Positions 1 through 64,000 of a stretch of 64,000 bases of DNA are shown here, in pieces; the stretch's first letter is position 1, and each line of letters begins with the position of its first letter. The translations under genes and the position numbers were made by a program. Location of the stretch: positions 1,054,001 through 1,118,000 of the forward strand of contig NZ_SACM01000001.1 in NCBI RefSeq assembly GCF_004004565.1, written 5' to 3'. A model generated the notes under the pieces. The model saw only the letters and a list, made by a program, of their open reading frames with translations. It had not been told where the DNA came from and made no database searches. Source of the DNA: Inhella crocodyli. Its GTDB lineage: Bacteria > Pseudomonadota > Gammaproteobacteria > Burkholderiales > Burkholderiaceae_C.

Positions 1-264
1 GTGCTGGCCGAGATGCTGCGGCGCCAGCACCTGATCGTGGCCGAGGCGCAAGCCGCCTTCGAGCCCGAGGCAGGTGCCTACGGCGAGGGGGCGGGGCACG
101 GCCATCACCACGGCCATGGCCACTCGCACGACCATGACCATGAGGGCACCCATGCGCACAGCCCCGCGCCTGCCCCAGCGCGCAAAACCATCGCCATCCC
201 GGTGGTGGCCGCGGCGCCGGCGCACGTTCACGGCCCAGGTTGCGGTCATGACCACGGGCACTGA
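1..264 (+). CDS. ureE: Urease accessory protein UreE, C-terminal part
   Basis: UreE is a cytoplasmic nickel-binding metallochaperone that delivers Ni to the urease activation complex. Only the last 87 residues lie in the window; the frame is open at base 1, so the true start is upstream. Visible are the end of the C-terminal domain ([19 protein letters not shown]) and a long histidine- and aspartate-rich tail ([18 protein letters not shown], then further His near the end), the metal-binding tail typical of many UreE proteins. The stop overlaps the ureF start by 17 bases, so the two are translationally close. Identification rests on the tail, the C-terminal helix and the ureF-ureG-ureD context. 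Confidence 0.93.
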
Positions 265-943
265 CGCGAGCGCCAGCGGCGCGCTGCTGCACCTGCTGTG
301 GCTGGCGTCGCCCGCCCTGCCGGTGGGCGGCTTCAGCTACTCCGAGGGCCTCGAAGCCGCGGTGGACGCCGGCGTGGTGCACGACGAAGCCAGCGCCGCC
401 GCTTGGCTCTTGAACCAACTGACGCTGGTGCAAGCCCGTGGCGAATTGCCCGTCGCCGCGGCGGCGCACCAAGCGGCCTTGGCGGGCGACGCCGAGCGCC
501 TGGCAGCGCTCAACGCCTGGGTGCTGCAAACGCGCGAGGCGTCCGAGTCGCTCCAGCAAACGCAGCAGATGGGCCGCAGCCTGCTGGTGTGGTTGCAAGG
601 CCTCGTGCCCGAGGCTCCGGTGCTGCCCCTGCTGCAGGCGCTCGCGCCCGCCCCCACCTGGCCGGTCGTCATGGGCTGCGCCGCGGCCACGCGCGGCGCG
701 GCGCTGGCGCCCGCGCTGCAAGCCATCGCCTTCGGCTGGGCCGAGAACCTCACCCAAGCGGCCGTGCGCGTGGTGCCCCTGGGCCAAACCGCCGGCCAGC
801 GCTTGTTGGCACAGCTCGTGCAAGCCATTCCAGCGGCGGTGCAAACGGCGCTGGAGGCCTCCGAGCCGCTGGCCTTCGCCCCCATGCTCGGCATCCACGC
901 CGCGCGCCACGAAATCCAGTACTCGAGGTTGTTCAGATCGTGA
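248..943 (+). CDS. ureF: Urease accessory protein UreF
   Basis: UreF forms a complex with UreD and UreG that loads nickel and CO2 into apo-urease. I chose the ATG at 248 because it gives the usual family N-terminus, with [20 protein letters not shown] around residues 14-33; the open frame upstream only shadows ureE. Length is 231 residues, normal for UreF. The conserved [15 protein letters not shown] helix and the C-terminal [13 protein letters not shown] segment are present. It overlaps the ureE stop by 17 bases. An 85-base spacer with GC palindromes separates it from ureG. Confidence 0.95.
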
Positions 944-977
944 GTCCCCCGTCTTCGGCGCCGCGCGCCTTCGCCAC

Positions 978-1008
978 CCCCCAAGGGGGCCAGCTCCCGC
1001 TCGGGAGC
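978..1008. repeat. Intergenic GC palindromes between ureF and ureG
   Basis: Two small inverted repeats lie in the 85-base ureF-ureG spacer: CCCCC-AA-GGGGG at 978-989 and GCTCCC-GCTC-GGGAGC at 993-1008. Related pieces recur in other spacers of this window (GGGAGCGGCCC before dnaE2 near 19550, and CCCC/GGGG palindromes near 54828-54862). They resemble dispersed intergenic palindromes. A role in mRNA stability or partial termination is only inference. Confidence 0.5.
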
Positions 1009-1028
1009 GGCCCTTCACAGGACCTCTC

Positions 1029-1676
1029 ATGACCCTGCTCCACACCATCCCCGGTCGCACCAAGAAGCTGCCCCCGCTGCGCGTGGGCATCGGCGGCCCC
1101 GTCGGTTCCGGCAAAACCACCCTGCTGGAGATGCTCTGCAAGGCCATGCGCGATCGCTGGGACCTCGTCGTCATCACCAACGACATCTACACGAAGGAGG
1201 ACCAGCGCCTGCTGACCGTCTCGGGCGCACTGCCGCCCGAGCGCATCGTGGGCGTGGAGACCGGCGGCTGCCCGCACACCGCGATCCGCGAAGACTGCTC
1301 GATCAACCTCGAGGCCGTGGACCGCATGCTGGAGAAGTTCCCCGACGCCGACATCGTCTTTGTCGAGAGCGGCGGGGACAACCTGGCAGCCACCTTCAGC
1401 CCCGAGCTGAGCGACCTCACCGTCTACGTCATCGACGTGGCCGCTGGCGAGAAGATCCCTCGCAAGGGCGGCCCGGGCATTACCAAGAGCGACCTCTTCG
1501 TCATCAACAAGACCGACCTCGCCCCGCACGTGGGCGCCAACCTGGACGTGATGCGCAGCGACACCGCCCGCATGCGCCCCACCAAGCCGTGGGTCATGAC
1601 CAACCTCAAGACCCAGGCCGGCTTGGAGGAGGTGGTTCGCTTCATCGAAACCCAGGGACTGCTCGTTGCAGCGTGA
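1029..1676 (+). CDS. ureG: Urease accessory GTPase UreG
   Basis: UreG is the SIMIBI-class GTPase that powers nickel insertion into urease with UreD and UreF. The 215-residue product starts [20 protein letters not shown]; the ATG at 1029 fits the family start. The P-loop [10 protein letters not shown] lies near residues 19-28. The Ni-binding CPH motif is present in [13 protein letters not shown], and [19 protein letters not shown] and [12 protein letters not shown] (the NKxD base-recognition motif) follow. The 3' end overlaps the TTG start of ureD by 11 bases. Confidence 0.97.
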
Positions 1677-2511
1677 ACCCGGCATCCGCTGGCCCGCGCG
1701 CCTGGCCCTGACGGCCACGGCGGCGCCCGGCGACGCCATCGCCACCCGCGCGCACGCCGAGCACGACGGGCCGCTGCGCCTGCTCAAGACGCTCTACCCC
1801 GAAGGCCCGGGCGTGGCCCACGCCGTGCTGGTGCACCCGCCCGGCGGGCTCGTGGGTGGCGACCGGCTCGACGTCCAGCTGCACGTGCAGCCCGGCGCCC
1901 ACCTGCTGGCCACCACCCCCGCCGCCACCCGCTACTACCGCAGCGTGCAAGGCGAAGCGGTGCAGGCCGTTCACGCCCGCGTGGCTCCCGGCGCGCGCCT
2001 GGAGTGGCTGCCGCAGGAAACCCTGGCCTACCGCGGCTGCCTGGGGCGCAACGAGCTGCGCGTGCAACTGCAAGGCCAGCTGATCGCCAGCGAGCTGCTG
2101 GCCCTGGGCCTGCGCGAGGCCGAGCTGCCCTTCGACCACGGTGCGCTGCTGCAGCACCTGGAGATCGAGGGACTGTGGCTGGACCGCGGCTGGCTTCGGG
2201 CCGAGGACCGCGAGTTGCTCGACGGCCCCTGCGGCTTGGCCGGCCACCGCGTGCTGGGCACGCTGATGTTGGCCCAGGCCGAGCCCTTCGCGCTCGGCTT
2301 GACCGAGCGCCTGCTCGGCGACGCACGCAGCGCGATCGCCGACAGCGGGCTCACCGCCGGCGCCACCCTGCTGCAAGGCCGCCTGCTGCTGCTGCGCCTG
2401 CTGGCGCACGAGTTGGAACCGGCCACGGCGCTGATCCGCCGCGTGCGCGGACGGTGGCGCCAACAAGCGTGGGGCCTCGCGCCCCACGAGCCGCGCATCT
2501 GGGTGACTTGA
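1666..2511 (+). CDS. ureD: Urease accessory protein UreD (UreH)
   Basis: UreD is the scaffold that binds apo-urease and recruits UreF and UreG. The 281-residue frame carries the family signatures [29 protein letters not shown] and [16 protein letters not shown]. No ATG is available near the N-terminus, so TTG at 1666, inside the end of ureG, is the most plausible start; a slightly later GTG or CTG cannot be excluded. It is the last gene of the operon, whereas in most Burkholderiales ureD leads the cluster. The stop lies 5 bases from the end of the convergent gene at 2517. Confidence 0.93.
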
Positions 2512-2516
2512 GCGCC

Positions 2517-3308
2517 TCAGTACAGGGCACCCTCGGGTTTGCGACCCGCCAAGGCCGCGTCGCTGATCGGCGTGGCGCCCGCATCCCCAACCGCCTTCTT
2601 CAAACGCGCCAGCGCGGCGTGCGCTTCCTCCATGCGGCCAACCCTCACCAGAGTCAAGACCATCGGAGCCGTCTGGTGGTCGATGTACTGAACACTCGAA
2701 GCCTGTTCCTCGCGTGTAAGGGGGCCACGTCCTGGCCGAGGCTCAAGGAGAGTGCGCAGCAATTCACTCGAACGCTTCTGCATGCGTTCAACGTCAAGGA
2801 ATCGCGCAGCCAGCGCATAGTCGTCGAGTTGCACCAAGGCCGGCAACGCTGAGTCCACCAGGACACGCGCCAGCTGTTCGTCCTGAGTCGCCACATCGGC
2901 AAAGGCATCCCGGGTGCTCTTCCAATCGGCCAGGCGCTCGTTCATGGTGGCTAGGTCGCGGAACGCCGGCTCCAACCGATAACCACCCAGCTTGACCTTT
3001 GCCGCAGTCGCATCTCGCGCTGCCACGAAATCGCGACGCGCCGGTTCGTACCGCTTTGCCAGCGCATACCAATCGGACAAAGCGAACGACATCCTCACGC
3101 CCGATTGGGAGGGCATCAATCCCAGCACGTTGTCGTGGTACCACCGGTGCTTGGCCGCTGCATCGGCCAACCGACCCGAGCGGGCGTCTGCGCGAGCTTC
3201 CTTCAGTATTTGCTTAGGGTCCGGATCGGCAGGCGGTGTCCACGCCATCGCCACCACCGATGCCAATGCCAACGCACTTCCACCGACCCACTTCATGAAC
3301 GAGTTCAT
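2517..3308 (-). CDS. Secreted protein of unknown function
   Basis: I do not recognise this 263-residue protein. The N-terminus is a clear Sec signal peptide (MKWVGGSALALASVVAMAW), so it is probably periplasmic. A second in-frame ATG four codons downstream (3296) is an equally good start. The rest is alpha-helical, with short repeats such as ARSGRLADAAAKH, LAKRYEPARRDF and VRVGRMEEAHAALARL that look like degenerate TPR helices. It is convergent with ureD and upstream of the ilvC terminator on the same strand, with no evident functional link to either. Codon use is a little less GC-biased than in neighbours. Confidence 0.75.
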   Translation of the reverse strand: MNSFMKWVGGSALALASVVAMAWTPPADPDPKQILKEARADARSGRLADAAAKHRWYHDNVLGLMPSQSGVRMSFALSDWYALAKRYEPARRDFVAARDATAAKVKLGGYRLEPAFRDLATMNERLADWKSTRDAFADVATQDEQLARVLVDSALPALVQLDDYALAARFLDVERMQKRSSELLRTLLEPRPGRGPLTREEQASSVQYIDHQTAPMVLTLVRVGRMEEAHAALARLKKAVGDAGATPISDAALAGRKPEGALY

Positions 3309-3359
3309 CTTGCCTAACTCCCTGGTTTTGCGGGGGGCATGGTAGGGGTCGGCAAAAGA

Positions 3360-3387
3360 AAATCGGGGCGCCGCAGCGCCCCGATTT
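3360..3387 (-). terminator. Rho-independent terminator of ilvBNC
   Basis: A perfect 12-bp stem (AAATCGGGGCGC / GCGCCCCGATTT) with a 4-base loop, followed on the minus strand by TTCTTTTGCC, sits about 40 bases beyond the ilvC stop. A second small hairpin (CCGACCG/CGGTCGG) lies between it and ilvC near 3400-3416. Confidence 0.88.
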
Positions 3388-3426
3388 GGAGGGTAGAACC
3401 GACCGAAGCGGTCGGCAAAACGCGCC

Positions 3427-4446
<1,020 letters not shown>

Positions 4447-4472
4447 TCAGTTCTCCAGGTCAGGCAGTCAAA

Positions 4473-4964
4473 TCAAACACGCAGGATCCGTTCGCCGCGG
4501 CCGATGCCGCTGGCGCCGGTGCGCACGGTTTCCAGGATGGCGGTGCGGTCCACCGCCTCGATGAAGGCATCGAGCTTCGAGCCGTCGCCCGTGATCTCGA
4601 TGGTGTAGGTCTTCTCGGTCACGTCAACGATGCGGCCGCGGAAGATGTCGGCGGTGCGCTTGAGCTCTTCGCGCTCTTTGCCCACCGCGCGCAGCTTCAC
4701 GAGCATCATTTCGCGCTCTATGAATTGGGCCTCGGTCAGGTCCACCACCTTCACCACCTCGATGAGGCGGTTCAGGTGCTTGGTGATCTGCTCGATCACC
4801 TCGTCGGAACCCGTGGTCACGATGGTCATGCGCGACAGCGAGGGGTCTTCGGTGGGAGCCACCGACAGCGACTCGATGTTGTAGGCGCGGGCCGAGAACA
4901 GGGCCACCACCCGGCTCAGGGCGCCGGCTTCGTTTTCCAGCAGGACGGCAATGATGTGCTTCAT
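4473..4964 (-). CDS. ilvN: Acetolactate synthase small (regulatory) subunit
   Basis: This is the regulatory subunit that activates IlvB and confers valine feedback inhibition (also named ilvH). ATG at 4964 is preceded by GAGGAG at good spacing and gives 163 residues, the same length as E. coli IlvH; an upstream in-frame start would add 10 residues with no family match. The N-terminal ACT domain is evident (HIIAVLLENEAGALSRVVALF), followed by IESLSVAPTEDPSLSRMTIV and a C-terminal ALS_ss domain. It begins 10 bases after the ilvB stop. Confidence 0.97.
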   Translation of the reverse strand: MKHIIAVLLENEAGALSRVVALFSARAYNIESLSVAPTEDPSLSRMTIVTTGSDEVIEQITKHLNRLIEVVKVVDLTEAQFIEREMMLVKLRAVGKEREELKRTADIFRGRIVDVTEKTYTIEITGDGSKLDAFIEAVDRTAILETVRTGASGIGRGERILRV

Positions 4965-4974
4965 GGCGTGCTCC

Positions 4975-6750
4975 TCACAGGTCCTCGGAGCCAAGCAGCA
5001 TCTCGGTGATGCCCTTGCCGGCTTGCACCATGGGCCACACGTTTTCGCTGGGGTCGGTTCGCACGTCCAAGAACACGGTGCGGTCCTTCAGGCGCATGGC
5101 CTCGCGCAGCGCGCCTTCCACGTCACCGGGCTTCTCGACCAAGATGCCGACGTGGCCGTAGGCCTCGGCCAGCTTGACGAAGTCGGGCAGCGCGTCCATG
5201 TAGCTGTGGCTGTAGCGGCCGCCGTAGTCCAGTTGCTGCCACTGGCGCACCATGCCCAGGTAGCGGTTGTTCAGGCTGACGATCTTGACCGGCGTGCGGT
5301 ACTGCTGGCAGGTGCTCAGCTCTTGGATGCACATCTGGATCGAACCCTCGCCGGTGATGGCGAAGACGTCTGCGTCGGGCTTGGCCAGCTTGATGCCCAT
5401 GGCGTAGGGCAAGCCCACCCCCATGGTGCCCAGGCCGCCCGAGTTGATCCAGCGGCGCGGCTCGTCGAACTTGTAGAACTGGGCGGCCCACATCTGGTGC
5501 TGACCGACGTCGGAGGTGATGTAGGTCTCGCGGTCACGCGTCAGGTTCCACAGGGTCTCGATGACCATCTGCGGCTTGATGAGGGTGTCGCTGGGCTTGT
5601 AGGCCAGGCAGTTCTTGCCCTGCCAGTCCTTGATCTGGCGCCACCAGGCGTTCAGGTCTTCGGGCTTGGCGCGCTCATTGGCCGCCTTGATCTGAGCGAT
5701 CAACTCCTGCAGCACTTCCTTGACGTCGCCCACGATCGGGATGTCGACCTTCACGCGCTTGGAGATCGACGAGGGGTCGATGTCCACGTGGATGATCTTG
5801 CGCTCGACGCTGGCGAAGTGCTTGGGGTTGCCGATCACGCGGTCGTCGAAGCGCGCACCCACGGCCAGCAGCACGTCGCAGTTCTGCATGGTCATGTTGG
5901 CTTCGTAGGTGCCGTGCATGCCCAGCATGCCGAGAAAGCGCGGGTCGGTGGCGGGCATGGCGCCCAAGCCCATCAGCGTGTTGGTGACCGGGTAGCCCAG
6001 CAAATCCACCAGCTCGCGCAGTTCGGCACTGGCGCTTCCCAAAATCACGCCGCCGCCGGTGTAGATGTACGGGCGCTTGGCGTTCAGCAGCAGCTGCACC
6101 GCCTTGCGAATCTGGCCAGGATGGCCCTTCTTGACCGGCTGGTACGAGCGCATCGAAATCTCTTTCGGGTACTCGAACGAGGTCTTGTAGAGCGACACGT
6201 CCTTGGGGATGTCCACCACCACGGGGCCCGGGCGGCCGGTCTTGGCGATGTGGAAGGCCTTCTTCAAGGTCGAGGCCAAGTCGCGCACGTCCTTGACCAA
6301 GAAGTTGTGCTTGACCACGGGGCGCGTGATGCCCACGGTGTCGCACTCCTGGAACGCGTCCAAGCCGATCGCCGGCGTCGGAACCTGCCCGGTGATGATC
6401 ACCATCGGGATGGAGTCCATGTACGCGGTGGCGATGCCCGTGATAGCGTTGGTCACCCCGGGGCCCGAGGTGACGAGGGCCACGCCCACCTCGCCGGTGG
6501 CGCGGGCGTAGCCGTCCGCCGCATGAATGGCCGCCTGCTCGTGGCGCACCAGCACGTGGTGGATCGTGTCTTGTTTGTAGAGGGCGTCGTAGATGTAGAG
6601 GACGGCCCCACCGGGGTAGCCCCACAAGTACTTGACGTTCTCGGCCTGCAGGCAGCGCACGAGGATCTCGGCGCCCATCAGCTCGGGCAGGTCCGGAGCG
6701 GCGTCGGTGCGTGTGTCGGCACCCGCCGCGAAACTAGCGGTCGTTGTCAT
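4975..6750 (-). CDS. ilvB: Acetolactate synthase large (catalytic) subunit
   Basis: This ThDP- and FAD-dependent enzyme condenses pyruvate with pyruvate or 2-oxobutyrate, the first step of branched-chain amino acid synthesis. ATG at 6750 follows a TTGGAGG ribosome site; a TTG six bases upstream falls inside the spacer and is less likely. The product has 591 residues. The catalytic Glu is in LVRHEQAAIHAADGYAR, the FAD-binding middle domain includes FDDRVIGNPKHFA, and the ThDP/Mg motif is GEGSIQMCIQELST...NNRYLGMVRQWQ. It heads the ilvBNC operon. I found no Ile/Val/Leu-rich leader upstream. Confidence 0.97.
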   Translation of the reverse strand: MTTTASFAAGADTRTDAAPDLPELMGAEILVRCLQAENVKYLWGYPGGAVLYIYDALYKQDTIHHVLVRHEQAAIHAADGYARATGEVGVALVTSGPGVTNAITGIATAYMDSIPMVIITGQVPTPAIGLDAFQECDTVGITRPVVKHNFLVKDVRDLASTLKKAFHIAKTGRPGPVVVDIPKDVSLYKTSFEYPKEISMRSYQPVKKGHPGQIRKAVQLLLNAKRPYIYTGGGVILGSASAELRELVDLLGYPVTNTLMGLGAMPATDPRFLGMLGMHGTYEANMTMQNCDVLLAVGARFDDRVIGNPKHFASVERKIIHVDIDPSSISKRVKVDIPIVGDVKEVLQELIAQIKAANERAKPEDLNAWWRQIKDWQGKNCLAYKPSDTLIKPQMVIETLWNLTRDRETYITSDVGQHQMWAAQFYKFDEPRRWINSGGLGTMGVGLPYAMGIKLAKPDADVFAITGEGSIQMCIQELSTCQQYRTPVKIVSLNNRYLGMVRQWQQLDYGGRYSHSYMDALPDFVKLAEAYGHVGILVEKPGDVEGALREAMRLKDRTVFLDVRTDPSENVWPMVQAGKGITEMLLGSEDL

Positions 6751-6967
6751 CGTCAACCTCCAAGGCGTTCACCATGAACACCAATCGGTGACCCTCCTCA
6801 CGGGCTCATGGCTCGGACTCGGGGCTCAGCCTTCGGACTCCAAGCCGAAGGCGGACGCATGATAGGCCGCCAGCCTCCGCGATTCGCGAAGGCGAACATG
6901 GTCGAAGGCAAGGCGAAGCTGGCTGGTGATAATCCGCGGCCTTTCCGCCCGCCTTCCCTTGTCCGCC
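6751..6967. promoter_or_regulatory. Divergent promoter region between ilvB and the sigma factor gene
   Basis: This 217-base spacer drives ilvB leftward and the sigma factor gene rightward. On the plus strand an extended -10-like TGATAAT lies at 6927-6933, about 35 bases before the TTG start of the sigma gene; no clear -35 is visible. An 8-bp inverted repeat (GCCTTCGG/CCGAAGGC) spans 6829-6852. A short minus-strand frame starting MRPPSAWSPKAE has no run of Ile, Val or Leu codons, so leader-peptide attenuation is not supported. Confidence 0.4.
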
Positions 6968-7534
6968 TTGGCCACCGACGCCGAACTCAACGACTTCCTG
7001 CGCTCTGTCGAGCGACGCGCCTTCAAACGCACCGCTTACATGGTGCGCGACGACGAGGCGGCCCTGGACATCGTGCAAGACGCCATGATCCGGCTGTCGC
7101 AGAGCTACGCCCACCGACCGCCCGAGGAATGGCCGATGCTGTTCCAGCGGATCCTGTCCAACGCCACCATGGACTGGTTTCGCCGGCAGAAGGTGCGCAA
7201 CGCCGTGCTCGTCAACCTGTCCGACTTTGAAGGCGACGACGCCGACGACAGCTTTGACCTGCTGGAAGCCGTGGACGGCGGCGATGGCGCGCTGGGCGCG
7301 CTGAGCGCCGGTGACGAGGTGGAACGCGCCGAATTGGTGCGCCTGATCGAGGTCGAAATCCAAAAATTGCCTGCCCGTCAACGCGAGGCCTTCATGCTGC
7401 GTTACTGGGAGGAACTGGACACGGCCGAAACCGCCAGCGTGATGGGTTGCTCCGAGGGCAGCGTGAAAACGCACTGCTCTCGCGCGGTGCATGCGCTGGC
7501 CAAAGCATTGACGGCCAAGGGGATTCAACGATGA
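6968..7534 (+). CDS. RNA polymerase sigma factor, ECF/sigma-70 family
   Basis: This is a 188-residue alternative sigma factor. Region 2 is visible as MVRDDEAALDIVQDAMIRLSQ and MDWFRRQKVRN, and region 4 as LPARQREAFMLRYWEELDTAETASVMGCSEGSVKTH. An acidic linker (FEGDDADDSFDLLEA) separates them. I chose TTG at 6968 (MATDAELNDFLRSVERRAF), which matches what I expect for the Burkholderiales family and lies downstream of the -10-like TGATAAT; a GTG at 6926 would add 14 residues but overlaps that promoter. The stop overlaps the next gene by 4 bases (ATGA), starting a four-gene coupled cluster. Confidence 0.88.
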   Translation: MATDAELNDFLRSVERRAFKRTAYMVRDDEAALDIVQDAMIRLSQSYAHRPPEEWPMLFQRILSNATMDWFRRQKVRNAVLVNLSDFEGDDADDSFDLLEAVDGGDGALGALSAGDEVERAELVRLIEVEIQKLPARQREAFMLRYWEELDTAETASVMGCSEGSVKTHCSRAVHALAKALTAKGIQR

Positions 7535-7977
7535 ACACCGACCGCAAGACGACCGACTCCGCCGACGCCATGGGCCGCCAATTGGCTCGCGTGCTGGACG
7601 ACGCCCCCCTCCCCGAAGGCGTGGAAGCCCGCCTGCGGGCGGCGCGCGAGACCGCCGTGCAGGCGGCTGCAGCGGCACGCGAGTCGAGGGTGGTGCTGGC
7701 CCCCGCGCTGGCCGGGACTGCGGGATCCACGGCAGGCCGCGGCCAAGGCCGCTGGACCTTGATTGCCTTGGCCCTTGTGCTGGCCGTCGGTCTGCTTGCC
7801 ATCGGCCAGAGCCAATGGATGCAGCAGGTCATGGGCCGCGCCGATGCCGACGCCGCCCTGCTGAAGGACACGCTGCCGCCCAACGCCTACGGCGACCCCG
7901 GCTTCAACGAGTACCTGGACGAAAAGCCCGAAGGCGAAGCCCCGCCGCCGGAAGAAACGGAAACGACCGACCGATGA
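7531..7977 (+). CDS. DUF3619-type membrane protein, probable anti-sigma partner
   Basis: The product has 148 residues: a cytoplasmic N-terminal half (about 1-70), one transmembrane helix (WTLIALALVLAVGLLAIGQ, about 71-89) and an acidic C-terminal tail rich in Glu and Pro. This layout and the position directly after a sigma factor are those of single-pass anti-sigma factors, but that role is inference; the family is known only as DUF3619. ATG at 7531 overlaps the sigma stop (ATGA), and its own stop overlaps the next gene. Confidence 0.8.
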   Translation: MNTDRKTTDSADAMGRQLARVLDDAPLPEGVEARLRAARETAVQAAAAARESRVVLAPALAGTAGSTAGRGQGRWTLIALALVLAVGLLAIGQSQWMQQVMGRADADAALLKDTLPPNAYGDPGFNEYLDEKPEGEAPPPEETETTDR

Positions 7978-8555
7978 ACCTTCGCTGGCCACTGGCCGCG
8001 GTTGCCGCGGTTTGCTTCGCCTTCGGCGCCATGGCGCAAACCGCCACGGCCCCGCTCGCGCCCTTGGTGCCCAGCAAGGCTTGGGCCCAGCTGACGCCGC
8101 AGCAAAAGCAAGTCTTGGCGCCCCTGGTGTCGCAGTGGAACGAATTGGGCGCCGCCGAACGCGACCAGTGGCTCGCCTTGGCCGGCCGCTACCCGACCAT
8201 GCAGGGCGAGGAGCAGGCCCGCTTCCGAACCCGACTTCAGGAATGGGCGCAAATGACGCCCGCCCAGCGCTTGCAGGCCCGCCAAGGCTTCCAGGGGGCG
8301 CAAAAGGTCACGGCGGCCGAACGGGAAGCCAAGTGGGCGGCCTACCAGCAACTGCCGGTGGAAAAGCGCCAGGCGCTTCAAGAACGTGCGGCCCAGCGCG
8401 CCAGCGGCGCAGCCATGGCCCCGGCGGCCGCCGCCAGCGCGCCGCGACCGGGAGTCAGCAGCTTGCAGCCGGGTCAACGTGCCTTGGCCGCGGCGCCCTG
8501 GGCCCCCGCCCGGGGCCTGCCGCCCAGCGCACCGGCCAGCGCCGCCCAACCTTGA
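7974..8555 (+). CDS. DUF3106-type secreted protein
   Basis: This is a 193-residue exported protein. A signal peptide (MNLRWPLAAVAAVCFAFGAMAQ) is followed by a helical DUF3106 region with repeats of the type AWAQLTPQQKQVLAPLVSQW, LPVEKRQALQER and MTPAQRLQARQGF. An Ala/Pro-rich low-complexity C-terminus follows. The repeats resemble helical periplasmic sensors, so a role as the envelope partner of the upstream sigma/anti-sigma pair is possible but unproven. Start and stop both overlap neighbours by 4 bases. Confidence 0.8.
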   Translation: MNLRWPLAAVAAVCFAFGAMAQTATAPLAPLVPSKAWAQLTPQQKQVLAPLVSQWNELGAAERDQWLALAGRYPTMQGEEQARFRTRLQEWAQMTPAQRLQARQGFQGAQKVTAAEREAKWAAYQQLPVEKRQALQERAAQRASGAAMAPAAAASAPRPGVSSLQPGQRALAAAPWAPARGLPPSAPASAAQP

Positions 8556-9109
8556 GCACCGGCGGCGAACGGCCCGCGCCCGAGGGCGCGGCGGTGCCAG
8601 CGCAAACGCCCAAGCTGTGGGTGCGCATGGCCTGTGGGGTCTACGAAGGGCTCTTGGTGTTCGGCGTGTTGGCCGCGGCCAGCCTGGTGTACGGCCTGCT
8701 GGTTCGCCCTTCGGGTGACGCGAACTGGGGCTTGGCGCACCGCCTTTACCTGCTGGTGGTGATGGCGGCCTACTTCACGTGGTTCTGGGCCAAGGGCGAA
8801 ACCTTGGCCATGGGCACCTGGCACTTGCGCCTGCGCATGGCCCAGGGGCACGGCAGCGTGCCGCCCATCCGGGCGCTGCTGCGCTTTGCCTTGAGCCTGA
8901 TGTGGTTCCTGCCCGGCCTGCTGGCCTTGCACCTGTCCGGCCTGGAAGGCGAGCGCAGCGCCTGGGGCCTGGTCATGGGCGCCAACATCGTGGGCTACGC
9001 CCTGCTGACCCGCCTTCACCCCAGCCGCCAGTACCTGCACGACGTGTTGGCCGGCACCGAAATGGTGTTCGTGCCCGGCCGCAAGATGAAGCAACGCGGC
9101 GAAGGCTGA
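8552..9109 (+). CDS. RDD family membrane protein
   Basis: The product has 185 residues with several hydrophobic helices: ACGVYEGLLVFGVLAAASLVYGLL, LYLLVVMAAYFTWFWAKG and LRFALSLMWFLPGLLAL. Family hallmarks are the polar positions around ETLAMGTWHLRLR and the terminal LHPSRQYLHDVLAGTEMV. RDD proteins are small integral inner-membrane proteins, some thought to be transporters. The start is TTG at 8552 in a TTGA overlap with the DUF3106 stop; no ATG gives the full first helix. It is the last gene of the sigma cluster and converges on glnB. Confidence 0.88.
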   Translation: MSTGGERPAPEGAAVPAQTPKLWVRMACGVYEGLLVFGVLAAASLVYGLLVRPSGDANWGLAHRLYLLVVMAAYFTWFWAKGETLAMGTWHLRLRMAQGHGSVPPIRALLRFALSLMWFLPGLLALHLSGLEGERSAWGLVMGANIVGYALLTRLHPSRQYLHDVLAGTEMVFVPGRKMKQRGEG

Positions 9110-9129
9110 AGGCCTTCACCGCGGCACGT

Positions 9130-11120
<1,991 letters not shown>

Positions 11121-11143
11121 GGGACGGGTTCCTGAATGAAAAA

Positions 11144-11163
11144 CGGCGGCCCTGGGGCCGCCG
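11144..11163 (-). terminator. Rho-independent terminator of ppa
   Basis: A 9-bp GC stem (CGGCGGCCC/GGGCCGCCG) followed on the minus strand by TTTTTCATTC lies between the ppa stop and the nadE start. Confidence 0.8.
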
Positions 11164-11198
11164 CGCATCATGCCTTGGGGACTGTCGACCTCAGCCGA

Positions 11199-11738
11199 TC
11201 ACTTCTTTTGCTTGGCGGCCCAAGCGGCCATGCCATCGGTGATCTCCTTTTTGGCGCCATCCACGCCCTCCCAGCCGATCACCTTCACCCACTTGCCTTC
11301 TTCCAGGTCCTTGTAGTGCTCGAAGAAGTGCTGGATGGCCTTCAGGCGCGAGGGGTTCAGGTCCTCGTAGCTCTTCCACTGGCTGTACAGCGGCAGGATC
11401 TTGTTGGTCGGCACGGCGATCAGCTTGCTGTCGCCACCGGCCTCGTCGGTCATCTTCAAGATGCCCAGCGGGCGGCAGGTCACGACCACGCCCGGGATCA
11501 GGGGCACCGGGGTGATGACCAGCACGTCCACCGGGTCGCCGTCGTCGGCCAAGGTCTGCGGCACGTAGCCGTAGTTGCACGGGTAGTGCATGGCGGTGCC
11601 CATGAAGCGATCCACGAACAGGGCGCCAGAGTCTTCGTCGACCTCGTACTTGATCGGGTCGCCGTTCATCGGGATTTCGATGATGACGTTGAACTCTTCG
11701 GGCGCCTTGGCGCCGGGGGTCACGTTGTGCAGGCTCAT
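11199..11738 (-). CDS. ppa: Inorganic pyrophosphatase (family I, soluble)
   Basis: Ppa hydrolyses cytoplasmic pyrophosphate, pulling biosynthetic reactions forward. The 179-residue protein has the family signature [11 protein letters not shown] with its metal-binding aspartates, the substrate-site segments [16 protein letters not shown] and [14 protein letters not shown], and [11 protein letters not shown]. It is divergent from hppA, so soluble and membrane pyrophosphatases share one 187-base promoter region. It ends in its own terminator. Confidence 0.97.
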
Positions 11739-11925
11739 GGTGGGTCGCTGGGCTTGAGGAAAACCCGCATTCTAAAGAGGCCCCCTCAGGGTGATTGCCG
11801 GGGGCGTTAACCCGCCCCGTTTTGGGCAAACCCGCACAAGCCTTAGGGGTGTCGCTCCACAGAATCCGCGCACGGCACCGTGCGGTTGGCGGTGTGTTCC
11901 CGATCTTTACTTTGGAGTGGTGCGC

Positions 11926-14112
11926 ATGACGACAGAAATCGCGCTGATCTTCGCCCTGGGTTGTGGCGTGGCAGCGGTGTTGTACGGCTTCATCCAGCGC
12001 AGCTGGATCTTGAGTCAAGACGCGGGCAATGCCCGCATGCAGGAAATCGCTTCGGCCATTCAACAAGGCGCCGCGGCGTACTTGGGCCGTCAGTACCGCA
12101 CCATCGCCATCGTCGGCGTGGCCTTGGCCATCGCCATCGCCGTGGTGCCCGGCTTGGGCGTCACGACCGCCGTCGGCTTCGTGCTGGGCGCCGTGCTGTC
12201 GGGCATCTGCGGCTTCATCGGCATGAACATCTCGGTGCGCGCCAACGTGCGCACGGCGCAGGCCGCCACCAAGGGCATCGGCCCGGCCCTGGACGTCGCC
12301 TTCAAGGGCGGCGCCATCACCGGCATGCTGGTGGTGGGCCTGGGCCTGCTGGGCGTGGCCGGCTTCTATTACGCCATCACTGGCGGCACGGGCGCCACGA
12401 GCGAAGCGCTCAAGCCCATGCTGGGCCTGGCCTTCGGCTCGTCGCTGATCTCGATCTTTGCGCGCCTGGGCGGCGGCATCTTCACCAAGGGCGCCGACGT
12501 GGGCGCCGACCTGGTGGGCAAGGTGGAAGCCGGCATTCCCGAGGACGACCCGCGCAACCCGGCGGTGATCGCCGACAACGTGGGCGACAACGTGGGCGAC
12601 TGCGCCGGCATGGCCGCCGACCTGTTCGAGACCTACGCCGTGACCCTGATCGCGGCCATGGCCCTGGGCGCCATCATGGTGCTGGGCGGTACCGCGCACA
12701 CGGCGGTGGTGTACCCCTTGGCCCTGGGCGGCGTGTCGATCTTCGCGTCCATCATCGGCTGCATGTTCGTCAAGGCCAGCCCTGGCATGAAGAACGTGAT
12801 GCCGGCGCTCTACAAGGGCCTGATCGTCTCGGGCCTGCTGAGCCTGGTCGCCTTCTTCTTCGTCACCAAGGCGATGTTCCCCGGTGAGATCGCGCTGGCC
12901 GGTGGCGGCACGGCCACCTGGGTGTCCTTGTTCGGCGCCTGCATCGTGGGCCTGGTGCTGACGGCCGCGATGGTCTGGATCACCGAGTACTACACCGGCA
13001 CGCAGTACGGGCCCGTGCAGCACGTGGCGCAGGCCAGCACCACCGGCCACGGCACCAACGTGATCGCCGGCTTGGGCGTGAGCATGAAGTCCACCGCCTG
13101 GCCGGTGCTGTTCGTGTGCGCGGCCATCTTTGTGGCCTACCAGTTGGCGGGGCTTTACGGCATCGCCATCGCCGCGACCTCCATGCTCAGCATGGCCGGC
13201 ATCGTGGTGGCCTTGGACGCCTACGGCCCCATCACCGACAACGCCGGCGGCATTGCCGAGATGGCGGAACTGCCCCCCGCCGTGCGCGACGTGACCGACC
13301 CGCTGGACGCCGTGGGCAACACGACCAAGGCCGTGACCAAGGGCTACGCCATCGGCTCGGCCGGCTTGGCGGCCCTGGTGCTGTTCGCCGACTACACGCA
13401 CGCGCTGGAAGCACGCGGCATGCACGTCAGCTTCGACCTGAGCGACCCCAAGGTCATCATTGGCCTGTTCATCGGCGGCTTGATTCCCTACCTGTTCGGC
13501 GCCATGGCCATGGAGGCCGTGGGCCGCGCCGCCGGCGCGGTGGTGGTGGAGGTGCGCAAGCAGTTCGCCGACGGCGCCATCATGAAGGGCGCGCGCAAGC
13601 CCGACTACAGCGCAGCCGTGGACATGCTGACCACGGCGGCGATCAAGGAAATGATCGTGCCTTCGCTGCTGCCCGTGATCGCCCCCATCGTGGTGGGCCT
13701 GCTGCTGGGTCCGGCCGCGCTGGGTGGCTTGCTGATGGGCACCATCGTCACCGGCCTCTTCGTCGGCATCAGCATGTGCACGGGCGGTGGCGCCTGGGAC
13801 AACGCCAAGAAGCTGATCGAAGAAGGCTTCAAGGACGCCGACGGCGTGGAACACCGCAAGGGCTCGGAAGCGCACAAGTCGGCGGTCACCGGCGACACGG
13901 TGGGCGATCCGTACAAGGACACCGCCGGTCCGGCCGTGAACCCCCTGATCAAGATCATCAACATCGTGGCCTTGTTGATCGTGCCCCTGCTGCCCATGAC
14001 GGCCGCCCCGGTGAAGGCCGAGGCGGCTGCCGTGGCCGCTCCGGTGGTCGAGGCCAGTGCCCCGGCCGCCCCGGCGATCGCCGCGCCGGCCAGCGACGCC
14101 GCGTCGCAGTAA
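11926..14112 (+). CDS. hppA: Membrane-bound proton-translocating pyrophosphatase
   Basis: This integral membrane enzyme couples pyrophosphate hydrolysis to ion pumping. ATG at 11926 ([20 protein letters not shown]) gives 728 residues. The substrate motif [35 protein letters not shown] is intact. The signature [18 protein letters not shown] has Lys where K+-dependent enzymes have Ala, which marks the K+-independent H+-pumping subfamily. The C-terminus carries an extra 30-residue Ala/Pro/Val-rich tail ([15 protein letters not shown]...) after the last membrane helix. It is divergent from ppa and ends at a textbook terminator. Confidence 0.96.
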
Positions 14113-14130
14113 GCGCGCATCGCGTCCCAC

Positions 14131-14154
14131 AAGCCCGCTTCGGCGGGCTTTTTT
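14131..14154 (+). terminator. Rho-independent terminator of hppA
   Basis: AAGCCCGC-TTCG-GCGGGCTT followed directly by TTTT: an 8-bp stem with a stable UUCG tetraloop and a U tract, 18 bases after the hppA stop. Confidence 0.93.
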
Positions 14155-14205
14155 CATGGTCGCTCGCCGGGGGCGGGCGCCAGGGCGGCTGACAATGAAT
14201 CCGCC

Positions 14206-15126
14206 ATGCGCCCGAACCCCGACCAAGCCGTGCTCGACCCCGCCCTCTGGCGGCTGGAGATGGCACGCCGGCGGCGGCAGTTGGACGAGTTCAAGCAGTT
14301 CTTGAGCACGCTGGAGCGTGAGTTCGAAACGCTCAGCCACGAGGTGCTGGCGTTTTGGTCCGACTACGAGCAGCGCCTGGGGCCCCTGTGGACCGAGGTG
14401 GAAAGCCTGCAGGCCGAGTTGCAGGCAGCGCTGGACGCCATGGCCCAGGCCCAAGGGGCAACGCCGGTGCGCCTGCCCAAGCTGCGGACGCGGCACAGCC
14501 TGCCGACGCTGCCGCCCTCGGTGGCGTGGCCGGCGGCACCGGCCGAGGACGCCGCCCCCGTGGCCCCGACCTTGAAGGACCTGCACCGCCGGGCGGCCAT
14601 GCGCTTGCACCCGGACCGCGCGCCCGACGAGCGCGAGCGCGCGCGACGCGAGGCGCTGATGCGCGACGCCAACCTGGCCTATGCCAACCAAGACCGCGCG
14701 ATGCTCGAAGGCCTGTTGATTGCCGCTGGCGAGTCGCCCGTGCGTCTGGGTGGCTTCGACGTGCAGGCCCAGTGGCAATGGCTGGAGCGCTGCGAGCACC
14801 TGGCCCAGGGCCGCATGCGCTTGCTCAAGGCGCACCTGGTGCTGCTGCGCCAGCACCCCAACACCGTCATGGCCGACGCCGTGACGCGCGCCCGCGGCCG
14901 CGGGCTCGATGCGCTGGCGTTGATGGCCTTGCGCCTCAAGGCGCAAGCGCAGGAATTGCGCCAGCAGCTTTACATCGGCGCGCGGCTGCCGCCGCAAAGC
15001 GCGCTGGCCGAGGCCTTCTTGGCGCAATGGCGCGCGCGCTGGGCCGAGGTCGCCAGCGTTCAGCCGAGCTACGCGCCGCGCTGGACCGGCTTGAACGGCG
15101 AACGCGCCGCCAGCTCGGCCTCGTAG
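14206..15126 (+). CDS. J-domain-like protein of unknown function
   Basis: The product has 306 residues. The N-terminal 80 residues form a helical coiled coil (LEMARRRRQLDEFKQFL, FETLSHEVLAFWSDYEQRL, VESLQAELQAALDAM). After a Pro/Ala linker comes a J-like segment, LHRRAAMRLHPDRAPDERERARRE, with the HPD triad at 135-137 followed by MRDANLAYANQDRAMLEGLL. Helix I of a canonical J domain is not obvious. A helical C-terminus follows. DnaJ-type proteins stimulate DnaK; whether this one does is unknown. Its last 58 bases overlap the end of the convergent gene. Confidence 0.75.
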   Translation: MRPNPDQAVLDPALWRLEMARRRRQLDEFKQFLSTLEREFETLSHEVLAFWSDYEQRLGPLWTEVESLQAELQAALDAMAQAQGATPVRLPKLRTRHSLPTLPPSVAWPAAPAEDAAPVAPTLKDLHRRAAMRLHPDRAPDERERARREALMRDANLAYANQDRAMLEGLLIAAGESPVRLGGFDVQAQWQWLERCEHLAQGRMRLLKAHLVLLRQHPNTVMADAVTRARGRGLDALALMALRLKAQAQELRQQLYIGARLPPQSALAEAFLAQWRARWAEVASVQPSYAPRWTGLNGERAASSAS

Positions 15127-16220
15127 GCCGCCACCGCCGCCTGCTCTTCTTCGGCGAAGCGGCCGACCGCGTCGGCAAAGCGCGGGTCGGCCAGCCAGTG
15201 CTGGCTTTGGGTGGGCACGGGCAGCAGGCCTCGGGCCATCTTGTGCTCGCCCTGGGCGCCGCCTTCGAAGCGCTGCACCCCTTTGGCGATGCACCAGGCC
15301 AAGGGCGCGTAGTAGCAAAGCTCGAAGTGCAGGAAGGGCAGGTCCAGCACCGCGCCCCAGTGCCGGCCGTACACGGTGCGTCCGTCGGCGCTTTGTGCCA
15401 GCAGCGAGGCCGCGATGGGCGCATCCTCGTGCTCGGCGATCAAGAGCACCCAGCGGTCGCCCCCGCTCAAGGCTTGCTGGAAGAAGCCCTCGGGCAGGTA
15501 AGGCGGGTTGCCACGCAGCGCGTAGGTGCGGGCGTAGCAGCGGTAGAAAAAGGCCCAGTCGGCCTCGGTGATGGCCTCGCCGGCCACCACGCGCACCTGC
15601 ACGCCGGCGTCGCGCACGTGGCGGCGCTCTTGCTGGATCTTCTTGCGCTTGTCGCGCTTCATCGCGGCCAGGAAGTCGTCGAAGCCTTGCCACGCCGGGT
15701 CGCGCTGCCAGTGAAACTGGGGCTGCTCGCGCGTGGCGAAGTCCAAACCCTGCAGCGCGCGAGCATCGGCCTCGCTGCCGAAGAGCAGGTGCAGGCCGCT
15801 CAGGCCTTGCGCTTCGGTCCAGTCGCGCAGCGCGCGGGCCAACAAGGCCCGGTGGGCGTCGTCCACGGCCAGCAAGCGGCTGCCCGGCACGGGGGTGAAG
15901 GGCACGGCCACCACGGCCTTGGGGTAGTAGCGCAGGCCGTGCTGGGCGTAGGCGCGGGCCCAGGCTTGGTCGAACACGAACTCGCCCCAGGAGTGGCCCT
16001 TGAGGGCCAGGGGCGCGGCGGCCAGCAGGGTGTCGCCGCTCCACAGGGTGGGCCACAGCAACTGCCAACCGGTGTCGGGGCTGGCGGCGCCAGTTCGACC
16101 CAGGGCGTCAAGAAAGGACGCCCGCATGAAGGGCGTGGGCGCGTCTTGCTGGGCCAGCAGCGCATCCCACGCGGCCGCGTGGGGGGCAAGGTCGTCGAGA
16201 AAGCGCAAGGTCAATGCCAT
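15069..16220 (-). CDS. FemAB/GNAT-like acyltransferase (DUF482 type)
   Basis: The product has 383 residues. Motifs include TPFMRASFLDALGRTG, YYPKAVVAVPFTPVPGSRLL, the basic MKRDKRKKIQQERRHVRDAG, GNPPYLPEGFF and GEHKMARGLLP, which I associate with the peptidoglycan-bridge FemAB-like family, often annotated as a GNAT N-acetyltransferase. No substrate is known. ATG at 16220 gives the natural start (MALTLRFLDDLAPHAAAWDAL); further upstream codons run into dnaE2. It lies 43 bases after dnaE2 on the same strand and overlaps the upstream convergent gene by 58 bases. Confidence 0.82.
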   Translation of the reverse strand: MALTLRFLDDLAPHAAAWDALLAQQDAPTPFMRASFLDALGRTGAASPDTGWQLLWPTLWSGDTLLAAAPLALKGHSWGEFVFDQAWARAYAQHGLRYYPKAVVAVPFTPVPGSRLLAVDDAHRALLARALRDWTEAQGLSGLHLLFGSEADARALQGLDFATREQPQFHWQRDPAWQGFDDFLAAMKRDKRKKIQQERRHVRDAGVQVRVVAGEAITEADWAFFYRCYARTYALRGNPPYLPEGFFQQALSGGDRWVLLIAEHEDAPIAASLLAQSADGRTVYGRHWGAVLDLPFLHFELCYYAPLAWCIAKGVQRFEGGAQGEHKMARGLLPVPTQSQHWLADPRFADAVGRFAEEEQAAVAAYEAELAARSPFKPVQRGA

Positions 16221-16263
16221 GGGGGCGCGATCTTGCCTGTTGCCGCGCGGCCGGGGCGCTCGC

Positions 16264-19200
16264 TCAATGAAAGTCCCTGCTGTCCAGGTCGAGCCGGCCG
16301 AGCCAAGGGCTGAGGTCTTCGAAGTCCCGGGCCAGCACGTGCCCCACCCCATCGCGCTGCTGCCACACGCCGTGCACCATCAGCAGCCGCGCCTGGATGA
16401 GCAAGCGGCGGTGCTGGGCGTAGATGGCGGGCCAGACGATGACCTGGGTGGTGCCGGTTTCGTCCTCCAGGCTGATGAACAAGGTGCCCTTGGCGGTTTG
16501 CGGGCGCTGGCGGACGGTGACGAGGCCGCAGGCCGTGGCGCGGCGGCCGGGGGGGTGCGTGCGCAAGCCCTCGGCGCTGAGCGCACCGCGCGGTGCCAGG
16601 CGCGATCGCAGCAGGGCCAGCGGGTGGTGGCGCAGGCTCAGGCCCAGCGCGGCGTAGTCCCAGAGCACGGCCTCACCGTCGGGGGCTTCGGGCAGGTCCA
16701 GCGCTTCTTCCGGCGGCAGGCTGCCCTGCAGCAGCGGCGGCATGCGGCGCAGCGCGCTGGCCTGCCACACCTGCTGGCGGCGGTGGCCGGCCAGGGAGGC
16801 CAGCGCGTCGGCGGCGGCCAGGCGCTGCAGGTCGGGCGCGTCCAGCCCCGCGCGCAGGGCCAGGTCTTGCGGATGAATAAAGGCACCGCCCGTGTCGCGG
16901 GCCTGCACGATGCGCTCGGCCGCCGCGTGGCTGAGGCCGTGCACGCGGTCCAGGCCCAGGCGCACGGCCGGCTGGGGCTCGCCGTCGCGGGGCTCCAGCG
17001 TGCTCTCCACGCGGCTGTGGGCCACGTCCACCGGGCGCACCTCGATGCCGTGGCGCCGCGCGTCCTGCACCAGCTGGTCGGGCGTGTAGAAGCCCAGGGG
17101 CTGGGAGTTGAGCAAGGCGCACAAGAAGGCCGCTGGCTCGTGCCGCTTGAGCCAGCAGCTGGCGTAGGTCAGCAGCGCGAAGCTGGCGGCGTGCGACTCG
17201 GGGAAGCCGTAGGACGCGAAGCCTTGGATCTGCCGAAAGATGGCCTCGGCGAAGTCGTCGGTGTAGCCGCGCTCGCGCATGCCGGCCAGGATGCGCGCAT
17301 GAAAGCGCGCCAGGTCGCCCGGCCGCTTCCAGGCGGCCATGGCGCGGCGCAACTGGTCGGCCTCGCCAGGGGTGAAGCCGGCGGCGATCATGGCCACCTG
17401 CATCACCTGCTCTTGGAAGATGGGGATGCCGCAGGTGCGCTGCAGCGCGGCCTTCAGGGCCTCGCTGGGGTAGACGATGTCCTCGGGCCGCTTGGCGCGG
17501 TTGGCCAGGTAGGGGTGCACCATGCCGCCTTCGATGGGGCCGGGGCGCACGATGGCGACCTCGATGACCAGGTCGTAAAAGCAGCGGGGCTTCAGGCGCG
17601 GCAGCATGGACATCTGCGCCCGGCTTTCGATCTGGAAGGTGCCCACGGTGTCGGCCGCGCAGATCATGTCGTAGGTGGCGGTGTCGCCCTCGGGGATGCT
17701 CGCCAGGTCGGTGGGGCGGCCGAGTTCGCGCACAAGGTCGAAGCAGCGCCGCAGCGCCGACAGCATGCCCAGCGCCAGCACGTCGACCTTGAGCAGGCCC
17801 AGCGCGTCCAGGTCGTCCTTGTCCCACTCGATGACGGTGCGGTCGGCCATGGTGGCGTTCTCGATGGGCACCACCTGCGACAGCGGCCCCTGCGTGAGCA
17901 CGAAGCCGCCCACGTGCTGGCTCAGGTGCCGCGGCTGCCCCTCCAACTGCCGCGCCAGGTGGATGAGCTGGCGCAGGCGCGGGTCGCCCAGGTCCAGGCC
18001 CAGCTCGACCTCCAAGGCGGCCAGGCGCTCGGGGGGCAGCAGCGCGTCGCCCCAGCGGTGGTGGTCCTTGGCCAGTGCCTCCACCAGGGGTTCGGGCAAG
18101 GCCAAGGCCTTGCCCACGTCGCGGATGGCGCTGCGCGCGCGGTAGCGGGTGACCACGGCGGTGAGCGCGGCGCGGTGGCGGCCGTACTTGGCGTAGAGGT
18201 ACTGGATGACTTCCTCGCGGCGCTCGTGCTCGAAGTCGACGTCGATGTCGGGCGGCTCGTTGCGCTCGCGGCTGATGAAGCGCTCGAACAGCAGGGTGCT
18301 GCGCGCCGGGTCCACCGCGGTGATGAAAAGCGCGAAGCACACCACGCTGTTGGCCGCCGAGCCCCGGCCCTGGCACAAGATGCCGCGCGAGCGGGCGAAG
18401 GCCACGATGTCGGCCACGGTGAGGAAGTAGTGCTCGTAGCGCAGCTCTTCGATCAGGGCCAACTCGTGCTCGGCCTGCGCCACCCAGCGCGGGTCGGGCC
18501 CGGCGGGCCAGCGGCGCTGCAGGCCCTCGTGCGTGAGTTGGCGCAGGTGGGCCATGGCCGTGCGCCCCGGGGGCACCACCTCGGACGGGTACTCGTGCCG
18601 CAGTTCGTCCAGCGAGAAGTGGCAGCGCTCGGCCACGGCCAGGGTGGCGGCCAGCAGGTCGGGGGGGTAGACCTGGGCCAGCAGCACCCGGCTGCGCAGG
18701 TGGCGCTCGGCGTGCGGCTGCAAGTCAAAACCGCATTCGGCCACGGGGCGCCCCACACGGATGGCGGTCATGACGTCTTGCAAGGGCTTGCGCGAGCGCA
18801 CGTGGAAGTGCACATCGCCGCAGGCCACCAGGGGCACGCCCGTCAACCCCGCGACCTGGCGCAGGCGCTGCAGCCAGCGCTCGTCGCCCAGCTCGCGCAA
18901 CAGGGTCACGCCCAACCAGCCGCGCCCCGGCGCGTGGCGCTGCAGCCAGCGCGCTTGCGCCAGCAGGTCGGCGTCGTCGGCGCGGCGCTCGGGCACCAGC
19001 AGCAGCACGCAGCCCGGCAAGGGCGTGGGCGCATTCAGGGCGGGGTGCGCGCGGGTCAGGCGGTAGCGCCCCTTGACGGGCGAGGCACGGCGCAAGTCGG
19101 TGATGAACTGGCTGAGCTGGCCGTAGCCCTCGCGCTGGCAGGCCAGGGCCACCAGGGTGAAGGCCGGCGGGGCCTCGGGGCCGGCTTCGTCGTCGTGCAC

Positions 19201-19506
19201 GGCGAACTGGCTGCCCAGGATGAGGTGGGGCAGCTCCAGCTCGGGGTCGCGCTCGGGCGCGCGCTCGCGCCACGCGGCCACCAGGCGCTTGAGGGCCACG
19301 TGCGCGCGCACCACGCCGGCCAGCGAGCACTCGTCGGTCAGCGCCAGCGCGGCGTAGCCCTGCACCTGCGCGCGCTGCACCAGCTCCTCGGGGTCAGAGG
19401 CGCCGGTGAGGAAGCTGAAGTGGCTGCGGCACTGCAGCTCGGCGTAGGCCGCGGGCGCGTCCTGCCCCAACTGCGGGGGGGCCACGTGGCGGGCCGTGGG
19501 GCTCAC
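16264..19506 (-). CDS. dnaE2: Error-prone DNA polymerase DnaE2 (ImuC)
   Basis: This is an alternative C-family polymerase that, with ImuA and ImuB, carries out SOS-induced translesion synthesis. The 1080-residue product starts at GTG 19506. The N-terminal PHP domain is visible (AYAELQCRSHFSFLTGASDPEELVQRA). The palm carries the catalytic acids in NEPPDIDVDFEHERREEV. A helix-hairpin-helix region (LALRAGLDAPDLQRLAAADAL) and a C-terminal OB fold (GTTQVIVWPAIYAQHRRLL) follow. The length matches the DnaE2 class. It starts 58 bases after imuB and is the third gene of an imuA-imuB-dnaE2 cassette. Confidence 0.96.
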   Translation of the reverse strand: MSPTARHVAPPQLGQDAPAAYAELQCRSHFSFLTGASDPEELVQRAQVQGYAALALTDECSLAGVVRAHVALKRLVAAWRERAPERDPELELPHLILGSQFAVHDDEAGPEAPPAFTLVALACQREGYGQLSQFITDLRRASPVKGRYRLTRAHPALNAPTPLPGCVLLLVPERRADDADLLAQARWLQRHAPGRGWLGVTLLRELGDERWLQRLRQVAGLTGVPLVACGDVHFHVRSRKPLQDVMTAIRVGRPVAECGFDLQPHAERHLRSRVLLAQVYPPDLLAATLAVAERCHFSLDELRHEYPSEVVPPGRTAMAHLRQLTHEGLQRRWPAGPDPRWVAQAEHELALIEELRYEHYFLTVADIVAFARSRGILCQGRGSAANSVVCFALFITAVDPARSTLLFERFISRERNEPPDIDVDFEHERREEVIQYLYAKYGRHRAALTAVVTRYRARSAIRDVGKALALPEPLVEALAKDHHRWGDALLPPERLAALEVELGLDLGDPRLRQLIHLARQLEGQPRHLSQHVGGFVLTQGPLSQVVPIENATMADRTVIEWDKDDLDALGLLKVDVLALGMLSALRRCFDLVRELGRPTDLASIPEGDTATYDMICAADTVGTFQIESRAQMSMLPRLKPRCFYDLVIEVAIVRPGPIEGGMVHPYLANRAKRPEDIVYPSEALKAALQRTCGIPIFQEQVMQVAMIAAGFTPGEADQLRRAMAAWKRPGDLARFHARILAGMRERGYTDDFAEAIFRQIQGFASYGFPESHAASFALLTYASCWLKRHEPAAFLCALLNSQPLGFYTPDQLVQDARRHGIEVRPVDVAHSRVESTLEPRDGEPQPAVRLGLDRVHGLSHAAAERIVQARDTGGAFIHPQDLALRAGLDAPDLQRLAAADALASLAGHRRQQVWQASALRRMPPLLQGSLPPEEALDLPEAPDGEAVLWDYAALGLSLRHHPLALLRSRLAPRGALSAEGLRTHPPGRRATACGLVTVRQRPQTAKGTLFISLEDETGTTQVIVWPAIYAQHRRLLIQARLLMVHGVWQQRDGVGHVLARDFEDLSPWLGRLDLDSRDFH

Positions 19507-19564
19507 TGGACGACCCTCCGCACGGCGTGCGCCGGGGTTCGCGCTTGGGAGCGGCCCGGCGCGC

Positions 19565-20908
19565 TCATGCGAACACCCCGTGCAGGTACCACTCGGGCGC
19601 GTCCAGCGTGCGGCGGTCCAGGTAGACCCACAGCAAGCCGGCGCGTGGGCTGTGGGCCAGGTAGTAGTCGCGCTGCACGGCCCCGCCCTCCCCCGCCCCC
19701 CACCAGCCCGTGGCCAAGCGCTGCGGACCGGCCAGCAGGCGCAGCGGGCCTTGGTGCTGGGGCTGGTCGTGGCGCACCCCCAGGCGCAAGGGCGGGTCGA
19801 GCAGCCAGGTGGGTTGCACGCCGGGCGGGTGCGGGGCCTCGGCCCAGTCGCGCGGGCTTCCCGGCGCGGGCGCTTCAGGGCGCCAGGCTTGCCACTGCTG
19901 CAGGCATTCGGGGCGGTGGTCGGCCTGCAGCACGGGCTGGCGCACGCGCTCGGGCCCCAAGCGCGCGGCCAGGCGCTCCAGCAACTGGTGCAGGGGCTCG
20001 CGCGCCGCGGGGTCGCCCCCGTCGTCGTCGAGGAACAGGGCCGTGCTGGCGTCGGGCAGGGGGTGCACCTCGTCGGCCTGCAAGCGCAAGCCCCCGGCGG
20101 GCGCGGCCAGGGTGGTGCGCGCCAGGTGCTCGGCCAGCAACCGGTTCAGGTGCGCCAGGTCGCGCGTGGGCGCGGCCGTGGCCAGGGCAATGGCCCCGCC
20201 CTCCCCGCTGTCGCGCGGCCGAAAGGCGTCGTGCTGCCAGGCCAGGGTCAGGCGCAGCACGCCCTGGTGGCGCGCGGCCAGCCAGGCGCTCAGCTGTTGC
20301 AGCAGGGGTTGTGCGTGGGCCAGCAAGGCCTGGGCCTGCTCCACGCGCCAGGGGAGCTCCAGCGCCACGGCGAAGGTCTCGGGCAGTGGCTCCCACACGT
20401 GGGCCTGCGCGGCGTCCACGGCAGGGTCGTAGGCCTGGTCCAAGGCGGCCAACAACTCGGGGCCGAAGCGCCGCGCCAAGGCCGTGCGCGGCAAGGCCCG
20501 CACCTCGCCCAAACGGCGGCAGCCCAGGCGTGCCAGCATGGGCCGGTGGGCCTGCACGGCCTCCAGCACGTGCAGGGGCAGGCGGTCCAGCAAGGGCGCC
20601 AAGGGGCGCGTGAGCCCGTTCACCACCCCGCCCCGCGCCAAGGCCAAGGCGCCCAGGCGCGTGGGCGCCCAGGCCAGCGCTTGCACCTCGAACTCGGCCT
20701 GCGCCTGCGCCTTCACGCGCGCGTGCAAGGCCTTGAGCCCGCCGAACAGGCGCAGGCTCGCGCCCAGCTCCACCAGCACGGCCTCGCCCTGCCGGGTCAC
20801 CCGCGGGCTGAAGCGCAAGGCCCACCACGCCAAGCCCTGCAGGTGGGGCACCAGCGCCTCAGCCGTGCGCGGACTGCGCAGTGCGAGCCAATGGGGCTGG
20901 GGCGTCAT
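19565..20908 (-). CDS. imuB: ImuB, Y-family-like protein of the mutasome
   Basis: ImuB is a catalytically inactive Y-family polymerase relative that links DnaE2 to the beta clamp and ImuA. ATG at 20908 (MTPQPHWLALRSPRTAEALV) gives 447 residues and overlaps the imuA end by 50 bases. Family segments include AVLVELGASLRLFGG, ALARGGVVNGLTRPLAPLLDRL, LARLGCRRLGEVRALPRTALARRFG and the C-terminal YYLAHSPRAGLLWVYLDR. The N-terminal DxD of active Y-family polymerases is absent, as expected for ImuB. Confidence 0.92.
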   Translation of the reverse strand: MTPQPHWLALRSPRTAEALVPHLQGLAWWALRFSPRVTRQGEAVLVELGASLRLFGGLKALHARVKAQAQAEFEVQALAWAPTRLGALALARGGVVNGLTRPLAPLLDRLPLHVLEAVQAHRPMLARLGCRRLGEVRALPRTALARRFGPELLAALDQAYDPAVDAAQAHVWEPLPETFAVALELPWRVEQAQALLAHAQPLLQQLSAWLAARHQGVLRLTLAWQHDAFRPRDSGEGGAIALATAAPTRDLAHLNRLLAEHLARTTLAAPAGGLRLQADEVHPLPDASTALFLDDDGGDPAAREPLHQLLERLAARLGPERVRQPVLQADHRPECLQQWQAWRPEAPAPGSPRDWAEAPHPPGVQPTWLLDPPLRLGVRHDQPQHQGPLRLLAGPQRLATGWWGAGEGGAVQRDYYLAHSPRAGLLWVYLDRRTLDAPEWYLHGVFA

Positions 20909-21725
20909 GGGACACCTGGACATCGCGCAGCGCCTCCGCATCGGTCTGCGAGGGCGGCATCCCCCCACGGCGCATGCGGGCGGTCAGCAAGGGCGACAAG
21001 GCCTCGGGCACGGCGGGCAGCGAGATCCAGCCTGCCTGCGGCGGCCCACGCCGTTTGATCACCTGCACCTGGAGCGCCCAAGGCGAGCCGGCTTTCACGC
21101 GCACGCGCAAGGGCGCGGCCGAGGCTTGCGACGCGGCACTCTCAGGGCGCATCAAGAACACCGGCGCAGGCGAGGCCATGGCCGCCACCTGCAAGCGCCG
21201 CAACTGCTCGGGCCGGGCCTCGGGAAGCCAGGCCAGCACGGCCGCCGCCGCTTGTGCACGAATGGCTTGTTCGACCGCCCACAGGCTGTGCCGCGCGCCC
21301 TCCGGCGCCACCCACACCCAGCGCAGGCCCGCCAAGCCCTGCGAGGCCAGGCCGGGCACGTGCGGCGCGTGCGGCGGGTTGACGAGCAGCACCGGCCGAG
21401 CAAGCGCAGCCGGCACCCGGCGCGCCCGGCGCGCGGCCCGAACGGACGGCAAGGTCGGTGCGGCCCAGGCGCGCAGGGCCGGCGCCAGCAAGCGCCATTC
21501 GCACGTGCCGGGCGCCTCCATCAGCAGTTCGCACAGCATGCGCGTGGGCCAACCGCCGCCAGGCAGCTCGGCGTCCAAGGCGGCAAAACCGCTGGACACA
21601 CACGGACTGGCGTTGCTGCGCAGGCTCGCGGCGCGCCACACACGCGGGTCGTGCTGCCAGGGGTCGACCGGGGCCGGCAGCGCTTGCGCGCGAGGCCGAT
21701 CGAAAAGATCGAACGAGCCCGGCAT
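20859..21725 (-). CDS. imuA: ImuA, RecA/SulA-like protein of the mutasome
   Basis: ImuA is the RecA-like first protein of the ImuABC translesion mutasome. Diagnostic is VSSGFAALDAELPGGGWPTRMLCELLM, with VLLVNPPHAPHVPGL and a C-terminal DNA/protein-binding region (LRVRVKAGSPWALQVQVIKRRG). The frame stays open upstream across the LexA box, so a downstream start must be used: ATG 21725 (MPGSFDLFDRPRAQALP) gives 288 residues; a GTG at 21806 would give 27 more. It overlaps imuB by 50 bases, indicating coupled translation. Confidence 0.9.
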   Translation of the reverse strand: MPGSFDLFDRPRAQALPAPVDPWQHDPRVWRAASLRSNASPCVSSGFAALDAELPGGGWPTRMLCELLMEAPGTCEWRLLAPALRAWAAPTLPSVRAARRARRVPAALARPVLLVNPPHAPHVPGLASQGLAGLRWVWVAPEGARHSLWAVEQAIRAQAAAAVLAWLPEARPEQLRRLQVAAMASPAPVFLMRPESAASQASAAPLRVRVKAGSPWALQVQVIKRRGPPQAGWISLPAVPEALSPLLTARMRRGGMPPSQTDAEALRDVQVSHDAPAPLARTAQSAHG

Positions 21726-21834
21726 CGCCGGGAAGGGCGCAGGGCCCGAAGGAACGAGGAGATGGGCAGGCACGGCGCCCCCGAGAACAAGCCGATGGAA
21801 AGCCACCCCGCCGAAGACTGTGGCGGGATCTGGA

Positions 21835-21854
21835 TACTGTGTTTTTATCCAGTA
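21835..21854. promoter_or_regulatory. LexA (SOS) box upstream of imuA
   Basis: On the minus strand the site reads TACTGGATAAAAACACAGTA, matching the E. coli-type consensus TACTGT-N8-ACAGTA at all but one position of the two half-sites. It lies about 110 bases upstream of the chosen imuA ATG and explains SOS control of the whole imuA-imuB-dnaE2 operon. Confidence 0.88.
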
Positions 21855-21929
21855 TACGGAGCTTGCTTCGGCCTTGCATCCGCCGTTCATCGGGTGCCCC
21901 CGCACGCGTGAAATGGCGCCGGAAAAGAC

Positions 21930-21960
21930 AACGGGCCTGTTCTTGTGGAACAGGCCCGTT
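21930..21960 (-). terminator. Original terminator of tRNA-Pro, left behind at attL
   Basis: A perfect 13-bp stem (AACGGGCCTGTTC/GAACAGGCCCGTT) with a 5-base loop, followed on the minus strand by GTCTTTTCC. It lies 15 bases beyond the attL copy of the tRNA 3' end. Before the island inserted it would have been just downstream of tRNA-Pro; it now serves only as an insulator upstream of imuA. Confidence 0.75.
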
Positions 21961-21975
21961 GGCTCTTCTGATAAG

Positions 21976-22024
21976 TGGTCGGGGTGGCGGGATTCGAACT
22001 CGCTACCCCTTGCACCCCATGCAA
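21976..22024 (-). repeat. attL: duplicated 3' part of tRNA-Pro
   Basis: This 49-base segment repeats the 3' part of tRNA-Pro(GGG) at 36224-36272 with a single difference (T at 22004, G at 36253). It covers the CCA end, T arm, variable loop and part of the anticodon arm in the same orientation, then similarity stops abruptly. The 5' half of the tRNA is absent, so it is an attachment-site remnant, not a tRNA gene. The changed base corresponds to tRNA position 48 (C in the intact gene, A here). Confidence 0.93.
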
Positions 22025-22146
22025 CACAAGCTCATTTCACAACCACCCAATCCAAATCAAGATCTCGAAGAAAATCCATGACATTCAATGGTTTATGGAA
22101 TTCCAAGGAGCGCATGCAGTCGTATAGCTACACTTAGATCCAGCGT

Positions 22147-22170
22147 CAAACGGTGACCAGACGGTGACCA
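22147..22170 (+). repeat. Left arm-type repeat pair (ACGGTGACC x2)
   Basis: Two direct copies of ACGGTGACC, starting at 22150 and 22161, are spaced 11 bp (one helical turn) apart, 122 bases inside attL and just before the integrase gene. The same 24-base block recurs at 36139-36162 with 22 of 24 bases identical. Position and phasing fit arm-type binding sites for the integrase or its directionality factor. Confidence 0.75.
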
Positions 22171-22188
22171 AGACCACCTGGAGCAGAC

Positions 22189-23703
22189 ATGCCGACGATC
22201 ACAGACCGCGCGATGCAGGCCAAGCCCACCAACCAGGAACAGTGGCTTTCACAGCCCTTCGCCCGCGGCGCTGGCGTGTTTCTTGGGCGCATCACGCCGG
22301 CTGGTGAACGCCTCTTCTACTTTCGTTACACAGCCTCCAAAGGCCGCCGACCGTTCTTGCCGATCGGAAGCTACAGCCCCAAGGGCCAAAGTGGAGGCCT
22401 GACCGTGGCACAGGCCTACGCCATAGCTGCCGAATGGAGCCGCCTCTACGTCGGTGGCCACAAAGATCTGCGTGAGCACTTTGAAGCCCAAGCTGCCGCG
22501 GATGCAGCCGCCATTGAAACCAAGCGCCTTACTGCCGAAGCCGAGTCACGGCGCCTGCAAGAGGAGGCAGCAGCAGCCTCGCTAGCCGCATCGCGTCGCC
22601 TCACCGTGCGGCAGCTTTTCAAGCGCTGGCAAGACACCGACCTGCAACCCCACCTTGGCGCAGATGGCAAGCGCATCGGTCGAAAAGACGGCGGCGCTTT
22701 TGTCGCCGCCCAGTTCGAGCGACACGTGTTCCCCTGCATCGGGGACCTTGCTGCCGCCGATCTGACACGACAAGACCTGCTGACCATCTTGGACGCCCGC
22801 AAGGCAGCCGGCCGATTACGCACAGCGAACATGCTGCTCACAGATCTGCGGCAAATGCTTGGCTTTGCGGTGGAGCGAGCCATCATCCCGAGCAACCCTT
22901 TAGAGGGTGTTCAGCGCCGCAAGATCGGCGGCAAGGACACCGAGCGCGAGCGCGTGCTGTCCGATGCCGAGTTACGCAAACTGTGGGCCGCCCTGCCCTC
23001 GGCACGCCTCCATCCTCGAAGCCGCTGCGCGCTCGGGCTCATTCTTTCCACCGGCACACGCGTCGGCGAGGCCATGGGCGCGACCTGGGCCGACGCTCAC
23101 ACCAGTCGCGCCCAGACGACGCAGCTTCGCTCGGTGGCAGATGCCGCAGACACCAAGTTCGGCGTCGTCGACATGGGAGCACGCACCTGGCACCTACCCG
23201 ACACAAAGAACCAGCGGGAACACACCATCCACCTCAGTGAATTTGCATTGACCTGCCTAGAAGAGCTTGCCAGCCTGCGCGAGCTGGACGAAAGCGGCAA
23301 ACCAAGCGCCTGGCTGTTCCCCGATCGCAGCAGAGTCAAACCGGTGTGCGTCAAAAGTCTGGGCAAGCAAATCGCCGACCGTCAGCGAGCAGCCGACAAG
23401 CGCATGAAGAACCGCGCCAAGGGCACAGAAGCCCTGGCGCTTGAAGGCGGCGCTTGGACCTTGCATGACCTGCGCCGCACCGCCGCGACCATCCTCGCGC
23501 GGCTGGGCTTCAGCACCGACGTGATCGACGAGTGCTTGAATCACAAATTGCAAAGCAAAGTCGCGCGGATCTACATCCGCGACCGCCGTGAGGCCGAACA
23601 GAAGCTCGCCTTCGACGCACTGGGGCAGCACCTGGAAAGCCTCCTGAGTGCGAACGCACCAGCCGGCAACGTGCACCCACTTCGGCGTTCAGCTCCAACA
23701 TAA
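22189..23703 (+). CDS. Tyrosine recombinase / integrase
   Basis: This is a 504-residue site-specific recombinase that presumably integrates and excises the island at tRNA-Pro. Residues 1-90 form an N-terminal arm-binding-like domain, followed by a long Ala/Glu-rich helix (about 97-135) and a core-binding domain (about 138-240). The catalytic domain has Arg291 (LSTGTRVGEAMG), Lys340, His426-x-x-Arg429 (WTLHDLRRTAATILARLG), His452 (LNHK) and Tyr462 (ARIYIRD), so all active-site residues are present. It reads inward from attL. No Shine-Dalgarno stands out before ATG 22189. Confidence 0.95.
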   Translation: MPTITDRAMQAKPTNQEQWLSQPFARGAGVFLGRITPAGERLFYFRYTASKGRRPFLPIGSYSPKGQSGGLTVAQAYAIAAEWSRLYVGGHKDLREHFEAQAAADAAAIETKRLTAEAESRRLQEEAAAASLAASRRLTVRQLFKRWQDTDLQPHLGADGKRIGRKDGGAFVAAQFERHVFPCIGDLAAADLTRQDLLTILDARKAAGRLRTANMLLTDLRQMLGFAVERAIIPSNPLEGVQRRKIGGKDTERERVLSDAELRKLWAALPSARLHPRSRCALGLILSTGTRVGEAMGATWADAHTSRAQTTQLRSVADAADTKFGVVDMGARTWHLPDTKNQREHTIHLSEFALTCLEELASLRELDESGKPSAWLFPDRSRVKPVCVKSLGKQIADRQRAADKRMKNRAKGTEALALEGGAWTLHDLRRTAATILARLGFSTDVIDECLNHKLQSKVARIYIRDRREAEQKLAFDALGQHLESLLSANAPAGNVHPLRRSAPT

Positions 23704-23714
23704 CGCCAAACAGA

Positions 23715-23732
23715 CGCCGCATACATGCGGCG
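23715..23732 (+). terminator. Probable terminator after the integrase gene
   Basis: An 8-bp stem CGCCGCAT/ATGCGGCG with a 2-base spacer lies 12 bases past the integrase stop and is followed by CTTGCTTT. The U tract is interrupted, so termination may be partial. Confidence 0.5.
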
Positions 23733-23863
23733 CTTGCTTTGGCCGGTGGGTCCCCAATACGCTCTCTTTCGCCTACTTGGATTGAAACGGAACTGCTTGA
23801 ACACACAAGGTCGTACTCGACCGAGTGTGAGATTGACAGATCCTGCCAAATCCAAAAAAGGTG

Positions 23864-23895
23864 AAGGGCCGACGTCCTGACAGACGTTGGCCCTT
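23864..23895 (-). terminator. Hairpin with minus-strand U tract
   Basis: A 13-bp stem with one non-Watson-Crick position (AAGGGCCGACGTC/GACGTTGGCCCTT) and a 6-base loop. On the minus strand it is followed by CACCTTTTTTGG. It would stop leftward transcription running from the cargo operons toward the integrase gene; no minus-strand gene ends immediately before it. The rest of 23704-24020 shows no gene. Confidence 0.6.
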
Positions 23896-24020
23896 CGGAG
23901 CGCCGGAGCGCATGTCAACTTTCGACGGATGACGTCACAAGCGTACACCACGGGGGTTCGATGAATTCAACCCGTGGTGTGTGCAGCCGGCGCCTGACCA
24001 ACAGCAAATCAGGAGCCCAG

Positions 24021-24311
24021 ATGGACAACCATCAACCACGCCAGCGAAATCTTCCCGAAGTACTTCCCAGTGCACTGCAAGACGTTGTGCTGATCAACGC
24101 CCGGACCTGTGCGGCCATTGGCAACATGGGCATTTCCTGGTGGTTGGCACGTGTAGCAGCCGGCGAAGCCCCTAAGCCCGCCATCCAGCAGCCGCGCATG
24201 ACCCGCTGGCGCTTGGCCGATGTGCGCGAGTACTGGGCCAAGCTGGCCACTGAAGGCAGAAGCTCCCGGGCGTCCCAATCGGTGCCGACCGCAAACAAGG
24301 GCACCCAATGA
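24021..24311 (+). CDS. AlpA-like DNA-binding regulator / excisionase-like protein
   Basis: A 96-residue protein. The core VLINARTCAAIGNMGISWWLARVAAGEAPKPAIQ followed by PRMTRWRLADVREYWAKLA is the MerR-like winged helix of the AlpA family, small regulators and directionality factors encoded near integrases of islands and satellites. ATG at 24021 follows AGGAG at good spacing; the frame opens 60 bases earlier without a ribosome site. The stop overlaps the next gene by 4 bases (ATGA). The expected role is control of integrase or excision, by analogy only. Confidence 0.82.
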   Translation: MDNHQPRQRNLPEVLPSALQDVVLINARTCAAIGNMGISWWLARVAAGEAPKPAIQQPRMTRWRLADVREYWAKLATEGRSSRASQSVPTANKGTQ

Positions 24312-24586
24312 CCAACAAGTCCCGACACGCCCTGGCCACATCAGCGGCGCAGGTTGCAGAGCCGTGGCCGCCATCTTGCGACGGCTCGGATGACATGCCA
24401 GTTGCCCCCAAGCTCGACCAGCCCAGCGGCTCCCAGGACCTGCCGACAGGTTGGCAGAAAGAACTGACCGTCCTGCTCGAACGGCACTCGTCACTGGGCG
24501 CAAATCCCGACCCTCACAGCATGCCCGAGGCCGAGCTACGAGGTCTCTACCAGTACCTCGCGCGTCACAACCGGGGAGGAGGCTGA
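24308..24586 (+). CDS. Island protein of unknown function
   Basis: A 92-residue product that I do not recognise. The N-terminal half is low-complexity (Ala, Pro, Ser); the C-terminal half looks folded (WQKELTVLLERHSSLGAN, MPEAELRGLYQYLARHN). It is likely a real gene because its ATG overlaps the stop of the AlpA-like gene (ATGA) and the next gene starts 3 bases after its stop. Confidence 0.6.
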   Translation: MTNKSRHALATSAAQVAEPWPPSCDGSDDMPVAPKLDQPSGSQDLPTGWQKELTVLLERHSSLGANPDPHSMPEAELRGLYQYLARHNRGGG

Positions 24587-24589
24587 TGA

Positions 24590-25036
24590 ATGGCAAACGG
24601 ACGCCGAGGTCGCAGCAAGCGCGATCTCAGTCGGGAGCCCGGCGGCTTTGTTGCGATGCCCTGGCTCGTCATGGATTCCACGGCCTACCTGAACCTCAGC
24701 CACACCGCGCGCTCGCTGTTACTCGAACTCGCCCGCCAGCTCAGACCCGACAACAACGGGCAGCTCTTGGCCAGCAGAGCTCACCTGCTCAAGCGCGGGT
24801 GGCGCTCGGCGGACGTGATCGATCGGGCCAAGCGCGAACTCCTCAACTCGGAGCTGATCGTCGAAACCGTGAAAGGCCATCGCCCCAACAAAGCCAGCTG
24901 GTTCGCTGTCACCTGGCGCTTGCTGGATCACCACCCCAGCTACGACGCAGGGGTTCAGTCCACCTTTCGGCGCGGAGCCTACTCACAGATTCAAAACGCG
25001 GCGCTTAGTCCGTCAGACGGACCTAAGTCCATCTGA
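24590..25036 (+). CDS. Winged-helix island protein, possible replication initiator
   Basis: A 148-residue basic protein. After a basic N-terminus (ANGRRGRSKRDLSREPGG) come FVAMPWLVMDSTAYLNLSH and ARSLLLELARQLRPDNNGQLL, then a winged-helix-like segment ASRAHLLKRGWRSADVIDRAKREL and HRPNKASWFAVTWRLLDHHP. Related helix-turn-helix proteins are common in Burkholderiales islands; their role is not established to my knowledge. Its 3' end contains the first of four 13-bp palindromes running on downstream (25009-25132), which suggests that it binds there, as a replication initiator or autoregulator. That is inference. Confidence 0.7.
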   Translation: MANGRRGRSKRDLSREPGGFVAMPWLVMDSTAYLNLSHTARSLLLELARQLRPDNNGQLLASRAHLLKRGWRSADVIDRAKRELLNSELIVETVKGHRPNKASWFAVTWRLLDHHPSYDAGVQSTFRRGAYSQIQNAALSPSDGPKSI

Positions 25037-25132
25037 ATTGGTCCGTCGGGCGGAACAGAGGCACATCACCCTGTTCTGCCTGACGGAGCAATGGAAGCAC
25101 CTTTAGCCCGGTTGCTTGTTCCGCCTGCCGGA
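25009..25132. repeat. Array of four 13-bp palindromes TCCGYC-N-GNCGGA
   Basis: Four related 13-bp inverted repeats: TCCGTCAGACGGA at 25009, TCCGTCGGGCGGA at 25042, TCTGCCTGACGGA at 25075 and TCCGCCTGCCGGA at 25120. Start-to-start spacing is 33, 33 and 45 bases, close to whole helical turns. The first unit lies inside the end of the winged-helix gene; the others are in the spacer before the convergent operon. Units 2 and 3 can also pair with each other as a large hairpin (TCCGTCgGGCgGAACAG with CTGTTCtGCCtGACGGA). Iterons, an operator array or an RNA structure are all possible. Confidence 0.75.
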
Positions 25133-25194
25133 CACCATCTAGAAATGCCATCTGCGTGGATCGATGTCTCCTCCGCCTACTGGTTAGGAAGACC

Positions 25195-25815
25195 CTAGAT
25201 ATCAGCCTCAGAGACGCGCAACCCGACTGCCCGTTCAAAAACAAATGAGGCCTGCTTCTGGAAAACAACGACATGCTCAACCGGCACAAGATGAGCTCGC
25301 TTGTTATGCCCTTCGGGCTGATTGACCAGCGTTGCTCTTGCATGAAAGACCAGAGGCCCGTCAGCCGCATGCTTGGCCGTCCTTCGCTGAACCAAATCAA
25401 CCAAGTCCTTGAAGCCCGGGAACACCGGTTGGTCTGAGGGGCCAAGGTGTTGATAGTGAAGGAACTGGAGGTCGGACGTATCCAACTCATCAAACTCAAC
25501 ACAGGCAATCTGATCCGGCACGAGGCGTTCACACCACGAGTCAGATTGGTGCAGCTTGCCTAGTGGGTGAGCAAGGTTGTCAGGCACTCTCCATTGCCCC
25601 TCACCCTCAAAGGCAAAGCGCCATGTCGACTTCTTGTCAACACTCAGGTTAATGACTTCATCTAGGACCCAAACCCGCCCCGTGGATGGCTCCAAGACGT
25701 AGATCGGAGCCCCTGGACTCAAGAGGGAGTCAAGCCTGAGCTGAATAATCAAAGACCAAAGGGCTAAGGCCGCAACGATCAGCCAGGTCGCAAGGCCCGG
25801 TTTGCCCAACTTCAA
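25195..25815 (-). CDS. Small inner-membrane protein of unknown function
   Basis: A 206-residue product, not recognised. One N-terminal membrane helix (LATWLIVAALALWSLIIQL, about residues 8-26) is followed by a largely beta, probably periplasmic domain (GAPIYVLEPSTGRVWVLDEV, WRFAFEGEGQWRVPDNL) with a conserved-looking end (VVVFQKQASFVFERAVGLRV). I chose TTG 25815: it follows GAGGGG at good spacing, directly after the stop of the upstream gene. Longer starts would overlap that gene out of frame. It is the last gene of the five-gene island operon and probably works with the upstream membrane protein. Confidence 0.65.
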   Translation of the reverse strand: MKLGKPGLATWLIVAALALWSLIIQLRLDSLLSPGAPIYVLEPSTGRVWVLDEVINLSVDKKSTWRFAFEGEGQWRVPDNLAHPLGKLHQSDSWCERLVPDQIACVEFDELDTSDLQFLHYQHLGPSDQPVFPGFKDLVDLVQRRTAKHAADGPLVFHARATLVNQPEGHNKRAHLVPVEHVVVFQKQASFVFERAVGLRVSEADI

Positions 25816-25825
25816 AATTCGCCCC

Positions 25826-27667
25826 TCAAAACTGTTCCGACGGCACTTCCTTCGTGCGCATATTGCCGCCCTGCACTTGGTACAAGGTGACTCGAACGTT
25901 GCTAAAGCGAACGCCATCGGCCTCGTCGACCTCCTGCAAGTCGAACACCTGATCCGCCTCGTAGGTCTTGGTGCTGCCCATGTACCGATAGCGCATCACG
26001 TAACGGCCCGCTGCCAACCCCTGCAGCTTGAACTTCTCACCGTTCTTGACAAACACGCTGCGCACTGCGGAGCCGCCACCTTCTCGGTACAGCCTAACGA
26101 GTGCATCGCCTCCACCCCGGGAGTTGTCGATGGTGAAGGATGAGCGACCTCCAGTGGCCAGGCGTTTTGAGCCTGTAACGTAGCCCGTCTTCTCCTGCTG
26201 GTCAGGATCCGCAACCTGTGAACCATCCACAGCGTCAGCCGTTGGCCTGCCCATCAAGTCTGCGAGTAGGTCTGCGCCGTCTGCTCGCGAGCCCTGGTTG
26301 GCAGGGGCAGGGGCACTGTTGGCCTTGGCTTGAGGCTTCACTTGTTGGCGTGATGCCTCTTGACTTCTCAATTCGGCTGCCTGCGCAAAACCTACGATCA
26401 GAAATCCAAAATGGGTGCCTTGTGTGGAGTTGAATTCTTCGGCGAGTCCATGACCAATCTTGTCGATCGCATCCGGAAATGCCGCTTGACTGATAGCGAC
26501 ACCTAGCCTCACCCACTGCTCCTTTGTGAACGCTTCGGCGGGAGGAACATCGCTCCATAGGTTTCGCGCGAAGTCCTTGTCGCGCTTGAACCCTTCTAGA
26601 AAAACAGCGCGTAACCCATCAATCTCGGCTTTGTCCTGGGTCTCGGCAAGCGTCGCGACAGTTAAGGCCCTTACCAGCCTTTGCTGCCAATTCAAAAGAC
26701 CAACCCCCTTGTTCAGCCAACTCAGACCGCGGTTTGCATCAGTGCCTCTGACAACCAACAGCAGACCGTAATAGCCTGCAGCTCTTGGAACGTCCACTTT
26801 GGCAGCTCTGCCAAGCCAACCTTCAACGCATTTCTGCTCGATCCCGTCGCCTGCCGAAACTGTTAGCTCGTCCCCTTGGTTGCCAATGCAGGCCAAGAGT
26901 CCCTCAAAGTAAATATCCTTCACCCCGGCAGTCCAGGATCGTTCAAGCGCCTGAGCCGCAAGCTGCGCGCTTTGCTTGCTAGTAAAAGGGCGATCACCCT
27001 TGCGCATCGCCTCAGACAGTTTCGACACGTGCCATGAAGAGATCGACTTGGCTGACAGGAGAGCCAATTTTTCGGCGGCTTCCTCGTCGGACAGCATTCC
27101 CAAGCCCTCCGCCATCATTTGGGCATGTAACCACTGCGCATCGGGATCGCCTATCAACAAGGCTGCGCGCAGCAACTCTGCTGCCCGTTGAAAGTGAGCA
27201 AGTGCGACGCTGGGATCCTTTTGCACCATGGCGCCACTTCGATGGGCGCGCCCTAGCTCGAGGTGGGCGGCTGCGCTGCCTTGCCGAATTGCAAGTCTGA
27301 GAGCTGCGGCGAAACCCTCTTTCATGACAAGGGTGCCGGACTTTGAGTCAGCCTTCAGTTCCCTCGAAATCTTGATGAGCCGCTCCTCACTGGACCAGTG
27401 CTTGCTCCAAGCATTGATCAGGTTTCGCCGGTCTTCCTCCAATGCTTCAATGGCCAGTTGAATTGCCTGTTCATCACGCCAAGGCTGCACAACGCGCTCA
27501 TTGACGAGCCAGCCACCAACCATCAAGCCAACGGCCGCAAGCGTCAAAGCAACTCCGCGCCACCTGCGTCGAAGCCAAGACCGAAGGCGACTCAAAGACT
27601 CAGTTCGACCTTCGGGCAAATCAACAAACTCCACGGTTTGCGCTTGGCCACCCTTGCTTTCATCCAT
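25826..27667 (-). CDS. Single-pass membrane protein with Sel1-like repeats
   Basis: A 613-residue product. An N-terminal cytoplasmic part ending in a basic stretch (RSWLRRRWRG) precedes one membrane helix (VALTLAAVGLMVGGWLV, about 39-55), so most of the protein would be periplasmic. About residues 110-160 look like Sel1-type repeats (AAHLELGRAHRSGAMVQKD, ALAHFQRAAELL). After a Pro/Ala/Gln linker, residues 509-613 form a beta-rich domain (FTIDNSRGGGDALVRLY, LAAGRYVMRYRYMGS, SNVRVTLYQVQGGNMRT) resembling a C-terminal module I associate with other repeat-containing bacterial proteins. ATG 27667 follows GAGGGAG; an upstream in-frame start at 27727 is possible. Confidence 0.75.
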   Translation of the reverse strand: MDESKGGQAQTVEFVDLPEGRTESLSRLRSWLRRRWRGVALTLAAVGLMVGGWLVNERVVQPWRDEQAIQLAIEALEEDRRNLINAWSKHWSSEERLIKISRELKADSKSGTLVMKEGFAAALRLAIRQGSAAAHLELGRAHRSGAMVQKDPSVALAHFQRAAELLRAALLIGDPDAQWLHAQMMAEGLGMLSDEEAAEKLALLSAKSISSWHVSKLSEAMRKGDRPFTSKQSAQLAAQALERSWTAGVKDIYFEGLLACIGNQGDELTVSAGDGIEQKCVEGWLGRAAKVDVPRAAGYYGLLLVVRGTDANRGLSWLNKGVGLLNWQQRLVRALTVATLAETQDKAEIDGLRAVFLEGFKRDKDFARNLWSDVPPAEAFTKEQWVRLGVAISQAAFPDAIDKIGHGLAEEFNSTQGTHFGFLIVGFAQAAELRSQEASRQQVKPQAKANSAPAPANQGSRADGADLLADLMGRPTADAVDGSQVADPDQQEKTGYVTGSKRLATGGRSSFTIDNSRGGGDALVRLYREGGGSAVRSVFVKNGEKFKLQGLAAGRYVMRYRYMGSTKTYEADQVFDLQEVDEADGVRFSNVRVTLYQVQGGNMRTKEVPSEQF

Positions 27668-27774
27668 CCCCTCAACTCCCTCTTGAATCGTTGTTTGAGT
27701 CCAGCACCCCATGCCAAGGGGGCGCACAAGTATGGGCCGCCTCGGCTGGTGCCTAGACGCCCGGCTGATTCAAC

Positions 27775-29778
27775 TCACTCCGATGACTCCCAAGCCACAT
27801 CCAGCGCGTAGATCGCGTCTTCCTCGGTCTCGAACGGACCATCCATGGCCGTGACGCTGTAGCCACGATCCAGCAAAGAAAAGACCGTCGAGGTCGACGC
27901 CGCCTCCTCCATCCAACTTGCACGCTCGGTTGACTGCAAGGGAACGTCACTTCGTTCGATCCGCCAGAACTTGTCCGTGAACGACTCGGCGCTGAACCAG
28001 CGCCCTTCCAGTAGCGCCCTGTTGAGCCGTTTAAGACGAATCTCTACCCTCGCCCCGATCGGACAGCCACGGCGCTGGCGAACTTCCAAAGAGGCCGTGC
28101 GAGGGCAGTAAAACTCGCGCGACCTCGTCCCAGAGGCCTGCTGGTTTAGGGTAGTGACCAAGCGCTGAGCGACGTCTCGCACAGCGGAGCCTGGATCCTG
28201 GTTCGCAGGGCCTTGCGCCTCTTTCAGGAACCAGCCTCTGTCCGGGTCATGGTGGCACTCAGCAGTCGCCACCCGCTTCCACGATCCTGGCGTTCCCTCC
28301 CGGCTCCTGATGGATACCAACAAGCTCGTGCCGCTCAGCATGTCATCCAGTCGGCTGAAGATGCAGTGCCCCATGGCCTCACCCTCGTCGAACAAGGTGA
28401 CAGCGTCGTGGATGGCCTCCAGACGAAAAGCTCCCCACTCCATGGGTTCGAAGGGACAGGGGATGCCTTGATTGGAAAGGTTCCAGCGCTCATGCTGGGC
28501 CTGATGCCATTGCATCGACCGTTGACGCAGCCAAGCCCAACCCGCCCGGCGCTGCAGTTTGCTCAGGCCAGGGTCGACCTGGCGCAGCCAGTCGGCCACC
28601 TGTGGAAACTCGTCGCGCACCAGCGCGGGCTCAGAAACTTCCGCCGCAGCCGCTGCTCGAACGGCATGCGCGAAGTCCCTTGGGACGGCCTCAAATTCCC
28701 TCAAGTGACTTGGATGCCGCCATGATGAATTGGCGAACTGAGCAAACACGCGCCGGAGAAGCATTGGTGAGGGCAGCGTTTCCAATTTGAGTGTTTCAAG
28801 GCAGAGCAGAAAGTCCACAACCTGCGGCCAAACCTTGCCCTCGTAGAACTCTTCAATCAGGCGCAGGTGCGCAGGCGTGAGTGTCAGCAGCTGGCGCCAT
28901 GTGCTGGGTTTGATGGTCACCCTTCCGGTGTCCATGAGCTCCCGCCGCAGGCGGGTCAGCGGGTTGAGCTGTGGGGCAATCTTCTGGACGCGAAGAAGGG
29001 TGCCCAGCATCAACTCCGCGCCAGGAAAAGTGCCAGGATCTTGGTCAGCGCGATCAAACAATTGGCGATTGGCGACGCTCAGGTTGTAGAGGTCAATCGT
29101 GCAGGGTCTCGATCCGCGATCGAATCGGAGCATGCGTCGTGCTCGGGCCATGCTGGCGCGGTCAACTTGAAGCCCATCCTGGATGCGGCGGCCCAGGGTG
29201 CGCCACTCGGGCTGCTGGCGCAGCGCGCGGAGCATGGGGGCCACACAGCGGTAGACGTAGGCGTGGATGTACCCAGAGTTTGGTGTTCGGCCGGCCGCCC
29301 GTTCGGCCTGGTGGATCTCGAAGGCGCAAGCGGCGTAGAGATCGGCCTGCCAAGTGTGCCCGTTGGGCAAGTCTTCGAACTCAATCAGCGCCTCGGCCGG
29401 TGACTGGGGGGGCATCCACACCATCCCCTTGTAGGTCCGACGCCAGCGAGAGAAAGCGAGCCGCCCATCCGACGATTCTGAGAACCTCATGAGGCCGAGT
29501 GCGACGTGCGCGCGACCGCCGGGGGTTTCGACGGTATCCACCGGATGTTGCAAGGCGAATTGCAACCTTGCCCACACCGATTGCACCCATGCCGATCGGT
29601 GCATCGTTTGCCAGGACAAGGGCCACGCGGAGACGGGCAAGTTGGCGCAGCGCGCTGGCATGGGAGGGATGCCTTTGAGCGACGTGGCACTAGCATCAAG
29701 CCAGCTCGCTTCGAACTCAGGGCCAGATGCTTCTGCCCAGCGCACCTTGAGGTCCGAGGGACTTCGATGGGCGCTCAT
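27775..29778 (-). CDS. PcfJ-like protein
   Basis: A 667-residue, probably cytoplasmic protein. Residues about 453-546 match the PcfJ pattern: LFDEGEAMGHCIFSR, a beta segment SLLVSIRS, then RVATAECHHD and KEAQGPANQDPGS. PcfJ-like proteins occur on plasmids and islands; no activity is established to my knowledge. The N-terminal 450 residues are helical and Arg/Leu-rich with no recognised domain, and the C-terminus is acidic. ATG 29778 was chosen because it overlaps the stop of a 40-residue frame (ATGA); codons upstream lack family-like sequence. It is the third gene of the island operon. Confidence 0.75.
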   Translation of the reverse strand: MSAHRSPSDLKVRWAEASGPEFEASWLDASATSLKGIPPMPARCANLPVSAWPLSWQTMHRSAWVQSVWARLQFALQHPVDTVETPGGRAHVALGLMRFSESSDGRLAFSRWRRTYKGMVWMPPQSPAEALIEFEDLPNGHTWQADLYAACAFEIHQAERAAGRTPNSGYIHAYVYRCVAPMLRALRQQPEWRTLGRRIQDGLQVDRASMARARRMLRFDRGSRPCTIDLYNLSVANRQLFDRADQDPGTFPGAELMLGTLLRVQKIAPQLNPLTRLRRELMDTGRVTIKPSTWRQLLTLTPAHLRLIEEFYEGKVWPQVVDFLLCLETLKLETLPSPMLLRRVFAQFANSSWRHPSHLREFEAVPRDFAHAVRAAAAAEVSEPALVRDEFPQVADWLRQVDPGLSKLQRRAGWAWLRQRSMQWHQAQHERWNLSNQGIPCPFEPMEWGAFRLEAIHDAVTLFDEGEAMGHCIFSRLDDMLSGTSLLVSIRSREGTPGSWKRVATAECHHDPDRGWFLKEAQGPANQDPGSAVRDVAQRLVTTLNQQASGTRSREFYCPRTASLEVRQRRGCPIGARVEIRLKRLNRALLEGRWFSAESFTDKFWRIERSDVPLQSTERASWMEEAASTSTVFSLLDRGYSVTAMDGPFETEEDAIYALDVAWESSE

Positions 29779-29897
29779 TCCTCGATGCCTCCATCGGCGG
29801 TGATTGAATCGCCTGGACGGCAAAACCTGCATGCGAGCCCGAGCTCCATGGCTGCCTGATTGGCCTCCTCTGGGCTGGTTTTGAGTTCTGCGGCCAT
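29775..29897 (-). CDS. 40-residue peptide upstream of the PcfJ-like gene
   Basis: A short frame of 40 codons, starting MAAELKTSPEEANQAAMELG and ending in ITADGGIEE, with a CRFC pair (CxxC) at residues 23-26. Its stop overlaps the ATG of the PcfJ-like gene as ATGA and it begins 21 bases after the stop of the upstream gene, so it fills the space exactly in an operon of coupled genes. The ribosome site is weak. It may be a real small protein or a coupling leader. Confidence 0.5.
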   Translation of the reverse strand: MAAELKTSPEEANQAAMELGLACRFCRPGDSITADGGIEE

Positions 29898-29918
29898 GTA
29901 GCTGCTGCCTGGATGGTC

Positions 29919-30671
29919 TCATTCGACCGTGATCACTCCTAGAGCGTCCAAGTCCGACACGGGCATGTTGTCGAAGTACCGATAGGCAATCCTTTGACCG
30001 GTGGTGTGATCAGGAAAGTGCGCCCACTCTTCCGTGTCAGGACCTTCGTTCAGCCAGTTCTGCAAAGCCGAGACCAATGTGTCGCCCTCGCTGGTAGGCA
30101 TGTACCGTACCCAGTCGCGCCAGCTGTCTCCATGGCCTTCGATCTGGTCGTGGGCCGCCTGAACGCGCTCGCGTTCCGCGGGAGTCAACTTGCGCTCGAG
30201 GGAACGCATTTCCTCCAAGAAGTACTCGGCAGCCTCAACGACTTGCTTTGCCGCCCAGTCAGAGATGGGTGTGTTGCTGTCCAGGATGCGAAGCAATGTG
30301 ACGTTGTCGAGGTCCTCGGGGATTTGGATGTCCATGAGGTCCCCCCGGGTCTCGGGATCTTTATGCCCCCGCGGGGTCAAGGTATCGCCCTCGTCAACCT
30401 CGAACCAGTCGAAAGAGGAGGTCTCCCGATCTTCTGTGCCTGTCGCTTCGCCTTCGTCCTGGTCAGGGGCGAAACGATCAACCGCTTCTTGAAACCAAGC
30501 GGCAAGTTCAGTCAGTTCGCTGGGGGTCAGGTTGACTTGCAGCTTCGGGATGGCGACAGGATGGTTGGCCACCGGGATCCGGGTCGATAGGGTGAGGTTG
30601 ATGCCCGCTCGGTTGGGGGTGAGCTCGGCCGTGAGCTCAAAAGCGGGTGATGCGACAACGGTGGTTTTCAT
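29919..30671 (-). CDS. Acidic island protein of unknown function
   Basis: A 250-residue strongly acidic protein with no recognised domain. The N-terminal 60 residues look beta-rich (MKTTVVASPAFELTAELTP, VAIPKLQVNLTPSELTELA). An acidic linker (DQDEGEATGTEDRE) follows, and the C-terminal half is helical (AAKQVVEAAEYFLEEMRSLE, ERERVQAAHDQIEGH, DTLVSALQNWLNEG). ATG 30671 is preceded by GGAGAA. It is the first gene of the operon that continues with the 40-residue peptide and the PcfJ-like, Sel1-like and small membrane proteins. No signal peptide, so probably cytoplasmic. Confidence 0.7.
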   Translation of the reverse strand: MKTTVVASPAFELTAELTPNRAGINLTLSTRIPVANHPVAIPKLQVNLTPSELTELAAWFQEAVDRFAPDQDEGEATGTEDRETSSFDWFEVDEGDTLTPRGHKDPETRGDLMDIQIPEDLDNVTLLRILDSNTPISDWAAKQVVEAAEYFLEEMRSLERKLTPAERERVQAAHDQIEGHGDSWRDWVRYMPTSEGDTLVSALQNWLNEGPDTEEWAHFPDHTTGQRIAYRYFDNMPVSDLDALGVITVE

Positions 30672-30877
30672 GGTTTCTCCGGTGCCCGCCCGAGCGGAGA
30701 AGCAAGTCGAGCTGCAGGCGGGACATCGCAGCGCAACGCTTTAGCCAGTGAGGTGAGGCGCCCTGGCAAGTGGTCGGTAAATCCGGCGCCGTTAGTGGAG
30801 GAAAAAGTCTCTGCAGAGCCGTTGGGTTAGCTGCGGTGTGAAGCCGGCTTCGTGGTGCTGCTAGAGCAATGAATCGC

Positions 30878-31057
30878 TCATCCCGCGATCTGCGGGACGG
30901 AATTCAACTTGGATGACTCGGCCGGAACTGGTTCGTAAATGGATCTGTTCATGCACCTCTGTGCAGCTACGAACCAGTCCATCCCGGTCTCCTCGACGAG
31001 CTTGTCAGCTTCGAGGCAGATGGCTTCGATCCACTCCCTTTCCTCTGCTTCGGTCAT
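30878..31057 (-). CDS. 59-residue protein downstream of the metallophosphatase
   Basis: A 59-codon frame beginning MTEAEEREWIEAICLEADKL and continuing VEETGMDWFVAAQRCM. It has a very strong ribosome site (GGAGGAGG, 4 bases before ATG 31057) and starts 15 bases after the phosphatase stop, which is good evidence for translation in that operon. The N-terminal 37 residues would form acidic amphipathic helices. Function unknown; it may be a partner or modulator of the phosphatase. Confidence 0.65.
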   Translation of the reverse strand: MTEAEEREWIEAICLEADKLVEETGMDWFVAAQRCMNRSIYEPVPAESSKLNSVPQIAG

Positions 31058-31072
31058 AGGACCTCCTCCGAC

Positions 31073-32008
31073 TTAGTGACTACAAACAAACTTGTGATTG
31101 CTCAGTACCTGCTCACCATCCCAGCGGTAGGCGACCAAAGGACCTTCCTTAGCAGCTGACCAGTCCAGGCAGGCAACCTTGTGGTCCTGAATGACGGGCG
31201 TGCCTTGCATCCAGTAGTGACCGATGAAGACCGGGATGTCAGTGATGGTGCGGGCTTCGTAGCTGTCAGTCATTGCCTTCATGGGGTGTTCTGGGAGTTG
31301 CAAGCGTTGTTCCTCATCCAGGATGGCGACGTCCCTCAGGCTGACGTCGTCGCCCATCCACCAGCGGGTGCGAACCTCAAATCGCTCTACCCCAGAGTGG
31401 TCCCGGAACGAAACGCCCTCGGGCAGTCGGACTTCCAGACCTTTACAGATCCCTTCGACGGCCCTCCATTCAGGGCTGTGTTTGGTGAAGGCAGCGTGCA
31501 AGAAGTCGTCATTGATCGACTGGCCTCCCAGGTGTTGAGCGCCCACTTGGTCGATGTAGGGGGCATGCCACCAAGCGTGGACAGCACGAATGGCGCCGAG
31601 GTCCAGGAAAAGAGGCAGGGTGCGGAACCAGTCGATGATCTCCTTGTGCTTGGCGCTTCCCTCACCCACCTGAGCCAGAAACTCGGCGTGCTGGGCCTTC
31701 TTGCTTGCCGAGTGGTTGCGTAGGAAGCCTGGGCCATCACGTCGAGGCGTGACATACCCAATGGCGTTGAGTTCATGGTTGCCCATGACGGCGTGAGCTT
31801 GCCCGCCCTCGACCATTCGGCGAACCGTGTCGACAACTTTCATTTGCTCGGGACCGCGATCGATGAGATCTCCCACGAACACAGCTTTGCGACCGGCCGG
31901 GGCCTTCCAGCCCTCAGCGGTGCGGACGTAGCCCAGCTTCTTCAGCAGGGCTTCGAGCTTGGCGGCGTGCCCGTGGATATCGCCGATCAGGTCGTAGGAG
32001 AGTCTCAT
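31073..32008 (-). CDS. Metallophosphatase, PPP/calcineurin superfamily
   Basis: A 311-residue cytoplasmic enzyme. The dinuclear-metal motifs are complete: YDLIGDIHGHAAKLEALL (GDxHG, residues 9-13), VFVGDLIDRGPEQ (GDxxDRG), HAVMGNHELNAIGY (GNHE), then AVHAWWH and PVFIGHYWMQG with the distal histidines. The substrate is unknown; relatives include protein serine/threonine and dinucleoside-polyphosphate phosphatases. It is divergent from a NrtR-type regulator with two matching operators in the 82-base gap, one only 19 bases from its ATG, so it is the likely target of that regulator. The 59-residue gene follows 15 bases downstream. Confidence 0.88.
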   Translation of the reverse strand: MRLSYDLIGDIHGHAAKLEALLKKLGYVRTAEGWKAPAGRKAVFVGDLIDRGPEQMKVVDTVRRMVEGGQAHAVMGNHELNAIGYVTPRRDGPGFLRNHSASKKAQHAEFLAQVGEGSAKHKEIIDWFRTLPLFLDLGAIRAVHAWWHAPYIDQVGAQHLGGQSINDDFLHAAFTKHSPEWRAVEGICKGLEVRLPEGVSFRDHSGVERFEVRTRWWMGDDVSLRDVAILDEEQRLQLPEHPMKAMTDSYEARTITDIPVFIGHYWMQGTPVIQDHKVACLDWSAAKEGPLVAYRWDGEQVLSNHKFVCSH

Positions 32009-32026
32009 TTCGTGATCTCTTTGTTA

Positions 32027-32077
32027 GTTGCATTTCGCAACGAACGGAGTGTGGCACACTTCGTTGTGCTTTGCAAC
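32027..32077. promoter_or_regulatory. Twin operators in the divergent phosphatase/NrtR-like promoter
   Basis: Two 15-bp inverted repeats with the same pattern GTTGY-N5-GCAAC: GTTGCATTTCGCAAC at 32027-32041 and GTTGTGCTTTGCAAC at 32063-32077. Their centres are 36 bases apart. One lies just upstream of the phosphatase start and the other 13 bases before the regulator start. Placement and symmetry are what one expects for autoregulation and control of the phosphatase by the Nudix-type regulator. Confidence 0.72.
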
Positions 32078-32090
32078 TATCAAGTTCGCC

Positions 32091-32768
32091 ATGACCCAGT
32101 ACCAGGACGCGCGCCCCAAACACCCAATGCCGTTCACCCGCCTTGAAGTGTGCGTTTTGGGCTTGAACGACCAAGGGCTCCACGTCTTGCTCGGCAAGCG
32201 TGAGGCCCAGCCGTACCAAGGTCACTGGGCTTTACCAGGTGGCGTGCTCAGGATTGATCTCGATGAGGACTTAGAGGGTGGTGCGAGACGCGTGATGCAC
32301 GAGCGCTTAGCCCTGGAGCTCCCTTTCATGCGGCAGCTAGTCGCAGTGGGAGGGAAGCACCGGGACCACGACCGATCGCCGTGGGCGTTGAGCGTGGTTT
32401 ATCGCGCGTTGGTGTGGCAAACAGCTGTCCAACCATTGGCGGGTAAGCGCCTCAGTGATTTGGCTTGGCGCGGAGTTGAGGACGCCGTGACTGACACCAA
32501 GCTGGCCTTTGATCACCGGGAGCTGGTCGCCCTGGCGGTCGAACGGACGCGGCAAGAAGTTGCCGACTTGGAACTACCAGTTGGCTTCCTGCCAAGGGCA
32601 TTCACCCTCGGAGAGCTGCAGTCCATCTGTGAGCGGATCCTGGGTCGCGCTCTGGACAAATCCAGCTTCCGGCGCAAGCTGAGCGATCGTGGTTTGGTCC
32701 ACCCCATCGAGGGCGAAAAGAGGGGTGGCGCGAATCGGCCAGCACAGCTGTTTGAGCTGAGCAGATGA
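32091..32768 (+). CDS. NrtR-type Nudix-related transcriptional regulator
   Basis: A 225-residue two-domain regulator. The N-terminal Nudix fold includes FTRLEVCVLGLNDQGLHVLL and GHWALPGGVLRIDLDEDLEGGARRVMHE. The canonical catalytic Nudix box (GX5EX7REUXEEXGU) is degenerate here, with RRVMHE in place of REUXEE, as in regulators that bind but do not hydrolyse ligand. The C-terminal winged helix has the NrtR signature FTLGELQSICERILGRALDKSSFRRKL and the end NRPAQLFEL. NrtR proteins typically sense ADP-ribose-like ligands. ATG 32091 begins the conserved domain; upstream codons overlap the operators. Confidence 0.88.
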   Translation: MTQYQDARPKHPMPFTRLEVCVLGLNDQGLHVLLGKREAQPYQGHWALPGGVLRIDLDEDLEGGARRVMHERLALELPFMRQLVAVGGKHRDHDRSPWALSVVYRALVWQTAVQPLAGKRLSDLAWRGVEDAVTDTKLAFDHRELVALAVERTRQEVADLELPVGFLPRAFTLGELQSICERILGRALDKSSFRRKLSDRGLVHPIEGEKRGGANRPAQLFELSR

Positions 32769-32969
32769 CTGCACAAGATCACCGAGGACCCGAACGACTC
32801 GGTGCCAAATGACCAGTCTCGAAAGCAACGCCGCATGTGCAGCCCACCATCCCGCACTGAAGAAAACTCGGGCCATGGACAACTCTCAGCAAACTCGGCC
32901 ACCGAGGCTCATCCAGCCAGCAGCTCAACGGCCGCATCAGAGCCTGAGCATCTTCCGGCGCGTCTCCTG

Positions 32970-33161
32970 ATGGGAGAACGAGCAACCGGCGTTCCGGCTA
33001 ATCCGCCACGCGGATGCCTAACTTGGATCTTGGACATCCAAGCCCATGAGGCAGGGCTAGATCCGGACACCTGGTTTGAAGGCACTCGCCCTTCACCTGA
33101 AACGACCGGCGACCAATCGAACGCCATCGTCGACGAGCGCCCGTCAGACGACAAAGGCTAA
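32970..33161 (+). CDS. Possible 63-residue protein (uncertain)
   Basis: A short frame starting MGERATGVPANPPRGCLTWI, followed by LDIQAHEAGLDPDTWFEGT. Its ATG overlaps (TGATG) the stop of another short plus-strand frame of 51 codons beginning at about 32810. The same frame is open back to 32802, giving 119 residues. Composition is not clearly coding, and opposite-strand frames are also open. It may be a decaying gene or chance. Included because it is the only plausible content of 32769-33161. Confidence 0.25.
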   Translation: MGERATGVPANPPRGCLTWILDIQAHEAGLDPDTWFEGTRPSPETTGDQSNAIVDERPSDDKG

Positions 33162-33613
33162 CGGCTTGCGCCACAGCAGTTGCTCTGTCACGGCCGGGGA
33201 ACAATGGACTTGCCTTGTGATTCGCCGCAGATCGCCCGGCTTCGCGACAGAGCAGTAACAGCTAGCTTGTATGTGCGACGAAGTTGCTGACCTGTGACCT
33301 GGCGCTTTGCTGCTCGTTGCGATGACCCTTTGCGACCCATGGCAGCCGCAAGTCTGCGCAAGCCTCAACAGCCGGTTTGCAGCGATAGCGGTCTTCCGCT
33401 GCAGGTCGCCAGGTTCACGGTCAGGGACAAGAAGGCGTCATCGGCTTGCCTAGCCTCGCAGGACCAACGATGTGCGCTGCCGGGGTTGAGGCAGACGGCC
33501 AAACGTTATGGCCGCTTATCGACTCCATTAGCGGGCTTGGAGGCCCGCAGCGGGGCCAAGATCGCACGCCCAGGGCCGTGGCCTGAGCGAAGACTGCGCC
33601 GCCGGAACGCGGG
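33162..33613. other. Non-coding or decayed stretch in the island
   Basis: I find no convincing gene, tRNA or terminator here. Short frames exist on both strands but have no ribosome sites, no coupling and no domain signal. It probably contains the downstream region of the 627-residue minus-strand gene and degraded sequence. Confidence 0.4.
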
Positions 33614-35497
33614 TCAGATCCTGTCGGCCACCACGCGGAACTCCGCGTTCACCGCGCGCGCCAGCGACTCCACGCCGAACAGCAGCGTCCTTAGCTGGCT
33701 GGCGCCCACTGTGTCAGCACTACCGACCCGCTTGACGAAGTCGCTCTTGCGGACATGGGGCTGGACGATGATGACCTCACAGTCATAGTTCGTGCCCAGC
33801 TTGCCTAGAGCCGCTTCGAAGGCCTTGGCATCCGGCAAGGGTGCCAAGTTCACCGCCCACGGCTGGTCCCAGATGCGCTTGGAGCCGTTCTTCTTCAGGC
33901 GTTCCCTGATGCGATCCAGCAGCAGCTGCGCGTCGAGAGCGCGCAAGTTCTTGATGGCCTGGGCTGCGACCAGCTCGTAGGGGCCGGGGGCTGCCTGGCG
34001 CGCACCTGAATCGCTATCGGCGCCTTTGGCGTGGACCAACGTCAACCGTTTGGGCTTCGATTCCACGTCCAGATGGACAAAGTCGGCAACCTCGCTGGCG
34101 CCATCGTCACAGTACAGCCAGACCCCTTTTGGCGATGGCTTCTTCAGCCCCAACAAGGTCAGCCCCTCCTTGAAGATCCACTTGAAGAGGCTCTCATCGG
34201 TATCCGTCATCATGTCCAGGAGCGGCACCGCACCCGAGACCTTCTTGCCGTTTTTCAGCGTCACAGGAGCCGGCGGCTTCTCCTGCGTCACGTTGTACTT
34301 GTTGAAGTTCCCGTAAACAAACCCTTTGAACGGCGACTCCTGCCGGCGAACCAGCGCCAGCGTGCCGCCCGTGATCGTATGGCCGCTGTCGTAGTAGGCA
34401 CGAAGCAGGGCCGAGGACTCTGAGATCGCACTCGCCCACTCGTTGAAGGGCGCTGCAGGCATGGTCGCGACGAGATATTGAATCCTGCCGTCCACTAGGT
34501 AGGGCTCCACCTCGACGACGGCCGTCTTAGACGATTTGATCTCCGTGACAAGCACGGCGAAGGCGCAGGCAGGCTGGCCTGCCGATGCGCCCAGCGCGTT
34601 CAGCTCCACTCGGAACTGGTCAGCAAGTGCCTTTGCCTTGGCTCGTCCACTTGCGCCGTCCAACGTCTCATGGTCGGCCTGCGACACGGCATAGCAGCCA
34701 TTCACGTTGGCAAGATCATCGACCCAGCTTGCGAGCGCACCGTGGACCTGAAGCTCCGATCCGGGTTTGGCCTGGATGGCCAAGTCCACCAAGGTCAAGA
34801 GGTTCACGGTGCGCGCTTCAAAAGTCTGAAGGTTGCTATTCGGTCCCGTCCACACCGACGAGTTGCGCAGGCTGACACCGCCCTTGGTCGACCTCACGGC
34901 TCCTGCAAGGAAGCTGGCGTCGTTCATCGGGTCTATGGCGTCGACCAGGTCCGAGCCGGAGATGATCTTGGACGTCGGCTTGATGCCCGTGTCCCGATGG
35001 ACGCCGGTCAGCCAGAGCGTTTTCAACTTTTCGCCCTCGACCAAGGCCTTCACCAGGACCGCCTGCGATACCGGTTTCCAGTTGGCGAAATAGTCGAACT
35101 GCAGGTGCTGCAGCAACGCGGCTCGGTGGTCAGCATCCGTCGTCGTCAGCAGCAGCAGGCCACCCTTCGTCACGGTCACCATCAATAGATGGTGCAGCCG
35201 GTCTTTGGCAGCGCCCATCGGCAGCCAAGTCACCGGGCGATCTTCCTCGTAGATGCACGCCGCGCTGCGCAAGCCCGGCCGAATTCCCCAGGGGGCGATG
35301 AAATCCGTCTTGGTGATACTGCCCGCAACCTTTGCGCTATGGGTCACTCTGCTCGGCAACTCGACGACGTCGTTGATGACGATCATGGCCGCGCCCATGA
35401 CGGCGTCGATCTCCTCGTCGATCTTCGAGATGGTACCCGTGTGCATGGCCAGGACATGGCTGCTGTACGGCGATAGGTCGTGCTGCGAGTAAGCCAA
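33614..35497 (-). CDS. Large island protein with PD-(D/E)XK-like nuclease motif
   Basis: A 627-residue product, probably cytoplasmic, that I do not recognise as a named family. The start is TTG 35497 after GGAG at 8 bases. The first 440 residues are mixed alpha/beta with no known domain. Around residues 459-519, VWLYCDDGASEVADFVHL, then TLVHAKG (His489-Ala-Lys491) and AAQAIKNL (Gln513) reproduce the order acid - D - (E/H)xK - Q of the PD-(D/E)XK nuclease fold as seen in restriction-type and helicase-linked nucleases. A stand-alone nuclease on an integrated island suggests a defence or anti-element role; that is inference. It is monocistronic. Confidence 0.72.
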   Translation of the reverse strand: MAYSQHDLSPYSSHVLAMHTGTISKIDEEIDAVMGAAMIVINDVVELPSRVTHSAKVAGSITKTDFIAPWGIRPGLRSAACIYEEDRPVTWLPMGAAKDRLHHLLMVTVTKGGLLLLTTTDADHRAALLQHLQFDYFANWKPVSQAVLVKALVEGEKLKTLWLTGVHRDTGIKPTSKIISGSDLVDAIDPMNDASFLAGAVRSTKGGVSLRNSSVWTGPNSNLQTFEARTVNLLTLVDLAIQAKPGSELQVHGALASWVDDLANVNGCYAVSQADHETLDGASGRAKAKALADQFRVELNALGASAGQPACAFAVLVTEIKSSKTAVVEVEPYLVDGRIQYLVATMPAAPFNEWASAISESSALLRAYYDSGHTITGGTLALVRRQESPFKGFVYGNFNKYNVTQEKPPAPVTLKNGKKVSGAVPLLDMMTDTDESLFKWIFKEGLTLLGLKKPSPKGVWLYCDDGASEVADFVHLDVESKPKRLTLVHAKGADSDSGARQAAPGPYELVAAQAIKNLRALDAQLLLDRIRERLKKNGSKRIWDQPWAVNLAPLPDAKAFEAALGKLGTNYDCEVIIVQPHVRKSDFVKRVGSADTVGASQLRTLLFGVESLARAVNAEFRVVADRI

Positions 35498-36138
35498 ATG
35501 GATCTCCGCGGATGTGCGGTCCCTCTGGTGGCGACAGGCCGCCCGTTGCGGCGATCAACGCCTGATGAGGGCTTTCTCAAAACATGGTACGCCAGCGCCC
35601 CAGCTAAGTTCGAGCCAGCGCGGATTGGGCCGCTTCACAAGCGTTCCCACGGAATGTGCCTGCCCCAGGAGACCCAAGCCGATGCGTTTCACGCTCTCAA
35701 GATGTGAGACTGGGCGTCCGCAAATCGCAGGGATGCAGCCGTTCGGCCGTAGTGAGTGGAGGACTGCTCCCAGCCTGGCTCGGTCATTCGCCCCTTCTGG
35801 CCGAGCACCCGCTCTTGGGCAATTTCAGCCCGTAGGGACAGCCGCGCTGACCAACACCAGCCGCAAGCGGTCGATCCACAGCTTGGAGCGCGCATCTTTG
35901 CGCTACTTGGAGCTAAGCCAGTCGCAACAACAAGCGACTGCCAGTCGTAGAACTGTGGCGCAAGTCGTAATCACTTTGGTGACCTACGACCAACGAGCCA
36001 CTGGCCCATGCCTGCAGGCAAACCTTGGGTTGCTTCAGGGAAATTGAGGGGTCCATCGCCGGAAGCACATAGACCGATGCAGCTTCAAGTCGCCGCCTGC
36101 TAGGGGTGACGTTGCATCGACCGGAAACTGCCTTGCTG
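35498..36138. other. Long stretch without a recognisable gene
   Basis: Between the nuclease-like gene and the right end of the island I see no convincing gene. A plus-strand open frame (35514-36047) translates to an Arg/Ser/Pro-rich sequence with no domain, ribosome site or coupling and is probably chance. The region should contain the promoter of the nuclease-like gene (minus strand) near its left edge and may hold further integrase-arm sites toward 36139. Confidence 0.4.
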
Positions 36139-36162
36139 CAAACGGTGACCGAACGGTGACCA
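36139..36162 (+). repeat. Right arm-type repeat pair (ACGGTGACC x2)
   Basis: Copy of the block at 22147-22170 with 22 of 24 bases identical and the same orientation. It contains ACGGTGACC starting at 36142 and 36153, again 11 bp apart, 61 bases inside attR. It is probably bound by the integrase or its accessory factor when the ends are brought together. Confidence 0.75.
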
Positions 36163-36178
36163 GCAGCTCAGAAGGACG

Positions 36179-36210
36179 AAGGGCCTGGAGTCTTGCGACT
36201 CCAGGCCCTT
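36179..36210. terminator. Island-borne replacement terminator for tRNA-Pro
   Basis: A perfect 14-bp stem (AAGGGCCTGGAGTC/GACTCCAGGCCCTT) with a 4-base loop lies 13 bases beyond the tRNA CCA end, inside the island. On the plus strand it is followed by GCCTTTTTCTC; on the minus strand by CGTCCTTCTG, a weaker U tract. It occupies the place that the hairpin at 21930-21960 held before integration. Confidence 0.7.
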
Positions 36211-36223
36211 GCCTTTTTCTCTA

Positions 36224-36272
36224 TGGTCGGGGTGGCGGGATTCGAACTCGCGACCCCTTGCACCCCATGCAA
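36224..36272 (-). repeat. attR: island copy of the tRNA-Pro 3' end
   Basis: The 3'-terminal 49 bases of the intact tRNA-Pro gene, repeated at 21976-22024 with one difference. Recombination between the copies would excise a circle of about 14.25 kb and leave an intact tRNA gene. Confidence 0.93.
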
Positions 36273-36300
36273 GTGCGCTACCAGGCTGCGCTACACCCCG
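36224..36300 (-). tRNA. tRNA-Pro (anticodon GGG)
   Basis: A 77-base tRNA with encoded CCA. Acceptor stem CGGGGTG/CACCCCG, D arm GCGC...GCGC, anticodon arm CTTGC-ATGGGGT-GCAAG giving anticodon GGG, variable loop GGGTC and T loop TTCGAAT. The T stem GCGAG/CCCGC has an A-C mismatch at 52-62, also present in the attL remnant, so it predates the insertion. It lies downstream of the merR-type gene on the same strand and is the integration site of the island. Confidence 0.96.
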
Positions 36301-36320
36301 ACGAAGCCTCGCAGTATAGC

Positions 36321-36686
36321 CTAATCCGCGAGGGTTTCTTTCAAACGCTCCAACTCGAAACGCAATTCAGCCCAACCGATCGGCCCCTCGGTCTCGGCCG
36401 GTGAGGGCTGCAAGGTCACGGGCGACGCGAAGGCATCGGCCAGTTGGTTGCGGGCGCCGCTGATGGTGAAGCCCTGGTCGTACAGCAGGTCGCGAATGCG
36501 CCGGATGAGCAGCACCTCGTGGTGCTGGTAGTAGCGGCGGTTGCCGCGGCGCTTTTGCGGGCGCAGTTGGGTGAACTCCTGCTCCCAATAGCGCAAGACG
36601 TAGGGCTTGACGCCGCACAACTCGCTCACCTCGCCGATGGTGAAGTACCGGCGGGCGGGAATGGCGGGGAGCGACGTCTTGTCCAT
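36321..36686 (-). CDS. MerR family transcriptional regulator
   Basis: A 121-residue regulator. The N-terminal winged helix is typical (RYFTIGEVSELCGVKPYVLRYWEQEFTQLRP, RRGNRRYYQHHEVLLIRRIRDLL). The C-terminal part is short, with no cysteine effector site, so it is not a metal sensor of the MerR type. ATG 36686 gives the full domain; a TTG three codons earlier is possible. Location directly after ihfA at the end of the pheST operon is, to my knowledge, the standard arrangement in proteobacteria. The ligand is unknown. Confidence 0.9.
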   Translation of the reverse strand: MDKTSLPAIPARRYFTIGEVSELCGVKPYVLRYWEQEFTQLRPQKRRGNRRYYQHHEVLLIRRIRDLLYDQGFTISGARNQLADAFASPVTLQPSPAETEGPIGWAELRFELERLKETLAD

Positions 36687-36743
36687 GGGGTGCAAGCGGC
36701 CGAGTTGGGGGCGACAGGGGCGGGGATGCTAGCGCCAGGCCGC

Positions 36744-37076
36744 TCAGTCGCCCTGCACCTGGTCCTTGAGCTTCTGGCTGGCGTGGAAGGTCACCACTTG
36801 GCGGGCCTCGATGGGGATCAACTCGCCCGTGCGCGGATTGCGGCCCGGCCGGGCCGCCTTGCGGCGCAGGCCGAAGTTGCCAAAGCCGCTGAACTTGACC
36901 TCGCGACCGCGCGTGAGGCTTTCGCCCATCAGGTCGAAGAAGGCTTCGACCATGTCCTTGGCCTCGCGCTTGTTCAGCCCGAGCTTGTCGAACAGCATCT
37001 CCGACAACTCGGCCTTGGTCAGCGTCGGGGTCTCGATCGAAGCGATCAGGTTCGAGGGCTTGAGCGAATCGGTCAT
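36744..37076 (-). CDS. ihfA: Integration host factor subunit alpha
   Basis: IhfA pairs with IhfB to bend DNA in recombination, transcription and replication. The 110-residue protein from ATG 37076 (after GAAGGA) shows [29 protein letters not shown], then [29 protein letters not shown] with the minor-groove-intercalating proline loop, and [16 protein letters not shown] 7 codons upstream overlaps the pheT stop and is less likely. IHF is often needed for excision of tRNA-integrated islands such as the neighbouring one. Confidence 0.97.
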
Positions 37077-37093
37077 GGCTTGGGGTCCTTCGA

Positions 37094-39508
37094 TCAACCG
37101 CGGCGGCGGGCGCCCACGCGGGTTTGCAGGCTGGCGGTGACGGCGGCCATGGCCTGTTCGATGCGTTCGTCGGTCAGCGTGGCGCTCTCGTCTTGCAGCT
37201 CGATGCGCAGCGCCAAGCTGCGTTCGCCCGCGGCCAGGTCGGCCGTGGGTTGGGCGGGCTTGAAGACGTCGAACAAGCGGGCGCTTTGCACGATGGGGTC
37301 GTTGGCGGCGGCCACGGCGGCCATCAGCGCGTCGTGGGTCACGCCCTCGCCCACCACCACGGCCAGGTCGCGCAGCGCGGCCGGGTGGCGCGGCAAGGTC
37401 TTGGCGGCGGGCACGGGGCGCTGCAGCAGCGCGTCCAAGTCCAGCTCGAACAGCACCGGGGCCTGGGGCAGCTCGTAGCCCTGGCGCCAGCGCGGGTGCA
37501 ACTCACCGACCCAGCCGATGGGCTGGCCGTCCAGCTCCACGCGGGCGCTGCGGCCCGGGTGCAGCGCCGGGTGCTCGGCCGCCACGAAGGTGGCGCGGCG
37601 CGGGGCCAGCAGGGCCTCCACGTCGCCCTTCACGTCGAAGAAATCGACCTGGCGGTCCTTGCCACCCCACTGCAAACCGTCCAGCGGGCCGTAGGCCAAG
37701 CCGGCCACACGGCGGGGCTGGCGCAGACCGGCCACTTCCAAGGCGCCGTCGGTCGCGCTGGCGTCGCGCAGGAACACGCGGCCGGTTTCGAACAAGCGCA
37801 CACGCGGCGCGCGGTGGGCCAGGTTGTGGCGCAGCACGGCGATCAAGCTGCCCAGCAGCGACGAGCGCATGACCGACAGCGGCGCGGCGATGGGGTTGAG
37901 CACGCGCACCGGGTCGGTGTTGCCCGCCAGCTCGCGCTCCCAGCGCTCTTCGACGAAGCTGAAGTTGATGGTCTCTTGGTAGTCCAGGTCCACCAGCTGG
38001 CGGCGCAGCAGGCTCAAGGGGCGCACGCGCTCCGGCAGCACGCGCGGCACCACCGGGCCCAAGGGCGCGGCGTCGTCCAAGCGGTGCAGGCCCAGCACGC
38101 GGATGACCTCTTCGATCAGGTCTTCCTCAATCTGGATGTCGTGGCGCCAGCTCGGCGGCGTGACGGTCAGCGTGCCCTCGCCCTCGGTGAAGGCAAAGCC
38201 CAGGCGCTGCATCACCTGCACGCACTCGGCCTGGGTGACCGGGATGCCCAAGATCTTGGCGGCACGGGCCACGCGCAGGGTCACCGGCTTGGCCTCGGGC
38301 AGGCGCAGGGTTTGGTCGTCCAACGGGCCGGCTTGGCCACCGCAAATCTCGAGCACCAGCGCGGTGATGCGCTCGATGTGCTCGGCGATGCTGGCGGGGT
38401 CGACGCCGCGCTCGAAGCGGTGGGCGGCATCGGTGCTGAAGTTGTAGCGGCGGGCACGGCCTTGGATGGCCTCGGGCCACCAGAAGGCAGCCTCGATGTA
38501 GACGTTGCGGGTGTCGTCGCCCACGGCGGTGCTGTCACCGCCCATGATGCCGGCCAAGGATTCGACCTGCTGCGCGTCGGCGATGACGCCCACCTTCTCG
38601 TCCAGCGTGACGGTGTTGCCGTTGAGCAGCTTGAGCGTCTCGCCCGCGCGACCCCAGCGCACTTGCAGCCCGCCGTGCACCTTGTCGAGGTCGAACATGT
38701 GCGAGGGGCGGCCCAGCTCGAACATCACGTAATTGGAGATGTCGACCAGGGCCGACACCGAGCGCTGCCCGCAGCGGGCCAAGCGCTCGACCATCCAGGC
38801 CGGCGTGGCGGCCTTCGGGTTGACGCCGCGCACGATGCGACCGGCGAATCGGCCGCACAGCTCGGGCGCGTCGACCTTCACGGGCAGCTGGTCGGCGATG
38901 GCAGGGGCCACGGGCGACATGGCGGGCAGGGTCAGCGGTGCGCCGGTCAGGGCCGACACCTCGCGGGCCACGCCCATCACCGACAGCGCGTGGCCCAGGT
39001 TGGGCGTGAGCTTGAGGGTGAACAGCTGGTCGTCCAATGCCAGGTGCTCGCGGATGTTTTGGCCGTTGGTTGCGTCAGCAGCCAACTCCAGCAGGCCACC
39101 ATGGTCGGTGCTCAGGCCAAGCTCGCGGGCCGAGCACAGCATGCCGAAGCTCTCGACGCCGCGCAGCTTGCCCACCTTGATCTTGAAGGCCTTGCCGTCT
39201 TCACCAGGCGGCAGCTCGGCCCCGACGGTGGCCAGCGGCACCTTGATGCCCACGCGGGCGTTGGGCGCACCGCAAACGATCTGGAGCAGTTCGGCGCCGC
39301 CGGCGTTGACCTTGCACACGCGCAGGCGGTCGGCATCGGGGTGCTGGGCGGCCTCGACGATCTCGGCCACGACCACGCCGCTGAACGGCGGGGCCACGGG
39401 TTGGCGCTCCTCGACCTCGAAGCCCGACAGGGTCAGCAGGTCGGCCAGTTGTTCGCTGCTCAGCGCGGGGTTGCAGAAGCTGCGCAGCCAGGATTCAGGG
39501 AATTGCAT
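37094..39508 (-). CDS. pheT: Phenylalanyl-tRNA synthetase beta subunit
   Basis: PheT forms the alpha2-beta2 PheRS and contributes tRNA binding and editing. The 804-residue chain has the N-terminal tRNA-binding OB domain ([28 protein letters not shown]), the B3/B4 editing domain, the B5 domain ([19 protein letters not shown]), a catalytic-like core and the C-terminal anticodon-binding ferredoxin-like domain ([23 protein letters not shown]). It starts 12 bases after pheS and its stop lies 17 bases before the ihfA ATG. Confidence 0.98.
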
Positions 39509-39520
39509 CTCGGAACTCGA

Positions 39521-40564
39521 TCAACGGAACTGGGCGAGGAAGCGCAGGTCGCCCTCGAAGAACTGGCGCAGGTCGTTCACGCCATAGCGCAGCATGGTCA
39601 AGCGGTCAGGGCCCATGCCGAAGGCGAAGCCCACGTGCTTTTCAGGGTCCAAGCCGTAGTTGCGCACCACGTTGGGGTGCACCTGGCCCGAACCGGCCAC
39701 CTCGAGCCAGCGGCCCTTGAGCGGACCTTCGCTGAAGGCGATGTCGATCTCGGCCGAGGGCTCGGTGAAGGGGAAGTAGCTGGGGCGGAAGCGCAGCTGC
39801 AGCGCGTCGGTCTCGAAGAAGCGGCGGCAGAAGTCGGTGAACACCGCCTTGAGGTCGCGGAACGAAACGTTCTCGCCAATCCACAGGCCTTCGCACTGGT
39901 GGAACATGGGCGAGTGGGTGGCGTCGCTGTCCACGCGGTAGGTGCGGCCCGGCGCGATGACGCGGATCTCGGGCATGTGCGCCTCGCCCGCGTGCTTGGC
40001 GGCGTGGGCGCGGGCGTACCTCACCTGCATCGGGCTGGTGTGCGGGCGCAGGTTCAGCCAGGCGCCGTGGGCGTCTTTCAGGTCGACGTAGAAGGTGTCC
40101 TGCATCGAACGCGCCGGGTGGTTCTCCGGGTTGTTCAAGGCGGTGAAGCTCATCCAGTCGGTTTCGATCTCGGGACCGTCGGCCACATCAAAGCCCATCG
40201 AGCCAAAGATGGCCTCGATGCGTTCGATGGTGCGCGTGACGGGGTGCAAGCCGCCTTGCCCACGCGCGCGGCCCGGCAGGGTCACGTCCAGGGCCTCGGC
40301 CTTGAGCTGTGCGTTGAGCTCGGCCTCGGCCAGCTCGGCGCGGCGGCCGGTGAGCAAGGCTTCCACCTGCTGCTTGGCTTGGTTGATCTCGGCGCCGCGG
40401 GTCTTCTTCTCGTCGACGCTCAAGGCGGCCAGGCCCTTCATCAGCTCGGTCAGGCGGCCGCTCTTGCCCAGGAAACGCGCCTTCGCGTCTTCCAACTGGG
40501 CGGGCGTGGCGGCCTGGGCAAACGCGCCGCGGGCCTCTTCGATCAGGTCAAGCAATGCAGACAT
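39521..40564 (-). CDS. pheS: Phenylalanyl-tRNA synthetase alpha subunit
   Basis: PheS is the catalytic subunit charging tRNA-Phe. The 347-residue protein has an N-terminal coiled coil, class II motif 2 ([19 protein letters not shown]) and motif 3 ([20 protein letters not shown]), with [19 protein letters not shown] upstream. Ala at the AFGMGPDR specificity region indicates a normal Phe pocket. It is preceded by a strong terminator-like hairpin only 18 bases before its ATG, so expression relative to rplT may be tuned there. Confidence 0.98.
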
Positions 40565-40581
40565 GGGAAGCAGAAAAAAGG

Positions 40582-40610
40582 AAGGCCGAGCACCGGCGGT
40601 GTTCGGCCTT
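40582..40610 (-). terminator. Terminator/attenuator-like hairpin before pheS
   Basis: On the minus strand the stem AAGGCCGA(A)CACCG/CGGTG(C)TCGGCCTT is followed by CCTTTTTTCTG, then the pheS ATG 18 bases from the hairpin. Upstream are two more hairpins in the rplT-pheS gap (CGCCTGG/CCAGGCG at 40622-40641 and GGCCCC/GGGGCC around 40648-40663). It looks like an intrinsic terminator that must be partly read through. Confidence 0.72.
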
Positions 40611-40673
40611 CGGAAAGGGCTCGCCTGGTGCGAACCAGGCGGCTCATCGGCCCCCGAAGGGGCCCTGGTCGAT

Positions 40674-41030
40674 TTACGCCAGCGCGGCCTTCACCTTCGC
40701 AAAGATGGAGGCAAAGCCGGCGGGGTCGTGCACCGCCAGATCGGCCAGGACCTTGCGGTCGATGTCGATCTGGGCCTTCTTCAGGCCGGCCACGAACTTG
40801 CTGTAGGACAGGCCGAGACCGCGCGAGGCGGCGTTGATACGGGCGATCCAGAGCTGACGGAAGACGCGCTTCTTGGCACGGCGGTCGCGGTAGGCGTATT
40901 GACCCGCCTTCATCACCGCCTGTTTGGCGATGCGGAAGACGTTCTTACGACGACCACGGAAGCCCTTGGCCAGGGCCAAGACCTTCTTGTGACGGGCACG
41001 AGCGGTGACACCACGTTTGACGCGAGGCAT
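40674..41030 (-). CDS. rplT: 50S ribosomal protein L20
   Basis: L20 is an early assembly protein of the large subunit and, in E. coli, represses its own operon. The 118-residue protein is strongly basic and conserved ([45 protein letters not shown]). It lies 25 bases after rpmI in the infC-rpmI-rplT arrangement. Confidence 0.98.
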
Positions 41031-41055
41031 GTGTTTTCTCCTTCAGTTCTTGAGA

Positions 41056-41259
41056 TTACAGACCAGCGCTGGGCAGCATCGCAGCGATGTGGCCCATGTT
41101 GGTCTCATGCACGTTCGCGGCGCCACGGAGTTGGCGCTTGTTCTTCGTGGTCTTCTTCGTCAGGATGTGGCGCTTGAACGCGTGACCGCGTTTGACGGTG
41201 CCACCCGGACGCACGCGAAAACGCTTTTTCGCGCTGCTCTTGGTCTTCATCTTGGGCAT
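41056..41259 (-). CDS. rpmI: 50S ribosomal protein L35
   Basis: A 67-residue basic ribosomal protein ([38 protein letters not shown]). It is preceded by AAGGAG and lies between infC and rplT, separated from infC by 118 bases that may hold the regulatory RNA structure known from this operon in other bacteria; I could not confirm a specific fold. Confidence 0.98.
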
Positions 41260-41377
41260 GACTGCTCCTTAGGAATATGCCGATCTGGGCGGCAGGGGTC
41301 ACCCCCTGCACTTGATGGCCTGACCGGCTTGTAGCGACCGAGACGCCGACCAAAGCGTCCCGACCGAATCTTGCAAA

Positions 41378-41929
41378 TTACTTCTTCTTGGGCGCCAAGA
41401 TCATGATCATCTGGCGACCTTCCAACTTTGGCATGTGCTCGACCACGGCGATGTCGGACAACTCGTCGCGGATCTTTTCCAGCAAGCGCAGGCCGATGTC
41501 TTGGTGCGTGATTTCACGGCCGCGGTAGCGCAGCGTGACCTTGCCCTTGTCACCGTCTTCGCCGATGAAGCGGCGCAGGTTGCGCATCTTCACGTTGTAG
41601 TCGGCGTCGTCGGTGCCCGGGCGGAACTTCACTTCCTTGACGTCGATGACCTTTTGCTTGGCCTTCGCCTCCGCCGCCTTCTTCTGTTCTTGGTACTTGA
41701 ACTTGCCGTAGTCCATCAGCCGGCACACAGGCGGGCTGGCGGTGGCGGCAATCTCGACCAAGTCCACGTCGGCCTCACCCGCCAGTCGCAGCGCTTCCAT
41801 GATCGACACGATGCCCAAGGGCTCGTTGTCCACCCCGTTGAGGCGAACCTCGGGGGCCATGATTTCGCGGTTCAGACGGTGCTTGCGCTCCACGTTGGGC
41901 GTGCGGCGGTCCATGAAGGAGGTAGCGAT
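41378..41929 (-). CDS. infC: Translation initiation factor IF-3, probable AUC start
   Basis: IF-3 binds the 30S subunit and enforces correct start-codon choice. Conserved segments are [54 protein letters not shown] and [19 protein letters not shown]. The first ATG (41914) has no ribosome site; just before it the mRNA reads CTACCTCCTTC, the opposite of a Shine-Dalgarno. Five codons upstream is ATC at 41929, preceded by AAGGA at exactly 8 bases, so the likely product begins (M)[11 protein letters not shown] and has 183 residues. Non-canonical infC starts (AUU in E. coli) are known to mediate autoregulation. Confidence 0.93.
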
Positions 41930-41990
41930 GGTGGAAATCCTTGTTCAAACGGGGTCGAACCCCAAAAACGCAATGCGCGCCGGCGGTGGG

Positions 41991-43898
41991 TCAGACCTTG
42001 GCGGCGATGTCGGCGGTGACTTTGGCTAGGAAGTCGACCGTGGACATCACGCCGAGGTCTTGGTTGCCACGGGCGCGCACTGCAACGTGCTGATTGGCCT
42101 TCTCTTTCTCGCCCACGACGAGGATGAAAGGCGTCTTCTGCAGGGAATGCTCCCGAATTTTATAGGTGATCTTGTCGGAGCGGCAATCGGCCACCGCCCT
42201 AACTCCTTGTTTTTGCAGCATTTTCGCGACTTCCTCCGCGTAGGCCTGCTGGCCCTCGCTGATGGATGCGACCACCACCTGGGTCGGCGCCAGCCAAACC
42301 GGCAGGGCGCCGGCGTGCTGCTCGATCAAGATGCCGATGAAGCGCTCCAGGCTGCCGACGATGGCGCGGTGCAGCATCACGGGCGGTTTGCGGCTGCTGT
42401 CTTCGTCCACGTACTCGGCGCCCAGGCGCTCGGCCATGGAGAAGTCGACCTGCATCGTGCCGCACTGCCATTCACGGCCCAGCGCGTCTTTCAGCGTGTA
42501 CTCGATCTTGGGGCCGTAGAAGGCGCCGTCGCCCGGGGCGATCACGAACTCGCAGCCGCTGGCGCGCAAGGACTCCATCAGCGCGTGCTCGGCCTTGTCC
42601 CAAATGGCGTCGCTGCCGATGCGGGCCTCGGGCCGCGTGGCGACCTTGTAGAGGATGTCGGTGAAGCCGAAGTCTTGGTAGACCTTCTGCAGCAACGTCG
42701 TGTACGCAATGCACTCCGGCAGGATTTGGTCTTCGGTGCAGAAGATGTGGCCGTCGTCTTGCGTGAAGGCGCGCACGCGCATGATCCCGTGCAGGCCGCC
42801 CGTGGGCTCGTTGCGGTGGCACTGGCCGAACTCGCCGTAGCGCAGCGGCAGGTCGCGGTAACTCTTGATGCCCTGCTTGAAGATCAGGATGTGGCCCGGG
42901 CAGTTCATCGGCTTGAGGGCGTACTCTCGCTTCTCGCTCTCCGTCGTGAACATGTTGTCGCGGTACTTGTCCCAGTGGCCGGTCTTCTCCCACAGGCCGC
43001 GATCGACGATCTGCGGGCCCTTGACCTCTTGGTAGCCGTTCTCGCGGTAGACGCGGCGCATGTACTGCTCCACCTCTTGCCACACCGTCCAACCCTTGGG
43101 GTGCCAGAACACCGTGCCGGGGCTGTGCTCGTCCAGGTGGAACAGGTCCAGCTCTTTGCCCAGGCGGCGGTGGTCGCGCTTCTCGGCCTCTTCCAAGCGC
43201 GTGAGGTAGGCCTGCAGGTCGTCCTTGCTGGCCCAGGCCGTGCCGTAGACCCGCTGCAGCATTTCGTTGCGGTGGTCGCCGCGCCAGTAGGCGCCGGCCA
43301 CCTTCATCAGCTTGAAGTGCTTGAGCTTGCCCGTGCTGGGCACGTGGGGGCCGCGGCACAGGTCTTCGAAGGCGCCTTCGCGGTACAGGCTCACGTCCTC
43401 ACCCGCGGGGATGCTGCCGATGATCTCGGCCTTGTAGGCCTCGCCCATGGCCGTGAAGTGGGCAATGGCCTCGTCGCGCGGCAGCACGCGGCGCTCGACC
43501 TTTTCGTCCTTCTTGGCCAGTTCGGTCATCTTGGCTTCGATGGCCGTCAGGTCCTCGGGCGTGAAGGGGCGCTTGTAAGCGAAGTCGTAATAGAACCCGT
43601 TCTCGATGACGGGGCCGATCGTGACCTGGGCGTCGGGGAACAGCTCTTTGACGGCGTAGGCCAGCAGGTGGGCCGTGCTGTGGCGGATCAGTTCCAAGCC
43701 GTCGGCGTCCTTCTCAGTGACGATGGCCAGTTGGGCATCGGCGTCGATGACATGGCTCAGGTCGACCAGTTTGCCGTTGACCTTGCCGCCCAACGCGGCC
43801 TTGGCCAGACCGGCCCCAATGGAAGCGGCCACTTGGCCCACGCTGACAGGGCCGTCGAACGGGCGCTTGGAGCCGTCGGGCAATTGAATGGAAATCAT
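41991..43898 (-). CDS. thrS: Threonyl-tRNA synthetase
   Basis: ThrRS charges tRNA-Thr and edits mischarged serine. ATG 43898 follows AGGAGC; the frame opens 8 codons earlier without support. The 635-residue product has an N-terminal TGS domain ([20 protein letters not shown]), the editing domain, and the class II core with [20 protein letters not shown] (Zn-ligand Cys), [20 protein letters not shown] (motif 2) and [20 protein letters not shown] (motif 3). The anticodon-binding domain is C-terminal. It is the first structural gene of the thrS-infC-rpmI-rplT-pheST-ihfA operon and is preceded by a threonine attenuator. Confidence 0.98.
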
Positions 43899-43920
43899 GG
43901 ATTCAGCTCCTGGAAACGAC

Positions 43921-43944
43921 AACGCGGCCTCTGAGGGCCGCGTT
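43921..43944 (-). promoter_or_regulatory. Attenuator terminator hairpin before thrS
   Basis: On the minus strand, AACGCGGCC-CTCAGA-GGCCGCGTT followed by GTCGTTTCC lies 22 bases upstream of the thrS ATG. The sequence GCCGCGT of its 3' arm (43922-43928) also occurs at the end of the leader peptide (43983-43989), so the 5' arm can pair with either: an antiterminator/terminator choice. A third segment within the Thr codons (CACCGCG, 44021-44027) can pair with the leader copy (CGTGGTG), completing the classical 1:2, 2:3, 3:4 scheme. Confidence 0.7.
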
Positions 43945-43968
43945 TGGAAGGGAGAACAGGCGAAAAAC

Positions 43969-44031
43969 TTACGCGCAGCACCACGCGGCGGGGGCGCGCT
44001 TCAAGGTGGAGGTCGTAGTCCGCGGTGTCAT
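43969..44031 (-). CDS. Threonine-rich thrS leader peptide
   Basis: A 20-codon frame encoding [20 protein letters not shown], with five Thr codons among residues 2-9 (ACA, ACT, ACG, ACC, ACC). AAAGG lies 11 bases before the ATG. It ends 25 bases before the attenuator hairpin. Ribosome stalling at the Thr codons under threonyl-tRNA shortage would free the antiterminator and raise thrS expression. I infer this from layout and known amino-acid leader peptides. Confidence 0.72.
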
Positions 44032-44080
44032 AACCGTCGTGCCTTTCTCGCTCTTGTGAAAGTCGGTCGAGGCCGCGATT

Positions 44081-45163
44081 CTAAAGCGGCAAGGCCTGCA
44101 CGCTGCTTTGGGCGCTCAAGCGGGCAAAGTCGTCGGCCAGGCGCTGGCTCTCGGCCACCGCCGCACGCCAGCGTCGCTGGCGCTCGTCCACCCCGAGGTC
44201 GGTGAAGTCGCTGCGGTCGGGCAGCTTGCCGCCCGGCAGGCGGCGCACCCAGTCGGGGTTGGGCACCAGCAGCACGAGGTTGTCGAGGAAGGCGCTGGGG
44301 CGGTGCCGGCGCTTCCAGGCCTTGTCGAGCCAACCGGGCACGACCTGCGGCTGGAAATGCGGGTAGAGCACCAGCGGCGATGCGCTGTGCTGCAGTGGGC
44401 GGTAGTCCCAGTGCAGGTGGTAGTCGGTGATGCCACCGTCCCAGTACACGCCGGCCGGTGCGCCCGGCAGGTTGCTTTGCGCCTGAAGCCAAAAGGGGAT
44501 GGAGCAACTGGCCAGCAGCGAAGGCAACAGGTTGGCCTCGCTCAGGTCGACCCGCTGGGTGCGGAAGTCCCGCCAGTCCACGCCCAGCGGCGTTCGGCCA
44601 TCGGAGAACACCACGCGCTCGAGCCAAGCCCCCAGCCAGGGCCGGTGCAGGGCGTTGGCGGCGAAGGCCCCCAGGTAGCCCAGGGGTGTGCGCCATCGCC
44701 CCTCGCGCTGAAGCAGCCGGGAGCGCCCGCGCGAAGTGACCACGTGCAGGCGCCAGCGTGGGTGCTGCAGCAGGGCCGCCTCCTGGCCGCCAAAAAAGTC
44801 GGCCAGCGTGCGGGCGAACTTGGCGCTGACACCGGCCGCGCTGGGGCGCTTGCGCCCAGGCTCGGGGTCGTAGCGCTGGCCCACGTAGGCCTCGGCCATG
44901 GCGCGAAAGTGGGCGTCGGCGTTGCCAGGCAGGCAGGCCGTGGCCATGCGCCAGGCCCCGATGCTGGCCCCCAGCAGGTGCACGGGCTGATCGCTCTGCG
45001 GCAGCCAATGCGCAAACAGGTGGCAGTCGAGCCCGTTGAGGATCAAGCCTTTGGGGCCGCCGGCCGCCGCGGGGATGGCCGCGATGTCGCTGGGCTGCAG
45101 GCCACGCTCGGCCAGGCGCGCACGCGCCGCCGGGCCCGCAAACACCTGCAGCGCCGGGTCCAT
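44081..45163 (-). CDS. Patatin-like phospholipase/acyl hydrolase
   Basis: A 360-residue serine lipase-like protein. The nucleophile elbow is LLGASIGAWRMA with Ser67 in GxSxG form, the oxyanion region AAAGGPKGLILNGL (about 32-45), and the catalytic Asp probably in GVYWDGGITDYHLHWDY (DGG). No signal peptide, so probably cytoplasmic or membrane-associated. The ATG 45163 overlaps the stop of the TonB-receptor gene (ATGA), implying coupled translation, an unusual pairing. The substrate is unknown. Confidence 0.87.
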   Translation of the reverse strand: MDPALQVFAGPAARARLAERGLQPSDIAAIPAAAGGPKGLILNGLDCHLFAHWLPQSDQPVHLLGASIGAWRMATACLPGNADAHFRAMAEAYVGQRYDPEPGRKRPSAAGVSAKFARTLADFFGGQEAALLQHPRWRLHVVTSRGRSRLLQREGRWRTPLGYLGAFAANALHRPWLGAWLERVVFSDGRTPLGVDWRDFRTQRVDLSEANLLPSLLASCSIPFWLQAQSNLPGAPAGVYWDGGITDYHLHWDYRPLQHSASPLVLYPHFQPQVVPGWLDKAWKRRHRPSAFLDNLVLLVPNPDWVRRLPGGKLPDRSDFTDLGVDERQRRWRAAVAESQRLADDFARLSAQSSVQALPL

Positions 45164-47352
45164 CAGAACTTGTGTTCCCAGTTCACCGACCACCAGGGTG
45201 AGCCCTGGCGAACGCTGCGGCTGAAGTCGCCATTGGCGAAGGCCGTCGTGCTTCGGTTGGCCGGCTGGGCCACGCCGTTGACGCTGACACGCAGGGTGTC
45301 GACCTTGCTCACGTTCCACATGGCAAAGGCGTCGATGCCGCGCGCTTGGCCGGTGGTCAAGCGCTGCAACTCGGTCTGCTGCACCTCGTACTCGGGCGTG
45401 ACGTTGACGCTGACACCCAGGCTCACGGGCGCGGACTTCATGCGGTAGTCCGCACCCAGGTTGAGCGACCAAGGCTGCTGCTGCTCCAGCCGGTTGTCGG
45501 GCCCGGGCACGTCCTTCACCTTGGAGGAATAGACGCTGAGCGCCGCGCGCAGGTTCAGGGCCAAGGTGGGCTCGAACAGGCTGGGCATCAACTCGCCCGC
45601 GCGGCCCTTGACCTCGAACTCCATGCCGGTGGTGCTGGCCCGGCTGAGGTTGATGGGCATGGCCACCCAACGCGGCGCGCTGGCCCAAGACACGTTCTGC
45701 AGGGACAGGCCGCTGCGGATCAGGCCCGTGATGCGGCGGTGGAACACGCTGGCCGACACCATGCCGCCGCCGCTCAGGTAGGTTTCCCAGGCGATGTCCA
45801 GGCCCGTGGCGAGCTCGGGCTTCAGGTTGGGGTTGCCGACGCGATCCGGGGCCGTGGTCGTGTTCGTGCCGGTGGTCGGGTAGTCGGTGTTGATCGTCGG
45901 GCGCGCGATCAGCTGCTGCACGTCGGGCGCCTTGTAGCTGCGCGTGAGGCTGGCGCGGATCAGGTCGCGGCCTTTGGGGTCGAACTTGTAGTTCAGGTGC
46001 AGCAAGGGCGTGAGCACGTTGCTGCTGCTGGTGAAGCTGCTGCCCGTGCCCTCGCTTTGCACGCGGATGCGCTCGTTGCGCAGGCCCAAGTAGGCCGACC
46101 ACTGCTTGTTGATCTCCCACTCGTCCTGCACGTAGGCGGCCGTGCGGGTGATGGTGGCATCGAAGGGTTGGCCCTCAAAGCCGGGCAGCAAGTCCACGCC
46201 GTTCTGCACGGTGCGGCGCTGCTCGTCGCGGGTGCGGCGTTCCAGCTCCACGCCGGTGGTGATGGTGTGGTCTTCGCCCCAATACTGGCTGTACTTGCCC
46301 GTGAGGCTGACGTTGCCGTTGCGCCCCTCGCCCGTGGTGCGGCGGTTCAAGGCCCCGGCTTGGTAATCGAAGTCGAAGTCGGCCCCGCCGCGCCCGGCCT
46401 GGGCACGCAGTTCGACCTTGCGGTCTTCGTCGAAGCGGTTGTTGTACTGCAGGCTCAAGCGCGAGGCACTGAAGGTGCCCTGGTTGCGCGTGCGCTCGAT
46501 GAAGGCGCGATCGGCCGCGGCCGGGTCGACCACGTCTTCGGTGACCGCCGCATCGCCTCGGTTGCGGAAGTGGTTGCTGACGAAGAAGCCTTGCAGGGTC
46601 AGGGTCTCGTCGTCGCCCAGCTTCCAGCTCACGCGCGGGCTGACGTTGAAGCCACGGCCGAAGGGGATGTCTTCGCCCTCGCTGACGCGCCGGCGCGTGC
46701 CCTGCGGCAAGGTCTGCGAGGGCGTGAATCGCTCGCTGGCCGTGTCGGCCTGCAAGCGCCATTGGTAGAAGGAAATGGGCAGCACCAGGCCGATGCCGCC
46801 CTTGCGGTCGCCATAGGTGAAGCCGCCGTTCACCACCGGGCGCTCGGCGTTGTAAGCCAGGCCCAGGCGGAGGTCCTTTTGCACGACGCGCGGGGCATCT
46901 TTCAGGATGATGTTCAGCGTGCCGGCGATGGCCTGGGCGCTTTGATCGGCCGTCGGGGCCTTGGTGACCTCCAGGCGCTCGACCTGAGCGGGGTTGAGGT
47001 TGTCCAGGCTGAACCCGGGGGGGGCCGGTTCACCGTTGACGAGGATCTGCGTGTAGGCACCGCCCAGGCCGCGCATGCGCAGCTGGCCGCCCGAGACGTT
47101 GATGCCCGGCAGGCGCTTGAGCACGTCGCTGAGCTGGGTGTCGCCGTACTTGTCGAGGTCGTCGCGGCCGTAGATCTGCTTGGCCACGGGCTGGCGGCGG
47201 CGCAGTTCGGTTTCGGTGGCCTGACGGCCACGCACTTCGACGCGCTCGAGCGACTGCGGCTGCGCCTGGCGGTCTTCGGCCACCTCTTGCTGGGCAAAGG
47301 CGGGCAAGGCCAGCGCCAAGGCGGCGGCAAGGGTGGTGGTTTTGAACATCAT
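45163..47352 (-). CDS. TonB-dependent outer-membrane receptor
   Basis: A 729-residue receptor. A signal peptide (MMFKTTTLAAALALALPAFAQ) is followed by a TonB-box-like LERVEVRGRQ, the plug domain (YGDTQLSDVLKRLPGINVSGGQLRMRGLGG, QVERLEVTKAPTADQSAQAI) and a long beta barrel ending in WWSVNWEHKF with the terminal Phe of outer-membrane proteins. The ligand cannot be read from the sequence; no siderophore or vitamin genes are adjacent. It lies 3 bases after tex and overlaps the patatin gene, so the three may be one transcript. Two consecutive ATGs (47352 and 47349) are possible starts. Confidence 0.93.
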   Translation of the reverse strand: MMFKTTTLAAALALALPAFAQQEVAEDRQAQPQSLERVEVRGRQATETELRRRQPVAKQIYGRDDLDKYGDTQLSDVLKRLPGINVSGGQLRMRGLGGAYTQILVNGEPAPPGFSLDNLNPAQVERLEVTKAPTADQSAQAIAGTLNIILKDAPRVVQKDLRLGLAYNAERPVVNGGFTYGDRKGGIGLVLPISFYQWRLQADTASERFTPSQTLPQGTRRRVSEGEDIPFGRGFNVSPRVSWKLGDDETLTLQGFFVSNHFRNRGDAAVTEDVVDPAAADRAFIERTRNQGTFSASRLSLQYNNRFDEDRKVELRAQAGRGGADFDFDYQAGALNRRTTGEGRNGNVSLTGKYSQYWGEDHTITTGVELERRTRDEQRRTVQNGVDLLPGFEGQPFDATITRTAAYVQDEWEINKQWSAYLGLRNERIRVQSEGTGSSFTSSSNVLTPLLHLNYKFDPKGRDLIRASLTRSYKAPDVQQLIARPTINTDYPTTGTNTTTAPDRVGNPNLKPELATGLDIAWETYLSGGGMVSASVFHRRITGLIRSGLSLQNVSWASAPRWVAMPINLSRASTTGMEFEVKGRAGELMPSLFEPTLALNLRAALSVYSSKVKDVPGPDNRLEQQQPWSLNLGADYRMKSAPVSLGVSVNVTPEYEVQQTELQRLTTGQARGIDAFAMWNVSKVDTLRVSVNGVAQPANRSTTAFANGDFSRSVRQGSPWWSVNWEHKF

Positions 47353-47355
47353 GGG

Positions 47356-49680
47356 TCAGCGTTTCGTTTGGGCCTTGGCGAAGGCGGCGGCCAGAGCATT
47401 GCCCACGGGCGCGTTGTTGGCGTTCGTCATGCCGACCGTGCGAGAAGACACCCCGCGCTGCGGCGCGGCGCCCGGCTGGCGCTTTTCCACCGGGGCGTCC
47501 ATCTTCATGCTCAGCGAAATGCGCTGGCGCTGCAGGTCGACCTCGAGCACCTTGACGCGCACGATGTCGCCCGTCTTGACCACCTCGCGGGCGTCGTTGA
47601 CGAACTTGTTGCTCAGCTGGCTGACGTGGATGAGGCCGTCTTGGTGCACGCCCAAATCCACGAAAGCACCGAACTGCGCCACGTTGCTGACGGTGCCTTC
47701 CAGCACCATGCCGGGCTGCAGGTCCTTGAGGTCTTCGACGCCGTCGTTGAAGCGGGCCACCTTGAAGTCAGGGCGCGGGTCGCGGCCGGGCTTCTCCAAT
47801 TCGGTGAGCACGTCCCTGACGGTGATGGCGCCAAAGCGTTCGTCGGCCAGGGCCTCGGGCTTGAGGCGGCGCAGCACGTCGCTGCGGCCCATGACCTCGG
47901 TGATCGGCGCCTTGAGCTGCTGCAGCAGCTTCTCCACCACCGGGTAGGTCTCGGGGTGGACGCCGCTCAGGTCCAGCGGGTTGTCGCCGTCGCGGATGCG
48001 CAAGAAGCCGGCGGCCAGCTCGAAGGTCTTGGGGCCCAGGCCCGTGACCTTGAGCAACTCCTGCCGGTTGCGGAACGGGCCGTGCGCGTCGCGGTGGCGC
48101 ACGATGGCGCCGGCCAGGCCTTGGGTCAGGCCCGAAACGCGCGCCAGCAGCGAGGGACTGGCCGTGTTCAGGTCCACGCCCACGCCGTTCACGCAGTCCT
48201 CCACCACGGCGTCCAGGCTGCGCGCCAGTTCGCTTTGGTTGACGTCGTGCTGGTACTGGCCCACGCCGATGCTCTTGGGGTCGATCTTCACCAGCTCGGC
48301 CAGTGGGTCCTGCAGGCGGCGGGCGATGGACACGGCGCCGCGCAAGCTCACGTCCAGGTGGGGCAGTTCTTTGCTGGCGGCCTCGCTGGCGGAATAGACC
48401 GAGGCCCCGGCCTCGCTGACCACCACCTTCTGGATGGCGACGCCGGGCGCCAGCTGTTGCAGGCGCTTGATGAGGTCGGCGGCCAGCTTGTCGGTTTCGC
48501 GGCTGGCCGTGCCGTTGCCGATGGCGATCAGGTTCACCCCGTGCGTGGCGCACAGCTTGGCCAGGGTGTGCAGGCTGCCTTCCCAATCGCGGCGCGGCTC
48601 GTGGGGGTAGACGGTCGTGGTGTCCAGCACCTGGCTGGTCTCGCCCACCACGGCGACCTTCACGCCGGTGCGGATGCCGGGGTCCAGGCCCATCACCACC
48701 TTGCGCCCGGCCGGTGCGGCCAGCAGCAGGTCGCGCAGGTTTTCGGCGAAGACCTTGATGGCCGTGGCCTCGGCGGCCTCGCGCAGGCGGTTGAACAGGT
48801 CGCGCTCCAGGCTCATGCTGAGCTTGACCTTCCAGGTCCAGGCCACGGTCTTTTTGATCAAGGCGTCGCCCGGGCGGTCCTGGTTCTTCCAGCCCAGGTG
48901 CGCAGCGATCTTCATCTCGGCCATCGTGGGCTTGCCCGGCACGGCCTCTTCGTCGAGCTTGAGCTTGGCGTCCAGGTGCCCCAGGGTGCGGCCACGGAAC
49001 ACGGCCAGCGCGCGGTGGCTGGGCACCTTGTGCAGGGGTTCGTCGTAGTCGAAGTAATCGCGGAACTTGGCGACCTCGGGGTCGGTCTCGTTCTGGCCGG
49101 CCACCAGCTTGCTGTCCAGCAAGCCTTCGGCCCACAGCCATTCGCGCAGCTTGCCCACCAGGGTGGCGTCCTCGGCCCAGGTCTCGCTGAGCAGGTCCCG
49201 CACGCCGTCCAGCACGGCAAAAGCATCGGCAAAGCCGGCCTCCGGATTGAGGAAGGCCGCAGCCTCGGTGGCTGGGTCGAGGCCAGGGTCGGCGAACAGC
49301 TTGTCGGCCAGGGGCTGCAAGCCGGCTTCGCGGGCGATCATGCCCTTGGTGCGGCGCTTGGGCTTGTAGGGGGCGTACAGGTCTTCCAGCACCTGCTTGG
49401 TGTCGGCCGACTCGAACGCGGCACGCAGTTCCGGCGTGAGCTTGCCCTGCTCGTCCACACTCTTGATGACGGCGGCGCGGCGGTCTTCCAGCTCGCGCAG
49501 GTAGGTCAGGCGCACTTCCAATTCGCGCAGCTGCGTGTCGTCCAGGCCGTCGGTGGCCTCTTTGCGGTAGCGGGCGATGAAGGGCACGGTGGCGCCACCG
49601 TCCAGCAGGTCCACGGCGGCCTGCACCTGCGCCGGCCGGACCTTCAGTTCGGCGGCAATCTGAGCAACGATTCGGTCCAC
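47356..49680 (-). CDS. tex: Tex, RNA-binding transcription accessory protein
   Basis: Tex is a nucleic-acid-binding protein with an S1 domain, implicated in transcription and toxin-gene expression. GTG 49680 (VDRIVAQIAAELKVRPAQVQ) fits the family N-terminus; longer starts run through the hairpin and toward the divergent promoter. The 774 residues include VDLLDGGATVPFIARYRKEATDGL, the YqgF-like domain (VMGLDPGIRTGVKVAVVGET), helix-hairpin-helix repeats (GVDLNTASPSLLARVSGL) and the S1 domain (GMVLEGTVSNVAQFGAFVDLGVHQDGL). The frame ends 3 bases before the TonB-receptor start. Confidence 0.95.
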   Translation of the reverse strand: MDRIVAQIAAELKVRPAQVQAAVDLLDGGATVPFIARYRKEATDGLDDTQLRELEVRLTYLRELEDRRAAVIKSVDEQGKLTPELRAAFESADTKQVLEDLYAPYKPKRRTKGMIAREAGLQPLADKLFADPGLDPATEAAAFLNPEAGFADAFAVLDGVRDLLSETWAEDATLVGKLREWLWAEGLLDSKLVAGQNETDPEVAKFRDYFDYDEPLHKVPSHRALAVFRGRTLGHLDAKLKLDEEAVPGKPTMAEMKIAAHLGWKNQDRPGDALIKKTVAWTWKVKLSMSLERDLFNRLREAAEATAIKVFAENLRDLLLAAPAGRKVVMGLDPGIRTGVKVAVVGETSQVLDTTTVYPHEPRRDWEGSLHTLAKLCATHGVNLIAIGNGTASRETDKLAADLIKRLQQLAPGVAIQKVVVSEAGASVYSASEAASKELPHLDVSLRGAVSIARRLQDPLAELVKIDPKSIGVGQYQHDVNQSELARSLDAVVEDCVNGVGVDLNTASPSLLARVSGLTQGLAGAIVRHRDAHGPFRNRQELLKVTGLGPKTFELAAGFLRIRDGDNPLDLSGVHPETYPVVEKLLQQLKAPITEVMGRSDVLRRLKPEALADERFGAITVRDVLTELEKPGRDPRPDFKVARFNDGVEDLKDLQPGMVLEGTVSNVAQFGAFVDLGVHQDGLIHVSQLSNKFVNDAREVVKTGDIVRVKVLEVDLQRQRISLSMKMDAPVEKRQPGAAPQRGVSSRTVGMTNANNAPVGNALAAAFAKAQTKR

Positions 49681-49688
49681 AAACAACA

Positions 49689-49710
49689 AGGGCGTCTGCA
49701 ACGACGCCCT
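49689..49710 (-). promoter_or_regulatory. Terminator-like hairpin directly before tex
   Basis: AGGGCGTC-GTTGCA-GACGCCCT (8-bp stem, minus strand) is followed by TTGTTGTTT, running straight into the GTG start of tex. It looks like an intrinsic terminator in the tex leader, or a structure occluding the start. No ribosome site other than this region is visible before the GTG. Confidence 0.55.
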
Positions 49711-49789
49711 GGGGAAAACGCGAGGGGGCGGATTCTGCCAAACGGCCGCGCTACGCTGGGAACCATCACCCACCCGATCGGAGCTCAGG

Positions 49790-50299
49790 ATGTTCGATAA
49801 GAACCGCGTCATGGCCCTGTCCAAGCAAGTGATGGACGGCAGCCTTCAAGCCGAGGCGTTCTACCAAGCCTTGACCCAGGCGCTCACGGAAGAGATGGAC
49901 TGCACCCGCGCCAGCCTGTGGGTGTACCCCGACCCTGAGTTGCGCGACAGCATTCAGTGCCTGCAGTTGTACGACCGCACCGACGGCGCGTGGAGCGCCG
50001 GCACGGTGCTGCGGGAAGACGACTTCGGCCCCTACTTCGAGGCCATGCGCCGCGACAACCTCATCGTGGCTGGCAAAGCGCGTCAGAACGCGGTGACGTC
50101 GTGCTTCAACGACATCTACTTCGAGCCCCTTGGCATCTATTCGCTGCTGGACGTGGGCATCAACATGTCGGGGCGGCCGTGGGGTCTGTTCTGCTGCGAG
50201 AACACCACCGACATCCTGGACTGGACGCCTCAGCACGTGGAGTACCTGCGGCAGGTGGGCACGCTGCTGGGGTTCGCGCTGAAAAAGGCACAAGGGTGA
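49790..50299 (+). CDS. GAF-domain protein
   Basis: A 169-residue single GAF domain. Typical segments are LTQALTEEMDCTRASLWVYPD, LQLYDRTDGAWSAGTVLRE, SLLDVGINMSGRPWGLFCCEN and WTPQHVEYLRQVGTLLGFALKKA. It has no attached output domain, so it may sense a small molecule or redox state and act on a partner. ATG 49790 follows AGCTCAGG. It is divergent from tex, and its stop overlaps the next gene by 4 bases (GTGA). Confidence 0.85.
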   Translation: MFDKNRVMALSKQVMDGSLQAEAFYQALTQALTEEMDCTRASLWVYPDPELRDSIQCLQLYDRTDGAWSAGTVLREDDFGPYFEAMRRDNLIVAGKARQNAVTSCFNDIYFEPLGIYSLLDVGINMSGRPWGLFCCENTTDILDWTPQHVEYLRQVGTLLGFALKKAQG

Positions 50300-50547
50300 G
50301 CGCGGGCGCTCCTCTGCCCGACTTGCCCTCCCTGCCGATGGGGCGCTATCGCCACTACAAGGGCGGGCTGTACGAGGTGATCGGTGTGGCTCGGCACAGC
50401 GAGACGAGGGAGCCCTTGGTGATGTACCGCCCGCTGTACAACGACAGCGGATGGTGGGTGCGCCCCTTCGAGATGTTCACGGGCGAGGTGGAGGTGGACG
50501 GCCGTCCCACCCCCCGTTTCGCGTGGGAGCCCCCCACGGGGCCATGA
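50296..50547 (+). CDS. DUF1653 family protein
   Basis: An 83-residue protein with the compact DUF1653 core: MGRYRHYKGGLYEVIGVARH, then EPLVMYRPLYNDSGWWVRPFEMFTGEVEVDG and PRF near the end. The fold is a small beta barrel of unknown function. The start is GTG 50296, overlapping the GAF gene stop; an internal ATG 14 codons later would also keep the whole domain. It is translationally coupled to the GAF-domain gene. Confidence 0.85.
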   Translation: MSAGAPLPDLPSLPMGRYRHYKGGLYEVIGVARHSETREPLVMYRPLYNDSGWWVRPFEMFTGEVEVDGRPTPRFAWEPPTGP

Positions 50548-50638
50548 CCTTCAGGACGGGCGCCTCGGGGCCGAGCCTGCTAGGGTGCGCGCCGGCGTCC
50601 GCACAGGACGCCTTTTCCTTCCTCACCGAGATTCCCCC

Positions 50639-50920
50639 ATGCTGTCATCGCGCCCCTTCCAAACCCTGTCCCTCGCCACCCTGACCCTGTCGGTGGCACT
50701 GCTCAGCGCCTGCGCCGCGCCGGCCGAAACGGCCGAGCAAAAGGCCGCCCAAGCCACGGCCAGCCAGGCCAACCGCGAGTGCGAGGCCACGACGGGCTCG
50801 AACCTGTGCCGCAAGCGCAAGGGCGCCTCGGTGGCGCCGGTCGCTTCGATCGACGGCGAAACCCTGCGCCGTGGCGGCGACGAGTTGGTGCGCGACAAGG
50901 CCAGCACCCCGGCGAACTGA
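50639..50920 (+). CDS. Small lipoprotein of unknown function
   Basis: A 93-residue product. The N-terminus is a lipoprotein signal (MLSSRPFQTLSLATLTLSVA, then LLSACAAP with the lipobox Cys at residue 26). The mature part is short, polar and Ala-rich with CEATTGSNLCRKRKG, giving two cysteines that could form a disulfide. I do not recognise a family. It stands alone between the DUF1653 gene and the convergent DUF1501 gene. Confidence 0.75.
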   Translation: MLSSRPFQTLSLATLTLSVALLSACAAPAETAEQKAAQATASQANRECEATTGSNLCRKRKGASVAPVASIDGETLRRGGDELVRDKASTPAN

Positions 50921-50948
50921 GCCCTGCGCCCAGGCCGCGACGCGCCCC

Positions 50949-52376
50949 TCAGGGGCTGAAGAAGCCCAGGTCGCGCCGGCTGAAGTTGGCGATGTTGGGC
51001 ACCACGGTGCCCAATTCGCTGTTGCTGACGCCCATCCATGTGGCCAAGGTGGCCGCCACCTGGTCCACGCTGGTGGTGGGCAACAGGCGGCCCTGGCCCA
51101 CGTCGTTGGGGCCGTTGTTGGCCAGCACGGGCATGTCGCCCCAGAAGCGACGCCCCTGAACCGCCCCGCCCATCACCATGTGGTGGGCGCCCCAACCGTG
51201 GTCGCTGCCGTCGCCATTGCTGGTGAGCGTGCGGCCAAAGTCGCTGGCGGTGAAGGTGGTCACGCGGTCGGCCACGCCCAACTCCGTCATCGCGGCCTGG
51301 AAGGCGGCCATGCCCTCGGCCACCTGGGTCAGCAAGCCCGGGTGTTGCGTCAGCAAGAAGTCGTGGTTGTCGAAGCCGCCGAGGCTGACGAAGAACACCT
51401 GGCGCTGGGCCCCGAGGGCGCTGCGGCCCGCGATCAAGCGCGCGACCATTTGCAATTGCCGCCCCAGGCTGCTGCTGGTGTTGAACACCGTGGTGAACGG
51501 CAAGGCCGTGTTGCTGCCCAGGGCCGCCTTGACCTGCGCCTCGGCCGAGATCGAGCGCGCCGTGACGCGGTTCAACTCGGCCTCCAACCAGTGCGTGCGC
51601 GGCGCGGTGATGAGGTTGCGCAGCGCCGTGCTGCACGCACTGGAGCCGTAAAGGTTCGAGACCACGCCGTTGACCGGCACCGCCCCGTTGGTGCTGACCT
51701 GGTACTGCACGGCTTGCTGGCCGGTCATGAAGACCGCGTTGCCGCTGGCGTTGATGCAGGTGAAGGTGCTGGTGGCATTGCTGGACAAAAACAGGTCGCC
51801 AATGGCCCCACCCCAGCCCTTGGTCGAGCCCTCGGCACCGCTGCTCTGCCACACCGACTGCTGGTCGTTGTGGCTGAACAGCTTGGGCGGCAGCGGCACG
51901 GACTGGGCCGAGTACTGCGCCTTCGTGGTGGGCTGCACCAGGGTGCCGACGTTGAGCAGCCAGCCCAGGCGCCCGCTGTCGAACAAGGGCTTGAGCGGTG
52001 CCATCTCGGCCGCCATGGCCAGTTGGGTGCCCGCCGCCCCGCTGCCGGTCATCGCCACCCGGGGCGTGAGCGCCGTGGCGGCCAGGCTGGCGCGCGTGGC
52101 CACCAGGCCACCGGTGTCGGTGGTGCCTCCCCGCAGGGTGGCCAGGTTCGCGTGGCCGGCCGCGTCCACCGGCAGCAGCGTGCGGCCGTAGTCGTTGCCG
52201 CCGTACAGGAACAGGCACACGAGGGCCTTGTAGCCGCCGCTGGCGTCGGCCGCCGCGGCCTCGCCGATGGCGGCCAGGTTCATGGCCCAGGGGGCCGCCA
52301 CGCCCGCGATGCCCAGTTGGGCCGAGCGGCGAAGGAACTCGCGGCGCTGAAGTTCGGGAAGTCGGTTGATCTTCAT
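50949..52376 (-). CDS. DUF1501 family protein (Tat-exported)
   Basis: A 475-residue protein with a twin-arginine type signal (LQRREFLRRSAQLGIAGVAA). It is a sulfatase/alkaline-phosphatase-like fold family: LVCLFLYGGNDYGRTLLPVD near the N-terminus, VFFVSLGGFDNHDFLLTQHP and VTTFTASDFGRTLTSNGDGSDHGWGAHH carry the conserved Asp/His residues. The substrate is unknown. It starts 7 bases after the DUF1800 gene; the two families are regularly paired in bacterial genomes. Confidence 0.92.
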   Translation of the reverse strand: MKINRLPELQRREFLRRSAQLGIAGVAAPWAMNLAAIGEAAAADASGGYKALVCLFLYGGNDYGRTLLPVDAAGHANLATLRGGTTDTGGLVATRASLAATALTPRVAMTGSGAAGTQLAMAAEMAPLKPLFDSGRLGWLLNVGTLVQPTTKAQYSAQSVPLPPKLFSHNDQQSVWQSSGAEGSTKGWGGAIGDLFLSSNATSTFTCINASGNAVFMTGQQAVQYQVSTNGAVPVNGVVSNLYGSSACSTALRNLITAPRTHWLEAELNRVTARSISAEAQVKAALGSNTALPFTTVFNTSSSLGRQLQMVARLIAGRSALGAQRQVFFVSLGGFDNHDFLLTQHPGLLTQVAEGMAAFQAAMTELGVADRVTTFTASDFGRTLTSNGDGSDHGWGAHHMVMGGAVQGRRFWGDMPVLANNGPNDVGQGRLLPTTSVDQVAATLATWMGVSNSELGTVVPNIANFSRRDLGFFSP

Positions 52377-52383
52377 GGCCGGG

Positions 52384-54096
52384 TCACTTTTGAACGAGGT
52401 ACTCGGGCGCGGCCATCACCAGCAGGATGGCGGCGCGCACGCGGTTGAGCTTGCCGGCGTCGGTGGTGGCGGCAATGCCGCCCACCGCCGTGCTCAGTTC
52501 GGCCAGGGTGATGCTGTTGATGCCCCCTGCGGCCAGGCGCAGGTTCAAGTGCGCCAAGAGGGCCGGCGCGTCGGTCGAGATGGACAACTCGTAGGCGTAG
52601 TTGGCCGCCACGTCGCCGCTGCCGATGCCGCTGGCGATCACGGTCTGCATGTAGTTCAGGTAGCCGGCCACGGTGCTTTCGTTGCACAGCTGGAACTCGG
52701 GCGCCGTGACTTGGTTGGCCGCCAGTTCGTTGCCCGGCGGCACGTAGCCCGGCCGGAAGAAGTTGAAGACCGAGGGGCTGCGCCAGGGGCTCTGGCCCAA
52801 GCGCGTGGCCGGGTCGGACGTGTCCCCAATGGGCCAGCGACCGCCCGTGCTGGTGACGCCGAACCCGCGCGCCCACTGCACGAAGCGCTGGATCGGTTCG
52901 CGCAGGCGGCCGCTGCCGTTGCCGCTGGGTGCGGCGCGGGCCTCGGCGTCCAGCAGCACGGCACGCAGCGTCGCCTTCAGGTCGCCGCGCACCCCGCTGC
53001 CGTTGTCGTTGAACACCGCGGCCACGCGGGCCACGTAGGCCGGGCTGGGGTTGCTTTGTGTGAAGCGCTGGATGAGTTGGCGGCCGATGAAGGGCCCGAC
53101 GTTGGGGTGGTTGGCCAGCAGGTCCAGCGCGGCCGCCAAGGCCTGTGGCCCCGTGAGGCTGCCGCTGATCACCGTGCCCAGCACCGTCTTGTCGCCCGGC
53201 TGGTACTGCGTGGCGTTGTGCTTCATGGGCCGCGTGACCTGGGCGAAGTCGGCGGCGTCGATGCGGTCGCGCTCCCAGCCGGTGAACACGCGGGCCAACT
53301 GCGTGATGTCGGTTTGCGTGTAGGTGTCGATGGGCTTGCCGCCGCTCAGTTGCGGCGTGCCGTCGTTGTTCAGCTTCACCAGCCCGATGCTGAACAGTTG
53401 CATCACCTCGCGGGCGTAGTTTTCGTCGGGCACGCGGCCGGTGCGGGTGTCTTCCTTGCGGTTGCCCTGCATGTTCAGGTAGGTGCCCATCGCCAAGCTC
53501 AGGGTCACGTCCTGCAGCAGGTCGCGGTAGCGCCCGAAGGCGTTGCGCTCGAGCAGGTCGGCGTAGTGCGCGATGGCCAGGCCGCGCCAGTCGATGGGCA
53601 GGCCCAGCATCGAGACCACGAAGATCTCCGACAAGGCCAGGGTCATGCGCTGGCGCACCGGGTCGGGGCTGCTGATGAGCTTGCGCCAAATCGCGTTGTC
53701 GGCCCCGGCGAAGCTGAACTTGTTGTCTTCGATGGCGTAGCCGTTGGCCACCATCCACTCGTAGCGCGTGACGCCTTGCACCGGCAGCGCAAGTTGGGCG
53801 TCCAGCCACCCGGCGTAGCCTTGGGCCTTGACGGCCGCGATGTCGTCGGCCGAGGCGGCGAAGCCCGCTTGGGCCAAAAAGCGCGCGGCTTGGGCGTCGG
53901 TCGGGGGTGCCGGAGGCGGCGGCGGTGGGGGGGGCGGCGCCGGCGTCGGGCCGGGGGCGTCGCCGCCCCCGCCGCCACCGCAGGCCGCCAGCAAGGCGCT
54001 GGCGGCGGCCGCCAAGGCCACGCTGTCGAGGGCCGGCGCCGGGGGCGTCGGGGTAGGGGCCTCGGCGAGGCGCTCGGTGACCGGGGTGTCGCGCAT
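52384..54096 (-). CDS. DUF1800 family protein
   Basis: A 570-residue exported protein. The N-terminus contains a hydrophobic stretch ending in a lipobox-like ALLAAC (Cys39), then a Gly6 run and a polyproline linker. The DUF1800 domain follows: DAQAARFLAQAGFAASADDI, RMTLALSEIFVVSM, DENYAREVMQLFSIGLVKLN, HNVGPF-like ANHPNVGPFIGRQLIQRFTQS and SVFNFFRPGYVPPG. Function unknown; partner of the DUF1501 gene downstream. The Gly/Pro tracts are repetitive DNA prone to length change. Confidence 0.92.
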   Translation of the reverse strand: MRDTPVTERLAEAPTPTPPAPALDSVALAAAASALLAACGGGGGGDAPGPTPAPPPPPPPPPAPPTDAQAARFLAQAGFAASADDIAAVKAQGYAGWLDAQLALPVQGVTRYEWMVANGYAIEDNKFSFAGADNAIWRKLISSPDPVRQRMTLALSEIFVVSMLGLPIDWRGLAIAHYADLLERNAFGRYRDLLQDVTLSLAMGTYLNMQGNRKEDTRTGRVPDENYAREVMQLFSIGLVKLNNDGTPQLSGGKPIDTYTQTDITQLARVFTGWERDRIDAADFAQVTRPMKHNATQYQPGDKTVLGTVISGSLTGPQALAAALDLLANHPNVGPFIGRQLIQRFTQSNPSPAYVARVAAVFNDNGSGVRGDLKATLRAVLLDAEARAAPSGNGSGRLREPIQRFVQWARGFGVTSTGGRWPIGDTSDPATRLGQSPWRSPSVFNFFRPGYVPPGNELAANQVTAPEFQLCNESTVAGYLNYMQTVIASGIGSGDVAANYAYELSISTDAPALLAHLNLRLAAGGINSITLAELSTAVGGIAATTDAGKLNRVRAAILLVMAAPEYLVQK

Positions 54097-54173
54097 GGCC
54101 GGACTCTAGTGGTCCGACTTTGACGCCGCCATGTGCGGCGTGTAAACGTGTGTGTAGCCCCGGTCGGGCGTGT

Positions 54174-54812
54174 TCAATGCAACGGCACGCCGGTCTTGCT
54201 TTGCACGAACTCGCGCGTCACCTCGGGCGCCAGCTCCACCAACTTCAGGCCTTGGGGCGTCACGTCCATCACGGCCAGGTCCGTGATGATGCGGTGCACC
54301 ACGCCCACGCCGGTCAGCGGAAGGGTGCAGGCGGGCAGGATCTTCAGGTCCTCGGTGCCGTCCTTCTTGCGCGCCACGTGCTCCATCAGCACCACCACGC
54401 GGGGCACGCCGGCCACCAGGTCCATGGCGCCGCCCATGCCTTTGACCATCTTGCCGGGGATCATCCAGTTGGCCAGGTCGCCCTTCTCGCTGACCTGCAT
54501 GGCGCCCAGGATGGACAGGTTGATCTTGCCGCCGCGGATCATGGCGAAGCTGTCGTGGCTGCCGAAGATGCTGCTGCCGGCGATGGTCGTCACGGTCTGC
54601 TTGCCGGCGTTGATCAGGTCGGGGTCGACCTGGTCTTCCGTCGGGAAGGGACCGATGCCCAACATGCCGTTCTCGCTTTGCAGCCAGACCTCCATGTTGG
54701 CGGGCACGTGGTTGGCCACTTGCGTGGGGATGCCGATGCCGAGGTTGACGTAGAAGCCGTCCTGCAGCTCTTGGGCGGCGCGTTGCGCCATCTGTTCTTG
54801 GGTCCAGGGCAT
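54174..54812 (-). CDS. scoB: 3-oxoacid CoA-transferase subunit B
   Basis: The B subunit of a succinyl-CoA:3-oxoacid CoA-transferase, used for acetoacetate or 3-oxoadipate metabolism. The 212-residue protein carries [17 protein letters not shown] and the catalytic glutamate in [14 protein letters not shown], with [23 protein letters not shown] and the C-terminal [20 protein letters not shown]. Exact substrate cannot be decided; pcaJ-type activity is an alternative. It follows subunit A after an 88-base spacer containing palindromes. Confidence 0.93.
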
Positions 54813-54827
54813 GTCAGCCTCCGATGG

Positions 54828-54862
54828 GCCGCCCCGAGGCGGCTGAAGCCCCCTCGGGGGGC
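54828..54862. repeat. Palindromes between the CoA-transferase subunit genes
   Basis: Two adjacent inverted repeats, GCCGCC-CCGA-GGCGGC (54828-54843) and GCCCCC-TCG-GGGGGC (54848-54862), lie in the scoA-scoB spacer, similar in style to the element between ureF and ureG. They may reduce or stabilise downstream mRNA; not proven. Confidence 0.5.
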
Positions 54863-54900
54863 AGCGAATGGAATGAGCGTGGGGGCCGCATTGCAGCTCC

Positions 54901-55599
54901 TCAAGCCGGGCGGGTGGTGCGCTTTTCGATGCGCTTTTCAGGAGTCGGGTTGTGCACGATGCGGTGCACGTAGATGCCCGGCAGGTGGATGTCGTCGGGG
55001 GCCAGTTCGCCCACCTCCACCACCTGCTCCACCTCCACCACGCACACCTTGCCGGCCATGGCCACGGCCGGGTTGAAGTTGCGCGCCGTCAGGTTGAAGC
55101 GCAAGTTGCCGCTCTTGTCGGCAACCTGGGCCTTCACCAGGCTCAGTTCAGGGCTCAGGCTGCGCTCCATCACGTAGGTGTGACCGTCGAACTCGCGCAG
55201 CTCTTTGCCCTCGGCCACCAAGGTGCCCACGCCGGTGCGGGTGAAGAAGGCGGGAATGCCGGCGCCGCCGGCGCGCAGCTTCTCGGCCAGGGTGCCCTGG
55301 GGCGTGAACTCCAGCTCCAACTCGCCGGCCAGGTACTGGCGTTCGAACTCCTTGTTCTCGCCCACGTAGCTGGAGATCATCTTCTTGATCTGACGCGTCT
55401 CCAGCAGCTTGCCCAGCCCAAAGCCGTCCACGCCGGCGTTGTTGCTGATGGCGGTCAGGTTTTTGGCGCCGGTGTCTTTCAGCGCGTCGATCAGCGCCTC
55501 GGGGATGCCGCACAGACCGAATCCGCCCACGGCGATCAATTGACCGTCGTGGACGAGGCCGGCCAGGGCCGCAGCGGCGCTCGGGTAGAGCTTGTTCAT
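54901..55599 (-). CDS. scoA: 3-oxoacid CoA-transferase subunit A
   Basis: The A subunit of the same CoA-transferase. The 232-residue protein has [20 protein letters not shown] (the GGFGxCGxP signature), [40 protein letters not shown] and [24 protein letters not shown] 55599. It is the first gene of the scoAB pair. The segment upstream is AT-richer and should hold the promoter. Confidence 0.94.
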
Positions 55600-55721
55600 G
55601 GGCAGTCTCTGGGTGAACGAGGCCGCCAGCTTACGTGAAATTGCCTGTAATGCTGCGGTGCAGCACTGCCCGATCTTCGGTCAAGCGGGGTGACCGCCAA
55701 ACAGACAAACGCCCATGAAAA

Positions 55722-55743
55722 AGGCCCCGATCGCTCGGGGCCT
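55722..55743 (-). terminator. Rho-independent terminator of the flavodoxin-family gene
   Basis: AGGCCCCGA-GCGA-TCGGGGCCT on the minus strand followed by TTTTTCATGG, 60 bases past the stop of the flavodoxin-family gene. Confidence 0.9.
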
Positions 55744-55803
55744 GCCTGGGGCGCGCTTGGCATTCGCGCCCCGCCAAAAGCAAGGCCAATGCCAGAGCGA
55801 GGT

Positions 55804-56355
55804 TTAGCCTCGCTTCGCGACGACGGCCTTCAAACGCTCGCCGAAGGCCTTGGCCGTGGCGATGTCACCGGCCACCATTTCGCTGGTGCTGGCGTCGCTG
55901 GGCGTGGTCGTCATCAGGCCGGCGGAGCTGCCCACGTAGTTGATGCTGTCGCGCGTGGCGGCCTTGTTGTTGTTCGGCATCAGGCCCGTGCCCACCCACA
56001 GCATGCTGTGCTGCATGGCCAGGGTCATCATGTAGTGCAGGGTGCTGTGCTTGTCGCCGTTCATGGTGGCGCTGTTGGTGAAGCCGGCGGCCAGCTTGTC
56101 CTTCCAGGCCTGGCCGAACCAGGGCTTGCTGGAGGCGTCGGCGAACTTCTTGAACTGCCAGCTGGCCATGCCCATGTAGGTGGGCGAGCCAAACACGACC
56201 ATCTTGGTCGCGGCGAGCTGCTCCCAGCCGCCTTCGGGCAGGTTGCCTTCGGCGTCGATGGCCAGCAAGGCGCCGCCGCTGGCTTCGGCCACGGCTTGGG
56301 CCACTTGGGCGGTGTGGCCGTAGCCGCTGTGGAACACGATGACGATGTCAGTCAT
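55804..56355 (-). CDS. Flavodoxin-family / NADPH-dependent FMN protein (WrbA-like)
   Basis: A 183-residue flavoprotein. The FMN phosphate loop FHSGYGHTAQVAQAVAEAS lies at the N-terminus, MVVFGSPTYMGMASWQFKKF contributes the isoalloxazine site, and AAGFTNSATMNGDKHSTLHY resembles the WrbA-type quinone oxidoreductase loop. Probably a cytoplasmic NAD(P)H:quinone oxidoreductase. ATG 56355 (MTDIVIVFHSG) follows GGAG; upstream codons are not conserved-looking. Monocistronic with its own terminator and divergent from the radical SAM gene. Confidence 0.9.
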   Translation of the reverse strand: MTDIVIVFHSGYGHTAQVAQAVAEASGGALLAIDAEGNLPEGGWEQLAATKMVVFGSPTYMGMASWQFKKFADASSKPWFGQAWKDKLAAGFTNSATMNGDKHSTLHYMMTLAMQHSMLWVGTGLMPNNNKAATRDSINYVGSSAGLMTTTPSDASTSEMVAGDIATAKAFGERLKAVVAKRG

Positions 56356-56456
56356 GACAATCTCCGGTTGTGGGGTTGCGATGGAACTCATTGCACCCGG
56401 CCCGGCTCTCCCTGTGTCCGCATGGGCGTGAAGCCACCATTCAAAAAATTGCATCC

Positions 56457-58376
56457 ATGACCCAGCCCCTGCGCGTGCTCAGCCTCATCCCCCCGATGAC
56501 GCAGCTCAACACGCCCTACCCGTCCACCGCCTACCTGACGGGCTTCCTGCGCGCACAGGGCGTGGATGCGCACCAGGCCGACCTCGCCGTGGCCTTGGTG
56601 CTGCGCCTCTTCAGTGCCGACGGCCTGGCCACGCTGCGCGCCGCCGCCGAGGCCGCCCCGCGCACCCCGGCGCTGGATTTCCACCTGGCCGCGGCCGACC
56701 TCATCGCCCAGGTCACGCCCCGGGTCATCGCCTTCCTGCAGGGGCGCGACCCCACCCTGGCCCACCGCATCAACAGCCGCGCCTTTCTGCCCGAAGGCCC
56801 GCGCTTCGCGCCGGTGGACGTCGGCATTCCCGGCCAGGAGGACGAGCCCGACCCCCTGGGCTGGGCCTTCGGCACCCTGGGCGCGCAGGACCGCGCCCGC
56901 CACCTCGCCACCCTGTTCCTGAACGACCTGGCCGACGCCGTGCGCGATGCGCTGGACCCGCGCTTCGAGTTCGTGCGCTATGGCGAAAAGCTGGCCGCCA
57001 GCCAGCCCACCTTCGACGCCCTGGCCAACGCGCTGGCCGCGCCCGAAACCCCGCTGGACACCTGGCTGCGCGAGCTGGCCGTGGCCGAGGTGGCGCGGCT
57101 GCAGCCCACGGTGGTGCTGCTCAGCTGCCCCTTCCCCGGCAGCGTGTACGCCGCCTTTCGCATCGCCCAGGCCATCAAGGCGGCGCACCCGTCCATCACC
57201 ACCGTGCTGGGCGGGGGCTACGTCAATACCGAGCTGCGCGAGCTGGCCGAGCCGCGGGTGTTCGACTTCTTCGACTTCGTCACCCTCGACGCCGGCGAGC
57301 GCGTGCTGCTCGCCCTGCTGGAGCACCTGGGGGGCAAGCGCAGCCGCCAGCGCCTGATCCGCAGCTTCGTGCGCGAAGACGGCGCGGTGAAGTACCTGAA
57401 CTTCATCGGCGAGGGCGAGGTGCCCATCGACCAAACCGGCACGCCCACCTGGGACGGCCTGCCGCTCAACCAGTACCTGAGCCTGCTGGACATGCTCAAC
57501 CCCATGCACCGCCTGTGGAGCGACGGGCGCTGGAACAAGCTGACCGTGGCCCAAGGCTGCTACTGGAAGAAGTGCAGCTTTTGCGACGTGGACCTGGACT
57601 ACATCGGCCGCTACGAGGCGGCCAACGCCGCCGTGCTGGCCGACCGCATGGAGGCCATCGTGGCCGAGACGGGTCAGACCGGCTTTCACTTCGTGGACGA
57701 AGCCGCCCCGCCCAAGGCCCTCAAGGCCCTGGCCGACGAAATCCTGCGCCGGCGCCTGTCGGTCAGTTGGTGGGGCAACGTGCGCTTCGAGAAGACCTTC
57801 ACCCCGGCCCTGGCCGAAAAGCTGGCCGAGAGCGGCTGCATCGCCATCAGCGGCGGCTTGGAGGTGGCGTCCGACCGCCTCTTGAAGCTGATGCAAAAGG
57901 GCGTGAGCGTCGACCAAGTGGCCCGCGTGACCAAGGCCTTTGCCGACCAGGGCATCTTGGTGCACGCCTACCTGATGTACGGCTTCCCCACCCAAACCGC
58001 GCAAGACACCGTGGATGCGCTGGAGTACGTGCGCCAACTCTTCGAAGAAGGCTGCCTGCACAGCGGCTTCTTCCACCGCTTCACCTGCACCGTGCACTCG
58101 CCGGTGGGCAAGCACCCCGAGCAGTTCGGGGTGCAGTTGATCCCACTGCCGGACTCCCCCTTCGCGAAGAACGACATCGGCTTCATCGACCCCACGGGCG
58201 TGGACCACGACCGCCTGGGCCTGGGGCTGAAACGCGGCCTCTACAACTTCATGCACGGCGTGGGCTTGGACTGGGACGTGCGGCGCTTCTTCGAGGAGGT
58301 GCGCGTGCCCAAGCCCACGGTCAAGCGCGGGCACATCGCGCGGGCGCTGGCGGCCGGCTCAGGCGCCCACGCGTAG
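56457..58376 (+). CDS. B12-binding-like radical SAM protein
   Basis: A 639-residue protein. The N-terminal part (LRVLSLIPPMTQLNTPYPS, VVLLSCPFPGSVYAAFRIAQ, TTVLGGGYVNTELREL, FDFVTLDAGERVLLALLEHL) looks like a B12-binding-type Rossmann domain. The radical SAM core begins at LTVAQGCYWKKCSFCDVDLDY; the cluster cysteines are spaced CX4CX2C rather than the usual CX3CX2C. HFVDEAAPP, SVSWWGNVRFEK and AISGGLEVASDRLLKLMQKG follow as in this superclass. The DxHxG cobalamin motif is not evident. Substrate unknown. Its last 18 bases overlap the end of the convergent regulator gene. Confidence 0.88.
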   Translation: MTQPLRVLSLIPPMTQLNTPYPSTAYLTGFLRAQGVDAHQADLAVALVLRLFSADGLATLRAAAEAAPRTPALDFHLAAADLIAQVTPRVIAFLQGRDPTLAHRINSRAFLPEGPRFAPVDVGIPGQEDEPDPLGWAFGTLGAQDRARHLATLFLNDLADAVRDALDPRFEFVRYGEKLAASQPTFDALANALAAPETPLDTWLRELAVAEVARLQPTVVLLSCPFPGSVYAAFRIAQAIKAAHPSITTVLGGGYVNTELRELAEPRVFDFFDFVTLDAGERVLLALLEHLGGKRSRQRLIRSFVREDGAVKYLNFIGEGEVPIDQTGTPTWDGLPLNQYLSLLDMLNPMHRLWSDGRWNKLTVAQGCYWKKCSFCDVDLDYIGRYEAANAAVLADRMEAIVAETGQTGFHFVDEAAPPKALKALADEILRRRLSVSWWGNVRFEKTFTPALAEKLAESGCIAISGGLEVASDRLLKLMQKGVSVDQVARVTKAFADQGILVHAYLMYGFPTQTAQDTVDALEYVRQLFEEGCLHSGFFHRFTCTVHSPVGKHPEQFGVQLIPLPDSPFAKNDIGFIDPTGVDHDRLGLGLKRGLYNFMHGVGLDWDVRRFFEEVRVPKPTVKRGHIARALAAGSGAHA

Positions 58377-59189
58377 CGCCTCGCGCACCGCCGCCACCTG
58401 GCGGCGGGACACGGCCAGCCACTCGTTGACCAGGGCCACGCGCACGGCCCAGCCGTCGCCCAGCGCGTCCAGGGGCATGGGCCCGCTGTCGCCATGCGCT
58501 TCGTCGCTTGGGGCATGGCGGTCAAGCTCGCGCACCGCGGCCTTGGCCACCAAGGCATTGCGGTGGATGCGCAGGAAGCGCCCTGCCAGGCGCTGCTCCC
58601 AGTCGTTCAAGCTGCCCTCCAGCGTGTGGCGGGCGGTGGCGGTGCGCACGGTCAAATACTTGAGCTCGGCCTTGAAGTACAGCACCTCGGCCAAGGGCAC
58701 GCGCACCAAGCGGCCGCGCTCGACGATGGGCACGACCTCCTCGTCCTCCTGCGGCAGCGCGACCTCGGGCTGCACCTGCCCCAGCGCCTCGCGCTCCCGC
58801 TGACGCTGCGCCACGCGCACCAAGGCAGCTTGCAGGCGCTCTAGGCGCACGGGCTTGGTCAGGTAATCCAGGGCCTCCAAGTCGAAGGCCTGCAGCGCGT
58901 GCTGCGGGTGGGCGGTGACGAACACCACCCAGGGCCGCACCGGCAGCGCGCGCAGGGTGGCGGCCAGCGTCAGGCCGTCGTCGCCCGGCATTTGCACGTC
59001 CAGCAGCAGCAAGTCGCAGGCGTTGTCGCGCAACCAGGCGCGGGCCTGGCTGCTGCTGCCGGCCTCGGCCACCACGGTCACCTGCGGGTCCTTGCACTGC
59101 GCCAGCAGCGAGCGCATGCGCGCCCGGGCCAGGGGCTCGTCGTCCACCAAGAGGGCGCGCAAAGGGGGCTGGGTCAGGAGGGGCGTCAT
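58359..59189 (-). CDS. algR: AlgR/LytR-type response regulator
   Basis: A 276-residue two-component regulator. The receiver domain has the acidic pair Asp16-Asp17 (LRALLVDDEPLARARMRSLL), phosphoacceptor Asp64 (LLLLDVQMPGDDG), and Lys in LDYLTKPVRLERL. The C-terminal LytTR DNA-binding domain is visible (VPIVERGRLVRVPLAEVLYFKAELKYLTVRT, RFLRIHRNALVAKAAVREL). ATG 59189 starts 7 bases after the kinase gene. Named algR for its arrangement with the kinase, argH being the neighbour; targets are unknown. Confidence 0.92.
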   Translation of the reverse strand: MTPLLTQPPLRALLVDDEPLARARMRSLLAQCKDPQVTVVAEAGSSSQARAWLRDNACDLLLLDVQMPGDDGLTLAATLRALPVRPWVVFVTAHPQHALQAFDLEALDYLTKPVRLERLQAALVRVAQRQREREALGQVQPEVALPQEDEEVVPIVERGRLVRVPLAEVLYFKAELKYLTVRTATARHTLEGSLNDWEQRLAGRFLRIHRNALVAKAAVRELDRHAPSDEAHGDSGPMPLDALGDGWAVRVALVNEWLAVSRRQVAAVREALRVGA

Positions 59190-59196
59190 GGCGCGG

Positions 59197-60234
59197 TCAG
59201 AGCGGGAGCAGGATGCGAACGGTGAAGTGCGCATCGTCGCGTTCGATGCTGCAGCGCGCTGCAACATCGTGCATCAGGCGCAGCCGCTCTTGCACATTGG
59301 CCAGGGCCAGGCCGTGGCCGCCGGGGGCGCTGGCGCGCACGGTGTTGCGCACCAGCAATTCCACGGCATTGCCTTTGCGGCGCGTGCGCACCAGCACCTC
59401 GCCGCCCTCGTCGTTCGGCTCCACGCCGTAGCGCACGGCGTTTTCCACCAAGGGCTGCAGCAGCAGCACCGGCACGCGCGCTTGGCCGCAGGCGGGGTCC
59501 AGCTGCCAGTCAACGCGCAAGCGTTCGCCGAAGCGCAGGGTCTCGATGCCCAGGTAGCGCTCGGCCAGCTCGACCTCCGCGGCCAGGGTGCTGGCGTCGC
59601 TGGGGGCCGACAGCGCGGCGCGGAACAGCTCGGCCAGGTCTTCCAGCACGCGCTCGGCCTGGCTCGGGTCCAGGCGCACCAGGGCCACGGCCGTGTTCAG
59701 GGTGTTGAACAGGAAATGCGGGCGGATGCGCGCCTGCAGCTCGACTAAACGCGCCTGCATGCCCACCGGCCCTTGCGCCAGCGCGCGCAGGCGCAGGCTT
59801 TGCACCAGCCAGGCCGCGCCCAAGGCGCCGCCCAGGGCCACGGCCGCGCCACTCCAAGGGCTGGGCTCGTCCAGGGTGAGCCACAGGGCCCAAGCGCGCC
59901 AAGCCATCAGGGCGCTGCCCGCCCCCAGGATGGTCACCGCGGCCAGCTGCAGCGGGGCCCGGCAGCGCTGCAGCACGCCGCGCAGGCCGCACACCACCAC
60001 GATCCAGGCCAGCACCGCGGGCACCGCCACCACGCTGGCGTCGGTGAAGCGAGCCAGCCAGTGCGCGGCCGTGCGCGACTCCAGCGCGCTGCCCAGCATC
60101 AGCGCCGCCAGCACCCCCAGCACCGCGCGCAGCACCACGCCCACGTGGCACAGGTCCAGCGTGGGCCCCGGGTGCAGCGCCGGCACGGGCGGCGGGGCTT
60201 CGGTGCCGCCCAGCAGGGTGGAGGCTTCGTGCAT
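59197..60234 (-). CDS. algZ: AlgZ/LytS-type sensor histidine kinase
   Basis: A 345-residue membrane kinase. About four transmembrane helices occupy residues 33-146 (VGVVLRAVLGVLAALMLGS, VVAVPAVLAWIVVVCGL, LQLAAVTILGAGSALMAW, AAVALGGALGAAWLVQS). The His_kinase domain follows with the phosphoacceptor His173 in ARIRPHFLFNTLNT, and the ATPase has LLLQPLVENAVRYGVEP (N box) and GGHGLALANVQERL (G box). It forms an operon with the downstream response regulator and is divergent from argH. The signal is unknown. Confidence 0.92.
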   Translation of the reverse strand: MHEASTLLGGTEAPPPVPALHPGPTLDLCHVGVVLRAVLGVLAALMLGSALESRTAAHWLARFTDASVVAVPAVLAWIVVVCGLRGVLQRCRAPLQLAAVTILGAGSALMAWRAWALWLTLDEPSPWSGAAVALGGALGAAWLVQSLRLRALAQGPVGMQARLVELQARIRPHFLFNTLNTAVALVRLDPSQAERVLEDLAELFRAALSAPSDASTLAAEVELAERYLGIETLRFGERLRVDWQLDPACGQARVPVLLLQPLVENAVRYGVEPNDEGGEVLVRTRRKGNAVELLVRNTVRASAPGGHGLALANVQERLRLMHDVAARCSIERDDAHFTVRILLPL

Positions 60235-60307
60235 CAGCGAGGGTCGAGGGTGGGCATTCCTAGAATCCTAGGCTCTCCCGCTCTCTGACCGCCCTGTCGT
60301 TCTCACC

Positions 60308-61711
<1,404 letters not shown>

Positions 61712-61740
61712 GGCCGAACGGGCGGCGGCGTCACGCTGGC

Positions 61741-62874
61741 ATGGCGCCTGCCCGCTGGATCGCCCACCTCGACATGGACGCGTTCTACGCGTCCGTTGAG
61801 CTGCTGCGCTACCCGGAGCTGAAAGGCCAGCCCGTCGTCATCGGCGGTCGGCGCGACCAAGCCCCGCGCGACACCCCGCAAGGCCGCGTCTACGCCCGGC
61901 TGAAGGACTACACCGGCCGCGGCGTCATCACCACCGCCACCTACGCCGCGCGCGCCTTCGGCGTGCGCTCGGGGCTGGGCATCATGAAGGCCGCGCAGCT
62001 CGCGCCCGAGGCCATCCTGCTGCCCGTGGACTTCCCGGCCTACCGCGCCATGTCGCGCCGCTTCAAGGCCGCCGTGGCCGAGATCGCCCCGGTCATCGAA
62101 GACCGCGGCATCGACGAGATCTACATCGACCTCAGCCAGCTCGCCGCCGCGCGCCAAGGCGCGGGGCACGACCCCCTGGCGGGCCTGCGCGAGGTGGCGC
62201 AGGACCTGAAGAACAACGTGCGCGCCGCCACGGGCCTGACCTGCTCCATCGGCCTGGCGCCCAACAAGCTGCTGGCCAAGATCGCCAGCGACTTGGACAA
62301 GCCCAACGGGCTGACCCTCATCCGCCCCGAGGACCTGACCACCCGCATCTGGCCCCTGCCGGTGCGCACCATCAACGGCATCGGCCCCAAGGCCGCCGCC
62401 AAGCTGGAAGGGCTGGGCATCGACACCATCGGCGAGCTGGCCGCGGCCGACCCCGCGTGGCTGGTCGAGCGCTTCGGCAAGGCCTACGGCGCCTGGCTGC
62501 ACGACGCCGCCCACGGCCGCGACGAGCGCCCCGTGGTCACGCACAGCGAGCCCGTGTCCATCAGCCGCGAAACCACCTTCGAGCGCGACCTCGACGCCAA
62601 GCGCGACCGCGCGCAACTCAGCCGCATCCTCACTCAGTTGTGCGAGCAGCTCGCCACCGACCTGGCCCGCAAGGGCTACGCCTCACGCACCGTGGGCATC
62701 AAGCTGCGGTTCGAGGGGTTTCGCACGGTCACGCGGGATCAGACCCTGCCCGAAGGGGTGCAAACCGCCGAGGAGCTGGTGCACGCCGCAAGGCTGTGCT
62801 TGAAGCGGGTGGACTTCAATGCGCGCATGCGGCTGATTGGGGTGCGGGCGGGGAATTTGGTGAGGCCGGGTTGA
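61741..62874 (+). CDS. dinB: DNA polymerase IV (DinB)
   Basis: A Y-family translesion polymerase. The 377-residue protein has the catalytic acids in IAHLDMDAFYASVELLRYP (Asp11) and VIEDRGIDEIYIDLSQL (Asp-Glu), the ACSIG-like GLTCSIGLAPNKLLAKIASD, a helix-hairpin-helix (INGIGPKAAAKLEGLGIDTI) and a little-finger domain (SISRETTFERDLDAKRDRAQ). The usual C-terminal beta-clamp motif is not evident; the protein ends VRAGNLVRPG. No LexA box is visible upstream, and it appears co-transcribed with argH. Confidence 0.95.
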   Translation: MAPARWIAHLDMDAFYASVELLRYPELKGQPVVIGGRRDQAPRDTPQGRVYARLKDYTGRGVITTATYAARAFGVRSGLGIMKAAQLAPEAILLPVDFPAYRAMSRRFKAAVAEIAPVIEDRGIDEIYIDLSQLAAARQGAGHDPLAGLREVAQDLKNNVRAATGLTCSIGLAPNKLLAKIASDLDKPNGLTLIRPEDLTTRIWPLPVRTINGIGPKAAAKLEGLGIDTIGELAAADPAWLVERFGKAYGAWLHDAAHGRDERPVVTHSEPVSISRETTFERDLDAKRDRAQLSRILTQLCEQLATDLARKGYASRTVGIKLRFEGFRTVTRDQTLPEGVQTAEELVHAARLCLKRVDFNARMRLIGVRAGNLVRPG

Positions 62875-62931
62875 CAGAATGCCAAAGCCACCCGGCGCTG
62901 CCGGGCGGCTGAACATTTCAGGGAGAACTTC

Positions 62932-64000
62932 ATGACCCGAATCGGGCGCCTCATCGGCGGCTGCGCCGCACTCGTCTTGGCGGCATCGGTCGCCTCCGCG
63001 CAGCCGGCTGCCGCCCCAACAGCGCCCCCTCTGCCGCCAGCCTCGGCCTTCTTTGCCTACCCGCAGGTGCTGGACGCGCAGCTTTCTCCCGATGGGCGGC
63101 GCCTGGCACTCAGCACCGCCGCCCGCACGGGGCGTGCGGCGCTGTACGTGTTCGACCTCCACGACAGCAACCGCATCACTCAAGCGGCCAGTTTTCGGGA
63201 CACCGACATCACGCGCTTTGAGTGGGTCAACAACGAACGCCTGGTGTTCAGCGTCACTGATCTGCAGGCGGGCAGCGGGGAAAGCTACCGCGTGGCACCT
63301 GGCCTGTTCGCTGCCCGATTCGACGGCAGTGAGGTGCGTGCCTTGGTCAGCCGCCAAGGCGGGCCGAGCGTGACCAGCGGCTCGGCCCGCGCCCAAGCGC
63401 TGCCCTGGAGCCACCGCCTGCTGCACGTGCCCGCCCTTTCGGCGGACGGGCCCTCGGAAGAGGTGCTGCTGGGCGAGCACGTGTTCGATGGCAGCGACCT
63501 CCAAGCCGTTGGGCCGCTGTGGCAGAACGTCCGCACGGGGCGCACCCGCAGCGCCAAGGTGGACGCGCCCGCCAGCGGCGTGGTGGGCTGGTGGTTCAAC
63601 TCGGCCGGCGAACCCTTGGTCGCGCTGGCCCTTGCCAAAGACCAGCACACCCTGTTTCACCGCAGCGCCCCGGGCGCGGAGTGGCAAGTTCTCGCACAGG
63701 CCCCGCGCGACCGGCTGCCATTCATGCCGCTGCGCGTGGAAGACAACGGGAGCCTCTACGTCACCCAAAACAGCGGTCGCGAGGGCCTTCGCGTGGTCAA
63801 GCGCTACGACTTCAGTGCCAAACGCCCGGAAGTGGAGCCCTTGGTCAGCGCACCGGGCTTCGATTTCTCGGGCCAATTGCTGCACGGCAGCGACGCTGAC
63901 TCACAAGGCCGACTGGTGGGGGTGCGCTTGACGACCGACGCCGAAACGACCGTGTGGTTCGACCCCACGCTGAAGGCCCTGCAGGCCGTGGCCGATGCCG
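62932..64000 (+). CDS. Secreted S9-type (prolyl oligopeptidase family) peptidase, N-terminal part
   Basis: The frame begins at ATG 62932 (after AGGGAGAA) with a signal peptide (MTRIGRLIGGCAALVLAASV, cleavage near SASA-Q) and is still open at the window edge after 356 codons. The visible part is a beta-propeller-like region with WD/Kelch-type blades: FFAYPQVLDAQLSPDGRRLA, YVFDLHDSNRITQAA, DITRFEWVNNERLVFSV. This is typical of the N-terminal propeller of S9 peptidases; the catalytic alpha/beta-hydrolase domain would lie beyond 64000, so the family call is provisional. Confidence 0.78.
   Translation, partial: MTRIGRLIGGCAALVLAASVASAQPAAAPTAPPLPPASAFFAYPQVLDAQLSPDGRRLALSTAARTGRAALYVFDLHDSNRITQAASFRDTDITRFEWVNNERLVFSVTDLQAGSGESYRVAPGLFAARFDGSEVRALVSRQGGPSVTSGSARAQALPWSHRLLHVPALSADGPSEEVLLGEHVFDGSDLQAVGPLWQNVRTGRTRSAKVDAPASGVVGWWFNSAGEPLVALALAKDQHTLFHRSAPGAEWQVLAQAPRDRLPFMPLRVEDNGSLYVTQNSGREGLRVVKRYDFSAKRPEVEPLVSAPGFDFSGQLLHGSDADSQGRLVGVRLTTDAETTVWFDPTLKALQAVADA

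Follow-up and report, generated by a model that had tools for sequence, protein, structure and literature searches.

The SAM-II riboswitch (Rfam RF00521, SAM_alpha) has a core in which the motifs AUUU, UUGC, and GCUAAA take part in contacting SAM, as seen in its published structure. The passages on such RNAs in Leyn et al. 2014 (PMC4239095) report SAM_alpha solely in Rhizobiales and Rhodobacterales and describe, for betaproteobacteria, a metXZ RNA element that lies upstream of metX(W) or metZ at one copy per genome and has six conserved regions in its published alignment, a proposed pseudoknot, and a downstream terminator. Among the papers listed in the part of the literature that we searched, none describes a riboswitch before PcfJ genes or SAM-II leaders on mobile cargo.

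A metX/metK-type (SAM-II-like) leader RNA was found on the minus strand at positions 30737 to 30790 of the 64,000-nucleotide stretch of Inhella crocodyli DNA analyzed here (the window; NZ_SACM01000001.1, positions 1,054,001 to 1,118,000), 65 nt upstream of the ATG of a gene, p250, that precedes a gene for a PcfJ-like protein. The initial annotation described an operon whose gene positions stand, and it overlooked this RNA. As that annotation proposed, the operon is located on an island (21976 to 36272; 14.3 kb), which is bounded by a 49-bp repeat with copies identical at 48 of 49 positions. The left attachment-site copy is at 21976 to 22024 and the right one (36224 to 36272) is held by a tRNA-Pro(GGG) gene (36224 to 36300, minus strand); the tyrosine integrase of the element is encoded at 22189 to 23703 on the plus strand (Pfam PF00589; E 1.6e-23). 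With an att duplication at the tRNA 3' end and a tyrosine recombinase, the island is a tRNA-integrated element, and related integrases adjoin an att copy in four of five congeners.

Because an earlier search pattern had been written after the window leader was seen, the fair test was a covariance model, R1, built from six leaders of four related PcfJ loci with the window excluded. R1 matched the window leader at 38.0 bits (E 2.4e-9; 64 kb searched), which was also its top match in the 3.76-Mb genome (E 1.4e-7); the only other match in the genome at E ≤ 1 lies upstream of metK (E 0.026) and, taken alone, is marginal. Visual inspection led us to discard first-pass pattern matches at loci L027, L028, L076/L100, L077/L101, L098, and L099, which did not resemble the class. 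The window leader retains the P1 helix, AUUU, CUUGC, and GCUAAAG; it lacks the ACAAAU stretch before GCUAAA, reading ACCUCA there, and has the lowest score among 39 aligned leaders, a set outside which the host metK leader scores lower still. P1 is 100% paired in a seven-sequence alignment that includes the window, with double changes at two pairs, and 99.1% paired in the 39 leaders, an alignment that was fitted to the model's P1. Two pair-count measures were not unusual, as 51 and 79 of 500 shuffles were as high for the 39 leaders and 77 and 40 of 500 for the seven sequences, and the whole window leader was not more stable than shuffles (z 0.24). A candidate expression platform, a GC-rich hairpin with no U run predicted by folding at 30685 to 30722 (minus strand), stands directly before the GGAG that precedes the p250 ATG; the fold of 30660 to 30736, at -25.8 kcal/mol, is not significant (z -1.2).

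R1 matches were present in 102 of 110 family genomes, and the downstream gene was metK at 16 and a MetX-like ORF at 8 of 30 loci returned by the model. The leader was absent at 22 of 27 PcfJ-like loci and at all six other p250-family loci. Shared with SAM-II are the P1 helix with covariation, the core motifs AUUU, UUGC, and GCUAAA in the window leader, and a downstream GCUAAAG strand. The Rfam SAM_alpha cut-off was passed by two metX leaders from the family, the minus-strand leader of L033 scored 35.4 bits versus a cut-off of 36, and related leaders matched SAM_alpha at 15.6 to 46.3 bits. In contrast, the window leader, besides its missing ACAAAU stretch, gave no Rfam SAM match at E ≤ 10, and metK-type leaders were hardly matched, with just one SAM_alpha match (18.8 bits, E 8.1) among 10 metK loci. 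There was likewise no SAM_alpha match at 3 loci with an uncharacterized ORF downstream, and no riboswitch was returned by Rfam over the whole island. Strong hairpins that end in U runs follow the leader of L035 and the first of those at L010. With the metXZ element as described in the relevant passages of PMC4239095, the R1 class shares the kind of bacteria and the metX target, whereas it occurs also on metK and mobile cargo; judged against that text description, the R1 leader class is likely the metXZ element. These comparisons show the homology of the window leader, as a diverged copy, to the SAM-II-like leader class found on metX and metK in the host's family.

The first gene behind the leader, p250 (29919 to 30671, minus strand), was correctly annotated as encoding an acidic protein of 250 residues (49 D+E versus 20 K+R). 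The 40-codon ORF at 29775 to 29897 on the same strand, listed as a peptide gene in its own right, is in one frame with p250 and is separated from it by a single TGA (29919 to 29921, minus strand), which overlaps a PcfJ-frame ATG (29920 to 29922); the same-frame continuation of p250 spans 29775 to 29918 and includes the 40-residue peptide. Six relatives have a sense codon at the TGA position, intact relatives read across it in the alignment, and one relative used as the query recovers the window gene with "1 TGA" at an E of 4.1e-18. Since it follows in the same frame after one TGA and relatives are intact, the 40-codon ORF is not an independent gene and represents the 3' part of p250; the ancestral gene was longer, and the 250 codons annotated are its 5' portion. 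Structure prediction, as suggested in the initial annotation, was informative in one region, residues 225 to 284, which contain the TGA site and are the sole confident part of an otherwise poor read-through model (pLDDT 49.7). A p250-family profile had the window genome as its sole match among 369 class genomes; a further locus returned for p250, L013, was rejected as a false match on its poor alignment and, by eye, its phage-type gene surroundings. Intact p250-family genes neighbor other genes, such as those for N-formylglutamate amidohydrolase or MoxR/VWA/metK. Outside the window, a weak link between p250 and PcfJ is suggested by sequence at one locus, L035 of Sphaerotilus mobilis, where p250-like ORFs lie beside PcfJ (1 of 26 loci) with weak E-values and where, in a profile comparison, the downstream ORF also resembled the p250 family weakly (one pair at E 0.002, with a probability of 13%).

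The PcfJ-like protein (27775 to 29778, minus strand) has 667 residues, or 715 if translated from the upstream in-frame ATG at 29922, and its PcfJ domain, with the EGxxMxHC motif, lies at about residues 446 to 550 according to Pfam, family alignments, and the model. The label derives from a match to Pfam PF14284 (E 3e-4) that, at 21 bits, falls below the gathering score of 25. Among five full or partial sequences of relatives scanned, three passed (L035, L011, and L008, with 32.4, 29.4, and 26.9 bits) and two failed (L010 and L009, with 23.0 and 11.3 bits). The EGxxMxHC and S(I/V)R...T motifs are shared with PF14284; the differences are the subthreshold score of the window protein and a long N-terminal part common to a subgroup. 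The model was shallow (4 sequences; mean pLDDT, 60), and Foldseek with it gave no match at E ≤ 1e-3. In this modest model the domain may resemble the GNAT acetyltransferase fold, with 2 to 16% identity among the matches listed, and differs in that the later GNAT strands are modeled without confidence; a GNAT-like acyltransferase is our guess. A phage or plasmid origin of PcfJ was considered and rejected, as tblastn found no phage record and two Alteromonas plasmids share just 18% of the query. No viral contig matched PcfJ, the Sel1-like protein, or p206.

The explanation that we favor, at roughly even confidence, is a p250-PcfJ operon with a metX/metK-type leader on the tRNA-Pro element, answering to SAM, with a Sel1-like/p206 envelope pair behind it as probably separate cargo. 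The leader resembles metX/metK leaders, and the cargo may therefore answer to the SAM level; we infer SAM as the ligand, an OFF response at high SAM, and a partnership of p250 and PcfJ. With ample SAM, the leader would fold and the ribosome-binding region of p250 would be hidden, and when SAM falls, p250 and PcfJ would be made. Because their full-length frames overlap (ATGA, 29775 to 29778), the two were probably co-translated and probably work as partners, with the PcfJ domain possibly performing GNAT-like acyl transfer onto a host or invader target. Given the one TGA in p250, the unit would be either damaged or working with a shortened p250.

The window copy may be decaying. It is possible, if somewhat unlikely, that a once SAM-regulated p250-PcfJ operon is now cargo without a working unit, its leader and p250 degenerating: the TGA sits in the sole confidently modeled part of p250, and ligand binding may be lost, since the leader has the lowest score of those aligned and no ACAAAU stretch. 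However, there is a single stop, and of the 47 residues beyond it, about 32 remain alignable with relatives; PcfJ retains an open frame of 667 codons, and the leader keeps its core motifs and a P1 with compensating pairs. The same departure in an otherwise well-kept region, along with the failure of Rfam to recognize the window leader, would also suit a variant riboswitch, a metX/metK-type leader that was captured and then changed its ligand or role, making the operon answer to a non-SAM cue; we consider this decidedly unlikely, because the leaders of L009, L010, L011, and L035 keep the ACAAAU region, so that the PcfJ operons, taken together, look unremarkable.

Under the favored SAM-responsive reading, a central metabolic leader class before mobile PcfJ-like cargo offers a testable handle on when these genes are wanted; were SAM depletion the cue, mobile-element cargo would be tied to invaders that consume or degrade SAM. 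An unlikely extension is that mobile elements of the host order recruited SAM-sensing leaders (metX/metK SAM-II-like, SAM-I/IV) onto a shared cargo pool (PcfJ-like, p250 family, DUF3293, HD_4, N-formylglutamate amidohydrolase, MoxR/VWA/metK), forming a horizontally moving SAM-depletion regulon with low SAM as the alarm. Phage enzymes destroying or consuming SAM, for example, would then lower SAM and switch the cargo on.

The initial annotation placed five ORFs on one strand at tight spacing, and the ORF coordinates agree: the 40-codon ORF and PcfJ share the ATGA overlap, and gaps of 107 bp and 10 bp separate PcfJ from the Sel1-like gene and the latter from p206. The neighborhood search that it proposed with the 667- and 613-residue proteins showed that the gene set does not travel together in the loci examined, as no Sel1 or p206 relative was found (blastp, E ≤ 0.1) in the sequence retrieved for 26 other PcfJ-like loci, a set outside which lies G670, one of 20 other genomes with a PcfJ-like match. 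This is largely the outcome that the annotation itself had named as counting against a functional unit. The suggested five-gene sensing or anti-phage module, a cytoplasmic factor with two membrane parts, is very improbable and was rejected as a unit for this missing linkage, the false 40-residue gene, and a composition break before the Sel1-like gene, despite the shared strand, tight spacing, island location, and a partial match (E 2.9e-5) of the PADLOC candidate PDC-S71 to the neighboring island gene at 33614 to 35497. At E ≤ 1, none of the five ORFs matched any PADLOC-DB 2.0.0 family, in keeping with the statement that no described system has this composition; for the proposed likeness to defense modules there was no positive evidence, and the leader points to SAM/methionine regulation. 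Reading the locus as a new five-gene system was thus misleading.

The two remaining genes are probably cargo separate from p250-PcfJ. Both products, as annotated, appear to be membrane proteins, with a hydrophobic stretch near residue 38 in the 613-residue Sel1-like protein (25826 to 27667, minus strand; a probable anchor) and a strong one near residue 8 in p206 (25195 to 25815, minus strand; 206 residues, start codon TTG). For p206, the few searches made, which covered the fetched stretches of the 26 PcfJ-like loci and the viral contigs, gave no relative. The Sel1-like label, like that of PcfJ, reflects a match below the Pfam gathering score (PF08238, one repeat; 29.4 versus 30.7 bits). Among 200 family genomes, the Sel1-like protein was matched in its own genome and in two others, there only over the Sel1-repeat stretch; in plasmids, only the C-terminal domain was matched, on three unrelated replicons, and one of these three matches, in Hymenobacter, lies near TerD genes.

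The five minus-strand ORFs lie where the initial annotation placed them and encode an acidic 250-residue product (p250, 29919-30671), a 40-residue peptide (p40, 29775-29897), a 667-residue PcfJ-like protein (27775-29778), a 613-residue Sel1-like protein (25826-27667), and a 206-residue membrane-anchored protein (p206, 25195-25815). By sequence comparison, this region contains a predicted mobile p250-PcfJ operon with a SAM-II-like leader of the metX/metK type, and in the window copy p250 has a stop and the leader is worn. The names PcfJ and Sel1 have Pfam matches behind them, but these fall under the curated cutoffs; Pfam gave no convincing match for the remaining three ORFs. PADLOC matched none of the five, in agreement with the earlier remark that no described system has this composition, and the matches in PHROGs were to families of unknown function only.

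The ORFs are, as had been proposed, the cargo of an island, an integrative element of 14,297 bp from repeat to repeat. Its 49-bp att-type repeat (48/49 identical) has copies at 21976-22024 and 36224-36272, the right copy inside a tRNA-Pro and the left one adjoined by a tyrosine integrase. The tRNA-Pro site is an integration hotspot: in four of the five other genomes of the genus, an att copy is flanked by an integrase sharing 51 to 76% identity with that of the window; the fifth (G021) has one att copy in the fetched stretch. p250, PcfJ, Sel1, and p206 were absent from seven fetched congener stretches (tblastn, E ≤ 0.01). A divergent metallophosphoesterase and NrtR/Nudix-type regulator pair at 31073-32768 is 47% identical to such a pair on a congener contig (L063) that has an att copy. 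Toward the island's right end, a 627-residue protein (33614-35497, minus strand), whose C-terminal part matches the PADLOC candidate PDC-S71 (E = 2.9e-5), is perhaps the better defense candidate of the island.

The 40-residue peptide, previously counted as a gene, is not one: positions 29775-30671 form a single frame broken by one TGA (29919-29921), and relatives read across it. At L019, from another family genome, the p250 relative continues past the TGA position into the p40 sequence, and a search of 399 genomes of the order with this relative matched four more genomes and recovered the window gene with "1 TGA" (E = 4.1e-18). One identical amino acid occupies the stop position in all five aligned relatives and in a sixth, from an IMG/VR contig (L088). 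The structure model of the read-through p250 was poor overall, with most of residues 225 to 284 confident; these form a small helix-helix-strand-strand-helix-strand unit, which the TGA cuts. An ATG in the frame of PcfJ overlaps this TGA (29919-29922), and a 715-residue PcfJ with a 48-residue extension could start from it.

Nor do the five genes travel as the one operon that had been claimed. Among other genomes, PcfJ relatives turned up in 5 of 298 from the family and, by profile, in 20 of 398 from the order; a three-sequence profile, used in a pattern-based scan of 84,980 species genomes, yielded three loci, two of them already known (L033 = L009 and L034 = L010). Besides the window, 26 PcfJ-like loci were compared (L008 to L012, L028, L035, and L089 to L107), each over 5 to 21 kb, with contig ends shortening some stretches, and relatives of Sel1 or p206 were absent from the ORFs of all 26 (blastp, E ≤ 0.1). 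p250-like sequences occur at one, that of Sphaerotilus mobilis (L035). There, an ORF upstream of PcfJ resembles p250 residues 1-69 (E = 0.002). Another ORF, 6 bp downstream of PcfJ, ranks first among 3,143 ORFs by p250-family profile (E = 0.016). Reversed ORFs reached at best E = 2.5 and 2.2. When the downstream ORF was compared by profile, the match was weak (a single pair at E = 0.002; probability, 13%). Third-position GC is 0.61 for Sel1 and p206 versus 0.71 for p250 and 0.72 for PcfJ. Given this difference and the absence of Sel1 and p206 from other PcfJ loci, we regard p250-PcfJ as the core, with Sel1-p206 as neighboring envelope cargo, probably unrelated.

Comparison of upstream DNA among the loci revealed a common motif. 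A simple pattern for it, devised after the window copy was known and with some other matches discarded by eye, matched the 64-kb window once, upstream of p250 (30740-30782), against a mean of 0.1 over 30 letter-shuffled windows. The motif lies upstream of PcfJ at L009 and L010, which have additional sites, and ahead of the PcfJ operon's first gene at L035 and at L011, where PcfJ is divided between two ORFs; a second form occurs at L019 (twice), L029, L035, and L088. The fair test was a covariance model, R1, built from six leaders of L009, L010, L011, and L035 with the window left out. In the window it found 30737-30790 at 38.0 bits (E = 2.4e-9; runner-up, 12.3 bits). At E ≤ 1 the whole genome gave two matches: this one (E = 1.4e-7) and, directly upstream of metK (assigned by NCBIfam), a marginal match (19.8 bits, E = 0.026).

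R1 matched 102 of 110 family genomes, the host's included (E ≤ 0.1), with two matches per genome in 62 of the 102. At the 30 best-scoring loci, the downstream gene was metK at 16, a MetX-like ORF at 8 (three checked by NCBIfam), and an unknown ORF of 137 to 161 residues at 3; one locus met a contig end, and at two the downstream gene was not correctly read. The R1 leader was absent from 22 of 27 PcfJ-like loci and from all six other p250-family loci, three of which have the second form; the putative regulatory link of the leader to p250-PcfJ rests on homology. The 137- to 161-residue ORF behind the metX/metK-type leader at L122, L123, and L125 (from about 1550), which at L123 has no match in Pfam or PHROGs, is possibly a SAM regulon member.

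Twenty of these 30 loci were run against Rfam. SAM-II matched all seven MetX loci tested, two above the cutoff (46.3 and 44.8 versus 36). Of the 10 metK loci it matched one, at 18.8 bits (E = 8.1), and it matched none of the three with an unknown downstream ORF. The minus-strand leader of L033 reached 35.4 bits against the cutoff of 36, and the window leader had no Rfam match. In 35 beta-proteobacterial genomes, Leyn et al. (2014, PMC4239095) described a candidate "metXZ" RNA element, with a pseudoknot and terminator, ahead of metX or metZ. The R1 leader class is probably this element, here found before metK as well.

Weighing against the SAM-II-like reading, the window leader scores lowest among 39 aligned, an alignment excluding the host's own metK leader, which scores lower still. 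It retains the first helix (P1) and the AUUU, CUUGC, and GCUAAAG blocks and lacks the ACAAAU stretch. P1 pairing is 100% over seven leaders and 99.1% over the 39, which were aligned by fitting them to P1. For the seven leaders, 2 of 500 shuffles reached the observed value in each of three measures (percentage paired, double-change cells, and covariation score); for the 39, none of 500 did. Two further measures were unremarkable (reached by 77 and 40 of 500 shuffles for seven leaders, 51 and 79 for 39). Neither the hairpin ahead of the p250 start codon (z = -1.2) nor the whole window leader (z = 0.24) is significantly stable. Strong hairpins with terminal U runs lie 3' of the leader at L035 and of the first one at L010 (z = -2.5 and -6.0). 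L010 has three leader copies within 1.6 kb (1330-1382, 1498-1553, and 2890-2940), and three R1 matches in another genome (G061:C108) are spaced like them. By eye, the stretch at about 3300-10100 of L009, near its leader-bearing PcfJ-like gene, contains CRISPR-like repeats together with cas-like genes.

Intact p250-family genes are situated at other loci: that of L030 stands beside an N-formylglutamate amidohydrolase gene (Pfam), as do those of L029 and L031 (assigned by likeness), and that of L088 shares a gene run with one. At L019 it precedes genes for a MoxR-type ATPase, a VWA-like protein, and SAM synthetase, and at L032 it lies amid different genes. DUF3293 genes recur at these loci (L029, L035, and L088), as do HD_4 genes (L010 and L088), and SAM-I/IV riboswitches exceed the cutoff at L019, L029, and L088, besides the second-form leader. 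On L088, the SAM-I/IV riboswitch and SAM-II-like leader (5634-5739 and 6222-6294) lie close to DUF3293, HD_4, p250-family, and N-formylglutamate amidohydrolase genes.
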